Positions 1-64,000 of a DNA stretch of 64,000 bases are shown here, piece by piece. Under the pieces are notes generated by a model. That model was given only the letters and a program-made list of their open reading frames with translations, searched no databases and had not been told where the DNA came from. The stretch is from the NCBI RefSeq assembly GCF_001571345.1, contig NZ_BCTP01000003.1, positions 1 through 64,000 on the forward strand, read 5' to 3'. The position numbers and the translations under genes are program-made. Source of the DNA: Komagataeibacter xylinus NBRC 15237. GTDB taxonomy: Bacteria; Pseudomonadota; Alphaproteobacteria; Acetobacterales; Acetobacteraceae. Each line of letters starts with the position of its first letter. Positions within the stretch are counted from its first letter, which is position 1.

Positions 1-821
1 TTGAGTTCCTCGTAGTCACGGAACTTCAGACGCGGGGAGAACACGCGTCCACGCGCATATTTCACCTGGCTTTCAACCTGGCCTTTCTCCCATCCTGCCG
101 CCGGCGTGCAGGCCTGTGGTTCAACCAGATAATGGGCGCACATCTGTAAAAAACGCCGGTTATAGTCCCGCGCCCGGCCAACAAAAACCGTTTCCACCGC
201 AGTCTTCATATTATCGTAAATGCCCCGCTGGCATGCACCCCTGAAGAACGCAAAGCCCCGGTCATGCGCGTCAAACACCATTTCCTGCGCCTCGCGCGGA
301 TAGGCACGAATGAACATCATCCGGCTGTGGCACAGACGCATATGCGCGACCTTCACCTTTACCGCCACACCACCCAGAACGACAACCTCATGGCTCCAGT
401 CAAACTGGTAAGCCTCTCCAGGTGCAAAACTCAGCGGAACATAGGCGGCCCGCCGCCCCATCTCATGGCGGTCTTCCCACCGTCGGCCATATCGCCTTAC
501 GGCATCATAGCTTCCTTCATATCCTTCCTCACGCAGCAGTTCGAACAGACGGATGAGGCTCAGCCGTTCGCGGGCCGGACGCGCCACGTTCTCCTCAAGA
601 AGAGCGCACAATCTTCCCTCCCATGGACCAATCCGGGGAAGAGGCTGTCGTTCTCGGTGATAGTCAAAAGACGTCTGTCCCGACCGGATCACCTTGCGTA
701 CCGTCTGCCGCGATATCCCAAGGTCCCGGCAGATCGCCTTGATCGCCTTTCCTTCGACAAAATGCGCGCGACGGATCTTTCCAATTGTTTCCACAACAAG
801 CATCCCAAACCGGGCCTCCAT
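1..821 (-). CDS. istA: IS21-family transposase IstA, 3' part cut by window edge
   Basis: This is the N-terminal 273 codons of an IS21-type DDE transposase, which cuts and joins the element ends with the help of the IstB ATPase. The frame is open from the ATG at 821, with an in-frame stop just upstream, to base 1. It starts MEARFGMLVVETIGKIRRA and has an N-terminal helix-turn-helix (GISRQTVRKVIRSG). The integrase core follows, beginning with FDWSHEVVVLGG, whose Asp is the expected first DDE residue. The remaining catalytic region and istB lie outside the window. No frameshift is seen in the visible part, so the element may be intact and active. Confidence 0.9.
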   Translation of the reverse strand, partial: MEARFGMLVVETIGKIRRAHFVEGKAIKAICRDLGISRQTVRKVIRSGQTSFDYHRERQPLPRIGPWEGRLCALLEENVARPARERLSLIRLFELLREEGYEGSYDAVRRYGRRWEDRHEMGRRAAYVPLSFAPGEAYQFDWSHEVVVLGGVAVKVKVAHMRLCHSRMMFIRAYPREAQEMVFDAHDRGFAFFRGACQRGIYDNMKTAVETVFVGRARDYNRRFLQMCAHYLVEPQACTPAAGWEKGQVESQVKYARGRVFSPRLKFRDYEEL

Positions 822-919
822 TCAGCATGAAGGCCATCGTGAACCCGTTTCTCAGAAAGGGGTCGTTTTTAGCTGCCTGTCCCCCTTCCGAAGGGGTCAC
901 TTTTCCATGCCGCTTAACA
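1..919 (-). mobile_element. IS21-family insertion sequence, one end
   Basis: The element contains istA and the terminal region in front of it. Between istA and base 919 the minus strand carries repeated motifs (AAGTGACCCCTT and AACGACCCCTTT). Multiple short repeats of this kind are typical of IS21 ends. The outermost TGTT on the minus strand (916-919) is my best guess for the tip. The exact border and the target duplication cannot be fixed, because the other end is outside the window. Confidence 0.6.
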
Positions 920-939
920 GGCGCTTGCACGGCGCGGCT

Positions 940-1815
940 TCAGCCCAGTATGCCTCGCACGGGTGCGAGCGGCGACGGGGCGGGCAACCCGCAGGACTGC
1001 ATGAGATCAATCTCGATGGTGCGCGATATGGTCAGCATCGGCATGCCGTGCGGCGTTGCGCCAAAGGGGTCCTGCAGGTCGCTGCCGATCTTGTCGAGGG
1101 CGACGAACAGAACCCCCACGAGCGATGAGCCGAGCGGCGTGATCCATCCCAGCGTCTGCACCATGGAAAGCGGCAGGATGATACAGAACACGGCGGCCAC
1201 CACCTTGGGCAGCACCGAGAACTGGATGGCCAGCGGCGTGTTGCGGATGCGCTCGAGCCCGCCCTGCGCGTTGCTCATGTCGGACAGGATGCGGTCGATC
1301 TGGCCCTGCAATGCGCCGTCAATACCCATCGAGCGGCATTCCTCATCCACCCGCAGCCCGATCTGGAACAGGATGGCGGCGGGAATGTTGGCGCGGCCTT
1401 CGATGCCGGGCTTCATCGAATCAGGCAAAAGGCGCAGCACGTCACTCATGTCATCAAGCCGGCCGAGTGCGCTGCGCAGCGCGTAGGGGTAGGCGGCCAT
1501 GGCGCGGGCAAGGTCGGGGCAGCCGCGCAGGATGGTGCCCGCCTGCCGCGCAAACGAGCGGCTGTTATTGGTCACGGCCCCCCACAGGGTGCGCCCCTCC
1601 CACCAGCGGTTATAGGCGGTGTTGTTGCGAAAGCTCATGAACAGCACCAGCGCCGAGCCGATGAGCGATATGGGCAGGGTGGGCTGCTCCATCCATTCCT
1701 GATGGAAGATCTGGAACATCATGACCACGACCACATCCCACGCGCATAGCAGCATGAGCGAAAGCAGGCTCTCGCGCATGAGGATCCACAAGCCGATTTT
1801 GCGATTGATGACCAT
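940..1815 (-). CDS. bestrophin-like membrane protein (UPF0187/YneE family)
   Basis: The 291-residue product belongs to the bacterial bestrophin family, which forms pentameric ion channels in the inner membrane. The N-terminus has two hydrophobic segments (about residues 14-34 and 45-61). The family hallmark SFRNNTAYNRWWEGRTLWG follows, and further hydrophobic stretches lie around residues 195-240. Length is normal for the family, so the protein appears complete. Its stop codon is only about 20 bases from the putative end of the IS21 element, so the native terminator has probably been displaced. The start at 1815 (MVINRKIGLW) agrees with family N-termini. Transported ion unknown; substrate not readable from sequence. 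Confidence 0.85.
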   Translation of the reverse strand: MVINRKIGLWILMRESLLSLMLLCAWDVVVVMMFQIFHQEWMEQPTLPISLIGSALVLFMSFRNNTAYNRWWEGRTLWGAVTNNSRSFARQAGTILRGCPDLARAMAAYPYALRSALGRLDDMSDVLRLLPDSMKPGIEGRANIPAAILFQIGLRVDEECRSMGIDGALQGQIDRILSDMSNAQGGLERIRNTPLAIQFSVLPKVVAAVFCIILPLSMVQTLGWITPLGSSLVGVLFVALDKIGSDLQDPFGATPHGMPMLTISRTIEIDLMQSCGLPAPSPLAPVRGILG

Positions 1816-2050
1816 ATGGTGTTCCCGGAACGGTTAAAAAAAAGCAGGACGCCGTTGCCAGCCCCGCTTTCGCGCTTATCACATCCGGCGCCAGCCATGG
1901 CAGCGCGGCATGGCGCGTGGCATCATTTGTTACTCAGAGAGCTTAACGCTTTCCTGACCGGGCAACATTGACGCATCCCGCCCTGATGCCCTTAATCGGT
2001 ACGAACTGCTACGGGCCTTGGCCCGCAACGCATGCAAGGAGAGACTGGTC

Positions 2051-3166
2051 ATGGATGTAAGGGCCGCCGTTGCCTTCGAGGCTGGCAAACCACTTGAAAT
2101 CGAGACCGTACAGCTCGAAGGCCCGCGTGAGGGCGAGGTACTGGTGGAAATCATGGCCACCGGCCTGTGCCACACCGACAAGTTCACCCTCTCGGGCGCC
2201 GACCCGGAGGGGCTGTTTCCCGCCATTCTCGGCCATGAAGGGGCAGGCATTGTCCGCGAGGTCGGCCCCGGCGTGCGGCACCTCAGGCCCGGTGATCATG
2301 TGATCCCGCTCTACACGCCGGAGTGCCGCGAGTGTAAATCCTGCCTCTCGCGCAAGACCAACCTGTGCACGGCCATCCGCTCGACACAGGGCAAGGGGCT
2401 TATGCCCGATGGCACGTCGCGCTTTTCATTCAAGGGGCAGCCGATCCATCACTACATGGGCTGCTCCACCTTCGCCAACTTCACCGTGCTGCCCGAAATA
2501 GCACTCGCCAAGATCCGGCCTGACGCCCCGTTTGACAAGGTGTTCTACATCGGTTGCGGCGTCACGACGGGCATTGGCGCGGTGCTGTTTACCGCCAAGG
2601 TCGAGGCAGGCGCCACGGTGGCCGTGTTCGGGCTGGGCGGCATCGGGCTGAACGTGATCCAGGGGGCGAAGATGGTGGGCGCCGATCGCATCATTGGCAT
2701 CGACATCAACCCCGAGCGCGAGGCCATTGGCCGCAAATTCGGCATGACCGACTTCATCAACCCCAAGGATCTCGGGCCTGATGGCGACCTTGTCGGCCAT
2801 ATCGTGGAACTGACCGGGGGCGGGGTGGACTACTCGTTCGAATGCGTGGGCAACCCCACGCTGATGCGCCAGGCACTGGAATGCGCGCATCGCGGCTGGG
2901 GGGTGTCTACCGTCATCGGTGTTGCGGGCGCAGGGCAGGAGATCAGCACGCGCCCCTTCCAGCTCGTGACCGGGCGGCGGTGGATCGGCTCGGCCTTTGG
3001 TGGCGCGCGCGGGCGCACCGACGTGCCGCGCATCGTGGATTGGTTCATGGAAAACCGCATCGACATCGACAGCCTGATTACCCACAAGCTGCCGCTTGAG
3101 CGCATCAATGAAGGCTTTGACATGATGGCGAAGGGCGAGAGCATCCGCACGGTTGTCGAGTTCTGA
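2051..3166 (+). CDS. frmA: S-(hydroxymethyl)glutathione dehydrogenase (class III alcohol dehydrogenase)
   Basis: The enzyme oxidises S-hydroxymethylglutathione, the spontaneous adduct of formaldehyde and glutathione, to S-formylglutathione with NAD+ in the cytosol. The 371-residue protein has catalytic zinc ligands C40 and H62 (GLCHTD and GHEGAG). The structural zinc cysteines are C92, C95, C98 and C106, and the Rossmann motif is GLGGIG. I chose the ATG at 2051 over an upstream in-frame start at 2018 because AAGGAGA sits 8-9 bases before it and family proteins begin at this point. frmB follows after 3 bases, so the two form a formaldehyde detoxification operon. Confidence 0.95.
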   Translation: MDVRAAVAFEAGKPLEIETVQLEGPREGEVLVEIMATGLCHTDKFTLSGADPEGLFPAILGHEGAGIVREVGPGVRHLRPGDHVIPLYTPECRECKSCLSRKTNLCTAIRSTQGKGLMPDGTSRFSFKGQPIHHYMGCSTFANFTVLPEIALAKIRPDAPFDKVFYIGCGVTTGIGAVLFTAKVEAGATVAVFGLGGIGLNVIQGAKMVGADRIIGIDINPEREAIGRKFGMTDFINPKDLGPDGDLVGHIVELTGGGVDYSFECVGNPTLMRQALECAHRGWGVSTVIGVAGAGQEISTRPFQLVTGRRWIGSAFGGARGRTDVPRIVDWFMENRIDIDSLITHKLPLERINEGFDMMAKGESIRTVVEF

Positions 3167-3169
3167 TCC

Positions 3170-4024
3170 ATGAGCCAGATCACAACGATTGAGGAACACG
3201 CAGGCTGCGGCGGGCGGGTTGGCTTTTACAGCCACCCTTCCGCAACACTGGGGCTGGAGGCGCGTTTTGGCGTGTTCCTGCCACAGCGCGCGCTGGCGGG
3301 CGAAAAGGTGCCGGTGCTGTTCGTGCTCGCGGGCCTGACCTGCACGCACGAGACCTTCCTCATCAAATCCAACGCCGTGCGCTTTGCCGCCCGGCACGGA
3401 CTTGCGCTGGTCGCCCCCGATACCTCGCCGCGAGGTGCTGCCGTGCCGGGTGAGGATGACGCATACGACCTTGGCACCGGGGCCGGTTTCTACCTTGATG
3501 CCACCACCCCCGCATGGCGGTCGCATTACCGCATGGGCAGCTATATCGATACGGAACTGCCGCAACTGGTGCAGGACCATTTTGCCATTGATGGCGCAAG
3601 GCGCGGCATCATGGGCCACTCAATGGGCGGGCATGGCGCGCTGGTGCATGCACTCACGGCGCCAAAGGCGTGGCAGTCCGTCTCGGCCTTCGCGCCCATC
3701 TGCCATCCGGCCATCGTGCCGTGGGGCGAGAAGGTGTTTGCCGCCTATCTTGGCCCCGACCGCAAGGCCTGGGCACAGCATGACGCCACGCTCCTGCTCG
3801 AGGCGGGCCATACCCACCCCACGTCGATCCTGATCGACCAGGGCGAGGCGGACCAGTTCCTGCACAACCAACTCCGGCCCGACCTGCTGCGTGCGGCGGC
3901 AGGGGCTGCGGGGCAGGGGCTGCACCTGCGCATGCATGCGGGCTACGACCACTCCTACTGGTTCATCCAGTCCTTCATTGCCGATCATATCAACCACCAT
4001 GCCGCCATTCTCAATACGCCCTGA
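3170..4024 (+). CDS. frmB: S-formylglutathione hydrolase
   Basis: This serine esterase hydrolyses S-formylglutathione to formate and glutathione, the second step after FrmA. The 284-residue alpha/beta hydrolase has the nucleophile elbow GHSMGGHG with Ser151. Asp comes from the DQGEAD segment and His from GYDHSYWF, completing the triad typical of esterase D/FrmB. Length matches the family (about 280). It lies 3 bases after frmA and is probably translationally coupled. No FrmR-type repressor gene is nearby. Confidence 0.95.
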   Translation: MSQITTIEEHAGCGGRVGFYSHPSATLGLEARFGVFLPQRALAGEKVPVLFVLAGLTCTHETFLIKSNAVRFAARHGLALVAPDTSPRGAAVPGEDDAYDLGTGAGFYLDATTPAWRSHYRMGSYIDTELPQLVQDHFAIDGARRGIMGHSMGGHGALVHALTAPKAWQSVSAFAPICHPAIVPWGEKVFAAYLGPDRKAWAQHDATLLLEAGHTHPTSILIDQGEADQFLHNQLRPDLLRAAAGAAGQGLHLRMHAGYDHSYWFIQSFIADHINHHAAILNTP

Positions 4025-4031
4025 GACCCGC

Positions 4032-4313
4032 ATGCACCGGGCCGGGGCCAAGGCGGTGCAGGACCAGAAGGGCAAGCCCTTTGCCTTCATCCAGCCCAAG
4101 AAGGAGGGCTTCACGTTCGACTGGCATCGCGGGATCAAGGGTTATGCGGGCTACATAAGGCAGTTCCCCGCCTCCTTCGGCCATGGCACGCTTGTGGACC
4201 ATGCCTTTGTCGAACAGCTTGAAGCGGCGGTATGCAGGGGCGTGGACCTGCCGCCGCTGCTGCGGTCTCTCTCAAAAGGACGCCTGCCTTCCGATTACCT
4301 GCTGCTGGCGTAG
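4032..4313 (+). CDS. small conserved-looking hypothetical protein
   Basis: A 93-residue soluble protein that I do not recognise. It begins 8 bases after frmB in the same direction and is probably the third gene of that operon. It is rich in basic and aromatic residues early on (PKKEGFTFDWHRGIKGYAGYI), has no signal peptide or membrane segment, and ends SDYLLLA. Codon use resembles the neighbours, which supports a real gene. An in-frame ATG near 3999 would overlap frmB, and no clear ribosome binding site separates the two starts. Function unknown; a link to formaldehyde metabolism rests on position only. Confidence 0.55.
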   Translation: MHRAGAKAVQDQKGKPFAFIQPKKEGFTFDWHRGIKGYAGYIRQFPASFGHGTLVDHAFVEQLEAAVCRGVDLPPLLRSLSKGRLPSDYLLLA

Positions 4314-4332
4314 AAGCTGGCGGGCGTGTCGT

Positions 4333-4752
4333 TCATTCCCCCATCAGGTGCAGCACGATCTCGCGCCGGTGGGGGCGGGCGCGGTGCTCGAACAGGTATA
4401 ATCCCTGCCATGTGCCCAGAACCGGCCTGCCACCAGCCACCGGTATGGAAAGCTGCACGTTGGTGAGCATGGCGCGCAGATGGGCGGGCATGTCATCCGG
4501 GCCTTCATCATCATGGATGTAGCGACCCGGCTGTTCGGGCACCAGCGCCTCGAAATACCGCTCGATGTCCGTGCGCACGGTGGGGTCGGCATTTTCCTGC
4601 ACGCATAGCGAGGCGGAGGTGTGGCGGCACCACAGGGTGAGCAGGCCGGTTTCAATCCCGCTCTGGCGCACCCATGCCAGCACCGGCCGGTCAATCGGAA
4701 CCAGCCCCTTGCCCTGTGTGCTCACCTGAAGGCTGTGCAGTTCCTGGCGCAT
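4333..4752 (-). CDS. yjbQ: YjbQ/UPF0047 family protein
   Basis: The 139-residue product belongs to the small trimeric YjbQ family, sometimes annotated as secondary thiamine-phosphate synthase; the true cellular role is unsettled. The conserved RHTSASLCVQENADP stretch is present, and the family signature near the C-terminus (PVLGTWQGLYLFEHR) is complete. Length is typical. It is encoded 19 bases downstream of trpS on the same strand and probably shares its transcript. Confidence 0.85.
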   Translation of the reverse strand: MRQELHSLQVSTQGKGLVPIDRPVLAWVRQSGIETGLLTLWCRHTSASLCVQENADPTVRTDIERYFEALVPEQPGRYIHDDEGPDDMPAHLRAMLTNVQLSIPVAGGRPVLGTWQGLYLFEHRARPHRREIVLHLMGE

Positions 4753-4771
4753 GGGGCGGTTCCTTTTGGGG

Positions 4772-5767
4772 TTATTTCAGGAAGCCGATCAGCGATTCCG
4801 CTTCCGATACGATGGGATCGGCGATGACACGGGCCCGGTCCGCGCCCGCGCGCAGCGTGTCGCGCAGGAAGTCGGGTTCCTTCAGCAGGCGCTGCGTTTC
4901 GGTCGCGATGGGGCAGACGGCGCCCACCACCACCTCGGTCAGCGCCGCCTTGAACGGACCAAAGCCCTGGCCGCCAAACTGCCTGAGCACATCCGCCGTC
5001 GTAAGCCCGGCGAGCGTGGCGTAGATGGTAACCAGATTGCGGGCCTCGGGCCGGTTTTCAAGACCTGCTTCCTCCGATGGCAGGGCCTCGGAATCGCTTT
5101 TGGCGCGCTTGATCTTGTTTGCAATGGCATCGGCATCATCCGTCATCTCGATCCGGCTCTGGGCGGAGGGATCGGATTTGGACATTTTCTTGGTGCCGTC
5201 GCGCAGGCTCATCACGCGCGCGCCCTGCGGCGGAATGAGGGCCTCGACCTGCGGGAAGAATTCCACCCCGTAATCATGGTTGAATTTCTGGGCGATGTCG
5301 TTGGTCAGTTCAAGGTGCTGTTTCTGGTCCTCGCCCACCGGCACCGCCGTTGCCTTGTAGGCCAGGATGTCGGCCGCCATCAGGTCGGGATAGACATACA
5401 GCCCGGCGGAATGCTTCTCGCGGTCCTTGCCTGCCTTGTCCTTGAACTGGGTCATGCGGTTGAGCCAGCCCAGGCGGGCCACGCAGTTGAAGATCCACCC
5501 CAGCCGGGCATGCGCGCTGACAGCGGACTGGTTGAAAAGGATATGCCTGTGCGCATCAATGCCCGAGGCCAGCAGCACGGCGGTCTGCGCCAGTGTCTGC
5601 TGGCGCAGGGTGGCGGGGTCCTGCCATGTGGTGATGGCGTGCATGTCCACCAGGCAGAAAATGCAGTCATGGTCGCGCTGGAGCGCCACCCAGTTGCGTA
5701 TCGCGCCAAGGTAGTTGCCAAGCTGCGGGATACCGGTCGGCTGAATGCCGGAAAACAGGCGTTGCAT
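4772..5767 (-). CDS. trpS: tryptophanyl-tRNA synthetase
   Basis: This class I aminoacyl-tRNA synthetase charges tRNA-Trp. The 331-residue protein starts [12 protein letters not shown]. It carries the HIGH-equivalent GNYLGA, the [13 protein letters not shown] segment of the Trp/Tyr fold, and the signature KMSKS. I prefer the ATG at 5767 to an in-frame upstream ATG at 5803, because family members begin directly with [10 protein letters not shown]. Length is normal (about 330). Confidence 0.96.
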
Positions 5768-5815
5768 GAAAGTATTTTCCGTTTTTTTGCCCGCGCCGGT
5801 CAAGGTGCGCGGTTG

Positions 5816-6304
5816 TCAGGGCAGGGGGTGGATCGCATCAAGGCGGCGGCGTTCATCGGCCACCGTGCTGCTGCTCAGGGGATGGGTGCGCTCACGGGCC
5901 ACCTCGGCTGCGGTAAAGACCGGGGCGGGGTGCGTGTCGCCGCGCGTGGCCAGATAGCTCAGGATGGAGGCGATCTCCTCATCGGACAGATGGGCGCGGA
6001 AAGCCGGCATGAAGAAGTTGTAAGGCACGCCATCAATCTTCAGCGGTCCATTCAGCCCGTTCAACAGCACATGCATGAGGTACTGCCTGCCCTCGGGCGA
6101 GGTGGCGATCCTGTCCACGCGGCCGGTTATGGGCGGGATCTCGCCCTTCAGCCCTTCACCGCCGTGGTGGCAGATGCCGCAATTGGTGCGGTAGCGCGCA
6201 TAGCCTTCCTGCCCGTGGCGCGTGCAGGCGCCAAGCAGTGCCATGCACGCAAGCAGGCAGCCGCCGCGCAGTACGGACGCCATGCGCCCGGTTGCAATAC
6301 CCAT
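5816..6304 (-). CDS. lipoprotein c-type cytochrome
   Basis: A 162-residue periplasmic monohaem cytochrome c, probably anchored by lipid. The N-terminus is hydrophobic and ends in a lipobox (LLGAC, Cys27). The haem site CGICH (C42, C45, H46) follows. The axial methionine is probably in the FFMPAFRAHL segment, followed by the LSDEEIASILSYL helix typical of class I cytochromes. Acetic acid bacteria use several such cytochromes as electron carriers or subunits of periplasmic dehydrogenases. No dehydrogenase gene is adjacent, so the partner is unknown. It is followed by trpS on the same strand. Confidence 0.85.
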   Translation of the reverse strand: MGIATGRMASVLRGGCLLACMALLGACTRHGQEGYARYRTNCGICHHGGEGLKGEIPPITGRVDRIATSPEGRQYLMHVLLNGLNGPLKIDGVPYNFFMPAFRAHLSDEEIASILSYLATRGDTHPAPVFTAAEVARERTHPLSSSTVADERRRLDAIHPLP

Positions 6305-6333
6305 TTTGGTTGTCCGGTTCCCGTCCCGTCATG

Positions 6334-6371
6334 TGAAAAGAGCCACCCACCCGGCGGATGAATGGCTCTTT
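6334..6371 (-). terminator. rho-independent terminator after the FKBP gene
   Basis: On the minus strand AAAGAGCCA pairs perfectly with TGGCTCTTT, and TTTT closes the hairpin. It begins just downstream of the peptidyl-prolyl isomerase stop codon, and it separates that gene from the cytochrome gene. Confidence 0.75.
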
Positions 6372-6377
6372 GTGGGC

Positions 6378-6872
6378 TTAACGACCGCCGGGCGAGACGC
6401 CAAGCAGCTGGATCTTGAAAATCAGCGGGCTGTCCGGCTGGATGATGCCCATTGACTTGTGGCCATAGCCAAGCTCGGGCGGCACATACAGCATCCACGT
6501 ATCGCCCACATGCATCTTGGGCACGGCTTCCTGCCAGCCCTTGATCACCATTTCCAGCGGCATCTGCATATAGGCGCCGTGGCCATGCTGGTCGGAGCTG
6601 TCAAAGATGCCACCATCGGGCAGGCGGCCTTCATAGATCACCATCACGCTGTCATTGATGGTGGGCTGCGCCCCGTCCTTCGGACCGGACTGGAGCACCT
6701 TGTAGGCCAGCCCGTCGGGCAGGGTCTGGACACCGGGCTGCTTGCGCACGTTGTCCATGAACTGCGCCGGGGTCAGTTCCGGCTGTTCATCCTTGTTTCC
6801 GCCACAGGCCGCAAGTGGCAGGGCCACCATGGCTGCGGCAAGAAGGGGAATGACACGGGAAAAGCGTTTCAT
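6378..6872 (-). CDS. FKBP-type peptidyl-prolyl cis-trans isomerase, lipoprotein
   Basis: A 164-residue envelope foldase predicted to speed proline isomerisation in periplasmic proteins. The signal peptide ends in a lipobox (PLAACGG, Cys23). The FKBP domain spans about residues 60-160, with typical blocks (VMVIYEGRLPDGGIFDSS, VIKGWQEAVPKMHVGDTWMLYVPPELGYG and PLIFKIQLL). It has its own terminator and sits downstream of argG on the same strand. The fold assignment is firm; clients are unknown. Confidence 0.93.
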   Translation of the reverse strand: MKRFSRVIPLLAAAMVALPLAACGGNKDEQPELTPAQFMDNVRKQPGVQTLPDGLAYKVLQSGPKDGAQPTINDSVMVIYEGRLPDGGIFDSSDQHGHGAYMQMPLEMVIKGWQEAVPKMHVGDTWMLYVPPELGYGHKSMGIIQPDSPLIFKIQLLGVSPGGR

Positions 6873-6919
6873 GACACCTCGGCAGGCTGTTGAAGGGATG
6901 AAGGAGGGAACGCAGGCGA

Positions 6920-8149
<1,230 letters not shown>

Positions 8150-8263
8150 GGGAGAACGCTCCTGTCGACAAAACTTGGACAATACTTTGCCGGGAAAACC
8201 GGCGGCCTGCCCTCCTAGCACCCCACGCTGCGGGCGACCAGAAGCGAAAGGCGGATTTTTACG

Positions 8264-9529
8264 TCATTCCACCAGATCGGGCGCATCATCGGGGCGGGTG
8301 GCGCGGCGCAGGCGCTGGCTTTCGGTGCGCAACTGGCCACAGGCGGCCAGGATGTCGCGCCCGCGCGGCATGCGGATGGGCGAGGCAAAGCCCGCATCCA
8401 TCACGATATTCGCAAACTTTTCAAGCTGCTCGCGCGTGGAGGGCTTGTAGCTGCTGCCCGGCCACGGGTTGAACGGAATGAGGTTGACCTTGGCCGGAAT
8501 GCCCGAGATCAGCCGCACGAGTTCACGCGCATCGGCCTCGCTGTCATTAATGCCGCGTAGCATGATGTATTCAAATGTGATGCGCCGCGCGTTGCTGGCG
8601 GCGGGGTAGCGGCGGCAGGCGGCAATGACTTCCTTGATCGGATACTTGCGGTTGAGCGGCACGATCTCGTCGCGCAGGTCATCGCGCACGGCATGGAGCG
8701 ACACGGCAAGGTTGATGCCAAGCTCGGCGCCACACTGGTCCATCATCGGCACCACGCCGGATGTGGAGAGTGTTATGCGCCGGCGTGACAGGCCAATGCC
8801 CTCACCATCCATGATGATGCGCATGGCCTTGGCCACGTTGTCGTAATTGTACAGCGGCTCGCCCATGCCCATCAGCACGATGGTGGACAGCAGGCGCGGC
8901 GTGTCGCCCTTGGGGCTGGGCCATTCGCCATAGCTGTCACGTGCCGCCATGAACTGGCCCACGATCTCGGCAGCACCAAGGTTGCGCACCAGCGCCTGCG
9001 TGCCGGTATGGCAGAAGGTGCATGACAGCGTGCAGCCCACCTGCGAGGAAATGCACACCGCCCCCCGGTCTTCCTGCCGGTCGGGGATGTAGACGGTTTC
9101 CGCCTCCTGCCCATCGCGGAAGCGGAAGAGGAATTTGCGCGTGGAATCCTGCGAGGTCTGTTCCGTCACCACGCCGGGGCGGCCGATGACAAAACGCTCG
9201 GCCAGTTTTTCCTGCAGGGGGCGGGCGATGGAACTCATGCGCGAGAAATCGGTGGCACCCTGATGGTAGATCCAGTGCCACAACTGCTTGGTGCGGAATG
9301 GCTTTTCGCCAATCTCGACCATGATTTCGGTCAGTTCCTCGCGTGACAGGCCCACAAGGTCGCGCCTGCCATCGGGCAGGGCAGCGGTGGGTGGTGCGAA
9401 CTGGGCGGATTTGGCCCGGATGCGCGTGCGCTCCGCATCATCAAGGAGCGAGGCCGCCGTCCCGTCACGTAACCGGGAAGGAGAAGTTGCGGGGGCTGCG
9501 GACATACCGGTGCTGCCTCTGTTTTTCAT
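8264..9529 (-). CDS. rlmN: dual-specificity 23S rRNA/tRNA adenine-C2 methyltransferase
   Basis: This radical SAM enzyme methylates C2 of A2503 in 23S rRNA and A37 in some tRNAs. The iron-sulfur cluster motif is CxxxCxxC (C166, C170, C173, in VGCTLSCTFCHTG). The C-terminal catalytic cysteine is in RDILAACGQL. The SAM-binding GMGEPLYN and STSGVVP segments are also present. The protein is 421 residues. The first 40 or so residues are poorly conserved and may be partly untranslated; an alternative ATG lies at residue 9. It precedes argG on the same strand. Confidence 0.96.
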   Translation of the reverse strand: MKNRGSTGMSAAPATSPSRLRDGTAASLLDDAERTRIRAKSAQFAPPTAALPDGRRDLVGLSREELTEIMVEIGEKPFRTKQLWHWIYHQGATDFSRMSSIARPLQEKLAERFVIGRPGVVTEQTSQDSTRKFLFRFRDGQEAETVYIPDRQEDRGAVCISSQVGCTLSCTFCHTGTQALVRNLGAAEIVGQFMAARDSYGEWPSPKGDTPRLLSTIVLMGMGEPLYNYDNVAKAMRIIMDGEGIGLSRRRITLSTSGVVPMMDQCGAELGINLAVSLHAVRDDLRDEIVPLNRKYPIKEVIAACRRYPAASNARRITFEYIMLRGINDSEADARELVRLISGIPAKVNLIPFNPWPGSSYKPSTREQLEKFANIVMDAGFASPIRMPRGRDILAACGQLRTESQRLRRATRPDDAPDLVE

Positions 9530-9611
9530 GTCATGCGTAAGGGGAGGGGCGTTGCATGCCGCTCTCTCGGGGCCTGTGTATCACATCCGGGGCCGTGGAT
9601 GCGACTGCCGA

Positions 9612-10355
9612 TCAGCCGTCCTTGCGGGCCGCGATCAGGAATTCGCGGTTGCCTTCCGGCCCGGTAATGGGGCTGGCATCAATGCCCAGAACGCTCCAGC
9701 CCGGCAGGGCGGCCCACCAGTCGCGTATCATTTCGCACACGGCCTCATGCACCGCCGGGTCGCGCACCACGCCCTTGGGGCCAACCGCGTCGCGCCCGGC
9801 CTCGAACTGCGGCTTGATCAGCGCAATGGCCCAGGCACCGGGCACGCACAGGTCAAGCCCCGCGGGGAGTACCGTGCGCAGGCCAATGAAGCTTGCATCA
9901 CATACCAGCGCGCCAATGGGGTCGGGAATGATGGTGGCATCAAGCGCGCGGGCATTGCATTTTTCCAGCACCACGACCTGCCCGGTGTTCGAGCGCAGCT
10001 TCCACGCAAGCTGGCCGTGGCCGACATCGACCGCATAGACCTTCGCGGCCCCTTCATGCAGCAGTACATCGGTAAAGCCGCCGGTCGAGGCCCCCACGTC
10101 AAGGCAGGTCAGGCCAGCAGGCGAAAGGCCAAAATGCTCAAGCCCATGCGCCAGCTTGATCCCCCCGCGTGAGACCCACGGGTGGTCCTGCCCCTTGAGC
10201 ATGAGCGGCGCATCCTCGGGCAACTGGTCGCCCGCCTTGGCAATGCGCCGGTCGGACGTATAGACCAGCCCCGCCATGATGAGCGCCTGCGCCCGGGTGC
10301 GGCTTTCCACCAGTCCCCGGTCCACCAGCATCTGGTCAACACGTCGTTTTGCCAT
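9612..10355 (-). CDS. tlyA: TlyA family rRNA 2'-O-methyltransferase (S4 plus FtsJ-like domains)
   Basis: A 247-residue protein with an N-terminal S4 RNA-binding domain (RRVDQMLVDRGLVESRTRAQALIMAGLV). An FtsJ-like Rossmann methyltransferase domain follows, with SAM motif LDVGASTGGFTDVLL. Characterised TlyA proteins methylate 16S C1409 and/or 23S C1920; the old name is haemolysin A. It follows dxs by 29 bases on the same strand and probably forms an operon with ispA-dxs. Confidence 0.92.
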   Translation of the reverse strand: MAKRRVDQMLVDRGLVESRTRAQALIMAGLVYTSDRRIAKAGDQLPEDAPLMLKGQDHPWVSRGGIKLAHGLEHFGLSPAGLTCLDVGASTGGFTDVLLHEGAAKVYAVDVGHGQLAWKLRSNTGQVVVLEKCNARALDATIIPDPIGALVCDASFIGLRTVLPAGLDLCVPGAWAIALIKPQFEAGRDAVGPKGVVRDPAVHEAVCEMIRDWWAALPGWSVLGIDASPITGPEGNREFLIAARKDG

Positions 10356-10384
10356 GAGTGGTGCTACCCCGACCGGTCCGCGGC

Positions 10385-12376
10385 TCAGGCCATCTGCCGT
10401 GACTGCGGCACGCCAAGGGCGGAAAGCGCCGTTGCCACGATGGCGGGCGCATCCAGCCCGGCCTCCTGGTACTGGGCCTCCTGGCTGTTATGGTCGATGA
10501 AGCGGTCGGGCAGGGTCATGGGGCGGAAGCGCACGCGGTCGAGCAGGCCGGTCTTGGCCAGATGCGTCATGACATAGGAGCCGAATCCGCCTACCGAACC
10601 TTCCTCGATGGTGATCAGCACGGCATGGTTGCGCGCAAGCTGCTCGATCAGCGCGGTGTCGAGCGGCTTGGCGAAGCGGGCATCGGCCACGGTGGGGGAA
10701 AGCCCCTGGGCGGCCAGCATGTCGGCAGCCTTCAGCGCATCGGCAAGCCTCGGCCCGAGCGAGAGGATGGCGATGCCACCCTGCTCGGGGCCGGACTGGC
10801 GCTGCATTTCACGCACGATCCGCCCGCGCCCGATCTCGATGATCTGGCCCGCTGGCGGCAACTCAAGCCCCAGCCCCGCGCCGCGCGGGTAGCGCAGGCC
10901 GAGCGGGCCTTCGTCAAACGCGATGGCGGTGGCGGTCATGTTCAGCAGCTCAAGCTCGTCGCTCGGCGCCATGAGCGTAATGCCCGGCAGGCAGCCCAGA
11001 TAGGCAATGTCGAACGCACCGGCATGGGTCGCGCCATCAGCGCCAACCAGCCCGGCGCGGTCAATGGCGAAGCGCACCGGCAGCTTCTGCAGCACCACGT
11101 CATGCATCACCTGGTCATAGGCGCGCTGCAGGAAGGTGGAATAGATGGCGCAGAACGGGCGCAGCCCTTCGGTGGCCATGCCGGCGGCAAAGGTCACGGC
11201 ATGCTGCTCGGCAATGCCCACGTCAAAAAAGCGGTCGGGATAGGCCTTGGCGAACTTGTCCAGCCCGGTGCCCGACGGCATGGCGGCGGTGATCGTGACG
11301 ATCTTGTCGTCAGTCGCGGCCTGGCGGACGAGTTCCTTGGCAAACACCGAGGTGTAGCTTGGCGGCCCGGACGGGCCCTTTTTCTGCTCGCCGGTGACCA
11401 CATTGAACTTGGAGACGGCATGATACTTGTCACCCGCCGATTCGGCCGGGCTGTAGCCGTGGCCTTTTTCCGTGATGACATGCAGCAGGACGGGGCCGAC
11501 ATCCTCGGCATCGCGCAGGTTGCGCAGGATGTGGACAAGCTGGTTCATGTCATGCCCGTTGACGGGGCCGACATAATAAAAGCCGAGTTCTTCGAACAAA
11601 GTGCCGCCGGTCATGATGCCACGCGCGTATTCATCGGCCTTCTTGGCCGTGCGCTCGAGGCGACCGGGCAGGCGCTTGGCCATTTTGGCGGCGAGTTCGC
11701 GCAGGCTCAGGAACTTGCGCGAGGACATCAGCCGCGACAGGTAGCTTGACATGGCGCCCACGGGTGGGGCGATCGACATCTCGTTGTCGTTGAGCACCAC
11801 GATCAGGCGCTCGGCGCCGGGGCCGCAATGCGACGCGTTGTTCATGGCTTCATACGCCATGCCCGCCGAGATCGAGCCATCGCCGATCACGGCAATCACG
11901 TTGCGCTCGCGGTAGGAGGGGTCTTCCTCCGCGCGCAGGTGGTGGGCGACGGCCATGCCGAGGCCCGCCGAAATGGAGGTGGAGGAGTGCGCCGCGCCAA
12001 ACGGGTCGTATTCGCTCTCGCTGCGGCGCGTGAAGCCCGAAAGCCCGCCCGGCTGGCGCAGGGTGCGGATGCGCTCGCGCCGCCCGGTCAGGATCTTGTG
12101 GGGGTAGGTCTGGTGGCCCACATCCCAGATCACGCGGTCGGCGGGCGTGTCGAACACGGCATGCAGCGCCACCGTGAGCTCAACCACGCCCAGGGATGCG
12201 CCAAGGTGGCCGCCGGTGGTGGACACGGTATCGATCGTTTCCGACCGCAGTTCCTCCGCAAGCTGCTTGAGCTGCTCGACCGAGAGGTTGCGCATGTCGT
12301 GCGGCCACTGCACCCGGTCAAGCTGGGCGTAGCGCCCAAGGGTGGGGATGGTGGAGGACGGGTTGCTCTCGCTCAT
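10385..12376 (-). CDS. dxs: 1-deoxy-D-xylulose-5-phosphate synthase
   Basis: This thiamine-diphosphate enzyme joins pyruvate and glyceraldehyde-3-phosphate, the first step of the MEP isoprenoid pathway. The 663-residue length is typical. Visible motifs are [17 protein letters not shown] near the start, the thiamine-binding [15 protein letters not shown], the [13 protein letters not shown] transketolase block and a C-terminal domain. It lies 5 bases after ispA, so early isoprenoid supply and prenyl elongation are co-expressed. In acetic acid bacteria the output serves ubiquinone, carotenoid-type and hopanoid lipids. Confidence 0.97.
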
Positions 12377-12381
12377 GTCGA

Positions 12382-13329
12382 TCAGTTCCTGCGCTCGACC
12401 ACGTAATGCACCAGGTCACGCAGGCGATCCGCCTCTGGCCCGAAGATGTCGATATGGGATTCGGCCTGCTCGGCCACGCGCCGCGCCTCGCGCGCGGCCC
12501 CTTCAACGCCGAGCAGGGCGACATAGGTGGACTTGCCCGCCGCTTCGTCCTTGCCTGCGGTCTTGCCGAGTTCCTCGGCGCTGGCGGTGGCGTCGAGCAC
12601 GTCATCGGCAATCTGGAAGGCCGCGCCAAGGTCGCGGCCATAGGCCGAGATGCGCTTGCGCACGTCATCGCTGGCCTGGCCAAGGATGGCCCCGGCCTCG
12701 GCGGCGTAACGGATCAGGCAACCGGTCTTGAGCGCATGCAGGCGGGCGACTTCCTCAAGCGACAGGGCGCGGCCTTCGCCTTCCATGTCGATCATCTGGC
12801 CGCCCACCATGCCAGCCGCGCCCGAGGCATCGGCCAGCGCGCGCACGAGGTTGATGCGCACCTCGGCGGAGGCATGGGTCAGCGGATTGGCCAGGATGTC
12901 GAACGACATGGTCTGGAGCGCGTCACCGGCAAGGATGGCGGTGGCTTCATCGAACTTGCGGTGGGTGGAGGGCTGGCCCCGGCGCAGGTCGTCGTCATCC
13001 ATGGCGGGCAGGTCGTCATGCACCAGGGAGTAGGCATGCAGCATCTCGACCGACGCCGCGACACGGTCGGCCGCATCAGGGCTGGCCTTGAACAGGCTGG
13101 CCACTTCGGCCACCAGGTAGCCACGCAGGCGCTTGCCGCCGCCCAGGGTGGCATAGCGCATGGAATCGATCAGGCGGGCCTCGCCACCTTCCACGCGCGG
13201 GAGCAGGCGGTCGATCATCGCCTCGATGGCGGTGGCGCGCGCGGACATGGATGCACGCAGACGGACCATGCGATCCGTTCCGTCTGTTTGGGACGAGGGT
13301 GCTGTTGTTTGGCTCATCTGGTGCATCAA
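12382..13329 (-). CDS. ispA: polyprenyl (farnesyl) diphosphate synthase
   Basis: A trans-isoprenyl diphosphate synthase of 315 residues that probably makes farnesyl diphosphate from IPP and DMAPP. The first Asp-rich motif [10 protein letters not shown] and the second DDVLD are intact, as are GGKRLRG and the HAYSLVHDD context. The gene overlaps the end of xseB by 4 bases (13326-13329), indicating translational coupling in xseB-ispA-dxs-tlyA. Chain length (C15 versus C10 or C20) is inferred from the neighbours, not proven. Confidence 0.93.
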
Positions 13330-13556
13330 TCCATTGGTTTCGCTTCCAGCGCGCCATCGGCACGCTGGACAATCGCCTGAACGCGGGCCTCGGCCTCGTC
13401 CAGTTTCTTCTGACAGTACTGTCTCAGGGCGGCGCCACGCTCATAGGCGGTGATCGCATCTTCCAGCCGTAGCTGGCCGACCTCAAGCTGGCGCACGATG
13501 GCTTCAAGTTCGGCCAGAGCCTCCTCGAAGGAAAGGTTGGTCAGGTCATCGGTCAT
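13326..13556 (-). CDS. xseB: exodeoxyribonuclease VII small subunit
   Basis: The 76-residue small subunit of the single-strand DNA exonuclease VII. It has the family core LSFEEALAELEAIVRQLE and LEDAITAYERGAALRQYCQKKLDEAE, forming two helices. It is first in the xseB-ispA-dxs-tlyA cluster, an arrangement common in proteobacteria. The large subunit xseA is not in the window. Confidence 0.93.
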   Translation of the reverse strand: MTDDLTNLSFEEALAELEAIVRQLEVGQLRLEDAITAYERGAALRQYCQKKLDEAEARVQAIVQRADGALEAKPMD

Positions 13557-13656
13557 GTGGGCGCGGCACTTCCTGAAATAACGGGGCTGGCGGAGGCATT
13601 ACATCCTTGAAGGCCCTCCTGCCAAGGGGACAACGCGTTTTACGGCATTTTGGAGT

Positions 13657-13923
13657 CTATGCCGAGGCCGCTGGCGCGGGAGTGGCGGGGGTTGCGTCGG
13701 GCCTGCGGCGGATGACGAAGGAAAGCGTGCCGCCTTCCTCGCCAAAAGCAATGAGGGCGTGGCCCGTTTCGCGGCAGAAAGCCTGGAAATCCGCGACCGA
13801 GGCCCGGTCGGTCGCGATCACGCGCAGCCGCGCGCCTGGTGGCAGGCCGCGCAGCATGCGGTTGGCCTTGAGCACGGGCAGGGGACATGTCAGGCCGCGC
13901 GCGTCTAGCAGGATTTCACTCAT
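13657..13923 (-). CDS. TusA/SirA-like sulfur carrier protein
   Basis: An 88-residue member of the TusA family, small proteins that carry persulfide sulfur on a conserved cysteine for tRNA thiolation, molybdenum cofactor or related pathways. The CPxP motif is intact (RGLTCPLPVLKANRML, Cys13), followed by a two-layer sandwich ending in FVIRRRP. A short Ala/Pro-rich tail follows. The gene stands alone between xseB and the divergent ROK kinase gene, so its partner is unknown. Confidence 0.88.
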   Translation of the reverse strand: MSEILLDARGLTCPLPVLKANRMLRGLPPGARLRVIATDRASVADFQAFCRETGHALIAFGEEGGTLSFVIRRRPDATPATPAPAASA

Positions 13924-14046
13924 GGGTGGCCATGCCTCCTTGGTGGTTGGCAGCTATGCCCTTGCATCAGGGTTTGATGTTGCGTGCAGGTACGATCATA
14001 AAAGCAAATGCGCCACTGATAAAACATGATGAAAGAAAGACTCCGG

Positions 14047-14955
14047 ATGGCCGACTATCGTATTGGAATTGATTTTGGCGGGACCAAGATCGAAATAACC
14101 GCCCTTGGCATGGATGGCACCGAGCTTTTGCGCCGCCGCATTGCCAATCCTGGCAATTACCCCGCGGCCATCGAGGCCATGTGTGACCTGATCCGCGGTG
14201 TTGATCAGGAGCTCGGGGGTACCGGCACGGTTGGAATCGGCATTCCCGGCTCCATCAGCCCCGATACGGGCGTGATCAAGAACGCCAATGCCACATGGCT
14301 CAACAACCAGCCCCTGATCGTGGACATGACGGCGGCGTTGGGCCGTGCGGTGCGTATCGAGAACGATGCGAACTGCTTTGCGCTGTCGGAGGCGATTGAT
14401 GGCGCGGGGGCAGGCCATCACAGCGTGTTTGGCGTGATCATCGGCACCGGCATGGGGGCTGGCATCGTGATCGACCAGAAACTGCTGATCGGCCATAACC
14501 ACATTGCGGGGGAATGGGGGCATGTGCCGCTGCCCTGGCCGCGCATTGAGGAATTTCCCATGCCCAAATGTTTCTGCGGCAATGAAGGGTGTATGGAGCG
14601 CTTTCTCAGTGGGTCGGCGCTGGCGCAGGACTGGAAAGGCCCCGGCCACCGCAGCGCCGCCCATATCGAGCAGGAGGCCGAGGCAGGCGACCTGACCGCC
14701 ATCGGCGCGCTTGACCGCTACATGGACCGCATGGCCCGCGCCTGCGCCATGGCCATCAACTTCATGGACCCCGACGTCATCGTGCTTGGCGGTGGCGTGT
14801 CGAACCTTGATTCGATCTATGACCGCGTGCCCCGCCTCATGCGGCGCTATGTCATCACCCCCAACTGTACCACGCCCATCGTGCGCAACAAGCATGGCGA
14901 CAGTTCGGGCGTGCGCGGTGCCGCATGGCTGTGGGATGATCACCACACGGCATGA
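14047..14955 (+). CDS. ROK-family sugar kinase (fructokinase-like)
   Basis: An ATP-dependent hexose kinase of about 302 residues. The phosphate motif DFGGTKIEI opens the protein. The ROK zinc motif is CFCGNEGCME, and GTGMGAG with a second glycine-rich site GVVxGGGVSN-like near the end completes the fold. Members are annotated fructokinase, mannokinase or N-acetylglucosamine kinase; sequence alone does not settle the sugar. The start could be 14026 or 14047. I use 14047 because MADYRIGIDFGG matches family N-termini and AAAGAAAGA lies upstream. It stands alone on the plus strand amid minus-strand genes. Confidence 0.85.
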   Translation: MADYRIGIDFGGTKIEITALGMDGTELLRRRIANPGNYPAAIEAMCDLIRGVDQELGGTGTVGIGIPGSISPDTGVIKNANATWLNNQPLIVDMTAALGRAVRIENDANCFALSEAIDGAGAGHHSVFGVIIGTGMGAGIVIDQKLLIGHNHIAGEWGHVPLPWPRIEEFPMPKCFCGNEGCMERFLSGSALAQDWKGPGHRSAAHIEQEAEAGDLTAIGALDRYMDRMARACAMAINFMDPDVIVLGGGVSNLDSIYDRVPRLMRRYVITPNCTTPIVRNKHGDSSGVRGAAWLWDDHHTA

Positions 14956-14979
14956 AGGTCCGGCAGGGGCGGGCTGTTT

Positions 14980-15756
14980 TCAGCCTTCCTCTCCCCCTTC
15001 GGCTTCCGCCTCCGGGGCACGGAAGCCCGTGGCCACCACGTAAAGCTCGCTGGATTCCTTGCGGCTTGCGGGCGGCTTGGCATGGCGCACCTGGGTAAAC
15101 AGGCGCTTGAGTTCAGCGAGCATCTGCTTTTCCGACCCGCCCTGGAACACCTTGGCCACGAACGCGCCGCCGGGGGCGAGAATGCGCGTGGCAAAATCCA
15201 GTGCCAGCTCGGCCAGGCCGATGATGCGCAGGTGATCGGTCGGCGCATGGCCCGTGGTGTTGGGCGCCATGTCGGACATGACCACGTCGGCCCGGCCACC
15301 GAGCAGTTCCGTCAGGCGGTCCGGCATGTCGGGGTCATTGAAATCCCCTTCGATGATGGTCGCACCCGGCACCGGGTCAACCGGCAGCAGGTCCACGCCC
15401 ACCACCCTGGCCGCGCCGCGCTTGACCGCGACCTGCGTCCAGCCGCCCGGTGCCGCGCCAAGATCGACGATGCGCGTGCCGGGCGTGATCAGGTGAAAAC
15501 GGTCATCAAGTTCGATCAGCTTGAAGGCCGCGCGTGAGCGCCAGCCCTGCTTCTGGGCGGCCTGCACGTAGGGGTCGTTGAGCTGTCGTTGCAGCCAGCG
15601 GTGCTGGGCGGTGGTGCGCCCGCGGGCTTTCTTTACGGTTACGGTCTTGGTGCGGTTGGACTGGGCGGCCTGTCCGTCACTGGCGCTGTCACCGCCGGGA
15701 GTGAGACTGCTGGTACGGGCCTTGCCCGGAATGCGGGTGGTGGAACGCTGCTTCAT
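14980..15756 (-). CDS. rlmE: 23S rRNA 2'-O-methyltransferase RlmE (FtsJ/RrmJ)
   Basis: This SAM-dependent enzyme methylates U2552 of 23S rRNA late in 50S assembly. The 258-residue protein has a basic, disordered N-terminal extension of about 45 residues and then the FtsJ core (QGWRSRAAFKLIELDDRF). The SAM site is DLGAAPGGWTQVA, the catalytic block is SDMAPNTTGH, and a further core helix is GGAFVAKVFQGG. The conserved K-D-K-E tetrad is in place. It begins 12 bases after the ppx stop on the same strand, so the two are cotranscribed. Confidence 0.95.
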   Translation of the reverse strand: MKQRSTTRIPGKARTSSLTPGGDSASDGQAAQSNRTKTVTVKKARGRTTAQHRWLQRQLNDPYVQAAQKQGWRSRAAFKLIELDDRFHLITPGTRIVDLGAAPGGWTQVAVKRGAARVVGVDLLPVDPVPGATIIEGDFNDPDMPDRLTELLGGRADVVMSDMAPNTTGHAPTDHLRIIGLAELALDFATRILAPGGAFVAKVFQGGSEKQMLAELKRLFTQVRHAKPPASRKESSELYVVATGFRAPEAEAEGGEEG

Positions 15757-15768
15757 GACGGGACGCGG

Positions 15769-16899
15769 TCAGGGACTGACCTGGTGCTCCAAACGATTGT
15801 ACAGGGAAAAGGAAGGCGGCGCGGTGGCTGGGGCCGCCTGTCGCCTGCGGTTGCCAATCATGCGTAAAAGCAGCCCGTCGCGCAATCCCCGGTCGGCCAC
15901 GGTCACGTCCGCCATGGGCCATGTGGTGACGATGGCCTCGAATATGGCGCAGCCCGGCAGGATGTAGCGCGCGCGCTCCGCCCCGATTATGGGGTTGCGC
16001 ACCAGCCCCTCGAGCCCGCCCGTGCGCAGGGTGTCGATCATGCTCAGGGCGCGGGGCACGGACAGGGCGGAGCCATCAATGCTGGCCCGGTCGTAACGCC
16101 CCTGGCCCAGTGCAAGGCTGGCCAGCGTGGTCACGGTGCCGCTGGTGCCCAGCAGCATGACATTCTGGCGCGCGATTTCACGCGCGATGCAGTGCACGTC
16201 ATCAAAGCCGCGCAGCACGTCGCTGATTTCGGATACGACGCCGTGGTAGCCCCGATCGGTAAAGATGTCGGCGCCATGGCGCTCGGCCAGGGTCATGATG
16301 CCCACCGGCAGGCTGACATAGCCCGAAAGGTCGTGGCTTCCGGCTTCGCGGTCGATGCGCGCCCAGGCGATCTCGGTCGAGCCGCCGCCAATATCGAACA
16401 ATAGCCCGCGGCTGGTGCCCGCATGCCCGCCCTGCAGCAGCGAGGTGCAGGCCGCAAGGGCAAGCTCTGCTTCCTCCCGCGCGGAAATGACAGAAATGTC
16501 GAGCCCGGTCTCGCGCAGCACACGGCCGATGAACTCCATGCCATTGGCCGCCCGCCTGCACGCCTCGGTGGCGATGGCGCGGTGACCGTGCAGGTCATAC
16601 AGCCCCATGCGGGCCACGCAGGCCTGAAGGGCGGCGAGCGTGCGCTCCATCGCGGCATCGGCGAGCTGGCCTGAATGGTGCAGCCCTTCACCAAGGCGCA
16701 CGGCGCGGCTGAAACTGTCGATCACGCGAAGGCCGTGTTCGCCCGCGCGGGCAATGAGCAGGCGGCAGTTGTGGGTGCCAAGGTCTATGGCGGCATAAAG
16801 CGGCGCGCGCATCAAGCGGCGGTGCACGGCAGGCGGGAAAGGGGCAATCCCTGCCTGCGGGCGTATCTTTGCACTGTGCGGCTGCTGGACCATGTTCAT
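15769..16899 (-). CDS. Ppx/GppA family exopolyphosphatase/phosphatase
   Basis: A 376-residue member of the ASKHA-fold phosphatase family, which removes terminal phosphates from polyphosphate or pppGpp. The N-terminal phosphate loop AAIDLGTHNCRLLIA, the block ISAREEAELA and the second loop FDIGGGSTEIAW are all intact. It lacks the C-terminal HD domain of long Ppx proteins, so it is the short form usual in alphaproteobacteria. Whether it acts on polyphosphate or pppGpp is open. Upstream is the tRNA-Gln gene on the other strand. Confidence 0.88.
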   Translation of the reverse strand: MNMVQQPHSAKIRPQAGIAPFPPAVHRRLMRAPLYAAIDLGTHNCRLLIARAGEHGLRVIDSFSRAVRLGEGLHHSGQLADAAMERTLAALQACVARMGLYDLHGHRAIATEACRRAANGMEFIGRVLRETGLDISVISAREEAELALAACTSLLQGGHAGTSRGLLFDIGGGSTEIAWARIDREAGSHDLSGYVSLPVGIMTLAERHGADIFTDRGYHGVVSEISDVLRGFDDVHCIAREIARQNVMLLGTSGTVTTLASLALGQGRYDRASIDGSALSVPRALSMIDTLRTGGLEGLVRNPIIGAERARYILPGCAIFEAIVTTWPMADVTVADRGLRDGLLLRMIGNRRRQAAPATAPPSFSLYNRLEHQVSP

Positions 16900-17067
16900 C
16901 CCAAACCCGTTTGGCGGCCAAGGTATTACCTATTGTGTTGAGTGTTCTGCGCAAAACGCAAGACAAAAGAGAAAAGTTTATAAAAATGCGCGCAAGGGGG
17001 TTGCACCCCCCGGAGCGGGCGGGTATATGCCTGATCACCGCAGCGCATCGCGCCGCTCTCTCCTTGC

Positions 17068-17141
17068 TGGGGGATAGTTTAGCGGTAGAACTACCGGCTC
17101 TGACCCGGTCAGCCCTGGTTCGAATCCAGGTCCCCCAGCCA
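17068..17141 (+). tRNA. tRNA-Gln (anticodon CUG)
   Basis: A complete 74-base cloverleaf with encoded CCA. The acceptor stem is TGGGGGA with TCCCCCA, followed by G then CCA. The D arm is GTTT with GAAC around AGCGGTA, and the anticodon stem is ACCGG with CCGGT around loop CTCTGAC (anticodon CTG at 17100-17102). The T arm is CTGG with CCAG around TTCGAAT. It marks the left border of the accessory block. Confidence 0.95.
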
Positions 17142-17230
17142 AAGAGATCTCTTCTTGATAAAACTGATAAGTTTTTTCTCTGCAGGCAGGCTGAAAAGTC
17201 CGTGCAGGGAATGGTCTGTCATTATGACAA

Positions 17231-17275
17231 ATGGTCTGGCGAGGCTTTTTTCAGAAAGTTTCAGGGACCGCCGTG
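17231..17275 (+). repeat. degenerate copy of dispersed hairpin repeat
   Basis: The segment reads GGTCTGGCGAGGC then TTTTTTCAGAAAGTTTCAGG. It matches the pattern GGTGAAGCTTTTTTC/AAAAAGCTTC seen elsewhere in the window, with several substitutions that weaken the hairpin. Confidence 0.55.
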
Positions 17276-17356
17276 CAATCGGTTGCGTCAATGGCGGGGC
17301 TATCAGCGAAGGATGGCGAAGCAGGCAGCTCACCTGTCTGGTGATGACGCCTTCCA

Positions 17357-17440
17357 AGAGACTGTCTGCAAAGTTGGCCCGGAAAACATCCAGCAAACAT
17401 AGGGAAGTTTTTGGTGAAGCTTTTTTAAAAAAAGCAGTGC
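17357..17440 (+). repeat. long copy of dispersed repeat (copy A)
   Basis: It starts AGAGACTGTCTGCAAAGT, runs through CGGAAAACATCC, and ends with GGTGAAGC TTTTTTAAAAAAAGC. It aligns over about 80 bases with the copy at 38702, including the segment before the hairpin. The terminal hairpin could act as a terminator. Confidence 0.8.
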
Positions 17441-17923
17441 CCAGAACTTTTTATCATTTTTTATCAATGAGTTGCTTTCGAGCGGCATCTAAAATCATTA
17501 TCATATAGAGTAAGGTAACGGGTCTGGCTGTCCCCGGTCGAGGATCGCCAGTGCGGGTCAGCTCATGCGTGTCATGACCGAAGGCTTGATGCCATTCACG
17601 GCTGGCCAGAATTCATATGTTTTTCTGTAATATAAAAAGTAATGCAAGCATTCCTTTTAGTAATAAATTTATAGGATAAATATTTTTTTCATAATTTGGT
17701 TTTTCCTGCGCCTGGGGTGGGAAAATCCTTGCATGGCCTGGCCTATAGCGCCCTTTCGCATTGAATCATATTTATTAAATAATGATTTCATCTGTTACAT
17801 GATTTGCGAAATTCGTGGCCTGTCCCTACAGCGGTTGTACTATTCATGCGGGCAGGGGCCTTGTCTCGGCGGACATTTTCTGTTCGGCTAAGAAACATAT
17901 TTTTTATTGTGCAGGATTTCCGC

Positions 17924-19246
17924 ATGAACAGGATGATGAGCTTCGGTCTGTCTATGCGCTACCTCGGCTATCATGCGGCAAGTTGGCGTCATCCTGATGC
18001 AAACCCGCGTGGCGGCATGCAGTTCGCGCATTTTGCTGAAGTGGCCCGCAAGGCGGAAGCCGCCGGGTTTGACATGCTCTTCCTCGCGGATGGTATTGGC
18101 ATCCGTACCGTTGACAGCCCGGTGGGCGCGCTGGCCCAGACAGCCCAGACGGCCGATCTCGAGCCCCTGACCCTGCTGTCTGCCCTGTCGGCGGTGACAA
18201 CCAATATCGGCCTCGTGGCCACGGCCTCCACAACCTATAACGAGCCTTTTCATGTGGCGCGCAAATACGCCTCGCTTGACCGGATCAGTGGCGGGCGTGC
18301 CGGGTGGAATATCGTCACGTCATGGTCGGAGGCGGAAGCATGGAATTTCGGACGTGATACCCATCTGGGCTATGCCGAGCGCTACGAGCGCGCCTATGAA
18401 TTCGCCGATGTGGTCGAAGGGCTGTGGCATTCATGGGGCACGGACGCCATCGTGGCGGACAAGAAAACCGGCATTTTCCTTGATACCAGCCGCCTGCGCG
18501 TACTGAACCACAAAGGCCCGCATTTTCGCGTGCGGGGGCCGCTTGACGTGCCACCAAGCCCGCAGGGGCACCCGGTCATGGTGCAGGCGGGCGCATCCGA
18601 TGCGGGCATCGAACTCGCCGCGCGCAAGGCCGAAGTGGTCTATGCGCTGCCGCATGATTTGCAGATGGCCGAAAGCTATTCCCGCCGCCTGCGCGGCGCG
18701 CTCGAGCAGCATGGCCGCGACCCGCGCGGCATCCGCATCCTGGCGGGCATCACGCCCTATATTGGCGCGACCATGGCCGAGGCGCAGGAAAAATACGATG
18801 CTATGAATGCCCTGATCCTGCCGGAACTCGGGTTGTCCTATCTTTATGCCCAGTTGGGCGACCTCTCGGCTTTTCCGCTCGATGGCCCGGTGCCTGATCC
18901 GGTCGATCCGCGCGTGCGCAGTATTGCGCAGGGACTGATCACCATGGCGCGGTCACGCAACATGACCATCCGCCAGCTTTATAATTTCATTGCCGCCGGT
19001 TTTGGCTCGCGCGTGGTGATCGGCACGCCAGAAAGTATCGTAGATGAAATGCAGGAATGGTTTGAAACCGGGTTTGTTGACGGTTTCAATCTGTGCCCCG
19101 CATTGTTGCCGATGGATATTGATTCGTTCTCAAATCATATCCTGCCTGAACTACGCCGCCGGGGTCTGGCGCGCACGGGTTATGCAGGCTCCACATTACG
19201 CGCAAACCTGGGCCTGCCCATGCCGGGCTGCTGTTACCCCGCCTGA
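17924..19246 (+). CDS. NtaA/SnaA/DszA-type FMN-dependent monooxygenase (LLM class)
   Basis: A 440-residue bacterial luciferase-like flavin monooxygenase of the group that includes nitrilotriacetate, EDTA and dibenzothiophene-sulfone monooxygenases. These use FMNH2 from a separate reductase to oxygenate and often cleave N- or S-substituents. Family features are YHAASWRHPDA near the N-terminus, FDMLFLADG, GRAGWNIVTS, HKGPHFRVRGPL with SPQGHPVMVQAG, and GTPESIVDEMQEWFE. The ATG at 17924 with AGGA upstream fits family N-termini; upstream in-frame codons add an unconserved tail. It is the first gene of the accessory block. No flavin reductase (NtaB-like) gene is visible nearby. Substrate unknown. 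Confidence 0.85.
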   Translation: MNRMMSFGLSMRYLGYHAASWRHPDANPRGGMQFAHFAEVARKAEAAGFDMLFLADGIGIRTVDSPVGALAQTAQTADLEPLTLLSALSAVTTNIGLVATASTTYNEPFHVARKYASLDRISGGRAGWNIVTSWSEAEAWNFGRDTHLGYAERYERAYEFADVVEGLWHSWGTDAIVADKKTGIFLDTSRLRVLNHKGPHFRVRGPLDVPPSPQGHPVMVQAGASDAGIELAARKAEVVYALPHDLQMAESYSRRLRGALEQHGRDPRGIRILAGITPYIGATMAEAQEKYDAMNALILPELGLSYLYAQLGDLSAFPLDGPVPDPVDPRVRSIAQGLITMARSRNMTIRQLYNFIAAGFGSRVVIGTPESIVDEMQEWFETGFVDGFNLCPALLPMDIDSFSNHILPELRRRGLARTGYAGSTLRANLGLPMPGCCYPA

Positions 19247-19447
19247 GCACCGCAGGCATTTTAGGGTTCAGGCGCGTGACGGGAACGGCATGACGCAACG
19301 GGTTCCGCCCTGATGCGCGGGTGTCGCGCATGCCGCCGGTTCACGGGGGCGTATGGGGCCTGCCCGGTAACAATGGTTCTGCACATTCGCTGACAACATC
19401 AATATCGCCGTGCCGCCTTGGCGCGCAGGGCAGGGGAACGTCTCATC

Positions 19448-20761
19448 ATGCGGATATCCAACTGGAAGGCCGTTGTCGGCTCAATCTGCGGAAATGCCAT
19501 GGAATGGTATGATTTCATGGTCTTTTCCTACATGGTATCGCTCATCGGGCCGTTGTTCTTTTCGGGCGCGGATGTGGGCGCGCATGTCATCCTGCTCTCC
19601 ACCGCGCTTTTTGGTGTCGGGTTTGTAACCCGTCCACTCGGTGGCATCGTGCTCGGGGGATATGCCGACAGGCATGGCACCGCAGCGGCCATGGTGCTGG
19701 GCATGGGGATCATGGCGCTGTCCATCGCCCTGATCGCCTTCGCGCCAACCTATGCGCAGGCGGGTAGCGTGGGGGTGTGCTTTCTTGTAGCGGGCCGTCT
19801 GTTGCAGGGGTTCTCGGCCGGGGGTGAGTTTGCCACGTCCACCACGTACCTGATCGAGGCCGCGCCGCCGGGCCGCCGGGCCTTTTATGGGTCGTGGCAG
19901 ATGATGGGCCAGCTTTTTGCCCAGATCCTTGGTGGCACCGTTGGCTATGTCATTACCAGTGCGTTCACCCCCGGCCAGATTGCGGGCTATGCATGGCGCA
20001 TTCCGTTCCTGATCGGGCTGTTTATCCTGCCTGCCGTCCTGATCATGCGGCGCAGGACCATGGGGCAGGGGCAGGCAGCACGGCATCATGTTGCGGCCCG
20101 CCTGCCGCTTGCCGGGATCATGCGCGACATGGCGGCACAGTGGCGCGCCGTGCTGTCGGTCATGGGGCTGGTGTCAAGTACGTCCGTCTCGCTGTACGTG
20201 CTGTTTGGTTATACGGTAACCTATGCCACCCAGACGCTGCACCTGCCCATGAAAGGGGCGTATCTGGTGCAACTGTCTGCGGCACTGGGCATGATGCTGA
20301 TCGTGCCCGCAAGCGGGTGGCTGGCCGACAGGATCAGCGCGCGGCGCATGCTCTTCTGGGCGCTGTTTGTCTATTTTCTTGAAATCTGGCCGCTTTATGC
20401 ATGGCTGGTGGCCCGGCCATCGCTGCTGCGGCTGGTGGTCATGCAGGTCGGGCTTGCCATTCCCACCGCCGTGTTCCTTGCCACGTATTGCACGATTATC
20501 GTCACCGTGCTGACCGGCAGGCATCGGGTAACGACACTGGCGACTGCGCATAACATCGCGGTCATGGTTGTCGGCGGGCTGTCGCAGTTCGTTGTGACAT
20601 GGCTGCTGCATGTAACGGGAGCGGCGATTGCGCCCGCGTTCTTCGTGTCCGTGGTCATTGCGATGGGCACGGTCTCGGCCCTGTATCTTGTGCGCTCGGA
20701 GCATAAGGCGCCACGGTCGTCTTTCGTGCCCGATCCGCTTGCGGTGCGTAACGGAAAATGA
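19448..20761 (+). CDS. MHS-family MFS metabolite:proton symporter
   Basis: A 437-residue inner-membrane transporter with about 12 hydrophobic segments. The N-terminus has the MHS signature GNAMEWYDFMVFSYM, and loop 2-3 carries GGYADRHGTAAAM, the MFS motif A region. FSAGGEFATSTTYLIEAAP is also typical of this family (shikimate, citrate, proline/betaine and alpha-ketoglutarate carriers). I chose 19448 because AGGGGA lies about 12 bases upstream. Placed after the monooxygenase and before the regulator gene, it probably carries a substrate or product of the same pathway. Confidence 0.85.
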   Translation: MRISNWKAVVGSICGNAMEWYDFMVFSYMVSLIGPLFFSGADVGAHVILLSTALFGVGFVTRPLGGIVLGGYADRHGTAAAMVLGMGIMALSIALIAFAPTYAQAGSVGVCFLVAGRLLQGFSAGGEFATSTTYLIEAAPPGRRAFYGSWQMMGQLFAQILGGTVGYVITSAFTPGQIAGYAWRIPFLIGLFILPAVLIMRRRTMGQGQAARHHVAARLPLAGIMRDMAAQWRAVLSVMGLVSSTSVSLYVLFGYTVTYATQTLHLPMKGAYLVQLSAALGMMLIVPASGWLADRISARRMLFWALFVYFLEIWPLYAWLVARPSLLRLVVMQVGLAIPTAVFLATYCTIIVTVLTGRHRVTTLATAHNIAVMVVGGLSQFVVTWLLHVTGAAIAPAFFVSVVIAMGTVSALYLVRSEHKAPRSSFVPDPLAVRNGK

Positions 20762-20768
20762 ACCGATG

Positions 20769-20796
20769 GCCTCTCCACTGCTTGCGGGGGAGAGGC
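20769..20796. terminator. hairpin between convergent genes
   Basis: GCCTCTCC at 20769-20776 pairs with GGAGAGGC at 20789-20796. It lies between the ends of the converging MFS and Lrp-type genes. There is no T-run, so it may stabilise 3' ends instead of terminating on its own. Confidence 0.4.
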
Positions 20797-20817
20797 TCGT
20801 GACGCGCCAGGAGCGCC

Positions 20818-21267
20818 CTAGCGCTGGCGCCGTGTGGACAGGATCATGGAGGACATGGTCCGCTCCACGCCATCAAGGCTGCCAATCTCGTCAATCACGG
20901 TATCAAGCCGCGTGATGGAACGCGCTTCCACCATGACGATCATGTCGAAATTGCCACTGACCGAATAGATCGTGCGCACCTCGGGGATGCGGCGCAGCAG
21001 GGTCTGTACGGAGGCGGTATATTTGGGGCTGAGTGTCACCAGCATATGCGCGCAGACATAGCTCTCGGCGTAGGCTGCGGCCAGCCGCAGGGAATAGCCT
21101 TCGATCACGCCCTGGCGCTCAAGCTTTTCCAGCCGGCTCTGCGCGGTTGAGCGCGAAATGCCCAGCCTGCGCGCCACGAGTGCTACGGGCATGCGGGCGT
21201 TTTCGCGCAGCAGGTTGATCAGTTCCTCTTCTGCCGGGTTGATCGTCGTTTTGCCTGATATGCTCAT
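20818..21267 (-). CDS. Lrp/AsnC-family transcriptional regulator
   Basis: A 149-residue regulator with an N-terminal winged helix-turn-helix (ELINLLRENARMPVALVARRLGISRSTAQSRLEKLERQGVIEGY, about residues 15-58). A C-terminal ligand-binding RAM domain follows (VRTIYSVSGNFDMIVMVEA). Such proteins sense amino acids and act as dimers or octamers. The ATG at 21267 (MSISGKTTINP) is preferred to 21321, which adds an unconserved leader. It is the only minus-strand gene in the accessory block and is divergent from the saccharopine-dehydrogenase-like gene. It is a likely local regulator of that promoter and its own. Confidence 0.9.
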   Translation of the reverse strand: MSISGKTTINPAEEELINLLRENARMPVALVARRLGISRSTAQSRLEKLERQGVIEGYSLRLAAAYAESYVCAHMLVTLSPKYTASVQTLLRRIPEVRTIYSVSGNFDMIVMVEARSITRLDTVIDEIGSLDGVERTMSSMILSTRRQR

Positions 21268-21281
21268 TATTATGCCTGATA
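21252..21281. promoter_or_regulatory. candidate operator: two TGCCTGATAT direct repeats
   Basis: Identical 10-mers at 21252-21261 and 21272-21281 are spaced exactly 20 bases apart, about two helical turns. They flank the start codon of the Lrp-type gene and lie about 90 bases before the divergent dehydrogenase gene. Same-face repeats suit a multimeric Lrp-type regulator. This is pattern only. Confidence 0.35.
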
Positions 21282-21371
21282 TAAATGTCGTTATAGTCAG
21301 ATTTATGCTACGATCTGGCAACGATGCATGTCACTCTTTTTCATGTCCAACCGACGGATTAAGGATTGAGC

Positions 21372-22454
21372 ATGACGAAAGAGATCGCAGTAATCGGGGC
21401 TGGGCGGATTGGTTCCGTTATTGCCGATATGCTTGCGGATACAGGTGATTATACTGTCACCCTGTTTGATGCCTCCAGCCAGATCATCGCTGCCCTGCAG
21501 CCGCTTGCCGGTGTCATGGTGCAGCAGCTCGACATTACGGATGACGCCATGCTGGCGCAGGCGCTGCATGGCAAGTTCGCCGTGCTGAGTGCGGCCCCTT
21601 TCTACCTGACCGCGCGCATTGCGCAGGTGGCGGTCGAGGCTGGCGTGCATTATCTTGACCTGACCGAAGATGTTGCCAGCACCGGCCGGGTGCGGGCCCT
21701 GGCGCAGGGCGCACGCACGGCCCTGATCCCGCAATGCGGTCTTGCTCCCGGTTTCATCACCATCGTGACATCATGGCTCGCAGCACAGTTCGACACCCTG
21801 CACGATGTAAGCATGCGCGTGGGGGCGCTGCCCGAATATCCGTCAAACATGCTGAACTATAACCTCACATGGTCGCCTGATGGGGTCATCAACGAATATT
21901 GCGAACCGTGTGACGCGATTGTCGATGGCGTGATGCGCAAGGTCACGCCGCTGGAAAACGTGCAGGAGTTTTCCATGGATGGCACGCGTTATGAGGCGTT
22001 CAATACGTCTGGCGGCCTTGGTTCCATCTGCGAAATGCTCGAAGGCAGGGTGCGCAACCTCAACTACCTGACCATTCGCTACCCCGGCCATGCCCATCTG
22101 ATGAAATTCCTCCTGCGCGACCTGCGGCTTGCCGAGCGCCGCGATGTGATGAAGGACATTCTGGAATACGCCGTGCCAGGCACCATGCAGGACAAGATCA
22201 TCATTTTCGTCACGGCCACCGGGCACAAGGATGGCGCGTTCATGCAGAAAAGCTATGCCAGCACCATTCATGGCATGGACATTGGCGACCGCCCACGCAC
22301 CGCGATCCAGGTCACGACGGCAGCCGGGATCTGCACGGTGCTCGACATGCTTGCCAAAGGGCAGATTGCGGATGCGGGCTTCGTATATCAGGAAAACATC
22401 AAATACGAATCCTTCATCAACAACCGTTTTGGCCGCGTTTACGCACAGGGCTGA
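21372..22454 (+). CDS. saccharopine-dehydrogenase-like oxidoreductase
   Basis: A 360-residue NAD(P)-binding protein of the saccharopine dehydrogenase/lysine 6-dehydrogenase fold. The N-terminal Rossmann motif is AVIGAGRIGSVIADML, followed by VLSAAPFYLTARIAQVAVEAGVHYLDLTED, typical of the family. The C-terminal catalytic domain begins near residue 125 (LIPQCGLAPGFITIV). Members act on secondary-amine (C-N-C) substrates such as saccharopine or oxidise an amino group to an imine. The start is the ATG at 21372; a TTG lies two codons upstream. It diverges from the Lrp-type gene, suggesting amino-acid-responsive control. Exact substrate unknown. Confidence 0.82.
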   Translation: MTKEIAVIGAGRIGSVIADMLADTGDYTVTLFDASSQIIAALQPLAGVMVQQLDITDDAMLAQALHGKFAVLSAAPFYLTARIAQVAVEAGVHYLDLTEDVASTGRVRALAQGARTALIPQCGLAPGFITIVTSWLAAQFDTLHDVSMRVGALPEYPSNMLNYNLTWSPDGVINEYCEPCDAIVDGVMRKVTPLENVQEFSMDGTRYEAFNTSGGLGSICEMLEGRVRNLNYLTIRYPGHAHLMKFLLRDLRLAERRDVMKDILEYAVPGTMQDKIIIFVTATGHKDGAFMQKSYASTIHGMDIGDRPRTAIQVTTAAGICTVLDMLAKGQIADAGFVYQENIKYESFINNRFGRVYAQG

Positions 22455-22649
22455 CAGGGCGGAATGGTCGGGAACATCCGTGCCTATTCTGTAAAGGAAT
22501 AGTTTGATGAGATGTTTTCCCTTCCATATTGTTACTTATACGATATGATATTCTCAAATTGAACGTAGTCATTTCCGTGCTTTGTTTACTTGTTTATGGA
22601 AATAAAAAAGTAATTTCAAAGTATGGATCTATGCAGCAGGAAAAGAAAA

Positions 22650-23621
22650 ATGAACAAAATCTGGGCCGGTAGCCAGCCGCAGGTCTGTGTGGGTCATGCT
22701 TATTATGACCTCAAGGGTGAGATGGAAAAGCGGCCCAACCCGCCGCCATGCACCCAGGTCAAGACGCTGAAGGATCTTGAGGCGGTCATCGGTGAGGCGG
22801 AAGTGCTGGTCATTTCCATGCTGTGGAAGAACCATCTCCTTGACCTTGCCCCCAAGCTCAAACTGGTGCAGTCGGTCAGTGCCGGTGTCGATCATTACGA
22901 TCACGACAAATTTCGCGCGCGTGGCATCCATCTGTGCAGTGCGCAGGGCGTGAACGCCAATGCCGTATCCGACCATGCGCTGGCCCTTATGCTCAGCCTG
23001 TCGCGCCGTCTGTACGAAGCGCGTGACGACCAGCATAATTCCTTCTGGCGCCCGACCAGCACCGACCAGGCGACCCGCCTGCAGGAGCTTAACGGCAAGA
23101 CCGTCCTGATCGTGGGTTTTGGTGGCATCGGTGCCCGTGTCGCGCGTCTGTGCCAGGCGTTTGGCATGAACGTGATCGCCATGCGCCGCCGTGTCACGGC
23201 GGATGCTCCGGCAGGCGTGCGCATGATCACCAATGACAAGTTTATCGAAACCCTGCCGCAGGCCGACATGGTCGTGCTGACCTGCCCGCTCACGCCCGAG
23301 ACGTTTGGCATGGTGGGCGTGGAAGCACTCGCCGCCATGCGTCCCGATGCGCAGTTGATCAATGTCGCGCGCGGCAAGGTGGTGGACGAGCAGGCGCTGA
23401 TCACGGCGCTCGAGAAAGGCCAGATCGCTGGCGCCGCGCTTGATACCTTTGTGGAGGAGCCGCTGCCTGAATCTTCTCCGCTGTGGAAAATGCCCAACGT
23501 GATCGTTACGCCGCATGCCGCGGGCGAGACCCAGTTTTATGAGCGGAATGTGGTTGATATTCTGATGAAGAATATCAGCGCTCTTGAAAATGGCACTGCG
23601 TTGACAAACCAGATTGTCTGA
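22650..23621 (+). CDS. D-2-hydroxyacid dehydrogenase (NAD-dependent)
   Basis: A 323-residue cytosolic member of the D-isomer-specific 2-hydroxyacid dehydrogenase family, which interconverts 2-oxoacids or glyoxylate and D-hydroxyacids. The nucleotide motif is LIVGFGGIGARVARLC. The catalytic triad is readable as Arg in INVARGKVVDEQAL, Glu in DTFVEEPLPE and His in VTPHAAGETQFYER. The start at 22650 (MNKIWAGSQ) has AGGAAAAG upstream and is favoured over 22623. An AT-rich 195-base leader precedes it. In this context reduction of glyoxylate or another oxoacid released by the oxidases nearby is plausible but not shown. Confidence 0.85.
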   Translation: MNKIWAGSQPQVCVGHAYYDLKGEMEKRPNPPPCTQVKTLKDLEAVIGEAEVLVISMLWKNHLLDLAPKLKLVQSVSAGVDHYDHDKFRARGIHLCSAQGVNANAVSDHALALMLSLSRRLYEARDDQHNSFWRPTSTDQATRLQELNGKTVLIVGFGGIGARVARLCQAFGMNVIAMRRRVTADAPAGVRMITNDKFIETLPQADMVVLTCPLTPETFGMVGVEALAAMRPDAQLINVARGKVVDEQALITALEKGQIAGAALDTFVEEPLPESSPLWKMPNVIVTPHAAGETQFYERNVVDILMKNISALENGTALTNQIV

Positions 23622-23738
23622 CCCTTCGAAGCGATTGATTTATATCGGATACCAATTAATATCGACTTGATAACGAAATGGGTCGCGCGGCTATCCTTGC
23701 CATAATGGAATAGTCGCGCAGGACAAGGAGAGTACGAA

Positions 23739-24584
23739 ATGACAACGCGCCGTGATCTTGTTTCCAAAATCGCTTTGGGGTCCGTGGTGGCGGCGGGTGC
23801 ATTGCGTGCTGCTCCTGCCCGCGCCGACAGCGCGGGCGAAAACCGCCTCGACCGCATCCGTCGCACAGGCAAGATGCGCACGGCGGCGGTCGTGGGGGCG
23901 GAGCCGTTTTTTCATAAGGACATCATGGGCGGCGGCTGGTCGGGCGCGTGCGTCTCCATGGCGCAGGATCTTGCAAAGTCGCTTGGTGTTGCGTGTGAAA
24001 TCGTCGATGCCCAGTGGGGCGGGGCGGTGATGGACCTGCAGAGCGACAAGATCGATGTCATGTTCGCCCTCAGCCCCACGCCGCAGCGCGGGCTGGTGGT
24101 GCAGTTCAGCAACCTCATGATCGACAACACCTTTACCGCCATCGTGCGCAATGGCCTTGAGGTGAGCAAGTGGGAAGACCTGAACAGGCCTGAAGTCCGG
24201 GTCGCGTTCGATGTGGGGTCTTCGCACGATATTTTTGTCAACCGTGCACTGCCGAAGTGCACCAAGGTGGCCGTGCAGTCTCCTACCGATACGATCATGG
24301 CGTTGCAGACCGGCCGTGCCGACTGCGTGGTGCAGGTCATCGCGATTGCGGCCGTGATGCATGCGCGCGCGCCCAACGTGGGCACCCTGATCGTGCCGCA
24401 GCCCATGATCGGTCAGCCCACCTGTGTCGGGGTGCCGGTTGAAAGCGATCCCCGCTGGCTGACCTATATCAATAACTGGCTGCTCTACAGCCGCTCGGAG
24501 GGAATTATCCGCCAGTGGATGTTCGAGGCCATGACAAGCCAGGGCGTAAAGATCGAGAGCCTGCCGCCGGGCCTCAGTTTCTGA
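23739..24584 (+). CDS. amino-acid ABC transporter substrate-binding protein
   Basis: A 281-residue periplasmic binding protein of the family 3 (polar amino acid) type. The N-terminus MTTRRDLVSKIALGSVVAAG has a twin-arginine motif and ends APARADS, so export is probably by Tat. The mature domain shows WGGAVMDLQSDKIDVMFA and GSSHDIFVNRALP, typical of the fold. AAGGAG precedes the start. It is followed by the permease and ATPase genes, forming a complete three-gene importer. The C-terminal RQWMFEAMTSQGVK matches family ends. Ligand unknown. Confidence 0.88.
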   Translation: MTTRRDLVSKIALGSVVAAGALRAAPARADSAGENRLDRIRRTGKMRTAAVVGAEPFFHKDIMGGGWSGACVSMAQDLAKSLGVACEIVDAQWGGAVMDLQSDKIDVMFALSPTPQRGLVVQFSNLMIDNTFTAIVRNGLEVSKWEDLNRPEVRVAFDVGSSHDIFVNRALPKCTKVAVQSPTDTIMALQTGRADCVVQVIAIAAVMHARAPNVGTLIVPQPMIGQPTCVGVPVESDPRWLTYINNWLLYSRSEGIIRQWMFEAMTSQGVKIESLPPGLSF

Positions 24585-24633
24585 TTGCCATCGTGGTGAA
24601 GAGTGGGGTCAACATGCGCGAAAGTAGCCGATA

Positions 24634-25290
24634 ATGTCTTACCAGTGGGATTTTGGCCTTGTCTGGCATTACGCACCACTATTGGGAACCGGTATTGAAT
24701 ATACCCTGGGCCTTACGGTTGTTACTTCCGTAATCGGCATGGTGATCGGCACCTGCCTCGCCCTGTGCCAGCAGAGCCGGATGTGGTTCATATCCGTGCC
24801 GCTGGGCATGGTGTCGGAAGTGTTCCGATGTACGCCATCGCTGGTGCAACTGATCTGGTGCTATTACGCGCTGCCCATCGTGCTGGGCATTACCCTCTCG
24901 CCCATGGCCGCGGCCCTGCTGGCCCTGTCGATCTATGGGGGCGTGTTTTACGGCGAGATCTTTCGCGCGGGGCTGCGTTCGATCGATCCGGGGCAGTGGG
25001 ATGGCGCGCGCGCGCTGGGCATGACGTCATGGACCATGATGCGTCGCGTCATCCTGCCGCAGGTGCTGCGGCGCATGGTGGGGCCGATGGTCAGCCAGAC
25101 GGTGCTGCAGCTCAAGAATACATCGCTTGTTTCCGTCGTGACGGTGCCGGATCTTGTCTATCAGGGGCAGATGGTTGCTTCGGCCACCTATCGCCCGCTG
25201 GAAGTATACACGACCATTGCCATTCTTTATTTCCTGATCCTCTTCCCCCTGACCCAGCTGTCTCGGCTGCTGGAACGGCGGTGGGCCTGA
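24634..25290 (+). CDS. amino-acid ABC transporter permease (HisMQ type)
   Basis: A 218-residue inner-membrane permease with about five hydrophobic segments. The EAA loop is present as [46 protein letters not shown] is typical of polar-amino-acid permeases. Only one permease gene is present, so it probably works as a homodimer, as in GlnP-type systems. It begins 49 bases after the binding-protein gene. Confidence 0.9.
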
Positions 25291-25315
25291 TGCGATCCGT
25301 GGCGGAGAATTCATA

Positions 25316-26089
25316 ATGTCGCAACAGCCTCCGATGATCCAGATCACCAATCTCAGCAAGGCCTACGGCAAGAATACCGTGCTGCATGATATCTCGCTGG
25401 ATGTGCCGCAGGGCGGGAGCGTGGCGCTGATCGGGCCGAGCGGGTCGGGCAAGTCAACACTGCTGCGCTGCATCAACCTGCTTGAAGAGCCAAGTGCGGG
25501 CAGCATCCGCGTTGACAGCCAGGTCATGGAATTCGGGCCGCGCAGCCAGCGCCCCGGCGGTGCCAGGCTTGCCGGTTTCCGGGCCGAGACTGGCATGGTG
25601 TTCCAGTCCTTCAACCTGTTTCCCAACATGACGGTGATCGAGAACGTCATGGCCGGGCCGCTTTATGTCAAGCATGTGCCACGCGATGCGGCGCGCGCGC
25701 AGGCGCTTGAACTGCTTGATCGCGTGGGCATGGCGCACAAGGCGGATGTTTCGCCCTCCAACCTGTCGGGCGGGCAGAAGCAGCGTGTCGCCATCGCACG
25801 GGCTTTGGCCATGCAGCCCAAGGTCATGCTGTTTGACGAGGCGACCTCCGCACTCGATCCCCAGCTTGTGGGTGAGGTGCTTGGCGTCATGCGCGACCTT
25901 GCGGCGGCTGGCATGACGATGGTTGTCGTAACCCATGAAATGGCGTTTGCGCGTGATGTTGCCGATACGGTTGTGTTCATGAGTGGTGGCTACGTGGTGG
26001 AAAAAGGCCCGGCCCATGACGTGATCGAGAACCCGCAGGAAGACAGGACCAAAGAATTCCTTCGTCATTTTCACGTCGGTCGTAACTGA
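25316..26089 (+). CDS. amino-acid ABC transporter ATP-binding protein (GlnQ type)
   Basis: A 257-residue ATPase that powers the importer. The Walker A motif is GPSGSGKST, the signature is [16 protein letters not shown], and Walker B is [13 protein letters not shown] with H-loop [11 protein letters not shown]. The gene follows the permease by 25 bases. All catalytic motifs are intact. The C-terminus reads [11 protein letters not shown], as in many GlnQ/HisP-type subunits. Confidence 0.93.
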
Positions 26090-26121
26090 AAACCATCAAT
26101 TCCTGTGCGGAGATGAAAGTC

Positions 26122-27390
26122 ATGTCGCAACATGTTGTTGTTGTCGGGTCCGGCATTGTCGGCACCGTGGTGTCGATTGCCCTAGCCCGCAAGGGGCACC
26201 GGGTGAGCGTTATCGGGGCGGACCAGCCCGACTCGTGCGAGATGGCCAGCTACGGCAATGCCGGCTGGCTCAATCCGGGTTCGGTCGTGCCACTGTCCAT
26301 GCCCGGCCTGTGGCGCAAGGTGCCCGAATACCTGCTCAACGCCAATGGTCCGCTCACGCTGCGCCTGTCTGCCGTGCCGCAACTGGCCTCGTGGCTGGTG
26401 CGCTTCATGGCGGCGGGCTGCACGCCACGCCGGGCGCGCGCCATAGCGGCGGCCCTGCGGCCCTTCCTGCATGATGCGCTGGAGCGGCACGAGGCCCTGG
26501 CCAGGGAGGCGGGTGTGCCGGAGATGATCAAGGGCGGCGGCCTGCTGATCGTGTATCCGGACCGCGCGGCCTATGGGGCGGATGCGCTTGGCTGGTCGAT
26601 GCGGCGCGACAATGGCGTGGCATGGCGTGAGCTTGAAGGCGAAGAACTTCGCACGCTGTGCCCCGGCCTGAGCGAACGTTATCAGTTCGGCGCCCTGATT
26701 ACCGATGGTGGCTACTGCACCAGCCCGGGCGGTTATACCAGCGCGCTGGCAACCTATGCCGCAGGGCTTGGGGTGACGCAGGTGAGCGGGCGTGTCAGCG
26801 GCTTTCGCAAAAGTGGCGGGCAGGTGCTGGCGGTGGAGCATGCCGGTGGCGAGATCGCCTGTGACCGCGTGGTGATTGCAGGCGGTATCGGCACGACGGA
26901 ACTGGCGCGCATGCTGTCTGATACGGTGCCGCTGGTCAGCGAGCGCGGCTACCATGTGCAGGTATCGGCGCAGGATGTGGCGCTGCCGGTCCCGACCATG
27001 ATGTCGGATCTCAAATTCGGCATTACCCCGATGGGCAACGAGATCCGCGGGGCAGGGCAGGTGGAGTTCGCCCGCCGTGGCCGCGCGCCGGACTGGCGGC
27101 GCGCGCGCATCATTCTCGAATGCATCCGTGCCTCCTTTCCGTCAGCCCGGATCGAGAGCTTTGAAAAAGTGGCGCGCTGGATGGGCAACCGCCCCTCCAC
27201 GCCTGACTGCCTGCCGGTCATCGGGGTGTCGCCCCATGCATCCAATGTCGTCTATGCCAGCGGGCACGGGCATCTTGGGCTGGTCAGTTCGCCCTATACG
27301 GCCGATATCGTGGCGGACCTGATCGATGGCGTTTCGCGCACCGACATCAAGCCCTACGACCCGGCGCGCTTTTGCCGCTTTCGCCTGTAA
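26122..27390 (+). CDS. DadA-like FAD-dependent D-amino acid dehydrogenase/oxidoreductase
   Basis: A 422-residue flavoprotein of the DAO fold. The dinucleotide motif is VVVVGSGIVGTVVSIALARKGHRVSVI, followed by ASYGNAGWLNPGSVVPL as in DadA proteins. The C-terminal segment GNRPSTPDCLPVIG and SGHGHLGLVSSP completes the flavin site. Relatives oxidise D-amino acids or secondary amines such as iminodiacetate to imines that hydrolyse to oxoacids. The ATG at 26122 has GGAG at a good distance; an ATG at 26113 is also in frame. Its place directly after the ABC importer suggests it acts on the imported compound. Confidence 0.85.
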   Translation: MSQHVVVVGSGIVGTVVSIALARKGHRVSVIGADQPDSCEMASYGNAGWLNPGSVVPLSMPGLWRKVPEYLLNANGPLTLRLSAVPQLASWLVRFMAAGCTPRRARAIAAALRPFLHDALERHEALAREAGVPEMIKGGGLLIVYPDRAAYGADALGWSMRRDNGVAWRELEGEELRTLCPGLSERYQFGALITDGGYCTSPGGYTSALATYAAGLGVTQVSGRVSGFRKSGGQVLAVEHAGGEIACDRVVIAGGIGTTELARMLSDTVPLVSERGYHVQVSAQDVALPVPTMMSDLKFGITPMGNEIRGAGQVEFARRGRAPDWRRARIILECIRASFPSARIESFEKVARWMGNRPSTPDCLPVIGVSPHASNVVYASGHGHLGLVSSPYTADIVADLIDGVSRTDIKPYDPARFCRFRL

Positions 27391-27413
27391 GCGCGCGGGG
27401 GAGTGGAGCGCCT

Positions 27414-28802
27414 GTGCCTGAGCAAATGACAACAAGCCCTCCGCGCCCGGCACCATACGGGCATGTCATGGCCATGGCAGCCATTGTCATGGCCGTGCTG
27501 CTGTCGGTCCTCGACTATGCGGTTGCCAATATCGCCCTGCCCACCATCACGCGGGAACTCGGGGCCAGCCCTTCGGCTGGCGTGTGGGTGGTCAATGCCT
27601 ACCAACTGGCGGGTTGCGCGCTCATGCTGCCACTGGCCACATGGTCGGAAAAGATTGGCGCCGTAAAGCTGTGCCAGATCGGGCTGGTCATTCTCATGGC
27701 GGGTTCCGTGCTGTGCGCATGGGCGCCGAACCTGCCGGTCATGGCGGTGGCGCGCATGACCCAGGGCGTGGGGGGCGCGTGCATCATGGCGGTCTATGCC
27801 GCACTGGTGCGTGCTGTCTGCCCGCCGCAGCGCATTGGCCAGGGGCTGGCCATGACGGCGCTGGCCACTTCGCTGGGGGTGGCGCTCAGCCCATCGGTCG
27901 CGGCACTGATCCTGATGTTGGGGTCATGGCGGTGGCTGTTTCTGTTCAACCTGCCCTGTGGCCTGATCACGCTGGCATTCGTGCTGAAGTGCCTGCCGCC
28001 CATTCAGGGCCAGCCCCGGCGGATGGATGGCCTGGCCATCGGGTTGAATATCGTCACGTTTACCGCCTTTCTCATCGGGGCCGACATGCTGGCGCATGGC
28101 GAGGCGGCTGGCATTGGCGCGGGACTGGTGCTGGCAGGCGTGGTGGCGATGGGTGTTCTGGTCATGCACCAGAAAAACATGGCTACCCCCATGCTGCCGC
28201 TTGACCTGCTGGGCATCCCGGCCTTCCGCACCGGGTTCGTGACGTGTTTCCTGGCCTACGTGGCCGCGAATTTCTACATGATCTCCATTCCCTTCACGCT
28301 GAATGGCCTGTTTCATCGTTCCGCCATTGAAACGGGGCTGCTCATCATGCCCTGGCCAGGTAGCATGGTGCTGATGGCCCCGGTGGTCGGCCGTCTGGCG
28401 GACCGGTATTCCGCAGGCTGTCTGGTCTCGATCGGGCTGTTCATGACCGGGGTTGGGTTCCTGCTGGTCAGGCTCCTGCCGCCAGATGCCGGCAATCTCA
28501 ACATCATGTGGCGTTTCGCGGTGGCGGGCATGGGCTACAGCCTGTTCACGTCACCCAATAACCGTTCAATGGTTGTGGCGTCTCCGGCGAGCCGCTCATC
28601 AAGTGCCAGCGGCATGATTTCCATCAGTCGTATTCTTGGCCAGACCTTTGGCGCAATCGGGGTGGCCTTCATCCTGGCCCGGGTCAGGGTCAATCCGGCG
28701 CTGCACTGCCTTGAATGGGCAACAGCGACCGCCTGGGTCGCGGCACTCATCAGCGCCTCGCGCCTGCGGCGCCCCCAAGCAGGGAGAATGGTTTCGTCGT
28801 AA
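27414..28802 (+). CDS. DHA2-type MFS transporter (14-TM multidrug/metabolite exporter family)
   Basis: A 462-residue membrane protein with about 13-14 hydrophobic segments. SVLDYAVANIALPTITRELGASP in segment 1 and VWVVNAYQLAGCALMLPL in segment 2 are typical of the DHA2 group, and ARMTQGVGGACIMA marks segment 4. I choose the GTG at 27414, five bases after GGAG; an ATG at 27426 is also possible but has poorer spacing. It follows the FAD enzyme by 23 bases. Role may be efflux of a pathway product or inhibitor. Confidence 0.82.
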   Translation: MPEQMTTSPPRPAPYGHVMAMAAIVMAVLLSVLDYAVANIALPTITRELGASPSAGVWVVNAYQLAGCALMLPLATWSEKIGAVKLCQIGLVILMAGSVLCAWAPNLPVMAVARMTQGVGGACIMAVYAALVRAVCPPQRIGQGLAMTALATSLGVALSPSVAALILMLGSWRWLFLFNLPCGLITLAFVLKCLPPIQGQPRRMDGLAIGLNIVTFTAFLIGADMLAHGEAAGIGAGLVLAGVVAMGVLVMHQKNMATPMLPLDLLGIPAFRTGFVTCFLAYVAANFYMISIPFTLNGLFHRSAIETGLLIMPWPGSMVLMAPVVGRLADRYSAGCLVSIGLFMTGVGFLLVRLLPPDAGNLNIMWRFAVAGMGYSLFTSPNNRSMVVASPASRSSSASGMISISRILGQTFGAIGVAFILARVRVNPALHCLEWATATAWVAALISASRLRRPQAGRMVSS

Positions 28803-28826
28803 ATCAAGAGGGAAGGGGAGACGGCC

Positions 28827-29750
28827 ATGTTGTTACCACGTCGGGTTATACCATCGATTTCAGAAATGATTGCTTTCGAGGCTGTGGCGCGGCATGAAAA
28901 CTTTAGCGCGGCGGCGGAAGAACTGTATCTGACCCAGGGCGCCATAAGTAAACAGATACGCAGTCTGGAACTGACGCTTGGGGTTTCCCTGTTTGACCGG
29001 CGGCGCAAGCGCCTGGTCCTGACCCGCCAGGCACGTTTGCTCCTGCCTTCCATTGCCTCGATCATCGAGCAGATCAGCAGCACGACCTACAAGATCATCT
29101 CGTCCTCGGACAAGACGAACAATATAAACCTTTCCGTTTTTTCAACTTTTTCCTCACGCTGGCTTATTCCACGTTTTGCCCGGCTGTTTGCGCAGTATCC
29201 TGATTTCAATGTCAATGTTTCCACTGTTTTTGAAGCATTCACCTTTGATGACACGGATTGCGATGTCGCCATTCATTACGGTCAGGCCGTATGGCCGAAT
29301 GGTATTCTCTATCATCTGTTTGACGAGATCATCATACCGGTGTGCAGCCCGGCCTATCGGGAGAAGACGGGTTTCAGCAAACCCGAAGATTTTAACCGGA
29401 TCAACCTGATACAACTCACCACCCGCCCGGGACTGTGGGAATACTGGCTGTCACATGCGGGGATCAAGACCAGCAAACCATTGCATGGCAATATATTTGA
29501 CCAGTTCAATGCAACCATAGAAGCCGCATTGAGTGGGCTTGGTGCTGCCCTCGTGCCGCATATTTTCGTTGAGCGCGAATTGCGCGAGGGCAAGCTCGTC
29601 GTGCTGTCAGATGAGTTGCTGAAAGGACAGGGCGCTTACTATGCTGTAATCCCGACCGAGAAACAGAATAACGCATCCATCATGCAGTTTATTGAATGGA
29701 TCAGGAAAGAAAGTGCGGAATACCGGATCAACACCGCATTTCATGAATAA
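28827..29750 (+). CDS. LysR-family transcriptional regulator (GcvA-like)
   Basis: A 307-residue regulator. The N-terminal helix-turn-helix reads FEAVARHENFSAAAEELYLTQGAISKQIRSLE (about residues 17-48), followed by the LysR linker helix. The effector domain has VSTVFEAFTFDDTDCDVAIHYG and GLGAALVPHIFVERELREGKLV, close to the GcvA/AmpR branch. Unusually for LysR genes it is in the same direction as its neighbours, not divergent. It probably governs the pathway or the following RidA and TonB-receptor genes. Confidence 0.9.
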   Translation: MLLPRRVIPSISEMIAFEAVARHENFSAAAEELYLTQGAISKQIRSLELTLGVSLFDRRRKRLVLTRQARLLLPSIASIIEQISSTTYKIISSSDKTNNINLSVFSTFSSRWLIPRFARLFAQYPDFNVNVSTVFEAFTFDDTDCDVAIHYGQAVWPNGILYHLFDEIIIPVCSPAYREKTGFSKPEDFNRINLIQLTTRPGLWEYWLSHAGIKTSKPLHGNIFDQFNATIEAALSGLGAALVPHIFVERELREGKLVVLSDELLKGQGAYYAVIPTEKQNNASIMQFIEWIRKESAEYRINTAFHE

Positions 29751-29762
29751 AAAGGAACGAAA

Positions 29763-30116
29763 ATGACAGACGTACAATACATCGATCAGAATGCCCGTCG
29801 CTCGCGCGCGGTCATTGCAGGCAATACGGTTTACCTTGCGGGCTGCACGGCGGCTGACCGTTCACGCGATGCCGCGGGCCAGACGGCGCAGATCCTTGAA
29901 ACGATCGAAGGCGTGCTTGCCCAGGCGGGTACGGATAAGGGCCATATTGTAAATGTTACGATCTGGCTGTCGGACATGAAGAATTTTGATGCGATGAATG
30001 GCGTTTATGACAACTGGATTGTCAAGGGACGTGCGCCCGCGCGATGCTGTGGGGAAGTCAGGCTAGCATTGCCCGACATTCTGGTGGAAATCATGGTTGT
30101 GGCGGTCAAGCCGTAA
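29763..30116 (+). CDS. RidA-family (YjgF/YER057c/UK114) protein
   Basis: A 117-residue protein of the Rid family, which hydrolyses reactive enamine/imine intermediates or acts on related compounds. Conserved elements are GNTVYLAGCTA, QTAQILETIEGVLAQAGTDKGHIVNVTIWLSDMKNF and the C-terminal RAPARCCGEVRLALPDILVEIMVVA, with the active-site arginine in GEVRLAL. This C-terminal form resembles Rid subfamilies outside RidA proper. It starts 12 bases after the LysR gene and is followed by a strong terminator. Its presence fits imine products from the FAD oxidoreductase. Confidence 0.88.
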   Translation: MTDVQYIDQNARRSRAVIAGNTVYLAGCTAADRSRDAAGQTAQILETIEGVLAQAGTDKGHIVNVTIWLSDMKNFDAMNGVYDNWIVKGRAPARCCGEVRLALPDILVEIMVVAVKP

Positions 30117-30565
30117 TACCGGGTTTTCATTTGCATAAAGCCCGGCAGGGGCGGATATGTTCCGCCCCTGTTTTCTGTCCAGACTGTTTTTAACAGCGGT
30201 GTTTGTCGAAGCGTTGTGAGCAGGGCTGCACCAGAAACGTACCTGTTGTTTCGGAACTGGCCTGTTTCAGGTGGCCTCGCAAAAATAAAAAATCGTCCCT
30301 GTAACGTGTAATAACGTTATTGACTTGAAACGATATGAATTGCGTGTTGTAAACGCTACATATTGTTAAAAATAAGACAAAAAATAATGGTTGGGTGAAT
30401 TTTTTTCCGCGTTAGTTTCTAGCCTCCCGGCCAATATATGTTATCGTAACTTAATCGAAACGTAATTGCAGGCGCTAAGGTGACAGCAAGCGGTTCGACT
30501 TTCTTTTAAGTGCGCTGGAAGTGTTATCGCGTCGGCCTGTAACCCGTAAGCTGGAGAGCAATGTT
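30117..30565. other. AT-rich intergenic leader before the TonB receptor gene
   Basis: About 450 bases without a gene. It contains the terminator at 30146-30174, a perfect 12-base palindrome AATAACGTTATT at 30310-30321, and a second dyad GTTATCGTAAC near 30430. It also has a long AT-rich tract. It probably holds a regulated promoter for the TonB-dependent receptor. Confidence 0.6.
30146..30174 (+). terminator. rho-independent terminator after the RidA gene
   Basis: CAGGGGCGGA and TCCGCCCCTG form a perfect 10-base stem around TATGT, followed by TTTT. It ends the transcript of the block's central operon and isolates the TonB-receptor gene. Confidence 0.9.
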
Positions 30566-33049
30566 GTGGTGAAACGACTTATATGGAAAAAAAGTCTGTT
30601 TTCCGCTGGGGCGGTTCTTATGGTCGGGAGTGCCCTTACGCCACTCAGGGCCGGGGCACAGACCGCGTCCTCGCCTGTCATGACTTCGAGCCATGCCAAG
30701 CCGAAACCGGTGCCTCGCGCGCATGCTTCCACCGCCACTGCGGCGCATGTCGCGCTGCACCCGGAATCCATTTCCGTGTCTGGCGTGCGGCGGGTCAACT
30801 CGGCCCTGTCCGATTCAACGCAGGTGCACAGCACGACTGCTGTGCAGGTCGTCAGCGCCGAACAGCTCAAGCAGACTGGCGAGACCAACGTCATGGCCGC
30901 GCTCGAGCAGTTGACGCCGTCACTCAGTTCGCCGTCCTTCAGTGGTCTTGGCGCCAATGGTTTCGTGCGCACCATGCAGTTGCGCAACCTGTCGGCTGAC
31001 CAGACCCTTATTCTCGTCAATGGCAAGCGGCGGCATCTGACGGCAAACTTCAATGCCAATGCCGGGCCGAACAGCGGCACCGAACCGGCTGACATTTCGC
31101 TGATCCCCATTACGGCAATCGACCATGTCGAGGTCATTACCGATGGCGCAAGCGCGCTGTACGGCCAGGAAGCCATTGCGGGCGCGGTCAATATTGTCCT
31201 GAAAAAAGATACTCATGGTGGTGTCTTCAATATTCAGAACAGTGGCTATTACGCGGGTGATGGCCAGGCGGTTGATGGCTCGGCCAGCTACGCCATACCG
31301 CTTGGCCATAACGGCGGCTTCATGGACCTCGCGGGTCAGGTGACGCACAGCCAGCCCACCAACCGTTCAGGCATTTATGAAAAGGCGGGGGATCCGCAGT
31401 CGGGGCAGAACCTGAACCGCATGATGGGCATGGGCCGCCAGATGCTCGAGACTTTCTCGGCAAACGGCGAAATGCCGATCACGCCCGATGTCAAGGCCTA
31501 CCTGACCGCCACCTATTCGCATCGTGACTACGAAACGCCGCAGACCATCCGTTCGGCTGCAAACGTCAACACCATTACCGAATTCTACCCCAACGGGTTC
31601 CAGCCCGTCATGGGCCTGACGGAAGATGACTTTCAGGTCAATGGCGGCTTCCGTGGCAAGGATTTCCATAAATGGTCATGGGACACATATGTAACGTATG
31701 GCCGCGACTACCAGAACTACCGCACGCTTGATTCGGATAACGCGACCTACGGGCTGAACAGCCAGACCTCGTTCTACGATGGCTCCAACATTGCAACGGA
31801 ACTCGTGGCCGGTGGCAAGATGTCGCGGAACTTCAAGGTCGGGTTCCTGCCCAAGCCGATCAACTTCATGTTCGGCGGCGAATATCGTCATGATACGTTC
31901 CAGCTTGAAGCCGGTGACCTGCAGTCCTGGTCGGATGGTGGCATGCGGGCAGGGGCCACGCCGGGTGCTGGTGGTCATGCCGGTGCGGCTCCGGTCGATG
32001 CCAGCAACAGCTCGCGTGATGTATATGACGGGTACGCCAACGTTGACCTGTACGTTACGCCCAAGTGGGAATGGACCCTTGGCGGGCATGTCGCGCATTA
32101 TTCCGATCTCAACAAGACAGCGGAAACCGGCACGGTCGGCACGCGCTACAACTTCAACAAGCGCTGGGCCATCCGGGCCAGTGTTGGCGTGGGCTACCGC
32201 CCGCCAACGCTCGGGCAGGAAAACTACTTCATCGTAACCGACTTCCCCACCTATGCCACATCGCAGCTGCCAGCGAATGGTGCCGCGGCCAAGGCGCTCG
32301 GTTCCAATGGGCTGAAGGGTGAAACGTCACGCAACTACAGCATCGGTGTCGATGCAACGCCGCTTGATAACTGGCACCTCTCGGCCAACCTGTACCGCAT
32401 CGCCATTAACGACCGCATGGCGAACTCGACGCAGTTCACCAGCTATAATGGTACGCCGATTGGCGACATCCTGAAGAACTACGGCCTGGCGAGCGTGACA
32501 TACGGGCAGTATTACATGAATGCGGCCAATACACTGACCTATGGCGGCGACGTGACGACCGACTATACGCTGCGTGTCGGGCGGATGGGCACGCTGCGCT
32601 TCAACATGGGCATCAACTTCGCTGATACCGAGATTTCCCATTACAATGTCTCGCAGCAGCTCTTTAACAGTTATGCCCAGAACACCCTGCTGCACACGGC
32701 CCCGAAAAACCGCGAGATGGTGGGCGTGCAGTGGAAGTGGAAGCGCCTGACAATCCGCGCGGAAGAAGAGCGCTACGGCACGGTCACCTATATTGCCAGC
32801 CCAAGCCTGCCGACTTCGCAGTGGACCGTGGTCAAGCCCGGCTACATCACCAACCTTGAAGTCGGTTACGATGTTCTTGACCGCCTGCATCTTGTCGCTG
32901 GCGCCAACAACCTGTTCAACTACTACCCCAACCAGGTCAACCATGCGGTATCGGTCAGCACGTCGAACGGGTCTTACAAGTATCCGTTCAACTCACCTTA
33001 TGGCTTCATGGGTGGTTTCTACTATGTCAAGGCGTCCCTGCAGTTCTGA
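30566..33049 (+). CDS. TonB-dependent outer-membrane receptor
   Basis: An outer-membrane beta-barrel of about 827 residues that imports chelates or other large ligands using TonB energy. A signal peptide (KRLIWKKSLFSAGAVLMVGSA, ending GAQTA) comes first. The plug domain follows, with a TonB-box-like ISVSGVRRV, SAEQLKQTGETNVMAALEQL and LVNGKRRH. The C-terminus has DRLHLVAGANNLFNYYPN and ends VKASLQF with terminal Phe. No extended N-terminal signalling domain or sigma factor is seen. The start is one of two adjacent GTG codons (30566 or 30569) behind GGAGAG. Ligand unknown; context suggests a modified amino acid or chelator. Confidence 0.9.
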   Translation: MVKRLIWKKSLFSAGAVLMVGSALTPLRAGAQTASSPVMTSSHAKPKPVPRAHASTATAAHVALHPESISVSGVRRVNSALSDSTQVHSTTAVQVVSAEQLKQTGETNVMAALEQLTPSLSSPSFSGLGANGFVRTMQLRNLSADQTLILVNGKRRHLTANFNANAGPNSGTEPADISLIPITAIDHVEVITDGASALYGQEAIAGAVNIVLKKDTHGGVFNIQNSGYYAGDGQAVDGSASYAIPLGHNGGFMDLAGQVTHSQPTNRSGIYEKAGDPQSGQNLNRMMGMGRQMLETFSANGEMPITPDVKAYLTATYSHRDYETPQTIRSAANVNTITEFYPNGFQPVMGLTEDDFQVNGGFRGKDFHKWSWDTYVTYGRDYQNYRTLDSDNATYGLNSQTSFYDGSNIATELVAGGKMSRNFKVGFLPKPINFMFGGEYRHDTFQLEAGDLQSWSDGGMRAGATPGAGGHAGAAPVDASNSSRDVYDGYANVDLYVTPKWEWTLGGHVAHYSDLNKTAETGTVGTRYNFNKRWAIRASVGVGYRPPTLGQENYFIVTDFPTYATSQLPANGAAAKALGSNGLKGETSRNYSIGVDATPLDNWHLSANLYRIAINDRMANSTQFTSYNGTPIGDILKNYGLASVTYGQYYMNAANTLTYGGDVTTDYTLRVGRMGTLRFNMGINFADTEISHYNVSQQLFNSYAQNTLLHTAPKNREMVGVQWKWKRLTIRAEEERYGTVTYIASPSLPTSQWTVVKPGYITNLEVGYDVLDRLHLVAGANNLFNYYPNQVNHAVSVSTSNGSYKYPFNSPYGFMGGFYYVKASLQF

Positions 33050-33083
33050 TCGCTGAAAACAGAAAAAAACAAATAAAACGGAA

Positions 33084-33124
33084 ATGGTACCTGTCGGGCA
33101 AAGCCTTGCCCTGACAGGTGCCAT
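33084..33124 (+). terminator. strong hairpin after the TonB receptor gene
   Basis: ATGGTACCTGTC plus GGGCAA pairs with TTGCCC plus TGACAGGTGCCAT, giving a long stem with few mismatches. It lies 35 bases after the stop codon. There is no clear T-run downstream. Confidence 0.6.
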
Positions 33125-33163
33125 TATCCGCTTGTGAATTTTTTACAGGTCCAGGAGAGTGAT

Positions 33164-34384
33164 ATGGACGTCTATTCCGGCTTTTCACGTGCGCGGCGCA
33201 TACAGGATATAGAAGTATCTGAAATCATCCGTATCGTTGCCGATGCCAATGCCCTGCGCAGGCAGGGGCGTGATGTCATTCTTCTGGCCGCGGGCGAGCC
33301 TGATTTCCCCACGCCGGATAATGTCAAGCTGGCCGCTATCGACGCAATCCTGTCAAACCAGACCCGCTATACGGCGCTTGACGGCACGCCCGCGCTGAAA
33401 GCGGCGATACAGGAAAAGTTCCGCCGCGAGAACGGGCTGTCCTTTGCGCTCAACGAGATCAGTGTCGGGCCGGGCGCCAAGCAGGTGCTTTATAACGTGC
33501 TGATGGCAACGCTGGACCAGGGTGATGAAGTCGTCCTCACCACGCCGTGCTGGACATCCTATCTGGACATGATCCGCATTGCGGGCGGCGTGCCCGTGAC
33601 CTGCCCCTGTGCGGAAGACAGCGCCTTCCTGCTCACGCCCGAAAAACTGGAAGCCGCCATTACGCCGCGCACGCGCTGGCTGCTGCTGAACTCTCCCGCC
33701 AACCCCACGGGCGCCGTTTATGATGGTGGGGCGCTGGAAGCGCTGGCGGATGTGCTGCGCCGCCACCCGCATGTGGGCGTGATCTGCGATGACATTTACG
33801 AGCATCTTGTTTACGACGATGCCAGATTCGTCACGATGGCTTCAGTCTGCCCGGATCTGCGTGACCGCACGGTTACGATCAACGGGGTTTCCAAATCCTA
33901 TTCCATGACCGGCTGGCGCATCGGGTTTGCAGGCGCGCCGCAGCCCATCATCGCCGCCATGGCCGTGGTGCAGAGCCAGAGCAGCTCCAACCCGTGCTCC
34001 ATCAGCCAGGCGGCGGCGGCACAGGCCCTGTCCGGCCCGCAGGGCGTGCTGGCCGAGCGGCGGGCCGTGTTCTGCAACCGCCGTTCGATCGTGGTGGACG
34101 CTCTGAACGCCATGCAGGGCATTCACTGCCTGCTGCCCAAGGGTGCGTTCTACGCCTTTGCCAGTTGCCAGGGGCTGCTTGACCTGCCGCAGGTGCGGGC
34201 AAAAGGCATCACGACGGATAGCGCGCTGTGCCATTACTTCCTGCACGCGCATGAGGTGGCGATCGTGCCGGGTTCATGCTTCGCACTGCCGGGGTTCTTC
34301 CGTATTTCTTACGCGGCATCGGACCATGACCTGAAAACCGCCATGGCGCGGCTTGCGACGGCTGTCAGCCAGCTTGTAGCCTGA
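33164..34384 (+). CDS. class I/II PLP-dependent aminotransferase (AspC-like)
   Basis: A 406-residue cytosolic aminotransferase of the aspartate/aromatic family. Family features are AAGEPDFPTPDNVK, YTALDGTPALKAAI, SPANPTGAVY and the PLP lysine in NGVSKSYSMTGWRIGF. The C-terminal substrate arginine is in FFRISYA. It starts at 33164 behind AGGAGAG; an earlier in-frame start at 33134 is less likely. It begins the second gene set of the block and probably transaminates an amino acid made or released by the pathway. Confidence 0.9.
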   Translation: MDVYSGFSRARRIQDIEVSEIIRIVADANALRRQGRDVILLAAGEPDFPTPDNVKLAAIDAILSNQTRYTALDGTPALKAAIQEKFRRENGLSFALNEISVGPGAKQVLYNVLMATLDQGDEVVLTTPCWTSYLDMIRIAGGVPVTCPCAEDSAFLLTPEKLEAAITPRTRWLLLNSPANPTGAVYDGGALEALADVLRRHPHVGVICDDIYEHLVYDDARFVTMASVCPDLRDRTVTINGVSKSYSMTGWRIGFAGAPQPIIAAMAVVQSQSSSNPCSISQAAAAQALSGPQGVLAERRAVFCNRRSIVVDALNAMQGIHCLLPKGAFYAFASCQGLLDLPQVRAKGITTDSALCHYFLHAHEVAIVPGSCFALPGFFRISYAASDHDLKTAMARLATAVSQLVA

Positions 34385-34410
34385 TGAAATGATAAAGTGA
34401 GCACAGACAG

Positions 34411-35178
34411 ATGACACGACCTGTAGTATCCGGCAGCCGCGTGGCGCATGGCGGCAAGGCTGTTTATGGTGTGAACCTTGGCGTTCTCATGCTCGATGCC
34501 CGCTTTCCCCGCATTCCGGGTGATATGGGCAATGGCGAGACATGGCCGTTCCCGGTGGAACTGCACATCATGCCCAATGTGACGCCTGAACTCGTCGTCA
34601 TGGGCAACCCGCTTGATTACCTGCCCGTGGCCATTGAGTCCGCACGACAGATGATTGCCCGCGGGGTGAGCGCCATTACCACCAATTGTGGCTTTCTGGC
34701 GCTGTTGCAGCCACAACTTGCGGCAGCGCTTGATGTGCCGGTCGCGACATCATCGCTCATGCAGATCCCCTCGGTGCAGGCAACCCTGCCGCCGGGCAAG
34801 CGGGTCGGGGTGGTGACTGTTTCGGCCGCGACGCTGACACCGGCCCATTTCCGCGCGGTGGGCGCGCCTGAGGATACGCCCACATGCGGCACCGAAAACG
34901 GCAGGGAATTTTTCCGCGTTCTGATCCGGGCGGAAAAGGACGACCTGGATATCGACCTAGCCGAAGCCGATGTCGTGGCTGCCGCGCGTGAACTCATCGA
35001 GAAAAACCCCGATGTCGGGGCGATCGTGCTGGAATGCACCAACATGCCGCCCTATGCGGCCGCCGTTGCAGCCGCGACCGGCCTGCCGGTCTATGACATC
35101 TATACCCTCGTGACCTGGTTTGTGGGCGGGATTCGCCCGCGCGTCTTTCCCGTGCCGCAGCGTTACCTGAAGGCATAG
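34411..35178 (+). CDS. Asp/Glu-racemase-superfamily protein
   Basis: A 255-residue protein of the aspartate/glutamate/hydantoin racemase superfamily. The two catalytic-type cysteines appear as ITTNCGFLALLQ and VLECTNMPPY, in the positions expected for a cofactor-independent two-cysteine racemase. The subgroup is often annotated only as Asp/Glu racemase family protein. It starts 26 bases after the aminotransferase gene. Together with the DadA-like enzyme it suggests handling of D-configured amino acids. Confidence 0.82.
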   Translation: MTRPVVSGSRVAHGGKAVYGVNLGVLMLDARFPRIPGDMGNGETWPFPVELHIMPNVTPELVVMGNPLDYLPVAIESARQMIARGVSAITTNCGFLALLQPQLAAALDVPVATSSLMQIPSVQATLPPGKRVGVVTVSAATLTPAHFRAVGAPEDTPTCGTENGREFFRVLIRAEKDDLDIDLAEADVVAAARELIEKNPDVGAIVLECTNMPPYAAAVAAATGLPVYDIYTLVTWFVGGIRPRVFPVPQRYLKA

Positions 35179-35232
35179 GCCCGGACCGCCGCGCAGGGCA
35201 CGCTTCTCCTTAACAGGACCGGAGGAAAATGG

Positions 35233-36012
35233 ATGGAACTTGGTATCGAGGGGCGCAGGGCGATCGTGTGTGGCGCCAGCCGGGGCATCGGTCAGGCCAT
35301 CGCGCTGCAACTGGCCCGTGAAGGGGTGGTGGTGAGCCTTGTCGCCCGCACCCGTGAAGGGCTGGCCGAAACAGCAGGCCAGATCAGCGCGGCTGGGCTG
35401 CCCGCGCCCCAGATCGTGGTGGCGGACCTGATGACGGAAGAAGGGCGCACGCATGTCATGACCTGCTGCCCCAGCCCCGATATCCTGATCAATAACGGTG
35501 GCGGCGCACCGCCCGGCGATTTTCGCGACTGGGCGCGGCCGGAATGGATTCATGCGCTTGACATGATGATGCTTGCGCCCATCGACATGATCCGCCGCGT
35601 GATGGATGGCATGATCGCGCGCGGATTTGGCCGGATTGTCAACATCACCGCGCGCAGCGTCAAGAACCCGCATGCGGTGCTTGGTCTTTCGGCTGCGGCG
35701 CGGACGGGGCTTGTCGCGTTCTCCTCCGGCCTGTCGCGGCAGGTTGTAAAGCATAATGTCACGATCAACAGCGTGCTGCCGGGCATTGTCGCCTCCGAGG
35801 CGCAGTTCAGCCATATCCGTGGCCTGAGTGCGATGACGGGACGCAGCTACGATGAACTCTGGGCGGAAAAGGCGCGGGCAAACCCCGCGGGCCGGTTTGG
35901 CACGCCGGAGGAAATTGCCTGCACCACGGCTTTCCTGTGCGGGGCGCAGGCCGGTTTCATGACGGGGCAGAGCCTGCTTGTCGATGGCGGCGATTATTCG
36001 GGCCTGTTCTGA
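35233..36012 (+). CDS. short-chain dehydrogenase/reductase
   Basis: A 259-residue SDR. The cofactor motif is CGASRGIGQAIALQL and the NNGG motif is ILINNGGGAPPG. In the active-site region the usual YxxxK is not obvious: the segment after ITARSVKNPH reads VLGLSAAARTGLVAFSSGLS, so the catalytic Tyr-Lys pair may be substituted, as in several atypical SDRs. GGAGGAAAA precedes the ATG. It is cotranscribed with the racemase-like gene. The reaction is unknown, and the odd active site makes classical reductase activity uncertain. Confidence 0.8.
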   Translation: MELGIEGRRAIVCGASRGIGQAIALQLAREGVVVSLVARTREGLAETAGQISAAGLPAPQIVVADLMTEEGRTHVMTCCPSPDILINNGGGAPPGDFRDWARPEWIHALDMMMLAPIDMIRRVMDGMIARGFGRIVNITARSVKNPHAVLGLSAAARTGLVAFSSGLSRQVVKHNVTINSVLPGIVASEAQFSHIRGLSAMTGRSYDELWAEKARANPAGRFGTPEEIACTTAFLCGAQAGFMTGQSLLVDGGDYSGLF

Positions 36013-36064
36013 TCTGGTCCGTATCTGACATTGCGTAAACCTGAAATTGTCTAGGATAACCTCA

Positions 36065-37192
36065 ATGACCCGCGTTTCTGATCCCATCATCGCCATGCGT
36101 GTTCATGTACTGCGCATGCCAACACTAGCCACGCATGCGCATGGTATTGGTGATGTATCATCCTTTGATACCGTTATACTTGAACTGAAAACCAGCAGTG
36201 GTATTACCGGATGGGGCGAGGCGTCGCCCTGGCCCGTCTTCACCGGCACGGTCGAAGCCAGTGTCGCGGCCCTGCATGTTTTCATGCGGCCTTACCTGAT
36301 GGGGGCCGACCCCTGCCTGGTTGAAAAGCATCTTGCCGCCATGGACCGCATGGTCGTCAACTGCACGGAAGCCAAGGCGGCAGTGGAAATGGCCCTGCTC
36401 GACATCATGGGCAAGATGTCGGGGCTCTCGGTGGGCGACCTGATTGGCGGGCGCTGCCATGACGCCATTCCGCTGAGTTTTTCGGTCGCAAACCCGAATT
36501 ATGATCTCGACCGCGAGACGGTAAAGGAATTCTACGCGCGCAATATCCGCATCTACAAGCTCAAGGCAGGGTTTGCCTCGCACGAATTCGATGTCATGCG
36601 CCTGCAGGACCTGCGCAATACTTATGGCAGCGAGATCGACCTGCGTGTTGACTACAATCAGGGCATGCATGCCTATGAAGCCATCCGCAGGCTCAAGGAT
36701 CTGGAACGCTTCGACCTGACCTTCATCGAGCAGCCGGTGCCGCGCACCAATATCGAGGCCATGGCCCGCATCACCCAAGCGATCGACACGCCCATCCTGG
36801 CCGATGAATCCGTGTTCGGCCCGCGTGATGCGCTGACGGTTGTCAAGATGTAGGCCGCCGACCTGTTCAGCCTGAAAATCATGAAAAGTGGCGGCATCCG
36901 GCGCGGGCTGGAAGTTGCGGGCATTGCACGCGCGGCGGGCATCGGCGTGTATGGGGGCTGCATGCTGGAAACCGGCATCGCCCATATGGCGGGCCTGCAC
37001 ATGATGTCGGTCATTCCCGACCTGACATTGGGGTGTGAGTTCTATATGCCAACCTGCTTCCTTGTGGAGGATATTCTTGCCCATCCTTTCCCGGAGGTGG
37101 ACGGCAAGATACAGGTTCCCAACAGCCCCGGCCTGGGCGTTGAGGTGGATATCGAGCGCCTTGCGCGTTACCGCACGCGGCTGTGGGAATAA
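36065..37192 (+). pseudogene. mandelate racemase/muconate-lactonising enzyme family (enolase superfamily), amber-interrupted
   Basis: The frame encodes a 375-residue enolase-superfamily protein except for one in-frame TAG at 36851-36853 (codon 263). Before the stop lie the first catalytic lysine motif (IYKLKAGF, K165/K167) and the metal ligands D196 (VDYN), E222 (FIEQP) and D247 (ADES). After it the same frame resumes with AADLFSLKIMKSGG, containing the second catalytic lysine (about K271), and then a normal C-terminus ending RTRLWE. The truncated product would lack this lysine and part of the barrel, so it should be inactive. Relatives are dipeptide epimerases, muconate cycloisomerases and N-acylamino acid racemases. 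The start at 36065 has AGGA upstream. Confidence 0.85.
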
Positions 37193-37205
37193 AGGCACAG
37201 GCAGG

Positions 37206-37232
37206 ATGTGGCAGGCTACTGGCCTGCCACAT
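37206..37232 (+). terminator. perfect hairpin after the enolase-family gene
   Basis: ATGTGGCAGGC at 37206-37216 pairs with GCCTGCCACAT at 37222-37232 around TACTG. No T-run follows, so it may need Rho or simply protect the 3' end. Confidence 0.5.
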
Positions 37233-37370
37233 GTAACGATGACACCGGCTGAAGTATTTTTAACCGCGCCACCGCCATGTGACGGAAACGGGTTGCATGA
37301 TGATGGGGGCAGGGAAGGCCACCGTGACCCGCCGGATGAACCTGCTCCTTCAAGGCAGCCGAAGATTTTA

Positions 37371-37395
37371 TTTCCTGAAAGAAATATTCAGGAAA
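37371..37395. promoter_or_regulatory. candidate operator: TTTCCTGAA-N7-TTCAGGAAA
   Basis: A perfect 9-base inverted repeat with a 7-base spacer in an AT-rich setting upstream of the AbrB-type transporter gene. Size and symmetry suit a dimeric regulator. No T-run follows. The regulator is unknown. Confidence 0.35.
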
Positions 37396-37552
37396 AACAT
37401 GCCCAGTCCTGACCTGCGGATGTCCGATACGGGCTGATAACCGGCTGAAGCCAGGCGCGGTCCATGCAAGCACCTGATCGTGCAGCCTGTCCCATATCCC
37501 GGCCGCAGGAAACATGGCATTCATGCATGATTGCGTTTAGTCGAGAATTGTC

Positions 37553-38656
37553 ATGTTCAACAGAATTCCGTCCCCGGGACCGGTAATGACTGCAAAGCGC
37601 CTGTCGTTCCAGAACAGTGGCCTCCCTGTAAAATGGTGCTGGCTCATTGTCCTTTCGGTTATTTTTACCGTTCCCCTGCATTACATGCATCTGCCTGCCG
37701 CGATCCTGATCGGCCCCATGTTTGCCGCCGTGGTCCTGGCCGTTCACGAGGCTGACCTGCCCATTCCCGCGCCCTGTTTCCTGCTGGCGCAGGGCATTGT
37801 GGGGTGCATGATCGCCCGGAGCCTTCAGCTTTCAATCTTTTCCGAGGTCATTGGCGAAGGCCCGCTTTTTCTGGGTGGGGTTCTGTGCGTCATTCTGGTC
37901 TGCACCCTGATCGGTTTCTGCCTGGCGCGCTGGAAGGTGCTGCCGGGCAGCACGGCGCTGTGGGGCGCATCGCCCGGCGCCGCCACGGCCATGACCCTGA
38001 TGTCGCAGGCCTATGGCGCGGATATGCGGCTCGTCGCCTTCATGCAGTATTTTCGCGCAGCAGCAGTGGCCATGGCGGCTACCGTCATGGCGCGCAGCAC
38101 GACCAGCGCGGGCGCGGCTGACGCGGGGCAGGGCTGGTTCGCGCCCGTGGCGTGGCCCGCTTTGGGTGAGACGCTCATGGTGATCGTGGCCGGGGTGGCG
38201 CTGGCGCACAGGCTGCGCCTGTCGGCTGGCGCGCTCATGATTCCGCTTGCCATCGCAACCGTGCTGCAGGATGCGGGGCTGCTGTCCATCGAACTGCCGC
38301 CGTGGCTGCTGCTTGCGGGCTACGCGATACTGGGCTGGGGCATTGGCGTGCGTTTTACACGCGCGACGCTGCATTATGCCGCCCGTGCGTTTCCCTATAT
38401 CCTGATTGCGGTCGTGCTGATGATTGCAAGCTGCTGGCTGATGGCGCTTGTGCTGGTCCGGCTCAAGCATGTCTCGCTGCTGACCGCCTATCTGGCCACC
38501 AGCCCGGGTGGCGAGGATACCGTGGCCATCATCGCGGCCACGACGGCGGGGGTGGACATGCCCTTTGTCATGGCGATGCAGACCGTGCGGTTCGTGCTCG
38601 TGCTGTTTACCGGCCCTTTTCTGGCGCGCATGTTAAGCCGGTATGTCGAGCGATAG
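37553..38656 (+). CDS. AbrB-type (PF05145) polytopic membrane protein
   Basis: A 367-residue integral membrane protein with about 10 hydrophobic segments in two similar halves, as in the AbrB duplication family (often mislabelled ammonia monooxygenase). Repeat hallmarks are the motif ALWGASPGAATAMTLMSQAYGADMRLVAFMQYFR in half one and LLTAYLATSPGGEDTVAIIAATTAGVDMPFVMAMQTVRF in half two. Function is not established; transport is likely. It starts at ATG 37553 or possibly 37586, with weak ribosome binding sites for both. It is the last gene of the accessory block. Confidence 0.85.
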   Translation: MFNRIPSPGPVMTAKRLSFQNSGLPVKWCWLIVLSVIFTVPLHYMHLPAAILIGPMFAAVVLAVHEADLPIPAPCFLLAQGIVGCMIARSLQLSIFSEVIGEGPLFLGGVLCVILVCTLIGFCLARWKVLPGSTALWGASPGAATAMTLMSQAYGADMRLVAFMQYFRAAAVAMAATVMARSTTSAGAADAGQGWFAPVAWPALGETLMVIVAGVALAHRLRLSAGALMIPLAIATVLQDAGLLSIELPPWLLLAGYAILGWGIGVRFTRATLHYAARAFPYILIAVVLMIASCWLMALVLVRLKHVSLLTAYLATSPGGEDTVAIIAATTAGVDMPFVMAMQTVRFVLVLFTGPFLARMLSRYVER

Positions 38657-38701
38657 GTCCGTCAGGGCGCAGGCTGGCCATGACGTAGGCGGCACGTCTT
38701 T

Positions 38702-38820
38702 AGAGACTGTTTTGAAAGTCAGCGCGGAAAATATCCCGAAATCATAAGGAAGTTCTTGGTGAAGCTTTTTTCAAAAAGCTTCGAGGAACGCTCTCCCTTT
38801 TCGAAAAAAGGCGGCGACTG
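38702..38820 (+). repeat. long copy of dispersed repeat (copy B)
   Basis: It begins AGAGACTGT and runs through GCGGAAAATATCC to GGAAGTTCTTGGTGAAGC. It then forms the hairpin GAAGCTTTTT/AAAAAGCTTC (38761-38782) and continues into a second A/T-rich arm. It aligns with the copy at 17357 over about 80 bases. It lies between convergent genes and may serve as a bidirectional terminator. Confidence 0.8.
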
Positions 38821-38900
38821 TTTTTCCGGGTTTGCGGTTTCAGGCAGCCTGCACGTGCAGCGGGCGGCATGATCACGCCGCCCGTGCCGTCAGGTCATGA

Positions 38901-39629
38901 TCAGGCCGTGATGCCGCCATCGGTCGTCAGCGCCGAGCCGGTGATGAAGCTGGCCTGCGGGCTGGCAAGGAACGAGACCACGGTGGCGATATCGCTTACC
39001 TGCCCGTATTCCTTGTGGCACATGAAGCTGCGCAGCAGGTCGGCCGCCGGCCCGGTGGCGGGGTTCATGTCGGTATCAATCGGGCCGGGCTGGACCACGT
39101 TGATGGTGATGCCGCGTGGGCCGAGGTCACGCGCAGCCCCCCGGGCGAATCCGTTCAGCGCCGCCTTGGAGGCCGAATAGAGCGAAATGCCGGGGAAGGG
39201 GGAGCGATCGGCAAAGGCCGAGCCGATCAGGATGATGCGGCTGCCCCTGCTCATGTGGCGCGAGGCCTCGATGGCCTCGATCATCACGGCGCGCACGTTC
39301 AGGCCCAGCACGGCATCGACCTGCGCGTCGGTCATCTCGCTCACGTCGCCGTGGGGGTACACGCCCGCATTGCACACCAGCGCATCGATGCGGCCAAGGT
39401 CGCGCACCACCTGCTGGATCGCGGCACGGTTGCCATTGCCTTCGCCATCGCAGCAGATGGCCATGGCGCGGCGGCCCATGGCGCGGATTTCGGCCACGGT
39501 TTCCTCGGCGGCCTTCTCGTTGCGGGCGTAGGAGATGGCAATGTCATACCCGTCCTTGGCCAGCGCCTTGGCAATGCCCGCGCCAATGCCGCGGCTGCCG
39601 CCGGTTATGTAGGCTACGCGTTGGGTCAT
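38901..39629 (-). CDS. SDR-family oxidoreductase (FabG-like)
   Basis: A 242-residue short-chain dehydrogenase. The cofactor motif is YITGGSRGIGAGIAKALAKDG. The structural motif is LVCNAGV. The catalytic serine is in RIILIGSAF and the YxxxK motif is SLYSASKAALNGF. The ending FITGSALTTDGGITA is typical. FabG-like enzymes reduce many ketones with NADPH; the substrate is unknown. It stands alone, converging on the accessory block and diverging from rpmI. Confidence 0.9.
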   Translation of the reverse strand: MTQRVAYITGGSRGIGAGIAKALAKDGYDIAISYARNEKAAEETVAEIRAMGRRAMAICCDGEGNGNRAAIQQVVRDLGRIDALVCNAGVYPHGDVSEMTDAQVDAVLGLNVRAVMIEAIEASRHMSRGSRIILIGSAFADRSPFPGISLYSASKAALNGFARGAARDLGPRGITINVVQPGPIDTDMNPATGPAADLLRSFMCHKEYGQVSDIATVVSFLASPQASFITGSALTTDGGITA

Positions 39630-39716
39630 TGTGTTTTCCTCCCGGTTATTATGGTTCTTTTTCCTCCTACAGCATGGGGCGGGCAGGGGAAAGGACGGCG
39701 CAGGCCATCAAGGGGG

Positions 39717-39745
39717 TTGATCGGGAATGCCAGGTTGTCTATAGC
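39717..39745 (+). promoter_or_regulatory. candidate sigma70 promoter for rpmI-rplT
   Basis: TTGATC and TATAGC are separated by exactly 17 bases, about 100 bases before the rpmI start. The leader between holds CCTGCC/GGCAGG dyads that could take part in ribosomal-protein feedback. Each box matches only 4 of 6 consensus bases. Confidence 0.4.
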
Positions 39746-39846
39746 CTGCCTGTTCGCGCGTCCGGGCCTGTAGGGCATGCCCGGCCGCAATGGCGTTCCT
39801 GCCTGTAACAGGGCAGGGCGCAGCCTTTAACCTTAAGGAGAAGCAA

Positions 39847-40050
39847 ATGCCCAAGATGAAGACCAAGTCATCGGTCAAGAAGCGGTTCAAGATCACCGCC
39901 ACCGGCAAGGTGCTGGCAGGACCCGGCAACAAGCGCCACGGCCTGATCAACCGCTCGCAGAAAATGAAGCGCACGAACCGTGGTTCGCAGGTGCTGACGG
40001 AAATGGATGGCCGCACTGTAAAGCAGTGGGCCCCCTACGGCCTGGCATAA
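39847..40050 (+). CDS. rpmI: 50S ribosomal protein L35
   Basis: A 67-residue, strongly basic ribosomal protein ([20 protein letters not shown] and NRSQKMKR). Length and sequence are typical. AAGGAG precedes the ATG. It is followed by rplT after 14 bases. The translation initiation factor gene infC, which usually precedes it, is absent here. Confidence 0.97.
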
Positions 40051-40064
40051 GGAGCACCTGAGAT

Positions 40065-40421
40065 ATGGCACGTGTGAAACGCGGCGTAACAACGCTCGCC
40101 CGTCACAAGAAGGTTCTGGCAGCTTCCAAGGGCTTCCGGGGTCGTTCCTCCACCAATTACCGCATCGCGCTGGAACGTCTGGAAAAGTCACTCCAGTACG
40201 CCTACCGCGATCGCCGCAACAAGAAGCGTGAGTTCCGCGCCCTGTGGATCCAGCGCATCAACGCGGCCGTGCGCGAGCATGGCCTGACCTACAGCCGCTT
40301 CATCAACGGCCTGGACAAGGCTGGCATCGAGATCGACCGCAAGGTTCTCGCCGCCATCGCCTATGACGACGCGGCAACCTTTGCCGAGATCGTGAAGAAG
40401 GCGCAGGCCGCTCTGGCCTGA
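40065..40421 (+). CDS. rplT: 50S ribosomal protein L20
   Basis: The 118-residue L20, which binds 23S rRNA early in 50S assembly and represses its own operon in several bacteria. It has the usual N-terminus [20 protein letters not shown], then [14 protein letters not shown] and [19 protein letters not shown]. It is cotranscribed with rpmI and followed by a terminator. Confidence 0.98.
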
Positions 40422-40457
40422 TTCCTGTTCCCGCCCGTGTGGCGACAGGTCCACGAA

Positions 40458-40491
40458 ACGGGTCGTCCGCAGGGGCGGCCCGTTTTGTTTT
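40458..40491 (+). terminator. rho-independent terminator after rplT
   Basis: ACGGGTCGTCC pairs with GGGCGGCCCGT (two G-U type pairs) around a short loop, followed by TTTGTTTT. It separates rpmI-rplT from pheS-pheT. Confidence 0.8.
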
Positions 40492-40601
40492 ATACGATGC
40501 CCGCGCGCCCTTGCGGTTGCGGGCGCAGACACGCGCCGGGTCTGGTGGCCAGACTGATGCTCCTGCCAGCCCGCCCGATATGAGAGCCTGTGCGAGGTGC
40601 T

Positions 40602-41672
40602 ATGAGTGACGATCTCGAAACCCTGAGGGAACAGACAGTTCAGGCACTCGCTGCCGCGACCGACCAGCGCGCGTGGGACGCCGTGCGCGTGGGCACGCTG
40701 GGCAAGTCGGGCAGGCTGACCGCGCTGCTCAAGGAACTCGGGCGCATGACGCCGGATGAGCGGCGCGTGCGCGGCGCGGCGCTCAACCGCCTGCGCGATG
40801 AACTGACCCGCCTGATCGAGGCGCGTGGCCAGGAACTCGAGGCAGCCGCCCTCAACGCCCGCCTTGCCGCCGAGCGCGTGGACGTAACGCTGCCCGGCGC
40901 GCCAGAAGCCTGCGGCCTGCTGCACCCCATCACCCGCACCATCGAGGAAATGGCCGCCATTTTCGGCGCGATGGGTTTCCAGGTTGCCGAAGGCCCGGAT
41001 ATCGAAAGCGACTGGCACAACTTCTCGGCGCTCAACACCCCCGCCCATCACCCTGCCCGGACCGATCAGGATACGTTCTACCTGCCGCCCGAGGCCGAGG
41101 GCCAGCCCGAGCGCGTGCTGCGCACCCAGACATCGGGCGTGCAGATCCGCACCATGCTGGGCCAGGAGCCGCCCATCCGCATCATTGCCCCCGGCCGCAC
41201 CTACCGCGCTGACCATGATGCCACGCATTCGCCCATGTTCCACCAGTGCGAGGGGCTGGTGATCGAGAAGGGGATCACGCTCGGCCACCTCAAGGGCTGC
41301 CTGTCGGACTTCCTGCGCGCGTTCTTCCAGATGCCGGACCTGCCGGTGCGCTTCCGTGCCTCCTACTTTCCGTTCACCGAACCCTCGATGGAAATCGACA
41401 TCGGCTGGTCACGCAGGACCGGCCAGATCGGCGCGGGCGATGACTGGCTGGAAGTGCTGGGCGCGGGCATGGTCCACCCCCGCGTACTGGCCAATTGCGG
41501 GCTGGATGCGCGGGAGTGGCAGGGCTTCGCCTTTGGCATGGGCATCGAGCGGCTGACCATGCTGCGCCACGGCATTCCCGATCTGCGCTCGTTCTATGAA
41601 AGTGATGTCCGCTGGCTGCGCCATTACGGCACCAGTCCCCTGTCTCCCGCCCTGCTGCACGAAGGTCTGTGA
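40602..41672 (+). CDS. pheS: phenylalanyl-tRNA synthetase alpha subunit
   Basis: The catalytic subunit of the alpha2-beta2 enzyme that charges tRNA-Phe. The 356-residue product has an N-terminal coiled-coil and the class II core. Motif blocks include HPARTDQDTFYL, RTQTSGVQIRTM, FHQCEGLVIEKGITLGHLKG, FRASYFPFTEPSMEID and the C-terminal FAFGMGIERLTMLRHGIPDLR. The start is ATG 40602 (MSDDLETLREQ). It precedes pheT by 3 bases. Confidence 0.97.
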   Translation: MSDDLETLREQTVQALAAATDQRAWDAVRVGTLGKSGRLTALLKELGRMTPDERRVRGAALNRLRDELTRLIEARGQELEAAALNARLAAERVDVTLPGAPEACGLLHPITRTIEEMAAIFGAMGFQVAEGPDIESDWHNFSALNTPAHHPARTDQDTFYLPPEAEGQPERVLRTQTSGVQIRTMLGQEPPIRIIAPGRTYRADHDATHSPMFHQCEGLVIEKGITLGHLKGCLSDFLRAFFQMPDLPVRFRASYFPFTEPSMEIDIGWSRRTGQIGAGDDWLEVLGAGMVHPRVLANCGLDAREWQGFAFGMGIERLTMLRHGIPDLRSFYESDVRWLRHYGTSPLSPALLHEGL

Positions 41673-41675
41673 TCG

Positions 41676-44138
41676 ATGAAGTTCTCCCTGTCCTGGCTGC
41701 GCGAACACCTTGAGACCACCGCGACGCTGGAAGAGATCACCGCTACCCTGAACACCATCGGCCTTGAGGTGGAAGGCGTGGAAGACCCCGGTGCGGCGCT
41801 GGCATCATTCCGCACCGCCCGCATCATCGAGGCCGTGCAGCACCCCAACGCCGACCGCCTGCGCGTGTGCCAGGTTGATGCGGGCGAAGGCTTCGAGCGC
41901 GTGCAGGTCGTGTGCGGCGCACCCAATGCCCGGGCGGGGCTGCATGTCATCTTCGCGCCTCCGGGCACGCATATTCCGGCTTCCGGCATCACCATCAAGG
42001 CGGGCAAGCTGCGCGGCGAGGCCAGTGGCGGCATGCTGTGCTCGCTGCGTGAACTCGGCCTGGGCGAGGACCATGACGGCATTGCCGAACTGCCCGAGGG
42101 CACGGCGCCGGGCCAGTCCTACCCGCTCTTTGCCAAACTTGATGATCCCGTGATCGATATCGCCATCACCCCCAACCGGGGCGATGCGCTGGCCGTGCGT
42201 GGTGTTGCGCGTGATCTGGCGGCAGCGGGCCTTGGCAGGCTGAAGCCCTGGCTGGTCGAGACCGTGGAAGGGCAGGGCGAGAGCACCATCAACTGGCGCA
42301 TCACCTACCCCGAGGCCTGCCCGTGGGTGCTCGGGCGCACCATCCGTGGCGTAAAAAACGGTCCCAGCCCGGCATGGCTGCGCCGCAGGCTGGAATCGAT
42401 CGGCCTGCGCCCGATCTCGGCGCTGGTCGATATCACCAATTTCTTCACCCATGACCTTGGCCGCCCGCTGCATGTGTTTGATGCGGACAAGGTTCGTGGC
42501 GGTGAACTGACCCTCTGCCGTGGTGCAGGCGAGACCTTTACCGCCCTTGATGGCAGCGAACACGTCATGACCCCCGATGACTGCGTGATTGCCGATAGCA
42601 GCGGCGTGCTGTCGCTGGCAGGTATCATGGGCGGGGCGGAGAGTGGCGTGAGCGCGGAGACGACCACCGTGTTCGTCGAATGCGCGCTGTTCGACCCCGT
42701 GGCCATTGCCCTGTCCGGGCGGCGGCACAACCTGCACTCCGATGCCCGCCAGCGTTTTGAACGTGGCGTGGACCAGGCCCTGCCGCCCGCAGCCCTCGAG
42801 GCCGCGACGCGCATGATCATCGAACTGTGTGGTGGCGTGGCCGATAACGTGGTCTCCGCCGGGGGCGAGCCTGCATGGCAGCGGCAGGCGCATCTGGAGT
42901 TCGCCCGTCTTGAAACCCTTGGCGGCCTGGTGGAAGAGCCGGATCACGCCGTGCACCTGCTTGAGGGGCTGGGCTTCGAAGTGCGCGAATGCGATGCCCG
43001 TCACGTGGTGGTGGATGTGCCCTCATGGCGCAACGACATTGCAACGCCCATGCTGCTTGACCAGCAGCCCGGCCTGCCCGAGGCCCGCGCCAGGGCCGCG
43101 GCGGAAGGGGCTGTGGCGATCAACCCCGAAGTGGACCTGATCGAGGAAGTGCTGCGCCTGCGCGGGCTGGATAGCGTGCCCGCCGTGTCGCTGCCGGTGC
43201 ACAGCGCCGTGCCATTGCCAGCCCTGACGCCGCGGCAGGCCCGCACTGCCAGCCTGCGCCGCACGCTTGCCGCGCGCGGATTGCTCGAGACGGTGGGTTT
43301 CTCCTTCGTGGCGCAGGAACAGGCCGCCCAGTTTGGTGAAACGCCTGCTGATCTGCACCTGCTCAACCCCATTGCCGCTGACCTTGACCAGATGCGCCCC
43401 ACTCCGCTGGTCAACCTGCTGGCCGCCATCAAGGCGAATGCAGCACGGGGCTACCCTGATATCAGCCTGTTCGAGGTTGGTCCCGGCTTTGATGCCGATG
43501 GCCAGAAGCAGGTTGCCGCCGGTATCCGCAGTGGCCATTCGGCCCGCCAGCCCGGCCAGCCCGCCCGGCCGGTTGACCTGTGGCAGGTCAAGGCCGATGC
43601 GCTGGCTGCCCTCTCGGTGATGGGGGCTGCGATGGAAGGGCTGAGCCTGAGCGCCGATGCGCCCGCTTACTACCATCCGGGCCGCTCGGGCGTGATCCGG
43701 CAGGGGCCTAAGCTGGTGCTGGGCCATTTCGGGCAGTTGCATCCCGCCCTGCTGGCCGCGCGCGGCATTGATGTGCCGGTCTGTGCGTTCACGCTGTACC
43801 CCGATGCGGTGCCCGAGCCCAAGCGCAGGCGCAAGGGGCCGCCCGCGCTCTCATCCTTCCAGCCGCTCAAGCGTGATTTTGCGTTTGTGGTGAGTGCGGA
43901 TGTGTCGGCGGAAAAACTGCTCAGGGCCGTAAAGGGCGCGGAACGCAACCTGATCGTGGCCGTCAGCCTGTTTGATGTGTATGAGGGCGACAAGGTGCCT
44001 GCGGGCCACAAGTCGCTTGGCATCGAGATAACCCTGCAGCCAATGGACGGAACCCTGACCGATGCGGAGATCGAGGCTGTGTGTGACCGGGTGGTGGCCG
44101 CCGCGCATAAAAGCTGCAATGCCGTCCTGCGGGGCTGA
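41676..44138 (+). CDS. pheT: phenylalanyl-tRNA synthetase beta subunit
   Basis: The 820-residue beta subunit contributes editing and tRNA binding. Domains in order are an EMAP/tRNA-binding domain (about residues 40-150, HPNADRLRVCQVDAG), the B3/B4 editing domain (about 210-390, including LVDITNFF), B5 (about 400-510), a degenerate class II core, and the C-terminal anticodon-binding FDX-ACB domain (LSSFQPLKRDFAFVV). Length is normal. Its last 20 bases overlap the start of the pstS-like gene. Confidence 0.97.
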   Translation: MKFSLSWLREHLETTATLEEITATLNTIGLEVEGVEDPGAALASFRTARIIEAVQHPNADRLRVCQVDAGEGFERVQVVCGAPNARAGLHVIFAPPGTHIPASGITIKAGKLRGEASGGMLCSLRELGLGEDHDGIAELPEGTAPGQSYPLFAKLDDPVIDIAITPNRGDALAVRGVARDLAAAGLGRLKPWLVETVEGQGESTINWRITYPEACPWVLGRTIRGVKNGPSPAWLRRRLESIGLRPISALVDITNFFTHDLGRPLHVFDADKVRGGELTLCRGAGETFTALDGSEHVMTPDDCVIADSSGVLSLAGIMGGAESGVSAETTTVFVECALFDPVAIALSGRRHNLHSDARQRFERGVDQALPPAALEAATRMIIELCGGVADNVVSAGGEPAWQRQAHLEFARLETLGGLVEEPDHAVHLLEGLGFEVRECDARHVVVDVPSWRNDIATPMLLDQQPGLPEARARAAAEGAVAINPEVDLIEEVLRLRGLDSVPAVSLPVHSAVPLPALTPRQARTASLRRTLAARGLLETVGFSFVAQEQAAQFGETPADLHLLNPIAADLDQMRPTPLVNLLAAIKANAARGYPDISLFEVGPGFDADGQKQVAAGIRSGHSARQPGQPARPVDLWQVKADALAALSVMGAAMEGLSLSADAPAYYHPGRSGVIRQGPKLVLGHFGQLHPALLAARGIDVPVCAFTLYPDAVPEPKRRRKGPPALSSFQPLKRDFAFVVSADVSAEKLLRAVKGAERNLIVAVSLFDVYEGDKVPAGHKSLGIEITLQPMDGTLTDAEIEAVCDRVVAAAHKSCNAVLRG

Positions 44139-45141
44139 GCGGCGCGGCTGGGGGCTGGGGCTGGCAGCAATGCTGGCCGTGGCCAGCACGCCCGCCCTTG
44201 CCACCGACATAACCGGCGCAGGCTCCAGCTTTGGCGCGCCGATCTATGGCGCGTGGGGGGCTGGGGCCGCAAAGGCCACCGATATCCGCCTCAATTACCA
44301 GACCATCGGCTCAGGGGCAGGGCAGAATCAGGTCAAGGCCCGCACGGTGGATTTCGGGGCCTCTGACGCGCCCATGAGCGCAGCCCAGCTTCAGCAGAAC
44401 GGGCTGGTCCAGTTTCCCACCGTGCTCGGCGCCATCGTGCCGGTGGTGAACCTGCCCGGTATTGATGCCAGCCAGTTGCGGCTGACCGGCCCCCTGCTGG
44501 CCGATATCTATGGCGGCGAAATCAGCATGTGGAACGACCCGCGCATTGCGGCGGAAAACCCCGGCCTGACCCTGCCCGCCATGCCCGTGGCCCCCGTGCG
44601 CCGGGCGGACGGGTCGGGCACGACCTTCGTGTTCACGTCCTACCTTGCCCGCGTTTCGGAGCACTGGGCGCACGAGCAGGGCAGTGGCACCTCGATTGAA
44701 TGGCCGGTGGGCGAGGGCGCGCGGGGCAATGACGGCATCGCCGCCGCCGTGCGTAACACCGAAGGCAGCATCGGCTACCTTGAATATGCCTATGCGGCAG
44801 GCAATCACATGCCCATAGCCCAACTGCGCAATCATCATGGTGAGGTGGTGGCGGCGGATGATGCAAGCTTCCGCCAGGCTGTGACCACGGCCCACTGGTC
44901 AACCGATGCCAGTCATTCCGCCGATGTGCTCGATGGCGATGGCACCGGGGCATGGCCCATCATGGCTGCGACCTATGTGCTGATCCCGACCGACCGCGCT
45001 GATACGCCACAGGGCCGGGCGGTGCGGGAATTCTTTACCTGGAGCATGGCGCATGGCAGCGAGGCGGCGGTGACGCTGAACTACGTGCCGCTGCCCGATG
45101 ATATCCGCGCCAGCATAACGAGCCTGCTCAAGGCCCGGTAA
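44119..45141 (+). CDS. pstS: phosphate-binding periplasmic protein (PstS-like)
   Basis: A 340-residue periplasmic solute-binding protein for inorganic phosphate. The signal peptide (GLGLAAMLAVASTPALA) precedes DITGAGSSFGAPIYGAW, the usual PstS opening that binds phosphate. Further blocks are DFGASDAPMS, RRADGSGTTFVFTSYLA and GSIGYLEYAYA, all typical. The start at 44119 overlaps pheT by 20 bases; an ATG at 44170 would give a shorter signal. No pstCAB-phoU genes follow, so it is an orphan here. Confidence 0.9.
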   Translation: MPSCGAERRGWGLGLAAMLAVASTPALATDITGAGSSFGAPIYGAWGAGAAKATDIRLNYQTIGSGAGQNQVKARTVDFGASDAPMSAAQLQQNGLVQFPTVLGAIVPVVNLPGIDASQLRLTGPLLADIYGGEISMWNDPRIAAENPGLTLPAMPVAPVRRADGSGTTFVFTSYLARVSEHWAHEQGSGTSIEWPVGEGARGNDGIAAAVRNTEGSIGYLEYAYAAGNHMPIAQLRNHHGEVVAADDASFRQAVTTAHWSTDASHSADVLDGDGTGAWPIMAATYVLIPTDRADTPQGRAVREFFTWSMAHGSEAAVTLNYVPLPDDIRASITSLLKAR

Positions 45142-45148
45142 GCGGCCA

Positions 45149-45196
45149 AAAAACTGTAAAGAAGTTTTTGGTGAAGCTTTTTTCAAAAAGCTTCAG
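45149..45196 (+). repeat. short copy of dispersed hairpin repeat
   Basis: AAACTGTAAAGAAGTTTTTGG then the perfect hairpin GAAGCTTTTT/AAAAAGCTTC at 45173-45194. It lies just after pstS and may terminate its transcript. Confidence 0.8.
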
Positions 45197-45289
45197 ACCT
45201 GAAACAGGGCAGGGATCACGCATGGGGCGGCAGATATTTTTGCCACTGCCATTTGCGCCTTTTGTCCCGACACGATAAGCCGGTCTGGC

Positions 45290-46507
45290 ATGACCAAGCC
45301 TTCATTCCCCCCTGCGCCTGCGGGCGTTTCCCCCTCCGGCCCGACCATATGGATCATGGCGGGGGAAGCCAGTGGCGACGTGCTGGGCAGCCGCCTCATG
45401 ATCGCGCTGCGCCAGTTGCGGCCTGACCTGCATTTTGCGGGTATCGGGGGGGAGCGCATGCACGCACAGGGACTGCAATCGCTTTTCCCGCTGCGTGACC
45501 TTGCGGTGATGGGCCTGCTTGAGGTGCTGCCGCGCATCCGCCACCTCTCGCGCAGGCTCGATCAGGCCGTGGCGGATATTACCGCGCGCAGGCCCGCGCT
45601 GGTCATTACCATCGACAGCCCCGGCTTTACCCTGCGCCTGCTGCGCCGGATCGCGCCGCTCTCCATTCCCCGCCTGCATTACGTGGCCCCGCAGGTCTGG
45701 GCGTGGCGCGAGCACAGGGTGCGCGAATTCCCCGGCCTGTGGGAGCGCATGCTGTGCCTGCTGCCCTTCGAGCCGGAATTCTTTGCCCGCCACGGCATCG
45801 AAGCGCGGTTTGTGGGTCATCCGGTGGTGCAGTCGGGGGCTGATGAAGGTTCGGCTGCGGCCTTCAGGGCGCGTTACAAAATTGCGCCGGATGCGCCCAT
45901 TCTCGTGCTCATGCCCGGCAGCCGCCGCTCGGAGGCGCCACGCCTGCTGCCAGCTTTTGGCCGTATGCTGGCCCTCGTGCAGCGTAACAGGCCCGATATC
46001 GTGGCCGTGGTGCCGGTCGCGCCCGTTATTGCCGATATTGTGCGAGCGGGCGTGGCCCGGTGGCCGGTGCGGCCCCTGATCGTGACCGATGTGCATGACA
46101 AGCATGATGCGTTTGCCGCGGCCTCCGCAGCACTGACCAAGTCAGGCACCTCCACGCTGGAACTGGCCATGGCCAACGTGCCCATGGCCGTGACCTACCG
46201 CGTTAATCCGCTGACGGCGGCCATCGCGCGGCGGCTGATCCGCGTGCCCTACGTGGCCATGGTCAACCTGCTGGCGGGCCACAGGCTGGTGCCCGAACTG
46301 CTGCAGGAGCGCTGCACGCCCGAACTGCTGGCCGCCACCGTCGAGCGCCTGCTGGCGGACCCGGCCAGCCGCGACCTGCAACGCACCGGGTTTGCCCATA
46401 TCCGCACGGTCCTGCACGGCCCGGGCGAAAACCCGGCCCATGCGGCGGCCCGCGAAATTATTGACCTGCTTGAGGCGGGGCAGGCGGCGCAGGCTGGCCC
46501 GGCGTAG
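45290..46507 (+). CDS. lpxB: lipid-A-disaccharide synthase
   Basis: This peripheral inner-membrane glycosyltransferase joins UDP-2,3-diacylglucosamine and lipid X in lipid A biosynthesis. The 405-residue protein has IWIMAGEASGDVLGSRLM at the N-terminus, then GIGGERM, YVAPQVWAWREHR, FVGHPVVQ, LMPGSRRSE and the C-terminal SGTSTLELAMANVPM and PYVAMVNLLAGHRLVPELLQ. All are LpxB hallmarks. Other lpx genes are not in the window. Its 3' end overlaps the opposing small membrane-protein gene by 50 bases. Confidence 0.96.
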   Translation: MTKPSFPPAPAGVSPSGPTIWIMAGEASGDVLGSRLMIALRQLRPDLHFAGIGGERMHAQGLQSLFPLRDLAVMGLLEVLPRIRHLSRRLDQAVADITARRPALVITIDSPGFTLRLLRRIAPLSIPRLHYVAPQVWAWREHRVREFPGLWERMLCLLPFEPEFFARHGIEARFVGHPVVQSGADEGSAAAFRARYKIAPDAPILVLMPGSRRSEAPRLLPAFGRMLALVQRNRPDIVAVVPVAPVIADIVRAGVARWPVRPLIVTDVHDKHDAFAAASAALTKSGTSTLELAMANVPMAVTYRVNPLTAAIARRLIRVPYVAMVNLLAGHRLVPELLQERCTPELLAATVERLLADPASRDLQRTGFAHIRTVLHGPGENPAHAAAREIIDLLEAGQAAQAGPA

Positions 46508-46676
46508 CAGGCGCGCTTGCTGCGGCAGGCGGGGAGGCGGGTTCGTTTTCCGAGATCAGGGCATGCATTTCGTTGCGCAGCATGAAAAAGCCCATGAGAA
46601 CCGTGCCCACCACGGTAATGCCGATCCAGACCAGCTTGCTGATCTGTTCGCGTCTTTCTTCCTCGTTTTCCTGCAT
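46458..46676 (-). CDS. small single-pass membrane protein, Pro/Ala-rich tail
   Basis: A 72-residue protein of unknown function. It has a charged N-terminus (MQENEEERREQISK), one hydrophobic segment (LVWIGITVVGTVLMGFFML, about residues 15-33) and a tail rich in proline and alanine (PASPPAAASAPATPGQPAPP). It lies 7 bases after hisI on the same strand and overlaps the end of lpxB tail to tail by 50 bases. An in-frame ATG at 46697 overlaps the hisI end. Codon use and the sensible membrane topology support a real gene; no family is recognised. Confidence 0.55.
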   Translation of the reverse strand: MQENEEERREQISKLVWIGITVVGTVLMGFFMLRNEMHALISENEPASPPAAASAPATPGQPAPPAPPQAGQ

Positions 46677-46683
46677 GATCCGT

Positions 46684-47100
46684 TCAGCCCTTGCCATAAA
46701 GTGTTTCAGCCGCAATTTCGGGCTGCGTAATCTCCACAATTCCTTCGGGGCGCAGCGCGTTATAGAAGCAGCTGCGCCGCCCGGTGTGGCAGGCAACGCC
46801 TTTCTGGTCGACAAGCACCAGCACGGCATCGCGGTCGCAATCGAGCCGCGCATCCACCAGCGTCTGCACCTGGCCTGATGTCTCGCCCTTGCGCCACAGG
46901 CCCTTACGGCTGCGCGAATAGTAGCATACGCGGCCCGTGCGCAGGGTTTCGTCGAGTGCCTCGGCATTCATCCAGGCCAGCATCAGCACCTCGCCGCTGT
47001 CATGCTGCTGGGCAATGGCGGCAATCAGGCCATCGGCATTGAATTTGACGCGCTCGATCATGGCGGCGCGCGTGCTCGGTTCAGGTGGCGTGTAAGGCAT
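46684..47100 (-). CDS. hisI: phosphoribosyl-AMP cyclohydrolase
   Basis: This zinc enzyme opens the adenine ring of PR-AMP, the third step of histidine biosynthesis. The 138-residue protein has the HisI blocks LMLAWMNAEALDETLRTGRVCYYSRSRKGLWRKGETSGQ, with DCDRDAVLVLVDQKGVACHTGRRSCFYN carrying the zinc cysteines and metal-binding aspartates. It is the stand-alone HisI form, not fused to HisE. The start may be downstream of the first ATG (for example MIERVKFNADG), since the first 13 residues are unconserved. Confidence 0.95.
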   Translation of the reverse strand: MPYTPPEPSTRAAMIERVKFNADGLIAAIAQQHDSGEVLMLAWMNAEALDETLRTGRVCYYSRSRKGLWRKGETSGQVQTLVDARLDCDRDAVLVLVDQKGVACHTGRRSCFYNALRPEGIVEITQPEIAAETLYGKG

Positions 47101-47145
47101 GGGTCTTGACCTTGAAACGTGAAATAAAGGGGTGGGTGCAGCGCC

Positions 47146-47976
47146 CTATTGCGGCTTTGCCGGCAGGCTGAACCACTGCGGCAGATGCACCTGCACCCCA
47201 TGGCCCGCCGCCACAAGACCCGTATCGTGCAGATGCTCGCTGCGGATCATGGCCAGCCCCGCGCCATCGCGGGAGGAGCGCATCTCGCCCACCGTCTTTT
47301 CTCCAGCCATGACGGGCGTGCCCGGCACGGGCAGGTCGGCAGGGGCGGATACGGGCACGAGATGGCGGCGCACCAGCCCCCGGTAGCGCGTGCGCGCGGT
47401 CAGTTCCTGACCCATGTAGCAGCCCTTGGTCCATGAAATGCCATTGAGCTGGTCGAAATTGGCTTCGAGCAGCAGGGTTTTGTCGCTTTCGCAGTCACGC
47501 GGCCCATCGGGCAGGCCAAGGGCAAGGCGGTGGCGGTCATAATCCGCTTCATCAGCCGTGGGGTGAGGCGTGGGATGACCCAGCAGGAAGCGCCAGCCCG
47601 CCTGCGCCACGCGCGGGTCGGGGGCGGCGGGGTAGCCTTCGGGCGGGGTGAAGCCTTCGCCCCAGGCCGCGTGCACGGCGTAGCCGGTCTCGCCCAGTTC
47701 AACCTGCGCGCGCAGGCGGTAGCGCGACAGGCGCTGGCGCAGCATGTCGGCCTGGCTGGCCGTGCAGTCAAGCAGCAGGCGTTCGCCTTCGGGGTCGGCA
47801 AAAACGAAGAAATCCGCCAGCCATTTGCCCTGGGCCGACAGGAACGCGGTCCAGGCCGCCCGGCCGGGCGCAACCGTGGTCATGTCGTTGGACACAAGAC
47901 CCTGCAGGAAGGAGACGCGATCAGCGCCTGATATGCCGAGCACGCTGCGGTCGGAAAGGTGAGCAATTCTGGCCAT
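47146..47976 (-). CDS. ygfZ: YgfZ/GcvT-like folate-binding protein (Fe-S cluster repair, COG0354)
   Basis: A 276-residue tetrahydrofolate-binding protein that assists iron-sulfur cluster assembly or repair. It has the GcvT-like fold and the diagnostic KGCYMGQELTARTRYRG motif with its conserved cysteine. The ATG at 47976 (MARIAHLSDRS) fits relatives better than 48039. hisI lies downstream on the same strand after 45 bases. Divergent from the GT9 gene. Confidence 0.92.
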   Translation of the reverse strand: MARIAHLSDRSVLGISGADRVSFLQGLVSNDMTTVAPGRAAWTAFLSAQGKWLADFFVFADPEGERLLLDCTASQADMLRQRLSRYRLRAQVELGETGYAVHAAWGEGFTPPEGYPAAPDPRVAQAGWRFLLGHPTPHPTADEADYDRHRLALGLPDGPRDCESDKTLLLEANFDQLNGISWTKGCYMGQELTARTRYRGLVRRHLVPVSAPADLPVPGTPVMAGEKTVGEMRSSRDGAGLAMIRSEHLHDTGLVAAGHGVQVHLPQWFSLPAKPQ

Positions 47977-48059
47977 GGGTGCAATCTGGCCACGCCCGCG
48001 CCCGCAGGCAAGGGCAAAGAGAGGTTGGCACGCACGCAAAACCTGACTAGCACCGAAAA

Positions 48060-48977
48060 ATGCACATCCTGTTCATCACATCCACCCGGCTGGGTGATGC
48101 CATTCTCTCCACCGGGCTGCTTGATACGCTGCTCAGGCGCTACCCCGAGGCCGATTTCACCATTGCGTGCGGGCCGGTGGCAGCGGGGCTGTTTGCGCAC
48201 ATGCCGCGCCGCGTGCGCACGATCGAGATGGTCAAGCGCCCGCGCAACATGCACTGGGTCGATCTGTGGCGGCAGTGTAGGGGGCGCAAATGGGATCTGT
48301 GCGTGGACCTGCGCAGTTCGATCGTGAGCTATTTCCTGCGCGTGGGCGAGCGCCACGTCATGCAGGGCGGGCGCCGCAGGGGGCCGCGGATCACGCATAT
48401 CGGCAACCTGCTCGAACTCGATCCCGCGCCGCTGCCGGTTACGTGGACAAGTGCCGCCGAGCGCACGGAGGCCGCGCGCATGCTGCCCGATGATGGCACG
48501 CGCTGGATTGCCCTTGGCCCCACCGCCAACTGGGATGGCAAGATCTGGCCGCCCGAGCGGTTTGTCGCGGCCTTCAAGGCCCTGCAGGCCGATGATCCGC
48601 GCCTGCGGCCAGTCATCCTGTATGGCCCCGGCGAGGCGGAGCGCGCCCGCGCCCTGCCGGTGATCGAATGCCTGCCCGATGCGCTGGATACCGGGGGGAG
48701 CCTGTCAGTCACGCAGGTTGCCGCCCTGCTCGCGCGGTGCACGCTGTTCATTGGCAATGATTCGGGGCTCATGCATCTGGCTGCTGCCAGCCAGATCCCC
48801 ACGCTGGGCCTGTTTGGCCGTAGCAAGGCGATGGAATACGCGCCGGCTGGCCCGTGGGGGCGGGTGGCCATGGCGCCAGGCCCGGTGGGCAATGCGCCGA
48901 TGGAGGGGCTGAACGTGAAGCAGGTGGTCCAGACCGCGCAGATGCTCATGCGCGACCGGGCGCATGCGAAACGGTGA
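48060..48977 (+). CDS. family 9 glycosyltransferase (ADP-heptose:LPS heptosyltransferase-like)
   Basis: A 305-residue GT-B enzyme of family GT9, which adds heptose or similar sugars to the LPS inner core. It opens MHILFITSTRLGDAILSTGLLD, and the C-terminal domain has IALGPTANWDGKIWPPERF and the donor-site FIGNDSGLMHLAAASQIPTLGLFG. The conserved D of TRLGD is in place. The acceptor cannot be told. It is the first of several plus-strand envelope-related genes. Confidence 0.88.
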   Translation: MHILFITSTRLGDAILSTGLLDTLLRRYPEADFTIACGPVAAGLFAHMPRRVRTIEMVKRPRNMHWVDLWRQCRGRKWDLCVDLRSSIVSYFLRVGERHVMQGGRRRGPRITHIGNLLELDPAPLPVTWTSAAERTEAARMLPDDGTRWIALGPTANWDGKIWPPERFVAAFKALQADDPRLRPVILYGPGEAERARALPVIECLPDALDTGGSLSVTQVAALLARCTLFIGNDSGLMHLAAASQIPTLGLFGRSKAMEYAPAGPWGRVAMAPGPVGNAPMEGLNVKQVVQTAQMLMRDRAHAKR

Positions 48978-49178
48978 AAAAAGCCGATTTTTTGCATTTT
49001 CCGCCCGCTTATCGCTGGCGGTGCAAAACAGGCCGGTCTATGTGATCGAACAGGCGGAAATGGGCTGCGGCACTGGCCGGGTGGTTTGCCGTGCCGCGCC
49101 GGGCCGGATATGCTGGCTCAGGGATCACGACGCGGAAGGCGCCATGCGCCACGCAAGCGAGCAGGGAACGACACGAAC

Positions 49179-49874
49179 GTGGCTGACGACATCTTCATGG
49201 AAGTCGATGAGGAAATCCGTGCCGAACGCATCCGGGCACTGGCGCGGCGCTATCTTGTCGTGGCCGGTGTCGTGGTGGCGGCCGTGTGCATTGGCGCGGG
49301 CGGGTGGCAGTATTCCGTCTCGCGCGCCCACAAGGCGGATGCCGCCGTCTCGGCCGCCTATTTCGCCGCCATGCAGGATGTCGCCCGCCCGCCCGATGCC
49401 ACGGGTGTCGATGCCAGCCTGACCACACGGCAGAAAAAGGGCCTGCAGGCGCTTGAAGCACTGGATGCACGGGCCCGCCCGCCGCTGCGCGCGCTCGAGC
49501 GCATGGAGCGCGCGGCCCTGCTGGCCCAAAGTGGCAGCCTGCCCGCGGCCCTGGCCCTGTGGGATGGCGTGAGCCAGGAACACGCGGTTGACCCCACCAT
49601 TGCAGCGCTTGCCAGCCTGCTATGGGTGCAGCACCAGATTGATGGCGGCGACCCCGCCACCCTGCGTTCGCGCCTTGCGGTCATTGATGGCGCGGGCCAG
49701 CCGTGGCGCGGCCAGGCCATCGAGGCGGAAGCCCTGCTTGACCTGAAAACAGGCAAGGACGCAGATGCACGCGCCAAATTCGAACGACTGGCGATGGACA
49801 TGACCATTGCAGATGGCGTGCGCAGCCGCGCCGAAGCCATGCTCCAGACGCTTGGAGATGACGCTGGTGGCTAG
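49179..49874 (+). CDS. YfgM-like tetratricopeptide membrane protein
   Basis: A 231-residue inner-membrane protein with one transmembrane helix (YLVVAGVVVAAVCIGAGGW, about residues 25-43) and a periplasmic helical domain. This is the arrangement of YfgM, a SecYEG-associated chaperone partner. The GTG at 49179 behind AGGGAA gives the family N-terminus ADDIFMEVDEEIRAER; an upstream ATG at 49086 adds a basic unconserved tail. The order yfgM-bamB-der here matches that found in many proteobacteria, which supports the call. Confidence 0.88.
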   Translation: MADDIFMEVDEEIRAERIRALARRYLVVAGVVVAAVCIGAGGWQYSVSRAHKADAAVSAAYFAAMQDVARPPDATGVDASLTTRQKKGLQALEALDARARPPLRALERMERAALLAQSGSLPAALALWDGVSQEHAVDPTIAALASLLWVQHQIDGGDPATLRSRLAVIDGAGQPWRGQAIEAEALLDLKTGKDADARAKFERLAMDMTIADGVRSRAEAMLQTLGDDAGG

Positions 49875-49914
49875 TCCTGACCCCGCATCCCCCACGCCGA
49901 CCAACAGGAAGACC

Positions 49915-51279
49915 ATGAAATCAGCCCTGAGCCGCCGCCATGTGTTGCTGGGCACGGGGGCAGCCCTGCTGGCCGCCTGTTCCGGCGAGCAGAAAAAAGC
50001 CCCGCTGCTGATCGGTCACCGTTCGGATGTGCTGCACACCGCCGCCGGGCTTACCGTCGACCCCGAGGAAACGCAGGCCGTGACCGTTCCCGCCCCCACG
50101 GCGCTGAACGCATGGCCACAATCGGGCATCACGCCCGATCATGGGAGCCGCGATATCGCCTGGACCAGCCAGATGCGCCATGAATGGACGCATGATATCG
50201 GCGCAGGCAATTCCGAGCCGGAATGGCTGTCCTACGTGGCGCTTGGTGATAGCGGGCGCGGTATCATCCAGGCCACGCCCGTCGTGCAGGATGGCCGGAT
50301 CTTCGTTGCTGACGCGCAGGGCGTGATCCGCGCCTATCGCTGGCCCGGCATGCACAAGCTGTGGGAATACAACCCCAAGCCGCGCAAGATGATGTCGAAC
50401 AATCTCGGCGGTGGCATCAGCGTGGACAAGGGCACGCTGTACATCGTCGATGGCATCGGGCAGGCGCTTGCGGTCGATGCGGCCACCGGCAAGCTGAAAT
50501 GGCGCGTCAACATCCAGACACCGGGCCGTTCCGCACCCACCATCGCCGATGGACGGTTGTTCTTTGGCACGATTGACGAACACCTGTACTGCCTTGATGC
50601 GGAAAACGGCAACGTGGTGTGGACCTATGCCGCAACAGCAGCCGATACCATCATTTATGGCCAGCCCGCGCCCGCCGTGGCCGATGGCGTGGTGCTCGCG
50701 GGCTTTGGCTCGGGCGATCTGGTGGCGCTGCGTGCCGAAGGCGGCGAAGTGGTGTGGGCCGACACCCTGGGCAGCACCAACGGCCAGCAGGCGCTGATCG
50801 ATTTCTCGTGCGTGCATGGCATGCCGGTCATTGCCGATGGCACGGCCTATGCCATCAGCACCGGCGCCGTTCTGGTCGCCATCGACATGCGCTCGGGCCG
50901 CAGGCTGTGGGAGCGCGGCATTTCGGGGCAGAACACGCCGCTGGTGATTGGGGACTGGATCTTCCTCATCTCCATGGACCAGCAGGTGGCCTGCCTTGAC
51001 CGGCTTTCAGGTCATGTGCGCTGGATCACGCAGTTGCGGCAGTATGAGAATTCCGACAAGCAGAAGCGTGGCATCGTGTGGAACGGCCCGATTCTGGCAG
51101 GCGGCAAGCTGGTGTTCATATCGAACTTCAAGCAGAACGGTGTTGTCATCATCGATCCCGCGCAGGGGCATATCGACTCCCTGCACGAACTGCCAGCCGA
51201 GGTGACGACAGCGCCCATCGTGGTCGATAATACGCTGTTGCTCATGGATAATAACGGCTACCTTATGGCCTATACCTAA
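49915..51279 (+). CDS. bamB: outer-membrane assembly lipoprotein BamB (PQQ-like beta-propeller)
   Basis: A 454-residue periplasmic lipoprotein of the BAM complex, which folds outer-membrane beta-barrels. The signal SRRHVLLGTGAALLAACSG has both a twin-arginine-like motif and a lipobox (LAAC). The rest is a beta-propeller with PQQ-type repeats (AVDAATGKLKWRVNI, CLDAENGNVVWTY, AIDMRSGRRLWER and CLDRLSGHVRWITQL). The start is at ATG 49915 behind AGGAAG. Gene order yfgM-bamB-der is conserved in proteobacteria. Confidence 0.93.
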   Translation: MKSALSRRHVLLGTGAALLAACSGEQKKAPLLIGHRSDVLHTAAGLTVDPEETQAVTVPAPTALNAWPQSGITPDHGSRDIAWTSQMRHEWTHDIGAGNSEPEWLSYVALGDSGRGIIQATPVVQDGRIFVADAQGVIRAYRWPGMHKLWEYNPKPRKMMSNNLGGGISVDKGTLYIVDGIGQALAVDAATGKLKWRVNIQTPGRSAPTIADGRLFFGTIDEHLYCLDAENGNVVWTYAATAADTIIYGQPAPAVADGVVLAGFGSGDLVALRAEGGEVVWADTLGSTNGQQALIDFSCVHGMPVIADGTAYAISTGAVLVAIDMRSGRRLWERGISGQNTPLVIGDWIFLISMDQQVACLDRLSGHVRWITQLRQYENSDKQKRGIVWNGPILAGGKLVFISNFKQNGVVIIDPAQGHIDSLHELPAEVTTAPIVVDNTLLLMDNNGYLMAYT

Positions 51280-51295
51280 AAAGAAAGTTGCCGCA

Positions 51296-52735
51296 GTGAG
51301 TTCATCTTTTCCATCCGCGCCAGTGGATGCGCTGCCGGTTGTCGTGATCGCAGGCAGGCCGAATGTCGGCAAGTCGACCATTTTCAACCGGCTGGTTGGC
51401 CGCAGGCAGGCGCTCGTGGCCGATACCCCCGGCGTCACCCGCGACCGCAAGGAGGGTCAGGCCACCGTGCGGGGCCGGGCCATCCGCATCATCGACACGG
51501 CCGGGCTGGAGGAAGCGGCACCCGATACGCTGTACGGCCGCATGCGGGCTTCATCCGAATCCGCCGTGGCCGAGGCCGATCTCGTGCTGTTCTGCATTGA
51601 TGCACGTAGCGGCATCACGCCCGCCGATGAGCATTTTGCCAACTGGCTGCGCCGCCAGGGCCGCCCGGTGCTGCTGGTCGCCAACAAGGCGGAGGGGCGG
51701 CAGGGTGCCGCCGCCGCCATGGAGGCGTTCTCGCTGGGGCTGGGCACGCCGCTGGCCATGTCGGCCGAACATGGCGAGGGCGTGGCCGATCTCATGAGCG
51801 AGATCGTGGACCGCCTGCCGCCCACCGACCTGCCGCCGGTGAAAAAAGTCACCCGCCGCTCCCGGCGCGAGGATGCGCTGGCCGAGGGCGAGGAAGAGGA
51901 TGTGCGCCCGCCCGGCCCGCTGCGCCTTGCCATCGTGGGCCGCCCGAATGCTGGCAAGTCCACGCTGCTCAACCGCCTGCTGGGCGAGGAGCGCATGATT
52001 ACCGGCCCCGAGCCGGGACTGACGCGCGATTCCATTGCCGTCATGCTGCATGACGATGAAGGCCCGATCCAGCTTGTCGATACGGCGGGCCTGCGCCGCA
52101 AGGCCCGCATTGACGAGACGCTGGAGAAGATGTCGGTCTCCGCCTCCATCGAGGCGCTGAAGATGGCGGAGGTCGTGATCCTCGTGCTCGATGCAACGCT
52201 GGGCGTGCATGAGCAGGACCTGCAGATCGCCCGCCTGATCGAGCGTGAGGGCCGGTGCTGCGTGCTGGCGCTGAACAAGTGGGATGCGGTGGAGGACCGG
52301 GCGGTGACCCGTCAGGCCATCAAGGACCGGATCGAGACCTCGCTTGCGCAGATGCGCGGCATTCCAGTCGTGTCGTTCTCGGCCATGACCGGGGCCGGCA
52401 TCAACCGCCTGCTGCCCACCGTGCGCCGCGCCTATGAAGTGTGGAACCGCCGCGTGCCCACCGGCGCGCTCAACCGCTGGTTCGAGATGATGGTCGAGCG
52501 CCATCCGCCACCGCTCGTTGATGGCCGCAGGCTCAAGCTGCGCTACATCACACAGGCCAAGGCGCGCCCGCCCACCTTCATCCTGTTCGGCACCCGCACC
52601 GACCAGTTGCCAGAGGACTATCAGCGCTATCTGGTCAACGGCATGCGCGAGACCTTCGACCTGCCCGGCACGCCCATCAGGCTGCTGCTGCGGGCCTCGA
52701 GCAATCCGTATGCCAAGGGTCAGGGTATCAGATAA
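51296..52735 (+). CDS. der: ribosome biogenesis GTPase Der (EngA)
   Basis: A 479-residue double-GTPase needed for 50S assembly. It has two G domains, each with G1 (GRPNVGKST and GRPNAGKST), G3 (DTAGLEE and DTAGLRR) and G4 (NKAE and NKWD). A C-terminal KH-like domain follows (LKLRYITQAKARPPTFILF). The start is GTG 51296. A linker rich in acidic and basic residues sits between the domains (EDALAEGEEEDVRPPG). It ends in a hairpin. Confidence 0.97.
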   Translation: MSSSFPSAPVDALPVVVIAGRPNVGKSTIFNRLVGRRQALVADTPGVTRDRKEGQATVRGRAIRIIDTAGLEEAAPDTLYGRMRASSESAVAEADLVLFCIDARSGITPADEHFANWLRRQGRPVLLVANKAEGRQGAAAAMEAFSLGLGTPLAMSAEHGEGVADLMSEIVDRLPPTDLPPVKKVTRRSRREDALAEGEEEDVRPPGPLRLAIVGRPNAGKSTLLNRLLGEERMITGPEPGLTRDSIAVMLHDDEGPIQLVDTAGLRRKARIDETLEKMSVSASIEALKMAEVVILVLDATLGVHEQDLQIARLIEREGRCCVLALNKWDAVEDRAVTRQAIKDRIETSLAQMRGIPVVSFSAMTGAGINRLLPTVRRAYEVWNRRVPTGALNRWFEMMVERHPPPLVDGRRLKLRYITQAKARPPTFILFGTRTDQLPEDYQRYLVNGMRETFDLPGTPIRLLLRASSNPYAKGQGIR

Positions 52736-52803
52736 AAGTTTCTGGTGAGGCTCTTTTCAAAAAAGCTTCGAAGAGTGCTGCCTGTTTGAAAAAGGCAGCA
52801 CTC
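52733..52803 (+). repeat. variant copy of dispersed repeat with second hairpin
   Basis: AAAGTTTCTGGTGAGGC then TCTTTTCAAAAAAGCTTC resembles the family core. It is followed by an 11-base stem GAGTGCTGCCT/AGGCAGCACTC (52773-52783 with 52793-52803) that resembles a terminator. It begins at the der stop codon. Confidence 0.75.
52773..52803 (+). terminator. hairpin after der
   Basis: A perfect 11-base stem with a 9-base loop downstream of der. It lies within the repeat copy, and a T-rich tract follows at about 52818. Confidence 0.65.
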
Positions 52804-52850
52804 ACAGACTTCTATCCTTTTATTTTTAAATTATCTCGGCAGGGAGCCGC

Positions 52851-53714
52851 ATGACGGCGAACGGGCATTCCGGTTCTGGCGGGCGTGAAGTTAGCCTGTT
52901 CATCACGCCCGCCGATGCGTTGCTGATCATCGACATGCAGGTCGATTTCATGCCCGGCGGCACGCTGGGCGTGGCGGGGGCCGATGGCATCGTGCCGCTC
53001 ATCAACCGGCTGGGCGAACTGCCCTTTGGCCTGATTGCCGCAACGCAGGACTGGCACCCGGCGGCTCATGTGTCCTTTGACATGCAGGGCGGCCCGTGGC
53101 CGGTGCATTGCGTGGCTGGCACGAAAGGGGCGGAACTCGCGCCCGATCTGGCGCAGGCTCATATCGGCGTGGTGCTGCGCAAGGGCATGCACCCTGATAC
53201 TGACAGCTATTCCGCCTTTGAAGATAATGCGCGTGCCAGCCGCACCGGGCTTGACGGGCTGCTTCGGGGCAGGGGGATCAAGCGCGTATTCGTGGTGGGG
53301 GTGGCGCTGGATTACTGCGTGGCAGCGACCGCGCGCGATGCCGTTCGGGCAGGTTTTGCCACCGTGGTCCTAACCGATGCCTGCCGCGGCGTGGCGGAGT
53401 CTGTCGCTGCTATGGAGGCGGCACTCGTCAGTGAGGGGATCGAGACCACCCGCGCGGTGGATGTACTGGCCCTGATGGACAGGGGCCTGACACCCCGGAA
53501 GATCGCCAGCGTGCTGGAATCCCTTCTTGCCCGGAAATCATATGTGCAGGCCATTGCTGGCAAGGCGCTGGAGATGGACAACAGCCATTACCGCCCCCGA
53601 TCCAGTATATTATCGGATGCCCTGATGGAACTCGCCGTGATGGATGCCGGGCCGGAATTCGAACTGGACCGGGATGCCATCCGCGCCATCATCGACCGGA
53701 TCAGATCTGTCTGA
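52851..53714 (+). CDS. pncA: nicotinamidase with a C-terminal extension
   Basis: It hydrolyses nicotinamide to nicotinate in NAD salvage. The isochorismatase-like domain (about residues 18-212) has the catalytic triad D28 (LLIIDMQVDF), K111 (LRKGMHPDTDSYSAF) and C156 (ALDYCVAATA). Metal ligands are in QDWHPAAH (D67, H69, H73). The protein is 287 residues, about 75 longer than usual PncA. The extra C-terminus (about 213-287) is helical, charged and unrecognised, and it contains MDNSHYRPRSS. It stands between der and gntP. Confidence 0.9.
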   Translation: MTANGHSGSGGREVSLFITPADALLIIDMQVDFMPGGTLGVAGADGIVPLINRLGELPFGLIAATQDWHPAAHVSFDMQGGPWPVHCVAGTKGAELAPDLAQAHIGVVLRKGMHPDTDSYSAFEDNARASRTGLDGLLRGRGIKRVFVVGVALDYCVAATARDAVRAGFATVVLTDACRGVAESVAAMEAALVSEGIETTRAVDVLALMDRGLTPRKIASVLESLLARKSYVQAIAGKALEMDNSHYRPRSSILSDALMELAVMDAGPEFELDRDAIRAIIDRIRSV

Positions 53715-53720
53715 TAACTT

Positions 53721-55094
53721 CTACCCCACCACCAGCGACAGCAGCAGCGCAAAGACCAGCCCCAGCACGGCAATCAGGGTCTCGATCACCGACCAGGTCT
53801 TTATGGTCTGGCCCACCGACAGGCCAAGATATTCCTTGATCTGCCAGAAGCCTGCATCATTCAGCGGCCCCAGCGCCACCGAGCCCGCGCCGGTCACGAT
53901 CACCATCAGTTCAGGCGAGGCCCCATGCGTGTGCACAAGGATCGGCCCCACGATGCCCGCCGCCGTGCTCATGGCCACGGTGGCCGAACCCGTGGCCACC
54001 CGCACCACCACCGCCAGCAGCCAGGCCAGCACCAGCAGCGGCACATGGGCACCCACCGCAAGGTCGGTAATGGCGGTTGAAACGCCGCTATCGACCAGTT
54101 CCTGCCCGAACCCGCCGCCCGCGCCCACCAGCAGCATGATCAGCGCGGTAGGGGCCAGGCAGTCATTGGTGAACTTTAGAATCGTCTCGCGGCTGAAGCC
54201 ACGCGCCGTGCCAAAGACCTGAAAGGACAGCAGCGTGGCCAGCGCCAGCGCAATATCCGTATTGCCAATGAAGTGCAGCGCATTGTTGAGCGTGGTGTGG
54301 GCAGGGGCCACCGCATCCGCCATCGAACCCACCAGCATCAGCACAACGGGCGAGAGAATGGTCAGGACCGTAATGCCAAAGCCGGGCATGCTGGCAGGCA
54401 CTTCGTGGTTGACGAACTGCGCCTCCAGCGCCGAAGGCAGCACGGGGCCGATGCGCCCGGCAATGAAGCGGGCATAGACCGGCCCGGCCAAAGCCGCGGC
54501 AGGCGTTCCGATTACGATGCCCCACAGGATCGTGCGCCCGATATCGGCATGATAGGCCGAAAGGGCGAGCAGTGTGGCCGGATGCGGCGGGATCATGGCG
54601 TGCGTGACCGAAAGGGCCGCTCCCATAGGCAGGGCCACGCGCAAAAGCGGCGTATTGGTGCGTCGCGCCAGCGTAAATGCCAGCGGGATCAGCAGCACGA
54701 ATCCGACTTCAAAGAAAACCGGCAGCCCCACCAGCAGCCCGATCACCATCATCGCCCAACTGACGCGCTTTTCCCCCGCAAGGCGGGTAATGGTCAGGGC
54801 AATGCGGTCTGCCCCGCCTGATTCCGCCAGCATCTTGCCCAGCATGGTGCCCAGCGCGATCACGGTGGCCACATGCCCCAGTACCCGCCCCGCACCGGCC
54901 TCGAACGAGGCGATGGCCTTTTGTGGCGGCATGCCCGCGCACAGCGCCAGCGCCAGCGAGACCGAGAACAGCACGATGAACGGATTGATCCGGAAACGTG
55001 CGATCAGCACCACGACGGACACGATGGCGCAGATGGCGAGCGAGAGGGCAAACAGGGATGACATCATGATTTCTGTAACCGATTCATGCCCCAT
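53721..55094 (-). CDS. gntP: gluconate:H+ symporter (GntP family)
   Basis: A 457-residue inner-membrane permease of the GntP family with about 12-14 hydrophobic segments. Typical blocks are RINPFIVLFSVSLALALCAGMPP, SGGADRIALTITRLAGEKR, GLPVFFEVGFVLLIPLAF, THAMIPPHPATLLA, GGGFGQELVDSGV, TGSATVAMSTAAGIVGP and LNDAGFWQIKEYLG. The last is characteristic. Gluconate is a central intermediate in acetic acid bacteria. The true start may be 55067 or 55064 (MSSLFALSLAICA); 55094 is given as the longest. No gluconate kinase gene is adjacent. Confidence 0.9.
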   Translation of the reverse strand: MGHESVTEIMMSSLFALSLAICAIVSVVVLIARFRINPFIVLFSVSLALALCAGMPPQKAIASFEAGAGRVLGHVATVIALGTMLGKMLAESGGADRIALTITRLAGEKRVSWAMMVIGLLVGLPVFFEVGFVLLIPLAFTLARRTNTPLLRVALPMGAALSVTHAMIPPHPATLLALSAYHADIGRTILWGIVIGTPAAALAGPVYARFIAGRIGPVLPSALEAQFVNHEVPASMPGFGITVLTILSPVVLMLVGSMADAVAPAHTTLNNALHFIGNTDIALALATLLSFQVFGTARGFSRETILKFTNDCLAPTALIMLLVGAGGGFGQELVDSGVSTAITDLAVGAHVPLLVLAWLLAVVVRVATGSATVAMSTAAGIVGPILVHTHGASPELMVIVTGAGSVALGPLNDAGFWQIKEYLGLSVGQTIKTWSVIETLIAVLGLVFALLLSLVVG

Positions 55095-55264
55095 ACAGGC
55101 CGGGGCGGGGAAGGAAAGTCAATGTTTGAAGCACGTTCTGCGCAATATATGAACAAAAAACATTTTAAGAATTGATATTGCAGGCATGATCGGCTCGTCC
55201 CCTCTCGGTTGGCCGCCCGCATGCTGCTATCGTGCCCTTTTGCATCACTGGCAGGAATTTCATC

Positions 55265-56014
55265 ATGATCATCCATTCCGACGAGACGGCAGATATCCCA
55301 ACGCCTTCGGGCATGATGCGGATGCATGTTTTCCGCCCCGCCATTGCAGGGCGCTTTCCCGGAATCGTGCTGTTTTCCGAAATCTATCAGGTTACGGCCC
55401 CCATCCGCAGGCTGGCCGCCATGATGGCGGGGCAGGGTTACGTCGTGGCCGTGCCCGAGGTCTATCATGAATACGAACCGGCGGGCACCGTGCTGGCCTA
55501 TGACAAACCGGGCACGGATCGCGGCAATTTCCTCAAATTCGAAAAGCCGGTCGCAGGCTACGACCATGATGCCCGCGCGGCACTCGACTGGCTGGCAGCC
55601 AACCCCCACTGCACTCAAAGCCTTGCCACCATGGGCGTGTGCCTTGGCGGGCACCTGGCGTTTCGTGCCGCCCTTGACCCGCGGGTGCGGGCGGCGGTGT
55701 GTTTCTATGCCACCGATATCCATTCCGCCACGCAGGGGCAGGGCAGGTGCGATGATACGCTGGCCCGCGTGGGCGAGATGCGTGGCGAGGCGCTGATGGT
55801 ATGGGGGCGGCAGGACCCGCATGTGCCCTTTGAAGGGCGACAGATGATCCGTGCCGCGATGGAAAAGGCGGGCTCATGCTACGAGTGGCATGAGTTCAAT
55901 GCCCAGCATGCCTTCCTGCGCGATGAGGGACACCGTTTTGATGCCGCCCTGTTCCTTCAGTGCATGGGCATGGCGCGTGATTTCCTGGCCCGCACGCTGC
56001 ACCTCAGCGCGTAA
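55265..56014 (+). CDS. dienelactone hydrolase family protein
   Basis: A 249-residue alpha/beta hydrolase of the carboxymethylenebutenolidase family. The nucleophile is cysteine in GVCLGGH, as in true dienelactone hydrolases. Asp is in MVWGRQDPHVP and His in NAQHAFLRDEGHRFD. The start at 55265 (MIIHSDETADI) has GGCAGGAA upstream. No catechol pathway genes are nearby, so the natural ester is unknown. Its end overlaps the end of ubiA by 11 bases. Confidence 0.88.
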   Translation: MIIHSDETADIPTPSGMMRMHVFRPAIAGRFPGIVLFSEIYQVTAPIRRLAAMMAGQGYVVAVPEVYHEYEPAGTVLAYDKPGTDRGNFLKFEKPVAGYDHDARAALDWLAANPHCTQSLATMGVCLGGHLAFRAALDPRVRAAVCFYATDIHSATQGQGRCDDTLARVGEMRGEALMVWGRQDPHVPFEGRQMIRAAMEKAGSCYEWHEFNAQHAFLRDEGHRFDAALFLQCMGMARDFLARTLHLSA

Positions 56015-56921
56015 GCGTTCCCGCCAGCACGGCCAGGGCGATGGCAAGCCCGGTTTCGCGGTTGAAGCGGAACAGGCGCAGGCAGGTGGCGGGGCTACGT
56101 TCGTCCAGCCGCCACACCTGCCAGCCCAGCAGGGCCGCGGGCAGCGCCAGCGCAGGCCAGAAGCCAAGCCCCACATGGGCCAGGTAGCCCGCGCCCGCCA
56201 GCCCTGCCAGCGTCAGCCCATAGCACGCGCCCACGAACAGCCGCGCATGCCCGGCCATGAGGCGGGAGGTGGAGCGCACGCCAATGCGGGCATCGTCCTC
56301 CATGTCCTGAAAACCATAGATCGTATCGAAGCCAAGCTGCCACACGATGGTGGCGGCATAGAGCGTGGCGAGTGCGGCATCGACATGATCCGCTGCCGCC
56401 GCATAGCCCAGTGGCGCGCCAAAGCCGAAGGTAAAGCCCATGACAAGCTGCGGCCACCACGTAACCCGCTTGGCCAGCGGGTACAGCCCCACCAGAATGA
56501 GCGAGGATGCGCCCAGAATCTGCGAAAGCCCGTTGAGGTTCGTCAGGATGTTGAAGCCGATGAGCAGGAGGGCTGCGAGAAACAGGGCCGCCTCGCGCAT
56601 GGACAGCGCGCCCGAGGCCAGCGGCCTGCCTGCCGTGCGTGCCACCTGGCGGTCGATGTCACGGTCCCACATGTCATTGACCACGCAGCCCGCGCCGCGC
56701 ATGACCACGCTGCCAATGCCAAACAGCGCGATCAGGAAAAGCCGCTGTCTTGTTGGTACATGGTCCGGCAGCATGATGCCCCAGACGCCGGGCAGGAACA
56801 GGAGCCATGTGCCAATCGGGCGGTCGAGCCGCATCAGCAGGGCATAAGGGCGCAGGCGGGGCGGCAGGCGGCCGATCCAGCCATCCACCCTGATGTCCGT
56901 ATGGGGTATGGGCTGGTCCAC
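56004..56921 (-). CDS. ubiA: 4-hydroxybenzoate polyprenyltransferase
   Basis: This membrane prenyltransferase attaches a polyprenyl chain to 4-hydroxybenzoate in ubiquinone biosynthesis. The protein is about 305 residues with 8-9 hydrophobic segments. The two Asp motifs are NDMWDRDIDRQVARTAGRPLASG and DTIYGFQDMEDDARIGVRST. I choose the GTG at 56921 because a perfect AAGGAG precedes it and the frame then starts VDQPIPHTDIR; an upstream ATG at 57077 would add about 50 unconserved residues and overlap the region of the rsmE promoter. Divergent from rsmE. Confidence 0.93.
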   Translation of the reverse strand: MDQPIPHTDIRVDGWIGRLPPRLRPYALLMRLDRPIGTWLLFLPGVWGIMLPDHVPTRQRLFLIALFGIGSVVMRGAGCVVNDMWDRDIDRQVARTAGRPLASGALSMREAALFLAALLLIGFNILTNLNGLSQILGASSLILVGLYPLAKRVTWWPQLVMGFTFGFGAPLGYAAAADHVDAALATLYAATIVWQLGFDTIYGFQDMEDDARIGVRSTSRLMAGHARLFVGACYGLTLAGLAGAGYLAHVGLGFWPALALPAALLGWQVWRLDERSPATCLRLFRFNRETGLAIALAVLAGTLTR

Positions 56922-57082
56922 GCTACAACTCCTTGCCGCTTGCCTGCTGACCGTGGGGCCGTGTTTGCCGATGACGGCGCGCCCCATGGCTGCTAATGGC
57001 CACACAGATGGGCCGGAAGGCCCCGTGGGGTCAAGACCGGCCCCCTGTATGCTGTCCTGATACTGAAAGGTGACCATCCGGC

Positions 57083-57823
57083 ATGAGGGATTGTCCGCGC
57101 CTGTTCATACCGCCCGCCAGCCTTCCCCCGATGGCGGTTGATGCCCTGTTTGATCTGGAACCGGGGCAGGCCCATTACCTCGGCACGGTCATGCGTCAGC
57201 AGGCCGGGGCAGTGGTTGAGGTCTTCAACGCGCGTGATGGCGCATGGCAGGGCGTGATCGAGCACCTGCGCCGCGACCGCTGCCGCATCCGCGTGGTGGA
57301 GCAGACCCGCGCACCTGCTGCCACGCCGGGGTTGTGCCTCGTCTTCGCGCCCCTCAAGCGCGATGCGACCGAGACGGTCATCCGCATGGGCACGGAACTC
57401 GGGGTCACCCATTTCCGCCCTGTCGTGACCGAGCGCACCAATACCCACCGCATCAATGCCGACCGCCTGAACGCCATCGCCATCGAGGCTGCCGAGCAGT
57501 GCGAGCGCCTTGACGTGCCCGCCATCGACCCGCTGGCGCCGCTGACCACGGTGCTGTCGCAATGGCCTGATGATACGGCCCTTTTCGCAGCCCTCGAGCG
57601 CAGGCCGCAGGGGGTTGCCGCGCCCACGCCCCATGTGGGCGATGGTGTGCTGATTGGCCCGGAGGGCGGATTTTCGCCCCGTGAGCATGAGATGCTGTGC
57701 AGGCAGGCTTTCGTGCGGCCGCTCTGGCTTGGCGCGCTGGTGCTGCGGGCGGATACGGCGGCAGCGGCGGCACTGGCTCTTGTCGGGTCGGGCCTCAACG
57801 TCTTATGTGATAAGACTTCGTAA
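57083..57823 (+). CDS. rsmE: 16S rRNA m3U1498 methyltransferase
   Basis: This SPOUT-fold enzyme methylates U1498 of 16S rRNA. The 246-residue protein has an N-terminal PUA-like domain (HYLGTVMRQQAGAVVEVFNARDG) and the knotted C-terminal domain with KRDATETVIRMGTELGVTHFRPVVTERTNTH, EAAEQCERLDVP and LIGPEGGFSPREHEML. All RsmE hallmarks are present. It lies 70 bases before gshA on the same strand and is probably cotranscribed. Confidence 0.95.
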   Translation: MRDCPRLFIPPASLPPMAVDALFDLEPGQAHYLGTVMRQQAGAVVEVFNARDGAWQGVIEHLRRDRCRIRVVEQTRAPAATPGLCLVFAPLKRDATETVIRMGTELGVTHFRPVVTERTNTHRINADRLNAIAIEAAEQCERLDVPAIDPLAPLTTVLSQWPDDTALFAALERRPQGVAAPTPHVGDGVLIGPEGGFSPREHEMLCRQAFVRPLWLGALVLRADTAAAAALALVGSGLNVLCDKTS

Positions 57824-57893
57824 TAACCCATCCCGCTTTTTTTCGGCCTGTTGCCAGCCTTGCCCTGACTGTCATGAGGATATTGCCCCCGCC

Positions 57894-59309
57894 ATGTCGA
57901 ATCCCGGCGCGCTTAACGCACACGTAATCGAATCCCCTGACCAGTTGGTCGCCGTGCTGGCGGCGGGCGCGCGTCCACGCGCACAGTGGCGGATCGGCAC
58001 CGAACACGAGAAATTCGGGTTTGTAAAACCCGATGCCGCAGGCCCTGGTCGTGCGGCATGGTCAGCCCCCCCATATGCCCCGCGCGGAATCGAGGCCCTG
58101 CTGCGCGCCCTTTCAGCCGAAGGCGGTGGCACGCAGTGGCAGGATATCATCGATCAGGGCGCGCTGATCGGCCTCAAGGGGCAGGGGGCAGCCAAAGGCG
58201 GTTCCATCTCGCTCGAGCCGGGCGGGCAGTTTGAACTCTCCGGCGCGCCGCTTATCTCGCTGCATGATACGGCGGCCGAGATGGCGCATCACTTCGAGGC
58301 CATTCGCCCCGCCTGTGCCGAGCTTGGCCTGGGCTTCGCCCCGCTGGGCTTTCACCCCACGGCCAGGCGCGCCGACATTCCGTGGATGCCCAAGAGCCGC
58401 TACGCCATCATGCGCGACTACATGCCGCGCGTGGGTACGCTGGGGCTGGACATGATGCTGCGCACCTGCACCGTGCAGGTGAACCTCGATTTCGGCTCGG
58501 AAGCCGACATGGCGCGCAAGATGCGGGTCTCGCTGGCATTGCAGCCGGTGGCGACCGCTTTGTTCGCCAGTTCCCCGTTCTATGAAGGCCACCCCAACGG
58601 CTTCCTGTCCAACCGTGCGCGTGTCTGGACCGATACCGACAACGCGCGCGCGGGCATGCCGCGCCAGTTCCTTGAAGATGGCTTCAGTTTCGCGGTCTAT
58701 GTGCAGTGGCTGCTCGATGTGCCGATGTATTTCGTCACACGGGGCGAGCGCATGATCAATGTGGCGGGGCATTCCTTCCGCGACTGGCTTGATGGGCGCT
58801 GCCCGCCGGGGCTGGAGGGCGAACGCCCCACCATCGGTGATTTCGAGGACCACCTGACCACGGCCTTCCCCGATGTGCGGCTCAAGCAGTTCCTTGAAAT
58901 GCGCGGCGCCGATGCGGGCTCGCCCGCCATGATGCTGGCCCAGTCCGCACTCTGGACCGGTCTGCTCTATGATGACGCGACCCTGCTTGCCGCCGAAAAG
59001 CTGGTGCGCGAACATGGGTGGGATGATTACCGCACCCTGCGCACCGCCGTGCCGCGCCAGGGGCTGGATGCACCGTGGGGGCAGGGCACGCTGCGTCCGC
59101 TTGCCGCCCGCATGATCGCCCTTGCCACCGATGGCCTGCGCGCCCGCGCCCTGCGTGATGGCAATGGGCATGATGAGACCCGTTACCTTGCCCCCCTGCA
59201 TGAAATCGCCGCGGGCGGCCCCACGCAGGCCGAAGCCTTTCTTGCCGCCTATCATGGCCGGTGGCAGGGCGACGTGACCCATGTCCTTGCCGAGGCGTCC
59301 GTGGTGTGA
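57894..59309 (+). CDS. gshA: glutamate-cysteine ligase, class II (plant/alphaproteobacterial type)
   Basis: It forms gamma-glutamylcysteine, the first step of glutathione biosynthesis. The 471-residue protein begins near RIGTEHEKFGFV, the GCS2-type opening, and has GGSISLEPGGQFELSG, RYAIMRDYMPRVGTLGLDMMLRTCTVQVNLDF and MPRQFLEDGFSFAVYVQWLLDVPMYF. It resembles the plant and alphaproteobacterial enzyme, not E. coli GshA. The ATG at 57894 is preferred. The product glutathione is needed by the frmA-frmB system at the left of the window. Confidence 0.93.
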   Translation: MSNPGALNAHVIESPDQLVAVLAAGARPRAQWRIGTEHEKFGFVKPDAAGPGRAAWSAPPYAPRGIEALLRALSAEGGGTQWQDIIDQGALIGLKGQGAAKGGSISLEPGGQFELSGAPLISLHDTAAEMAHHFEAIRPACAELGLGFAPLGFHPTARRADIPWMPKSRYAIMRDYMPRVGTLGLDMMLRTCTVQVNLDFGSEADMARKMRVSLALQPVATALFASSPFYEGHPNGFLSNRARVWTDTDNARAGMPRQFLEDGFSFAVYVQWLLDVPMYFVTRGERMINVAGHSFRDWLDGRCPPGLEGERPTIGDFEDHLTTAFPDVRLKQFLEMRGADAGSPAMMLAQSALWTGLLYDDATLLAAEKLVREHGWDDYRTLRTAVPRQGLDAPWGQGTLRPLAARMIALATDGLRARALRDGNGHDETRYLAPLHEIAAGGPTQAEAFLAAYHGRWQGDVTHVLAEASVV

Positions 59310-59390
59310 GCCGCAGCTCGTGGATATTTTTACCAAGAAACGTAATCGAGAAGCATAATCATTTTCGATCGTTTTACTTTGGCATTTCAA

Positions 59391-59419
59391 TTGAGAATTA
59401 TTTGTAACTTTACAATATT
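59391..59419 (+). promoter_or_regulatory. candidate sigma70 promoter for mbfA
   Basis: TTGAGA (5 of 6) and AATATT (4 of 6) are spaced by exactly 17 bases in a sharply AT-rich 140-base leader. They end 38 bases before the mbfA start. Iron-dependent control is expected for this family; no clear ICE or Fur box is readable. Confidence 0.45.
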
Positions 59420-59456
59420 CTTGAGCTATTAAGAGAATTTATGCATAGACTGGGAA

Positions 59457-60413
59457 ATGCGTAAATTCTCTTCCCTGTCCGATCAGGAAATCCTCGCGCT
59501 TGCCATCTCCAACGAGGAGGAGGACGGGCGTATCTACTCCGATTTTGCCTATACCCTGCGCGAGAAATACCCCGACACGTCCAGGATATTCACCGATATG
59601 TCGATGGAGGAGGACGAGCACCGCCGCGACCTGATCGACCTGTATGTCAGCCGTTTCGGCCCGCATATCCCGCTGATCCGCAGGACCGATATTGCTGACT
59701 TCATGGTGCGCAAGCCCGCCTGGCAGGTGCAGACACAGGGTATCGAGGCCGTGCGCGCCCATGCGCGGCAGATGGAAATGGATGCGGCGCGCTTCTACCG
59801 CCAGGCCGCCCTGCGCACCACCGATGCCGCCACCCGCAGGCTGCTTGGCGACCTTGCCCATGCCGAGGACCAGCACGAGCAGGCCGCCAATGCCATTACC
59901 CTCGACCGCCTGCCCACCAGCAAGCGCGAAAGCGAGGATGAGGATGCCCGCCGCCGCTTCGTGCTCCAGATCATCCAGCCCGGGCTGGTGGGGTTGATGG
60001 ATGGCTCGGTCTCGACACTCGCGCCGGTCTTTGCCGCGGCCTTCGCCACGCATCAGCCATGGAACGCCTTTCTCGTTGGCATGGCGGCCTCGGTGGGGGC
60101 GGGGATTTCCATGGGGTTTGCCGAGGCCCTGTCCGATGATGGCAAGCTTTCGGGGCGTGGCGCGCCGCTGCTGCGCGGGCTGGTATGCGGGCTCATGACC
60201 ACGGCGGGTGGCATCGGGCATACCCTGCCGTTCCTGATCGATGATTTTTCGGCCGCCATGATTGCCGCAATCATCGTGGTGGTGATCGAACTGTTCGCCA
60301 TTTCATGGATACGCTGGCGCTATCAGGACACGCCGTTTGGCTCGGCCATCGTGCAGATTGTCATTGGCGGGCTGCTGGTATTCGTGGCGGGCGTGCTGAT
60401 TGGCAGTTCGTAG
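59457..60413 (+). CDS. mbfA: membrane-bound ferritin MbfA (ferritin-like domain plus VIT1 transporter domain)
   Basis: A 318-residue two-domain protein. The N-terminal ferritin-like domain (about residues 1-150) has [13 protein letters not shown] (51-55) and AEDQH (136-140) as di-iron ligands. The C-terminal part is a VIT1/CCC1-like membrane domain with about five hydrophobic segments ([23 protein letters not shown] onward). In rhizobia MbfA exports iron and protects from peroxide, under Irr control. The start [18 protein letters not shown] matches family proteins, although the only nearby ribosome site (GGGAA) is very close to the ATG. Confidence 0.93.
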
Positions 60414-60500
60414 GAAGATGCACCGGAGGGGCTGGCTTGATATTGCGGGCATGATGGGGCACGACTGTGCACCGAGTATCTGCACGGATTGCGCCGCATC

Positions 60501-61139
60501 ATGAGATTTCTTCCCGTCATTGCCGCCTGTGGCGTTGCCTGCCTGCTGGGCGGTTCCCTTGCGCCTGTTGCCCATGCGCAGGAGCAGATGGCCGTGGGGG
60601 CTTCGGACCAGGATCACGCGCTGCTTGAGCGGGTCGAGCGCCACCTTGATGCGATCAGCCTGCTCAAGGCGCGTTTCCGCCAGACCGCGCCTGATGGCAA
60701 GGTCAGCACCGGCACGGCATGGATCGACCGCACGAATCGCCGCATGCGCTTTCAGTATGACCCGCCCAGCCCGCTGCTGCTCGTGGCCAACCATGACCAG
60801 GTGGTGTTCAACGACAGCCAGCTTGACCAGACCACCACCATGCCGATGGAAAAGACCCCGCTTGGCCTGCTGCTGCGCCCCCATCTGCAACTTTCGGGTG
60901 ATGTGACGGTGACCGGCCTGTCGCATGACAGCAATGCGCTCGACATTACCGTGGTGCGCACCGACACGCCGGGCGATGGCAGCATGACCCTCTTGTTCCA
61001 TGACAACCCGCTGCGGCTGCGCGGCTGGATCATTCAGGATGCCCAGCAGGAAACCACCCGTGTTGACCTGCTCGATGCCAGCACCGGCGGCCCCATGCCC
61101 GCGGATTCGCTGTTCAATACCGATATCGGGGGGCAGTAA
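60501..61139 (+). CDS. lolA: outer-membrane lipoprotein carrier protein LolA
   Basis: A 212-residue periplasmic shuttle that carries lipoproteins from LolCDE to the outer membrane. The signal peptide (FLPVIAACGVACLLGGSLAPVAHAQ) is clear. The mature domain has ISLLKARFRQTAPDGKVSTGTAWIDRTNRRMRFQYDPPSPLLLVANH, a LolA signature, and the closing VDLLDASTGGPMPADSLF. Divergence is high but the fold is clear. It is the only Lol gene in view. It converges with rsmI. Confidence 0.9.
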   Translation: MRFLPVIAACGVACLLGGSLAPVAHAQEQMAVGASDQDHALLERVERHLDAISLLKARFRQTAPDGKVSTGTAWIDRTNRRMRFQYDPPSPLLLVANHDQVVFNDSQLDQTTTMPMEKTPLGLLLRPHLQLSGDVTVTGLSHDSNALDITVVRTDTPGDGSMTLLFHDNPLRLRGWIIQDAQQETTRVDLLDASTGGPMPADSLFNTDIGGQ

Positions 61140-61151
61140 GGGCCTGCGGGT

Positions 61152-62144
61152 TTATTTTTTCTCCCGCGCCAGTTCCAGCGCGCGGGTATAAACGGTGCGG
61201 CGGGGCAGGCTGGTAATGCCGGCGACCAGTGCTGCCGCATCCTTGACCGAGAGCGTGCGCAGCGCCTCGTGCAACTGGGTGTCGAGATCAGTTGCCGTGC
61301 TGTCTTCCTGCAGTGGCGGCCCAAGCACCACGGTAATCTCGCCCCGTGCCGGGTGCTCGCTGTAATGGGCGGCAAGTGCGGCTACCGTGCCACGGCGCAC
61401 TTCCTCAAACCGCTTGGTCAGTTCGCGTGCGACTGCGGCGGGGCGGTCCCCCCCCATGACATCGGCAAGGCTAGCCAGCATTTCCGCCAGCCGATGGGGG
61501 GCTTCATGCCAGATCAGGGTAGCGGACAGGCCCGCGCATTCGGCGGCGTGCAGTTGCGCCAGCACCTCGCGCCGCGCCGCCTCGCGTGGCGGCAGGAAGC
61601 CCGAGAACATGAACGGGTGTGGCGGCAGGCCCGATAGCGTGAGCGCCATCACTGCGGCATTCGGCCCTGGCACCGCCGTAACGTGGCCGCCCTCCGCCAC
61701 GACGGCGCGCACCAGCCGGTAGCCGGGGTCCGACATCAGCGGCGTGCCCGCATCCGAGATCACGGCAATACGCTGGCCCGCCGCAAGGGCTTCAAGGAGA
61801 GCGGGGATCTGCCTGTCTTCGTTGTGGTCATGCAGGGGGCGGGTCCGGGTGCGGATGCCATATTCGCGCAGCAGTCGCGCGCTGGTGCGCGTGTCCTCGC
61901 ACAGGATCAGGTCGCAGGCCTCCAGCGTCTCGACCGCGCGGCGGCTCATGTCGCCAAGGTTGCCTATTGGTGTGGAAACAAGCACAACTTCTCCACCCTG
62001 ATGCACAACCGGAACGGTTTCATCGGCGTTCCCGGCATGACGGGGGGCGGATTCTCCGCTATGAATATTATCACGGTTTATATCCGCCGGATGTTCCGGG
62101 GCATGTTGAGATTTTGAAGGCGAGGAAGATGAGGCGTCAGACAT
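61152..62144 (-). CDS. rsmI: 16S rRNA 2'-O-ribose C1402 methyltransferase
   Basis: The enzyme methylates the ribose of C1402 in 16S rRNA. The product is about 330 residues. The tetrapyrrole-methylase-like core begins at VVLVSTPIGNLGDMSRRAVETLEACDLILCEDTRTSARLL and contains ISDAGTPLMSDPGYRLV, VPGPNAAVMALTLSGLPPHPFMFSGFLP, and ELTKRFEEVRRGT. A 50-residue disordered N-terminal extension precedes it. The ATG at 62144 is the best start; a longer upstream frame is unconserved. It is divergent from, and overlaps by 16 bases, the LpoA-like gene. Confidence 0.93.
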   Translation of the reverse strand: MSDASSSSPSKSQHAPEHPADINRDNIHSGESAPRHAGNADETVPVVHQGGEVVLVSTPIGNLGDMSRRAVETLEACDLILCEDTRTSARLLREYGIRTRTRPLHDHNEDRQIPALLEALAAGQRIAVISDAGTPLMSDPGYRLVRAVVAEGGHVTAVPGPNAAVMALTLSGLPPHPFMFSGFLPPREAARREVLAQLHAAECAGLSATLIWHEAPHRLAEMLASLADVMGGDRPAAVARELTKRFEEVRRGTVAALAAHYSEHPARGEITVVLGPPLQEDSTATDLDTQLHEALRTLSVKDAAALVAGITSLPRRTVYTRALELAREKK

Positions 62145-63496
62145 TCGGAACCCAGATGCAAGGACAGGATGCTGATACTGCCTCTGTGCGCCCTGCATGC
62201 AAGCGCTTATTGCTGGCAGGGCTGGCGCTGTCGGTGCTGACCGCCTGTGCCGGCGGTGAGGGTGGTGGCCATCATGCGCCCCATGCCGGGCGCAACGTGG
62301 GCGTGCTGCTGCCGCTGAGCGGGGCGAACGCCCGCCTGGGCCAGGAAATGCTGACCGCCACGCGCATGGCCATGAACACACCCACGGCTCCGCCGCTTGA
62401 CGTGCATGATACCGCCGCCCCCGGTGGCAACGCCGCTACTGCGGCACAGGCGGCCATCAAGGCAGGCGACGGGCTGATCCTCGGCCCGCTCACCATGGAT
62501 GAAACAGCGCAGACGGCACCGGTCGCCACCGCCGCCGGGGTGCCTGTGCTGGCCTTTACCAGTGATACGTCGGTCGCCCAGCCCGGTGTCTGGACCCTTG
62601 GCATCGCGCCCGAGCAGCAGGTGCGCCGCATGGTGCTCGCTGCCCGGCAGCAGGGGCGGCAGCATTTCGCGGCTTTCCTGCCCGATAACCGGCTGGGTCA
62701 TGCGCTTGGGCAGGCGCTGCAGCAGGTGTGCACGGAAAATGGCCTGCAATCGCCGCAGATCATGTTCCATGACAGCACGCAGGAGGCGATTACCGCCAAC
62801 CTGAAAACCCTGTCGGCCTATGACAGTCGCGCCGCCGCCGTGCCGCAGCCCGACCCCGTGGTCCAGTCGCCGGTTGCGCCCACGCCCGAGGCCGTGCCCG
62901 ATTCAGCGACCATCGACCCCGCCAATCCCGATGGCGCGCCGCAGGCCCCCACGCCAGCGCCAGAAACCGCCACGGCACCCGCTGCCACGCCCGATTTTCC
63001 TGCCCCGCCGTTTGATGCGCTGCTCCTGGGCGATACCGGGCTGCAACTGGGCATGATCATCAACGCGCTGGCGCTGGCGCATGTGGACAATACGCATGTG
63101 CAGATCATGGGGCCGGGGCTGTGGTCGGCATTCGCCACCAAGCTCGGCGCGCTGCAGGGGGCGTGGTACGCAGCGCCCGATCCAGCCACCCGGCAGGCAT
63201 TCGTGCAGCAGTTCATGGCCAACTACCACCATATGCCGACCCCTCTGGCCGACCTGACCTATGATGCGGCGGCCCTGGTGAAGGCGCTGGACCAGAACCG
63301 CCCCGCCGGAAGCGCCAATGGCTACTCCGTGCAGGCGCTGACCCGCCCCGACGGGTTTGGCGGGGTGGATGGCGCATTTGGTTTTCTGGAGAATGGCAGG
63401 ACGCGGCGTGATCTGGCCGTGTTCCAGATCCTGCCCAACGGTGGCGGCAGGATCGTCATTCCCCCTGCGGGCAGGCTGCGGCGCAGCGCCAACTAG
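62129..63496 (+). CDS. LpoA-like penicillin-binding protein activator (periplasmic-binding fold lipoprotein)
   Basis: A 455-residue lipoprotein. The signal (RLLLAGLALSVLTACAGG) has a lipobox at about residue 38. The mature part has a type 1 periplasmic-binding fold like the LpoA C-terminal domain: GVLLPLSGANARLGQEML, LGPLTMDETAQTAPVA and ADLTYDAAALVKAL. LpoA activates PBP1a, and the rsmI-lpoA divergent pairing is conserved in proteobacteria. A proline/alanine-rich insert sits inside the domain (about 62842-63008). The start at 62129 has AGGAAG close; 62156 is an alternative. Confidence 0.85.
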   Translation: MRRQTFGTQMQGQDADTASVRPACKRLLLAGLALSVLTACAGGEGGGHHAPHAGRNVGVLLPLSGANARLGQEMLTATRMAMNTPTAPPLDVHDTAAPGGNAATAAQAAIKAGDGLILGPLTMDETAQTAPVATAAGVPVLAFTSDTSVAQPGVWTLGIAPEQQVRRMVLAARQQGRQHFAAFLPDNRLGHALGQALQQVCTENGLQSPQIMFHDSTQEAITANLKTLSAYDSRAAAVPQPDPVVQSPVAPTPEAVPDSATIDPANPDGAPQAPTPAPETATAPAATPDFPAPPFDALLLGDTGLQLGMIINALALAHVDNTHVQIMGPGLWSAFATKLGALQGAWYAAPDPATRQAFVQQFMANYHHMPTPLADLTYDAAALVKALDQNRPAGSANGYSVQALTRPDGFGGVDGAFGFLENGRTRRDLAVFQILPNGGGRIVIPPAGRLRRSAN

Positions 63497-63536
63497 GGGC
63501 AGCGCAGGAGGATGGTGTAACCGTCGCTGACCTGTT

Positions 63537-63887
63537 TCAGGCGGCGGCGGTTGCCCCATGCGCCAGCACCGGGCGGATGGCGTGAAGGGCGGCTTCAAAG
63601 CTGCTGTAGGTGGCAAGCTGGCGGTCGCGGATCTGGTCAACAAGTACCCAGCCCATGCCCTCGGGGCGGACCATGTAGGCAGGCCGGGCATTTTCGCGCA
63701 CCCAGACCAGCACATGCTCGATATCGGGCTCGTTTTCATCGTTGTGATCGGAGATGTCCGCATCACACAGGCCCATGCACGCACCGGCTTCAAGCCAGCG
63801 CATCAGGTATTCGCGGTGGCGGGGCAGGAAGCCCTGCCGCAGGGAAACAACATTGGTGGCGGAAGCCTGCCTGGTCATCATGTGCAT
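63537..63887 (-). CDS. conserved-looking hypothetical protein
   Basis: A 116-residue protein I do not recognise. It has an acidic patch (CDADISDHNDENEPDIEHVLVWV) and a tryptophan/valine core (RPEGMGWVLVDQIRDRQLATYSSFEAALHAI), with no signal peptide or membrane segment. The start at 63887 has GAGGG about 10 bases upstream; upstream in-frame ATGs reach 63959. Codon use fits a real gene. It lies convergent with the LpoA-like gene. Function unknown. Confidence 0.6.
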   Translation of the reverse strand: MHMMTRQASATNVVSLRQGFLPRHREYLMRWLEAGACMGLCDADISDHNDENEPDIEHVLVWVRENARPAYMVRPEGMGWVLVDQIRDRQLATYSSFEAALHAIRPVLAHGATAAA

Positions 63888-64000
63888 TCCGTTGGCCCTC
63901 TGACTGTCTTGGCGTGACAAGATAGGAACAACGCTATTCCTGCATGGCAGCTTTGCCAAACTGAATTTCAGGCAGAAAGCCGCACAAACAGGCAGAAACA

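Follow-up and report, generated by a model that had tools for sequence, protein, structure and literature searches.

A block of about 20 kb beside a tRNA gene in the analysed window, a stretch of 64,000 nucleotides, appears to be a horizontally acquired catabolic island, and the likeliest reading of its genes, to which we assign a probability of roughly 0.45, is that a substituted amino acid, perhaps one linked to lysine, is used oxidatively. Comparison with related genomes placed the island at 17144 to about 38860, 3' of tRNA-Gln. An initial annotation had proposed an N-dealkylation pathway for a modified amino acid or aminopolycarboxylate at 17924–30116. All genes named there are present as open reading frames with profile matches, but this extent is too short. 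The unit reaches about 37.2–38.7 kb and also takes in a TonB receptor, an aminotransferase, an Asp/Glu-type racemase, a short-chain dehydrogenase (SDR), an enolase-superfamily gene and AbrB (Table 1).

Table 1. Genes of the island and the tRNA gene at its left border, with abbreviations used in the text.
Feature	Position	Strand	Evidence
tRNA-Gln (CTG), left island border	17068..17141	+	ARAGORN
MO, NtaA/DmoA-family FMN-dependent monooxygenase	17924..19246	+	TIGR03860 (NtaA/DmoA subfamily model, not NTA-specific) 513.7 bits, cut-off 279.7
MFS1, MFS transporter, metabolite:H+ symporter group	19448..20761	+	TcuC-like model 284 bits, below cut-off 445
Lrp/AsnC-family regulator, divergent to SDH	20818..21321	-	PF01037, HTH_24; best NCBIfam LysM 87.7 bits, below cut-off 180
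SDH, saccharopine-dehydrogenase-fold enzyme, putative lysine 6-dehydrogenase	21366..22454	+	PF03435, PF16653 over cut-offs
2HADH, D-2-hydroxyacid dehydrogenase family	22623..23621	+	PF02826, PF00389
SBP, solute-binding protein SBP_bac_3	23739..24584	+	PF00497
PERM, amino-acid ABC permease	24634..25290	+	PF00528; best NCBIfam cystine permease, below cut-off
ATP, amino-acid ABC ATPase	25316..26089	+	PF00005; best models TcyN, GlnQ, below cut-offs
DadA-like FAD dehydrogenase/oxidase	26113..27390	+	PF01266; PRK00711 (D-amino acid dehydrogenase) 189.5 bits, below cut-off 383
MFS2, MFS transporter DHA2/EmrB type	27372..28802	+	TIGR00711 192.5 bits, below cut-off 230.2
LysR-family regulator, GcvA-like	28827..29750	+	PF00126, PF03466; GcvA model 265.5, cut-off 288
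RidA/YjgF-family protein	29763..30116	+	PF01042; TIGR00004 66.2 bits, below cut-off 106.25
TBDR, TonB-dependent receptor	30521..33049	+	PF00593, PF07715
AT, class I PLP aminotransferase, aspartate aminotransferase-like	33134..34384	+	PF00155; best solved relative 6f35 aspartate aminotransferase B
RACE, Asp/Glu/hydantoin racemase superfamily (predicted)	34411..35178	+	PF01177; NF005679 307.5 bits, above cut-off 231
SDR, short-chain dehydrogenase	35233..36012	+	PF13561
Enolase-superfamily (MR/MLE) gene, one premature stop	36047..37187, end approximate	+	PF02746, PF13378 on first part
AbrB-family membrane protein	37553..38656	+	PF05145 286.5 bits

Related genomes part ways with the window directly 3' of tRNA-Gln. 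Two of 19 genomes of the genus carry the island, and it is absent in all six other genus genomes that were read across the site; at the empty site five genus members show inverted relatives of the AbrB gene with 78–80% DNA identity. In the enolase-superfamily gene homology runs on past the premature stop, and the copy in G214 is intact. A literature search found no published description of such a gene set.

The grouping made in the initial annotation was right and goes beyond chance, because a core of AT-RACE-SDR-2HADH-SBP-PERM-ATP-DadA-MFS2-LysR recurs at eight loci in four genera (window and sister locus included), accompanied at all eight by a TBDR, for which two types occur, and by MO at six. 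MFS1 occurs together with MO at the same number of loci, both being fragmentary in G939; RidA is found at six loci and AbrB at seven, where it is split in two pieces in G981. Orthologues of SBP (60–98%) were detected in nine other genomes of 397 searched. G048, from another genus, carries 15 of the island genes (33–71% identity) in a cluster of about 24 kb that runs along one strand; a single gene, lying between AbrB and AT, has the opposite orientation. This arrangement argues against a patchwork in which the modules MO-MFS1, Lrp-SDH, ABC-DadA and AT-RACE-SDR were gathered at one tRNA site and share no common pathway. The gene order of the window differs from that of G048 and SDH-Lrp is a module added to the cluster, as a patchwork would have it; overall we regard this explanation as quite improbable.

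The ABC importer (23739–26089) is a single-permease SBP_bac_3 system of the polar amino-acid type, as annotated before. EppA is an importer of the SBP_bac_5 type, and this part of the parallel with NTA/EDTA degraders is not supported, as no SBP_bac_5 importer was matched among the scanned window proteins. The profile scans covered 20 window proteins, among which no flavin reductase was matched either, in line with the missing partner remarked on earlier.

We compared MO with solved relatives of its family. The nearest chains are 3sdo, CmoJ/YtnJ, 7e36 and DszA, where we take chains named YtnJ or MoxC to be CmoJ. CmoJ (435 bits) is the best-scoring characterised relative; 3sdo, labelled an NTA monooxygenase with no function shown, scores slightly higher. 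DszA follows with 394 bits, and EmoA, with 245 bits, is the weakest among the full-length solved relatives, a ranking against the NTA/EDTA enzymes that holds for EmoA only. By score, MO is therefore nearer to the C-S-cleaving CmoJ and DszA than to EmoA.

This ranking bears on a reading taken from NTA/EDTA degraders and overlapping with our own, in which an aminopolycarboxylate or N-carboxymethyl amino acid is N-dealkylated: MO would attack its tertiary or secondary amine and free glyoxylate, a DAO-family oxidase would remove the next group and 2HADH would reduce the glyoxylate. In the EDTA route, as outlined in an excerpt of PMC7312458, EmoA acts first and IdaA second, and each cleavage yields glyoxylate. 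MO lies within TIGR03860, the family named NtaA/DmoA, and 2HADH reaches 180 bits with a model for glyoxylate reductase whose cut-off is 455. At three of the eight cluster loci (G048, G981 and G1032) a DAO-family flavoenzyme closest to sarcosine and dimethylglycine oxidases (NCBIfam scores below cut-offs) lies 3' of and beside MO, which is what a monooxygenase-plus-oxidase pair would need. Such a gene is absent in the window, however, the NTA/EDTA route as described has no place for a racemase or an aminotransferase, and 2HADH, although present at all eight cluster loci, has relatives 3' of DadA also in operons lacking MO. We consider this reading unlikely. The N-dealkylation pathway proposed initially is partly supported: its genes form a set, this set can be read as breaking down an amino-acid derivative by oxidation, and in the three relatives an oxidase lies beside MO. 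The remainder is not supported, given the scores of MO with CmoJ and DszA, the company of DadA with racemases, the separate nature of the SDH module and the type of importer.

The same ranking would suit S-dealkylation of an S-substituted cysteine by C-S cleavage, a reading that likewise overlaps with our own; the ABC importer would then be of the cystine type, and DadA would dispose of a D-cysteine derivative. The best models for PERM and ATP are those of cystine systems (below cut-offs), and the closest plasmid-borne MO (66.7%) is accompanied by a gamma-glutamyltransferase and a different ABC importer. The CmoJ/YxeK systems of Bacillus subtilis have a polar amino-acid ABC importer too, and N-acetyltransferase and deacetylase genes lie in their operons. 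The scan of 20 window proteins gave no match to an acetyltransferase or deacetylase family, and the window adds an amino-acid racemase and D-amino-acid oxidation to what those systems comprise. CmoJ cleaves an alkylcysteine sulfoxide, and the salvage route includes N-acetyltransferase and deacetylase steps, according to an excerpt of PMC10863075. Since likeness within the monooxygenase family does not fix the bond that is cut, and TBDR, racemase and lysine dehydrogenase would be left unexplained, S-dealkylation is in our estimate doubtful.

The DadA-like protein stays below the cut-off of the D-amino acid dehydrogenase model and is a relative of DadA and not DadA proper. We inspected 80 DadA-centred loci, 20 of them on stretches under 20 kb. 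Racemase genes, which fall into two unrelated families (34–85% identity to the queries), were present at 49, at a distance of at most 3.5 kb from DadA in 45 of these; the two families co-occurred at a single locus, and at 31 loci, short stretches counted in, no racemase was seen. An MO homologue was found at three of the 80. In most cases the relatives of DadA thus keep company with racemases and not with an iminodiacetate-oxidase pathway. For RACE, cysteines C93 and C209 are invariant in all nine RACE proteins, and two conserved cysteines mark racemases of the Asp/Glu superfamily. Its structural model (pLDDT 84) best matched arylmalonate decarboxylase, with glutamate and hydantoin racemases next in rank and aspartate racemases also found; query-normalised TM-scores reached up to 0.60 among the matches listed. 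On fold and conserved cysteines, RACE is a predicted member of this superfamily. Two unrelated racemase families swapping places near DadA yield an assayable prediction for the uncharacterised family NF005679.

A saccharopine-dehydrogenase-like enzyme had been thought to fit N-dealkylation. SDH looks instead like a lysine 6-dehydrogenase belonging to a separate module: the top Foldseek match of its model (pLDDT 64, low confidence) is 3abi, titled L-lysine dehydrogenase, and SDH adjoins a piperideine-6-carboxylate dehydrogenase (P6CDH) in nine of 19 family loci. In a chosen set of 60 genomes P6CDH was present in 18 of 19 SDH carriers versus 4 of 41 others. The route of lysine 6-dehydrogenase and P6CDH is represented by lysDH of Silicibacter pomeroyi and by AmaA/AmaB/HglS of Pseudomonas putida. 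The island resembles it in the SDH family and, in relatives, in a divergent Lrp and a P6CDH neighbour, and its own genome encodes P6CDH (806.8 bits, cut-off 730) together with AmaA-like and HglS-like genes; it differs in that the window SDH lies apart from P6CDH and is joined to the MO-DadA-racemase cluster. SDH lies within the cluster at only two of eight loci, and at E 1e-80 two of the eight cluster genomes (G1032, G1019) gave no SDH match; lysine therefore need not be a product of the MO cluster. Near DadA operons SDH was seen at L087 and at four of the 80 DadA-centred loci, and P6CDH, HglS and YdiJ at L089 and L094.

These links could also be explained by the use of plain D-/L-lysine or 2-aminoadipate. 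Importer, racemase and DadA would then feed in D-lysine, SDH would take L-lysine, AT would be a 2-aminoadipate aminotransferase, 2HADH would oxidise D-2-hydroxyglutarate and MO would be an unrelated passenger. Besides the SDH-P6CDH link and the genes elsewhere in the genome, a relative of AT (54% to the window AT) located between YdiJ and P6CDH and next to HglS in L089 favors this explanation. MO and TBDR accompany the core in other genera, however, and MO is therefore hardly a passenger; moreover, the best solved matches of SBP are cyclohexadienyl dehydratases, reconstructed and present, and general amino-acid binders. Plain lysine use accordingly has a small chance of being correct.

For the oxidative use of a substituted amino acid we infer the following steps. 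TBDR and the single-permease importer, along with MFS1, would take up the compound, and the FMN-dependent MO would oxidatively strip its substituent by cutting a C-N or C-S bond. RACE, alongside a second, now interrupted racemase-like gene of the enolase superfamily, may interconvert the L and D forms of the freed or remaining amino acid. DadA would oxidise the D form to an imino acid, RidA would hydrolyse the imine, and AT and 2HADH would shuttle between the 2-oxo acid so formed, its L-amino acid and its D-hydroxy acid. Beside the cluster, the Lrp-flanked putative lysine 6-dehydrogenase could convert L-lysine to piperideine-6-carboxylate, which the P6CDH and HglS-like enzymes encoded elsewhere would carry towards 2-oxoglutarate. 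Counting against this scheme, MO is missing in the stretches read at two of the eight loci, SDH is outside the cluster at most of them, 31 of the 80 DadA-centred loci showed no racemase, and just one of the 19 MO homologues whose surroundings were read has the island genes nearby. An acidic amino acid would also suit racemase, DadA, AT and 2HADH no less than lysine would.

A more specific version is a long shot: TonB-dependent use of a naturally occurring N-substituted amino acid of the metal-chelating or glycation type, e.g. an aminopolycarboxylate metallophore or N-carboxymethyl-lysine. TBDR and ABC uptake would be followed by oxidative N-dealkylation through the NtaA-family MO, then the core amino acid would undergo cofactor-free racemisation and D-specific deamination, with released lysine handed directly to lysine 6-dehydrogenase. 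If true, it would be the natural counterpart of synthetic-chelator degradation. The EDTA/NTA catabolism of Chelativorans sp. BNC1 comprises the EppA importer, EmoA/EmoB and IdaA (PMC7312458, excerpt). The island shares with it an NtaA/DmoA-family monooxygenase and an ABC importer, and in three relatives a DAO-family oxidase. It differs in that neither flavin reductase nor SBP_bac_5 importer was matched among its scanned proteins, and in its additional racemase, aminotransferase, TonB receptor and lysine dehydrogenase.

Operons with racemase and DadA-type genes in Alphaproteobacteria follow the pattern LysR-SBP3-permease-ATPase-racemase-DadA, then a TPP enzyme or 2HADH and AT. The island has counterparts for SBP, PERM, ATP, DadA, RACE, 2HADH, AT and LysR; TBDR, MO, MFS1, AbrB and MFS2 set the acetobacterial form apart, and the island gave no match to a TPP enzyme.

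NtaA/DmoA-family monooxygenases are common, e.g. on plasmids of plant-associated bacteria, and to our knowledge few have known natural substrates. In three genera MO keeps constant company: a defined importer, a TonB receptor, a DadA-type oxidase and a racemase-type protein that is PLP-independent. These ties narrow its substrate to an amino-acid derivative, which a single binding protein and a single gene cluster would be enough to test. Among 72,556 plasmid records 737 matched MO at E 1e-60. The surroundings of 19 MO homologues (57–66%) were read: genes of the same island lay nearby only in G048, weak MFS1- and 2HADH-like neighbours (29–37%) occurred at three, and oppDF-type ABC genes at eight.

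The island that follows tRNA-Gln is a conserved, transferred catabolic cluster, and no description of its composition was found in the open-access literature searched. Pfam and NCBIfam searches of the window proteins bore out the gene list of the initial annotation. On the left the island carries an NtaA/DmoA-family monooxygenase (MO), MFS1, an Lrp/AsnC gene on the minus strand, a saccharopine-dehydrogenase-fold enzyme (SDH) and a D-2-hydroxyacid dehydrogenase (2HADH). These are followed by the ABC importer parts SBP (SBP_bac_3), one permease (PERM) and ATPase (ATP), a DadA-like FAD enzyme, MFS2, LysR and RidA, and on the right by a TonB receptor (TBDR), an aminotransferase (AT), an Asp/Glu-type racemase (RACE), an SDR, an MR/MLE enolase-superfamily gene and an AbrB-family membrane protein. 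The six genes from TBDR onwards are island members beyond the coordinates first assigned; the right edge at 30116 was rejected, since the TBDR-AT-RACE-SDR block is part of the unit. The MR/MLE gene holds one premature stop, and an intact copy is present in the sister genome G214.

Coordinates of the features described in the text
Feature	Sequence	Positions
End of tRNA-Gln	window	17141-17143
Island	window	17144 to ~38860
76-nt direct repeat, left copy	window	17357-17432
MR/MLE enolase-superfamily gene	window	36047-37187
76-nt direct repeat, right copy	window	38702-38777
Right junction in genus members read across the site	window	38861 or 38901
MO row, Roseomonas haemaphysalidis plasmid	L084	8204-13765
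Genes after DadA-2HADH-aminotransferase, Thioclava plasmid	L090	12509-15527
Genes divergent to TonB receptor, genus g43	L245	2663-6432
AmaA-like/P6CDH/HglS-like row, contig C18	L185 (4000-23900)	7215-11506

Among 19 genomes of the genus a near-identical DadA copy (98%) was found in one other, G214, and the next best match reached only 36%. In six further members (L078-L083) the tRNA-Gln end is followed, across the site, by the right junction, and in five of these six an inverted AbrB gene with 78–80% DNA identity occupies the site. GC content is 59.2% within the island (17144-38860) versus 64.2% and 65.2% on the flanks; the host genome is a 3.62-Mb draft. No integrase was matched among the window proteins scanned, which on the island start with MO at 17924. 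The direct repeat near both island ends (83% alike) was rejected as a pair of attachment sites, its core of about 30 nt being dispersed in genus relatives. None of 72,556 known plasmid records, among which records of near genomes may be missing, covers 80% of the island; Komagataeibacter plasmids make up 9 of the 46 matching records, and many Acetobacteraceae are found among the DadA relatives; both observations suggest that the host is of acetobacterial kinship.

SBP matches of at least 60% identity were present in 10 of 397 family genomes, the window counted. Eight of them carry the core AT-RACE-SDR-2HADH-SBP-PERM-ATP-DadA-MFS2-LysR, and G1021 and G174 showed only SDR-SBP-PERM-ATP-DadA in the stretches fetched. 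The eight cluster loci come from four genera (g1, the window's own, g43, g49 and g31), with the window and its sister as two of them; kinship within this sample is considerable, four loci being from one genus and two more from sister genomes. TBDR occurs in all eight, in two types that are 33% identical, and AbrB in seven (split in two pieces in G981). MO, MFS1 and RidA are each found in six loci, G939 having MO and MFS1 as fragments (65% and 23% coverage), a second DAO-family enzyme adjoins MO in three, and SDH is confined to the window and G214. In g43 (L245, L248) a flavin monooxygenase-like gene, two AhpD-like genes and a Tat-signal FAD oxidoreductase, named by eye from translations, run divergent to the cluster's TonB receptor.

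The grouping of MO with DadA, the importer and RidA, as first proposed, held up: MO belongs with them because it recurs in the cluster loci and because 15 window genes lie together in genome G048, where they occupy one strand of one stretch and only one gene, located between AbrB and AT, runs the other way. That MO is unconnected to DadA was rejected, as G048 carries both in one cluster. An open frame of G048 termed 'Y' was also discarded; judged by eye it appears antisense to an FAD oxidoreductase gene, as an opposite-strand frame without Pfam match. We read the surroundings of 19 MO homologues (57–66%), drawn best first from 35 genomes with a match, own genome left out: eight had oppDF-type ABC genes, three had weak MFS1- and 2HADH-like neighbors (29–37%), and the island cluster was seen in G048 only. 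An MO homologue (39–40%) also occurred in 3 of 80 DadA-centered loci, the best 80 of 578 relatives. These 19 surroundings and 80 loci count against a general link between MO and the cluster.

The same 80 loci (L095-L174), whose counts describe the closest DadA relatives, contained a racemase gene in 49 cases, at most 3.5 kb from DadA in 45. Asp/Glu-family genes were found in 40, MR/MLE genes in 10 and both in one (31 had no racemase; 20 of the 80 stretches were shorter than 20 kb). The Asp/Glu type (NF005679) and MR/MLE are unrelated, and one substitutes for the other in the vicinity of the same DadA-type gene. On named plasmids either family shares an operon with SBP, permease, ATPase and DadA, mostly by annotation: MR/MLE in Tistrella, Shinella and Thioclava, the Asp/Glu family in two Agrobacterium plasmids. 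Downstream of DadA these operons hold a TPP enzyme, or 2HADH and an aminotransferase. That two unrelated racemase folds fill one role argues that the substrate of DadA would be a D-amino acid, formed either from the L form or in parallel with it. The RACE protein of the window would fit such a role: two cysteines are invariant in 9 of 9 sequences, and its predicted fold (mean pLDDT 84) matched arylmalonate decarboxylase first, then glutamate, hydantoin and aspartate racemases, with query-normalised TM-scores up to 0.60 among the matches listed. By family, AT, 2HADH and RidA may process the imino and 2-oxo acids that this yields. Beyond the DadA-2HADH-aminotransferase genes the Thioclava plasmid encodes a protein of 450 residues that matched no Pfam family, along with an amine-oxidase-like flavoprotein (PF01593), and Ketogulonicigenium has similar annotations.

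The cluster would work by import of an amino-acid derivative, followed by its oxidative dealkylation, racemisation and D-specific deamination. MO might cut a C-N bond (N-dealkylation) or a C-S bond (S-dealkylation). We judged its relations by bit scores of a profile of seven MO relatives against solved structures, a set that did not include NtaA and SnaA. The highest scores were 439.5 for 3sdo, an NTA monooxygenase by label only, 435 for CmoJ/YtnJ, 424 for 7e36 and 394 for DszA, followed by dimethyl-sulfide monooxygenase (330), alkane monooxygenase (298), hexachlorobenzene dehalogenase (267), riboflavin lyase (262) and EmoA (245); a second search of solved structures gave a similar rank order. 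This ranking speaks against a close relation to EmoA, and membership in an NTA/EDTA pathway is not established, with no reductase partner among the scanned window proteins either. Firm grouping with sulfone- or alkane-type enzymes had been taken to count against N-dealkylation; DszA does score above EmoA, yet MO is not firmly placed there. N-dealkylation is favored by a sarcosine/dimethylglycine-oxidase-like enzyme adjoining MO in G048, G981 and G1032, whereas the CmoJ score, the cystine-type best models of the importer (below cut-offs) and the presence of a gamma-glutamyltransferase close to the most similar plasmid MO favor S-dealkylation. This plasmid MO (66.7%) lies in a co-directional row with an ABC importer and the gamma-glutamyltransferase. 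The odds of the rival readings overlap, since the best explanation allows for either bond. A literature search on bacterial carboxymethyllysine catabolism gave no lead.

The reading of SDH as an opine or saccharopine C-N-C enzyme was rejected in view of its gene context and fold, which favor lysine 6-dehydrogenase; as a relative of that enzyme it is well supported. It adjoins piperideine-6-carboxylate dehydrogenase (P6CDH, 69–73% to the reference, which itself scores 815.7 bits against an equivalog cut-off of 730) in 9 of 19 family loci, counted after rows with P6CDH below 50% and AT below 45% identity had been left out. P6CDH exceeded the cut-off in 18 of 19 SDH carriers versus 4 of 41 others; the 60 genomes were hand-chosen with SDH carriers over-represented, so that the Fisher value of 1.4e-10 describes this set and not a random sample. 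The carrier counted without P6CDH (G098) has a partial gene at a contig end. The best fold match of SDH, whose own model is of low confidence (64), is 3abi, titled L-lysine dehydrogenase. A Ruegeria pomeroyi protein aligns with SDH through its N-terminal domain at 50% identity, and may be the Silicibacter pomeroyi lysine 6-dehydrogenase used in engineering (PMC8861201).

Gene neighborhoods elsewhere suggest a lysine link of the core. SDH and Lrp are close to SBP-PERM-ATP-DadA in two loci of Rhizobium rhizogenes (L099, L169) and one of R. lusitanum (L087), and form one co-directional run with it in Bradyrhizobium (L108, L110). Such operons also have P6CDH nearby in L089, L094, L108 and L110; three of these loci hold HglS as well, and two hold YdiJ plus an aminotransferase. 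SDH occurs in 3 of 4 cluster genera versus 9 of 98 others (p 0.005, kinship ignored, the g1 SDH being the island's own), and in 2 of 3 versus 9 of 98 without g1 (p 0.03, kinship ignored), a comparison that pools three separate searches. Two of the eight cluster genomes had no SDH match at E 1e-80; these genomes and the confinement of SDH to the clusters of the window and G214 count against a lysine link of the core.

P6CDH was over the cut-off in 5 of 19 genus genomes, namely 2 of 2 with the island versus 3 of 17 others (p 0.058, not significant). On another contig of the own genome, C18, an AmaA-like L-pipecolate oxidase (434.6 bits, cut-off 600), P6CDH (806.8 bits) and an HglS-like 2-oxoadipate dioxygenase (478.4 bits on a partial query, cut-off 550) stand in a row, which by predicted function is the lower pathway of lysine/pipecolate; HglS converts 2-oxoadipate to D-2-hydroxyglutarate (PMC7286885).
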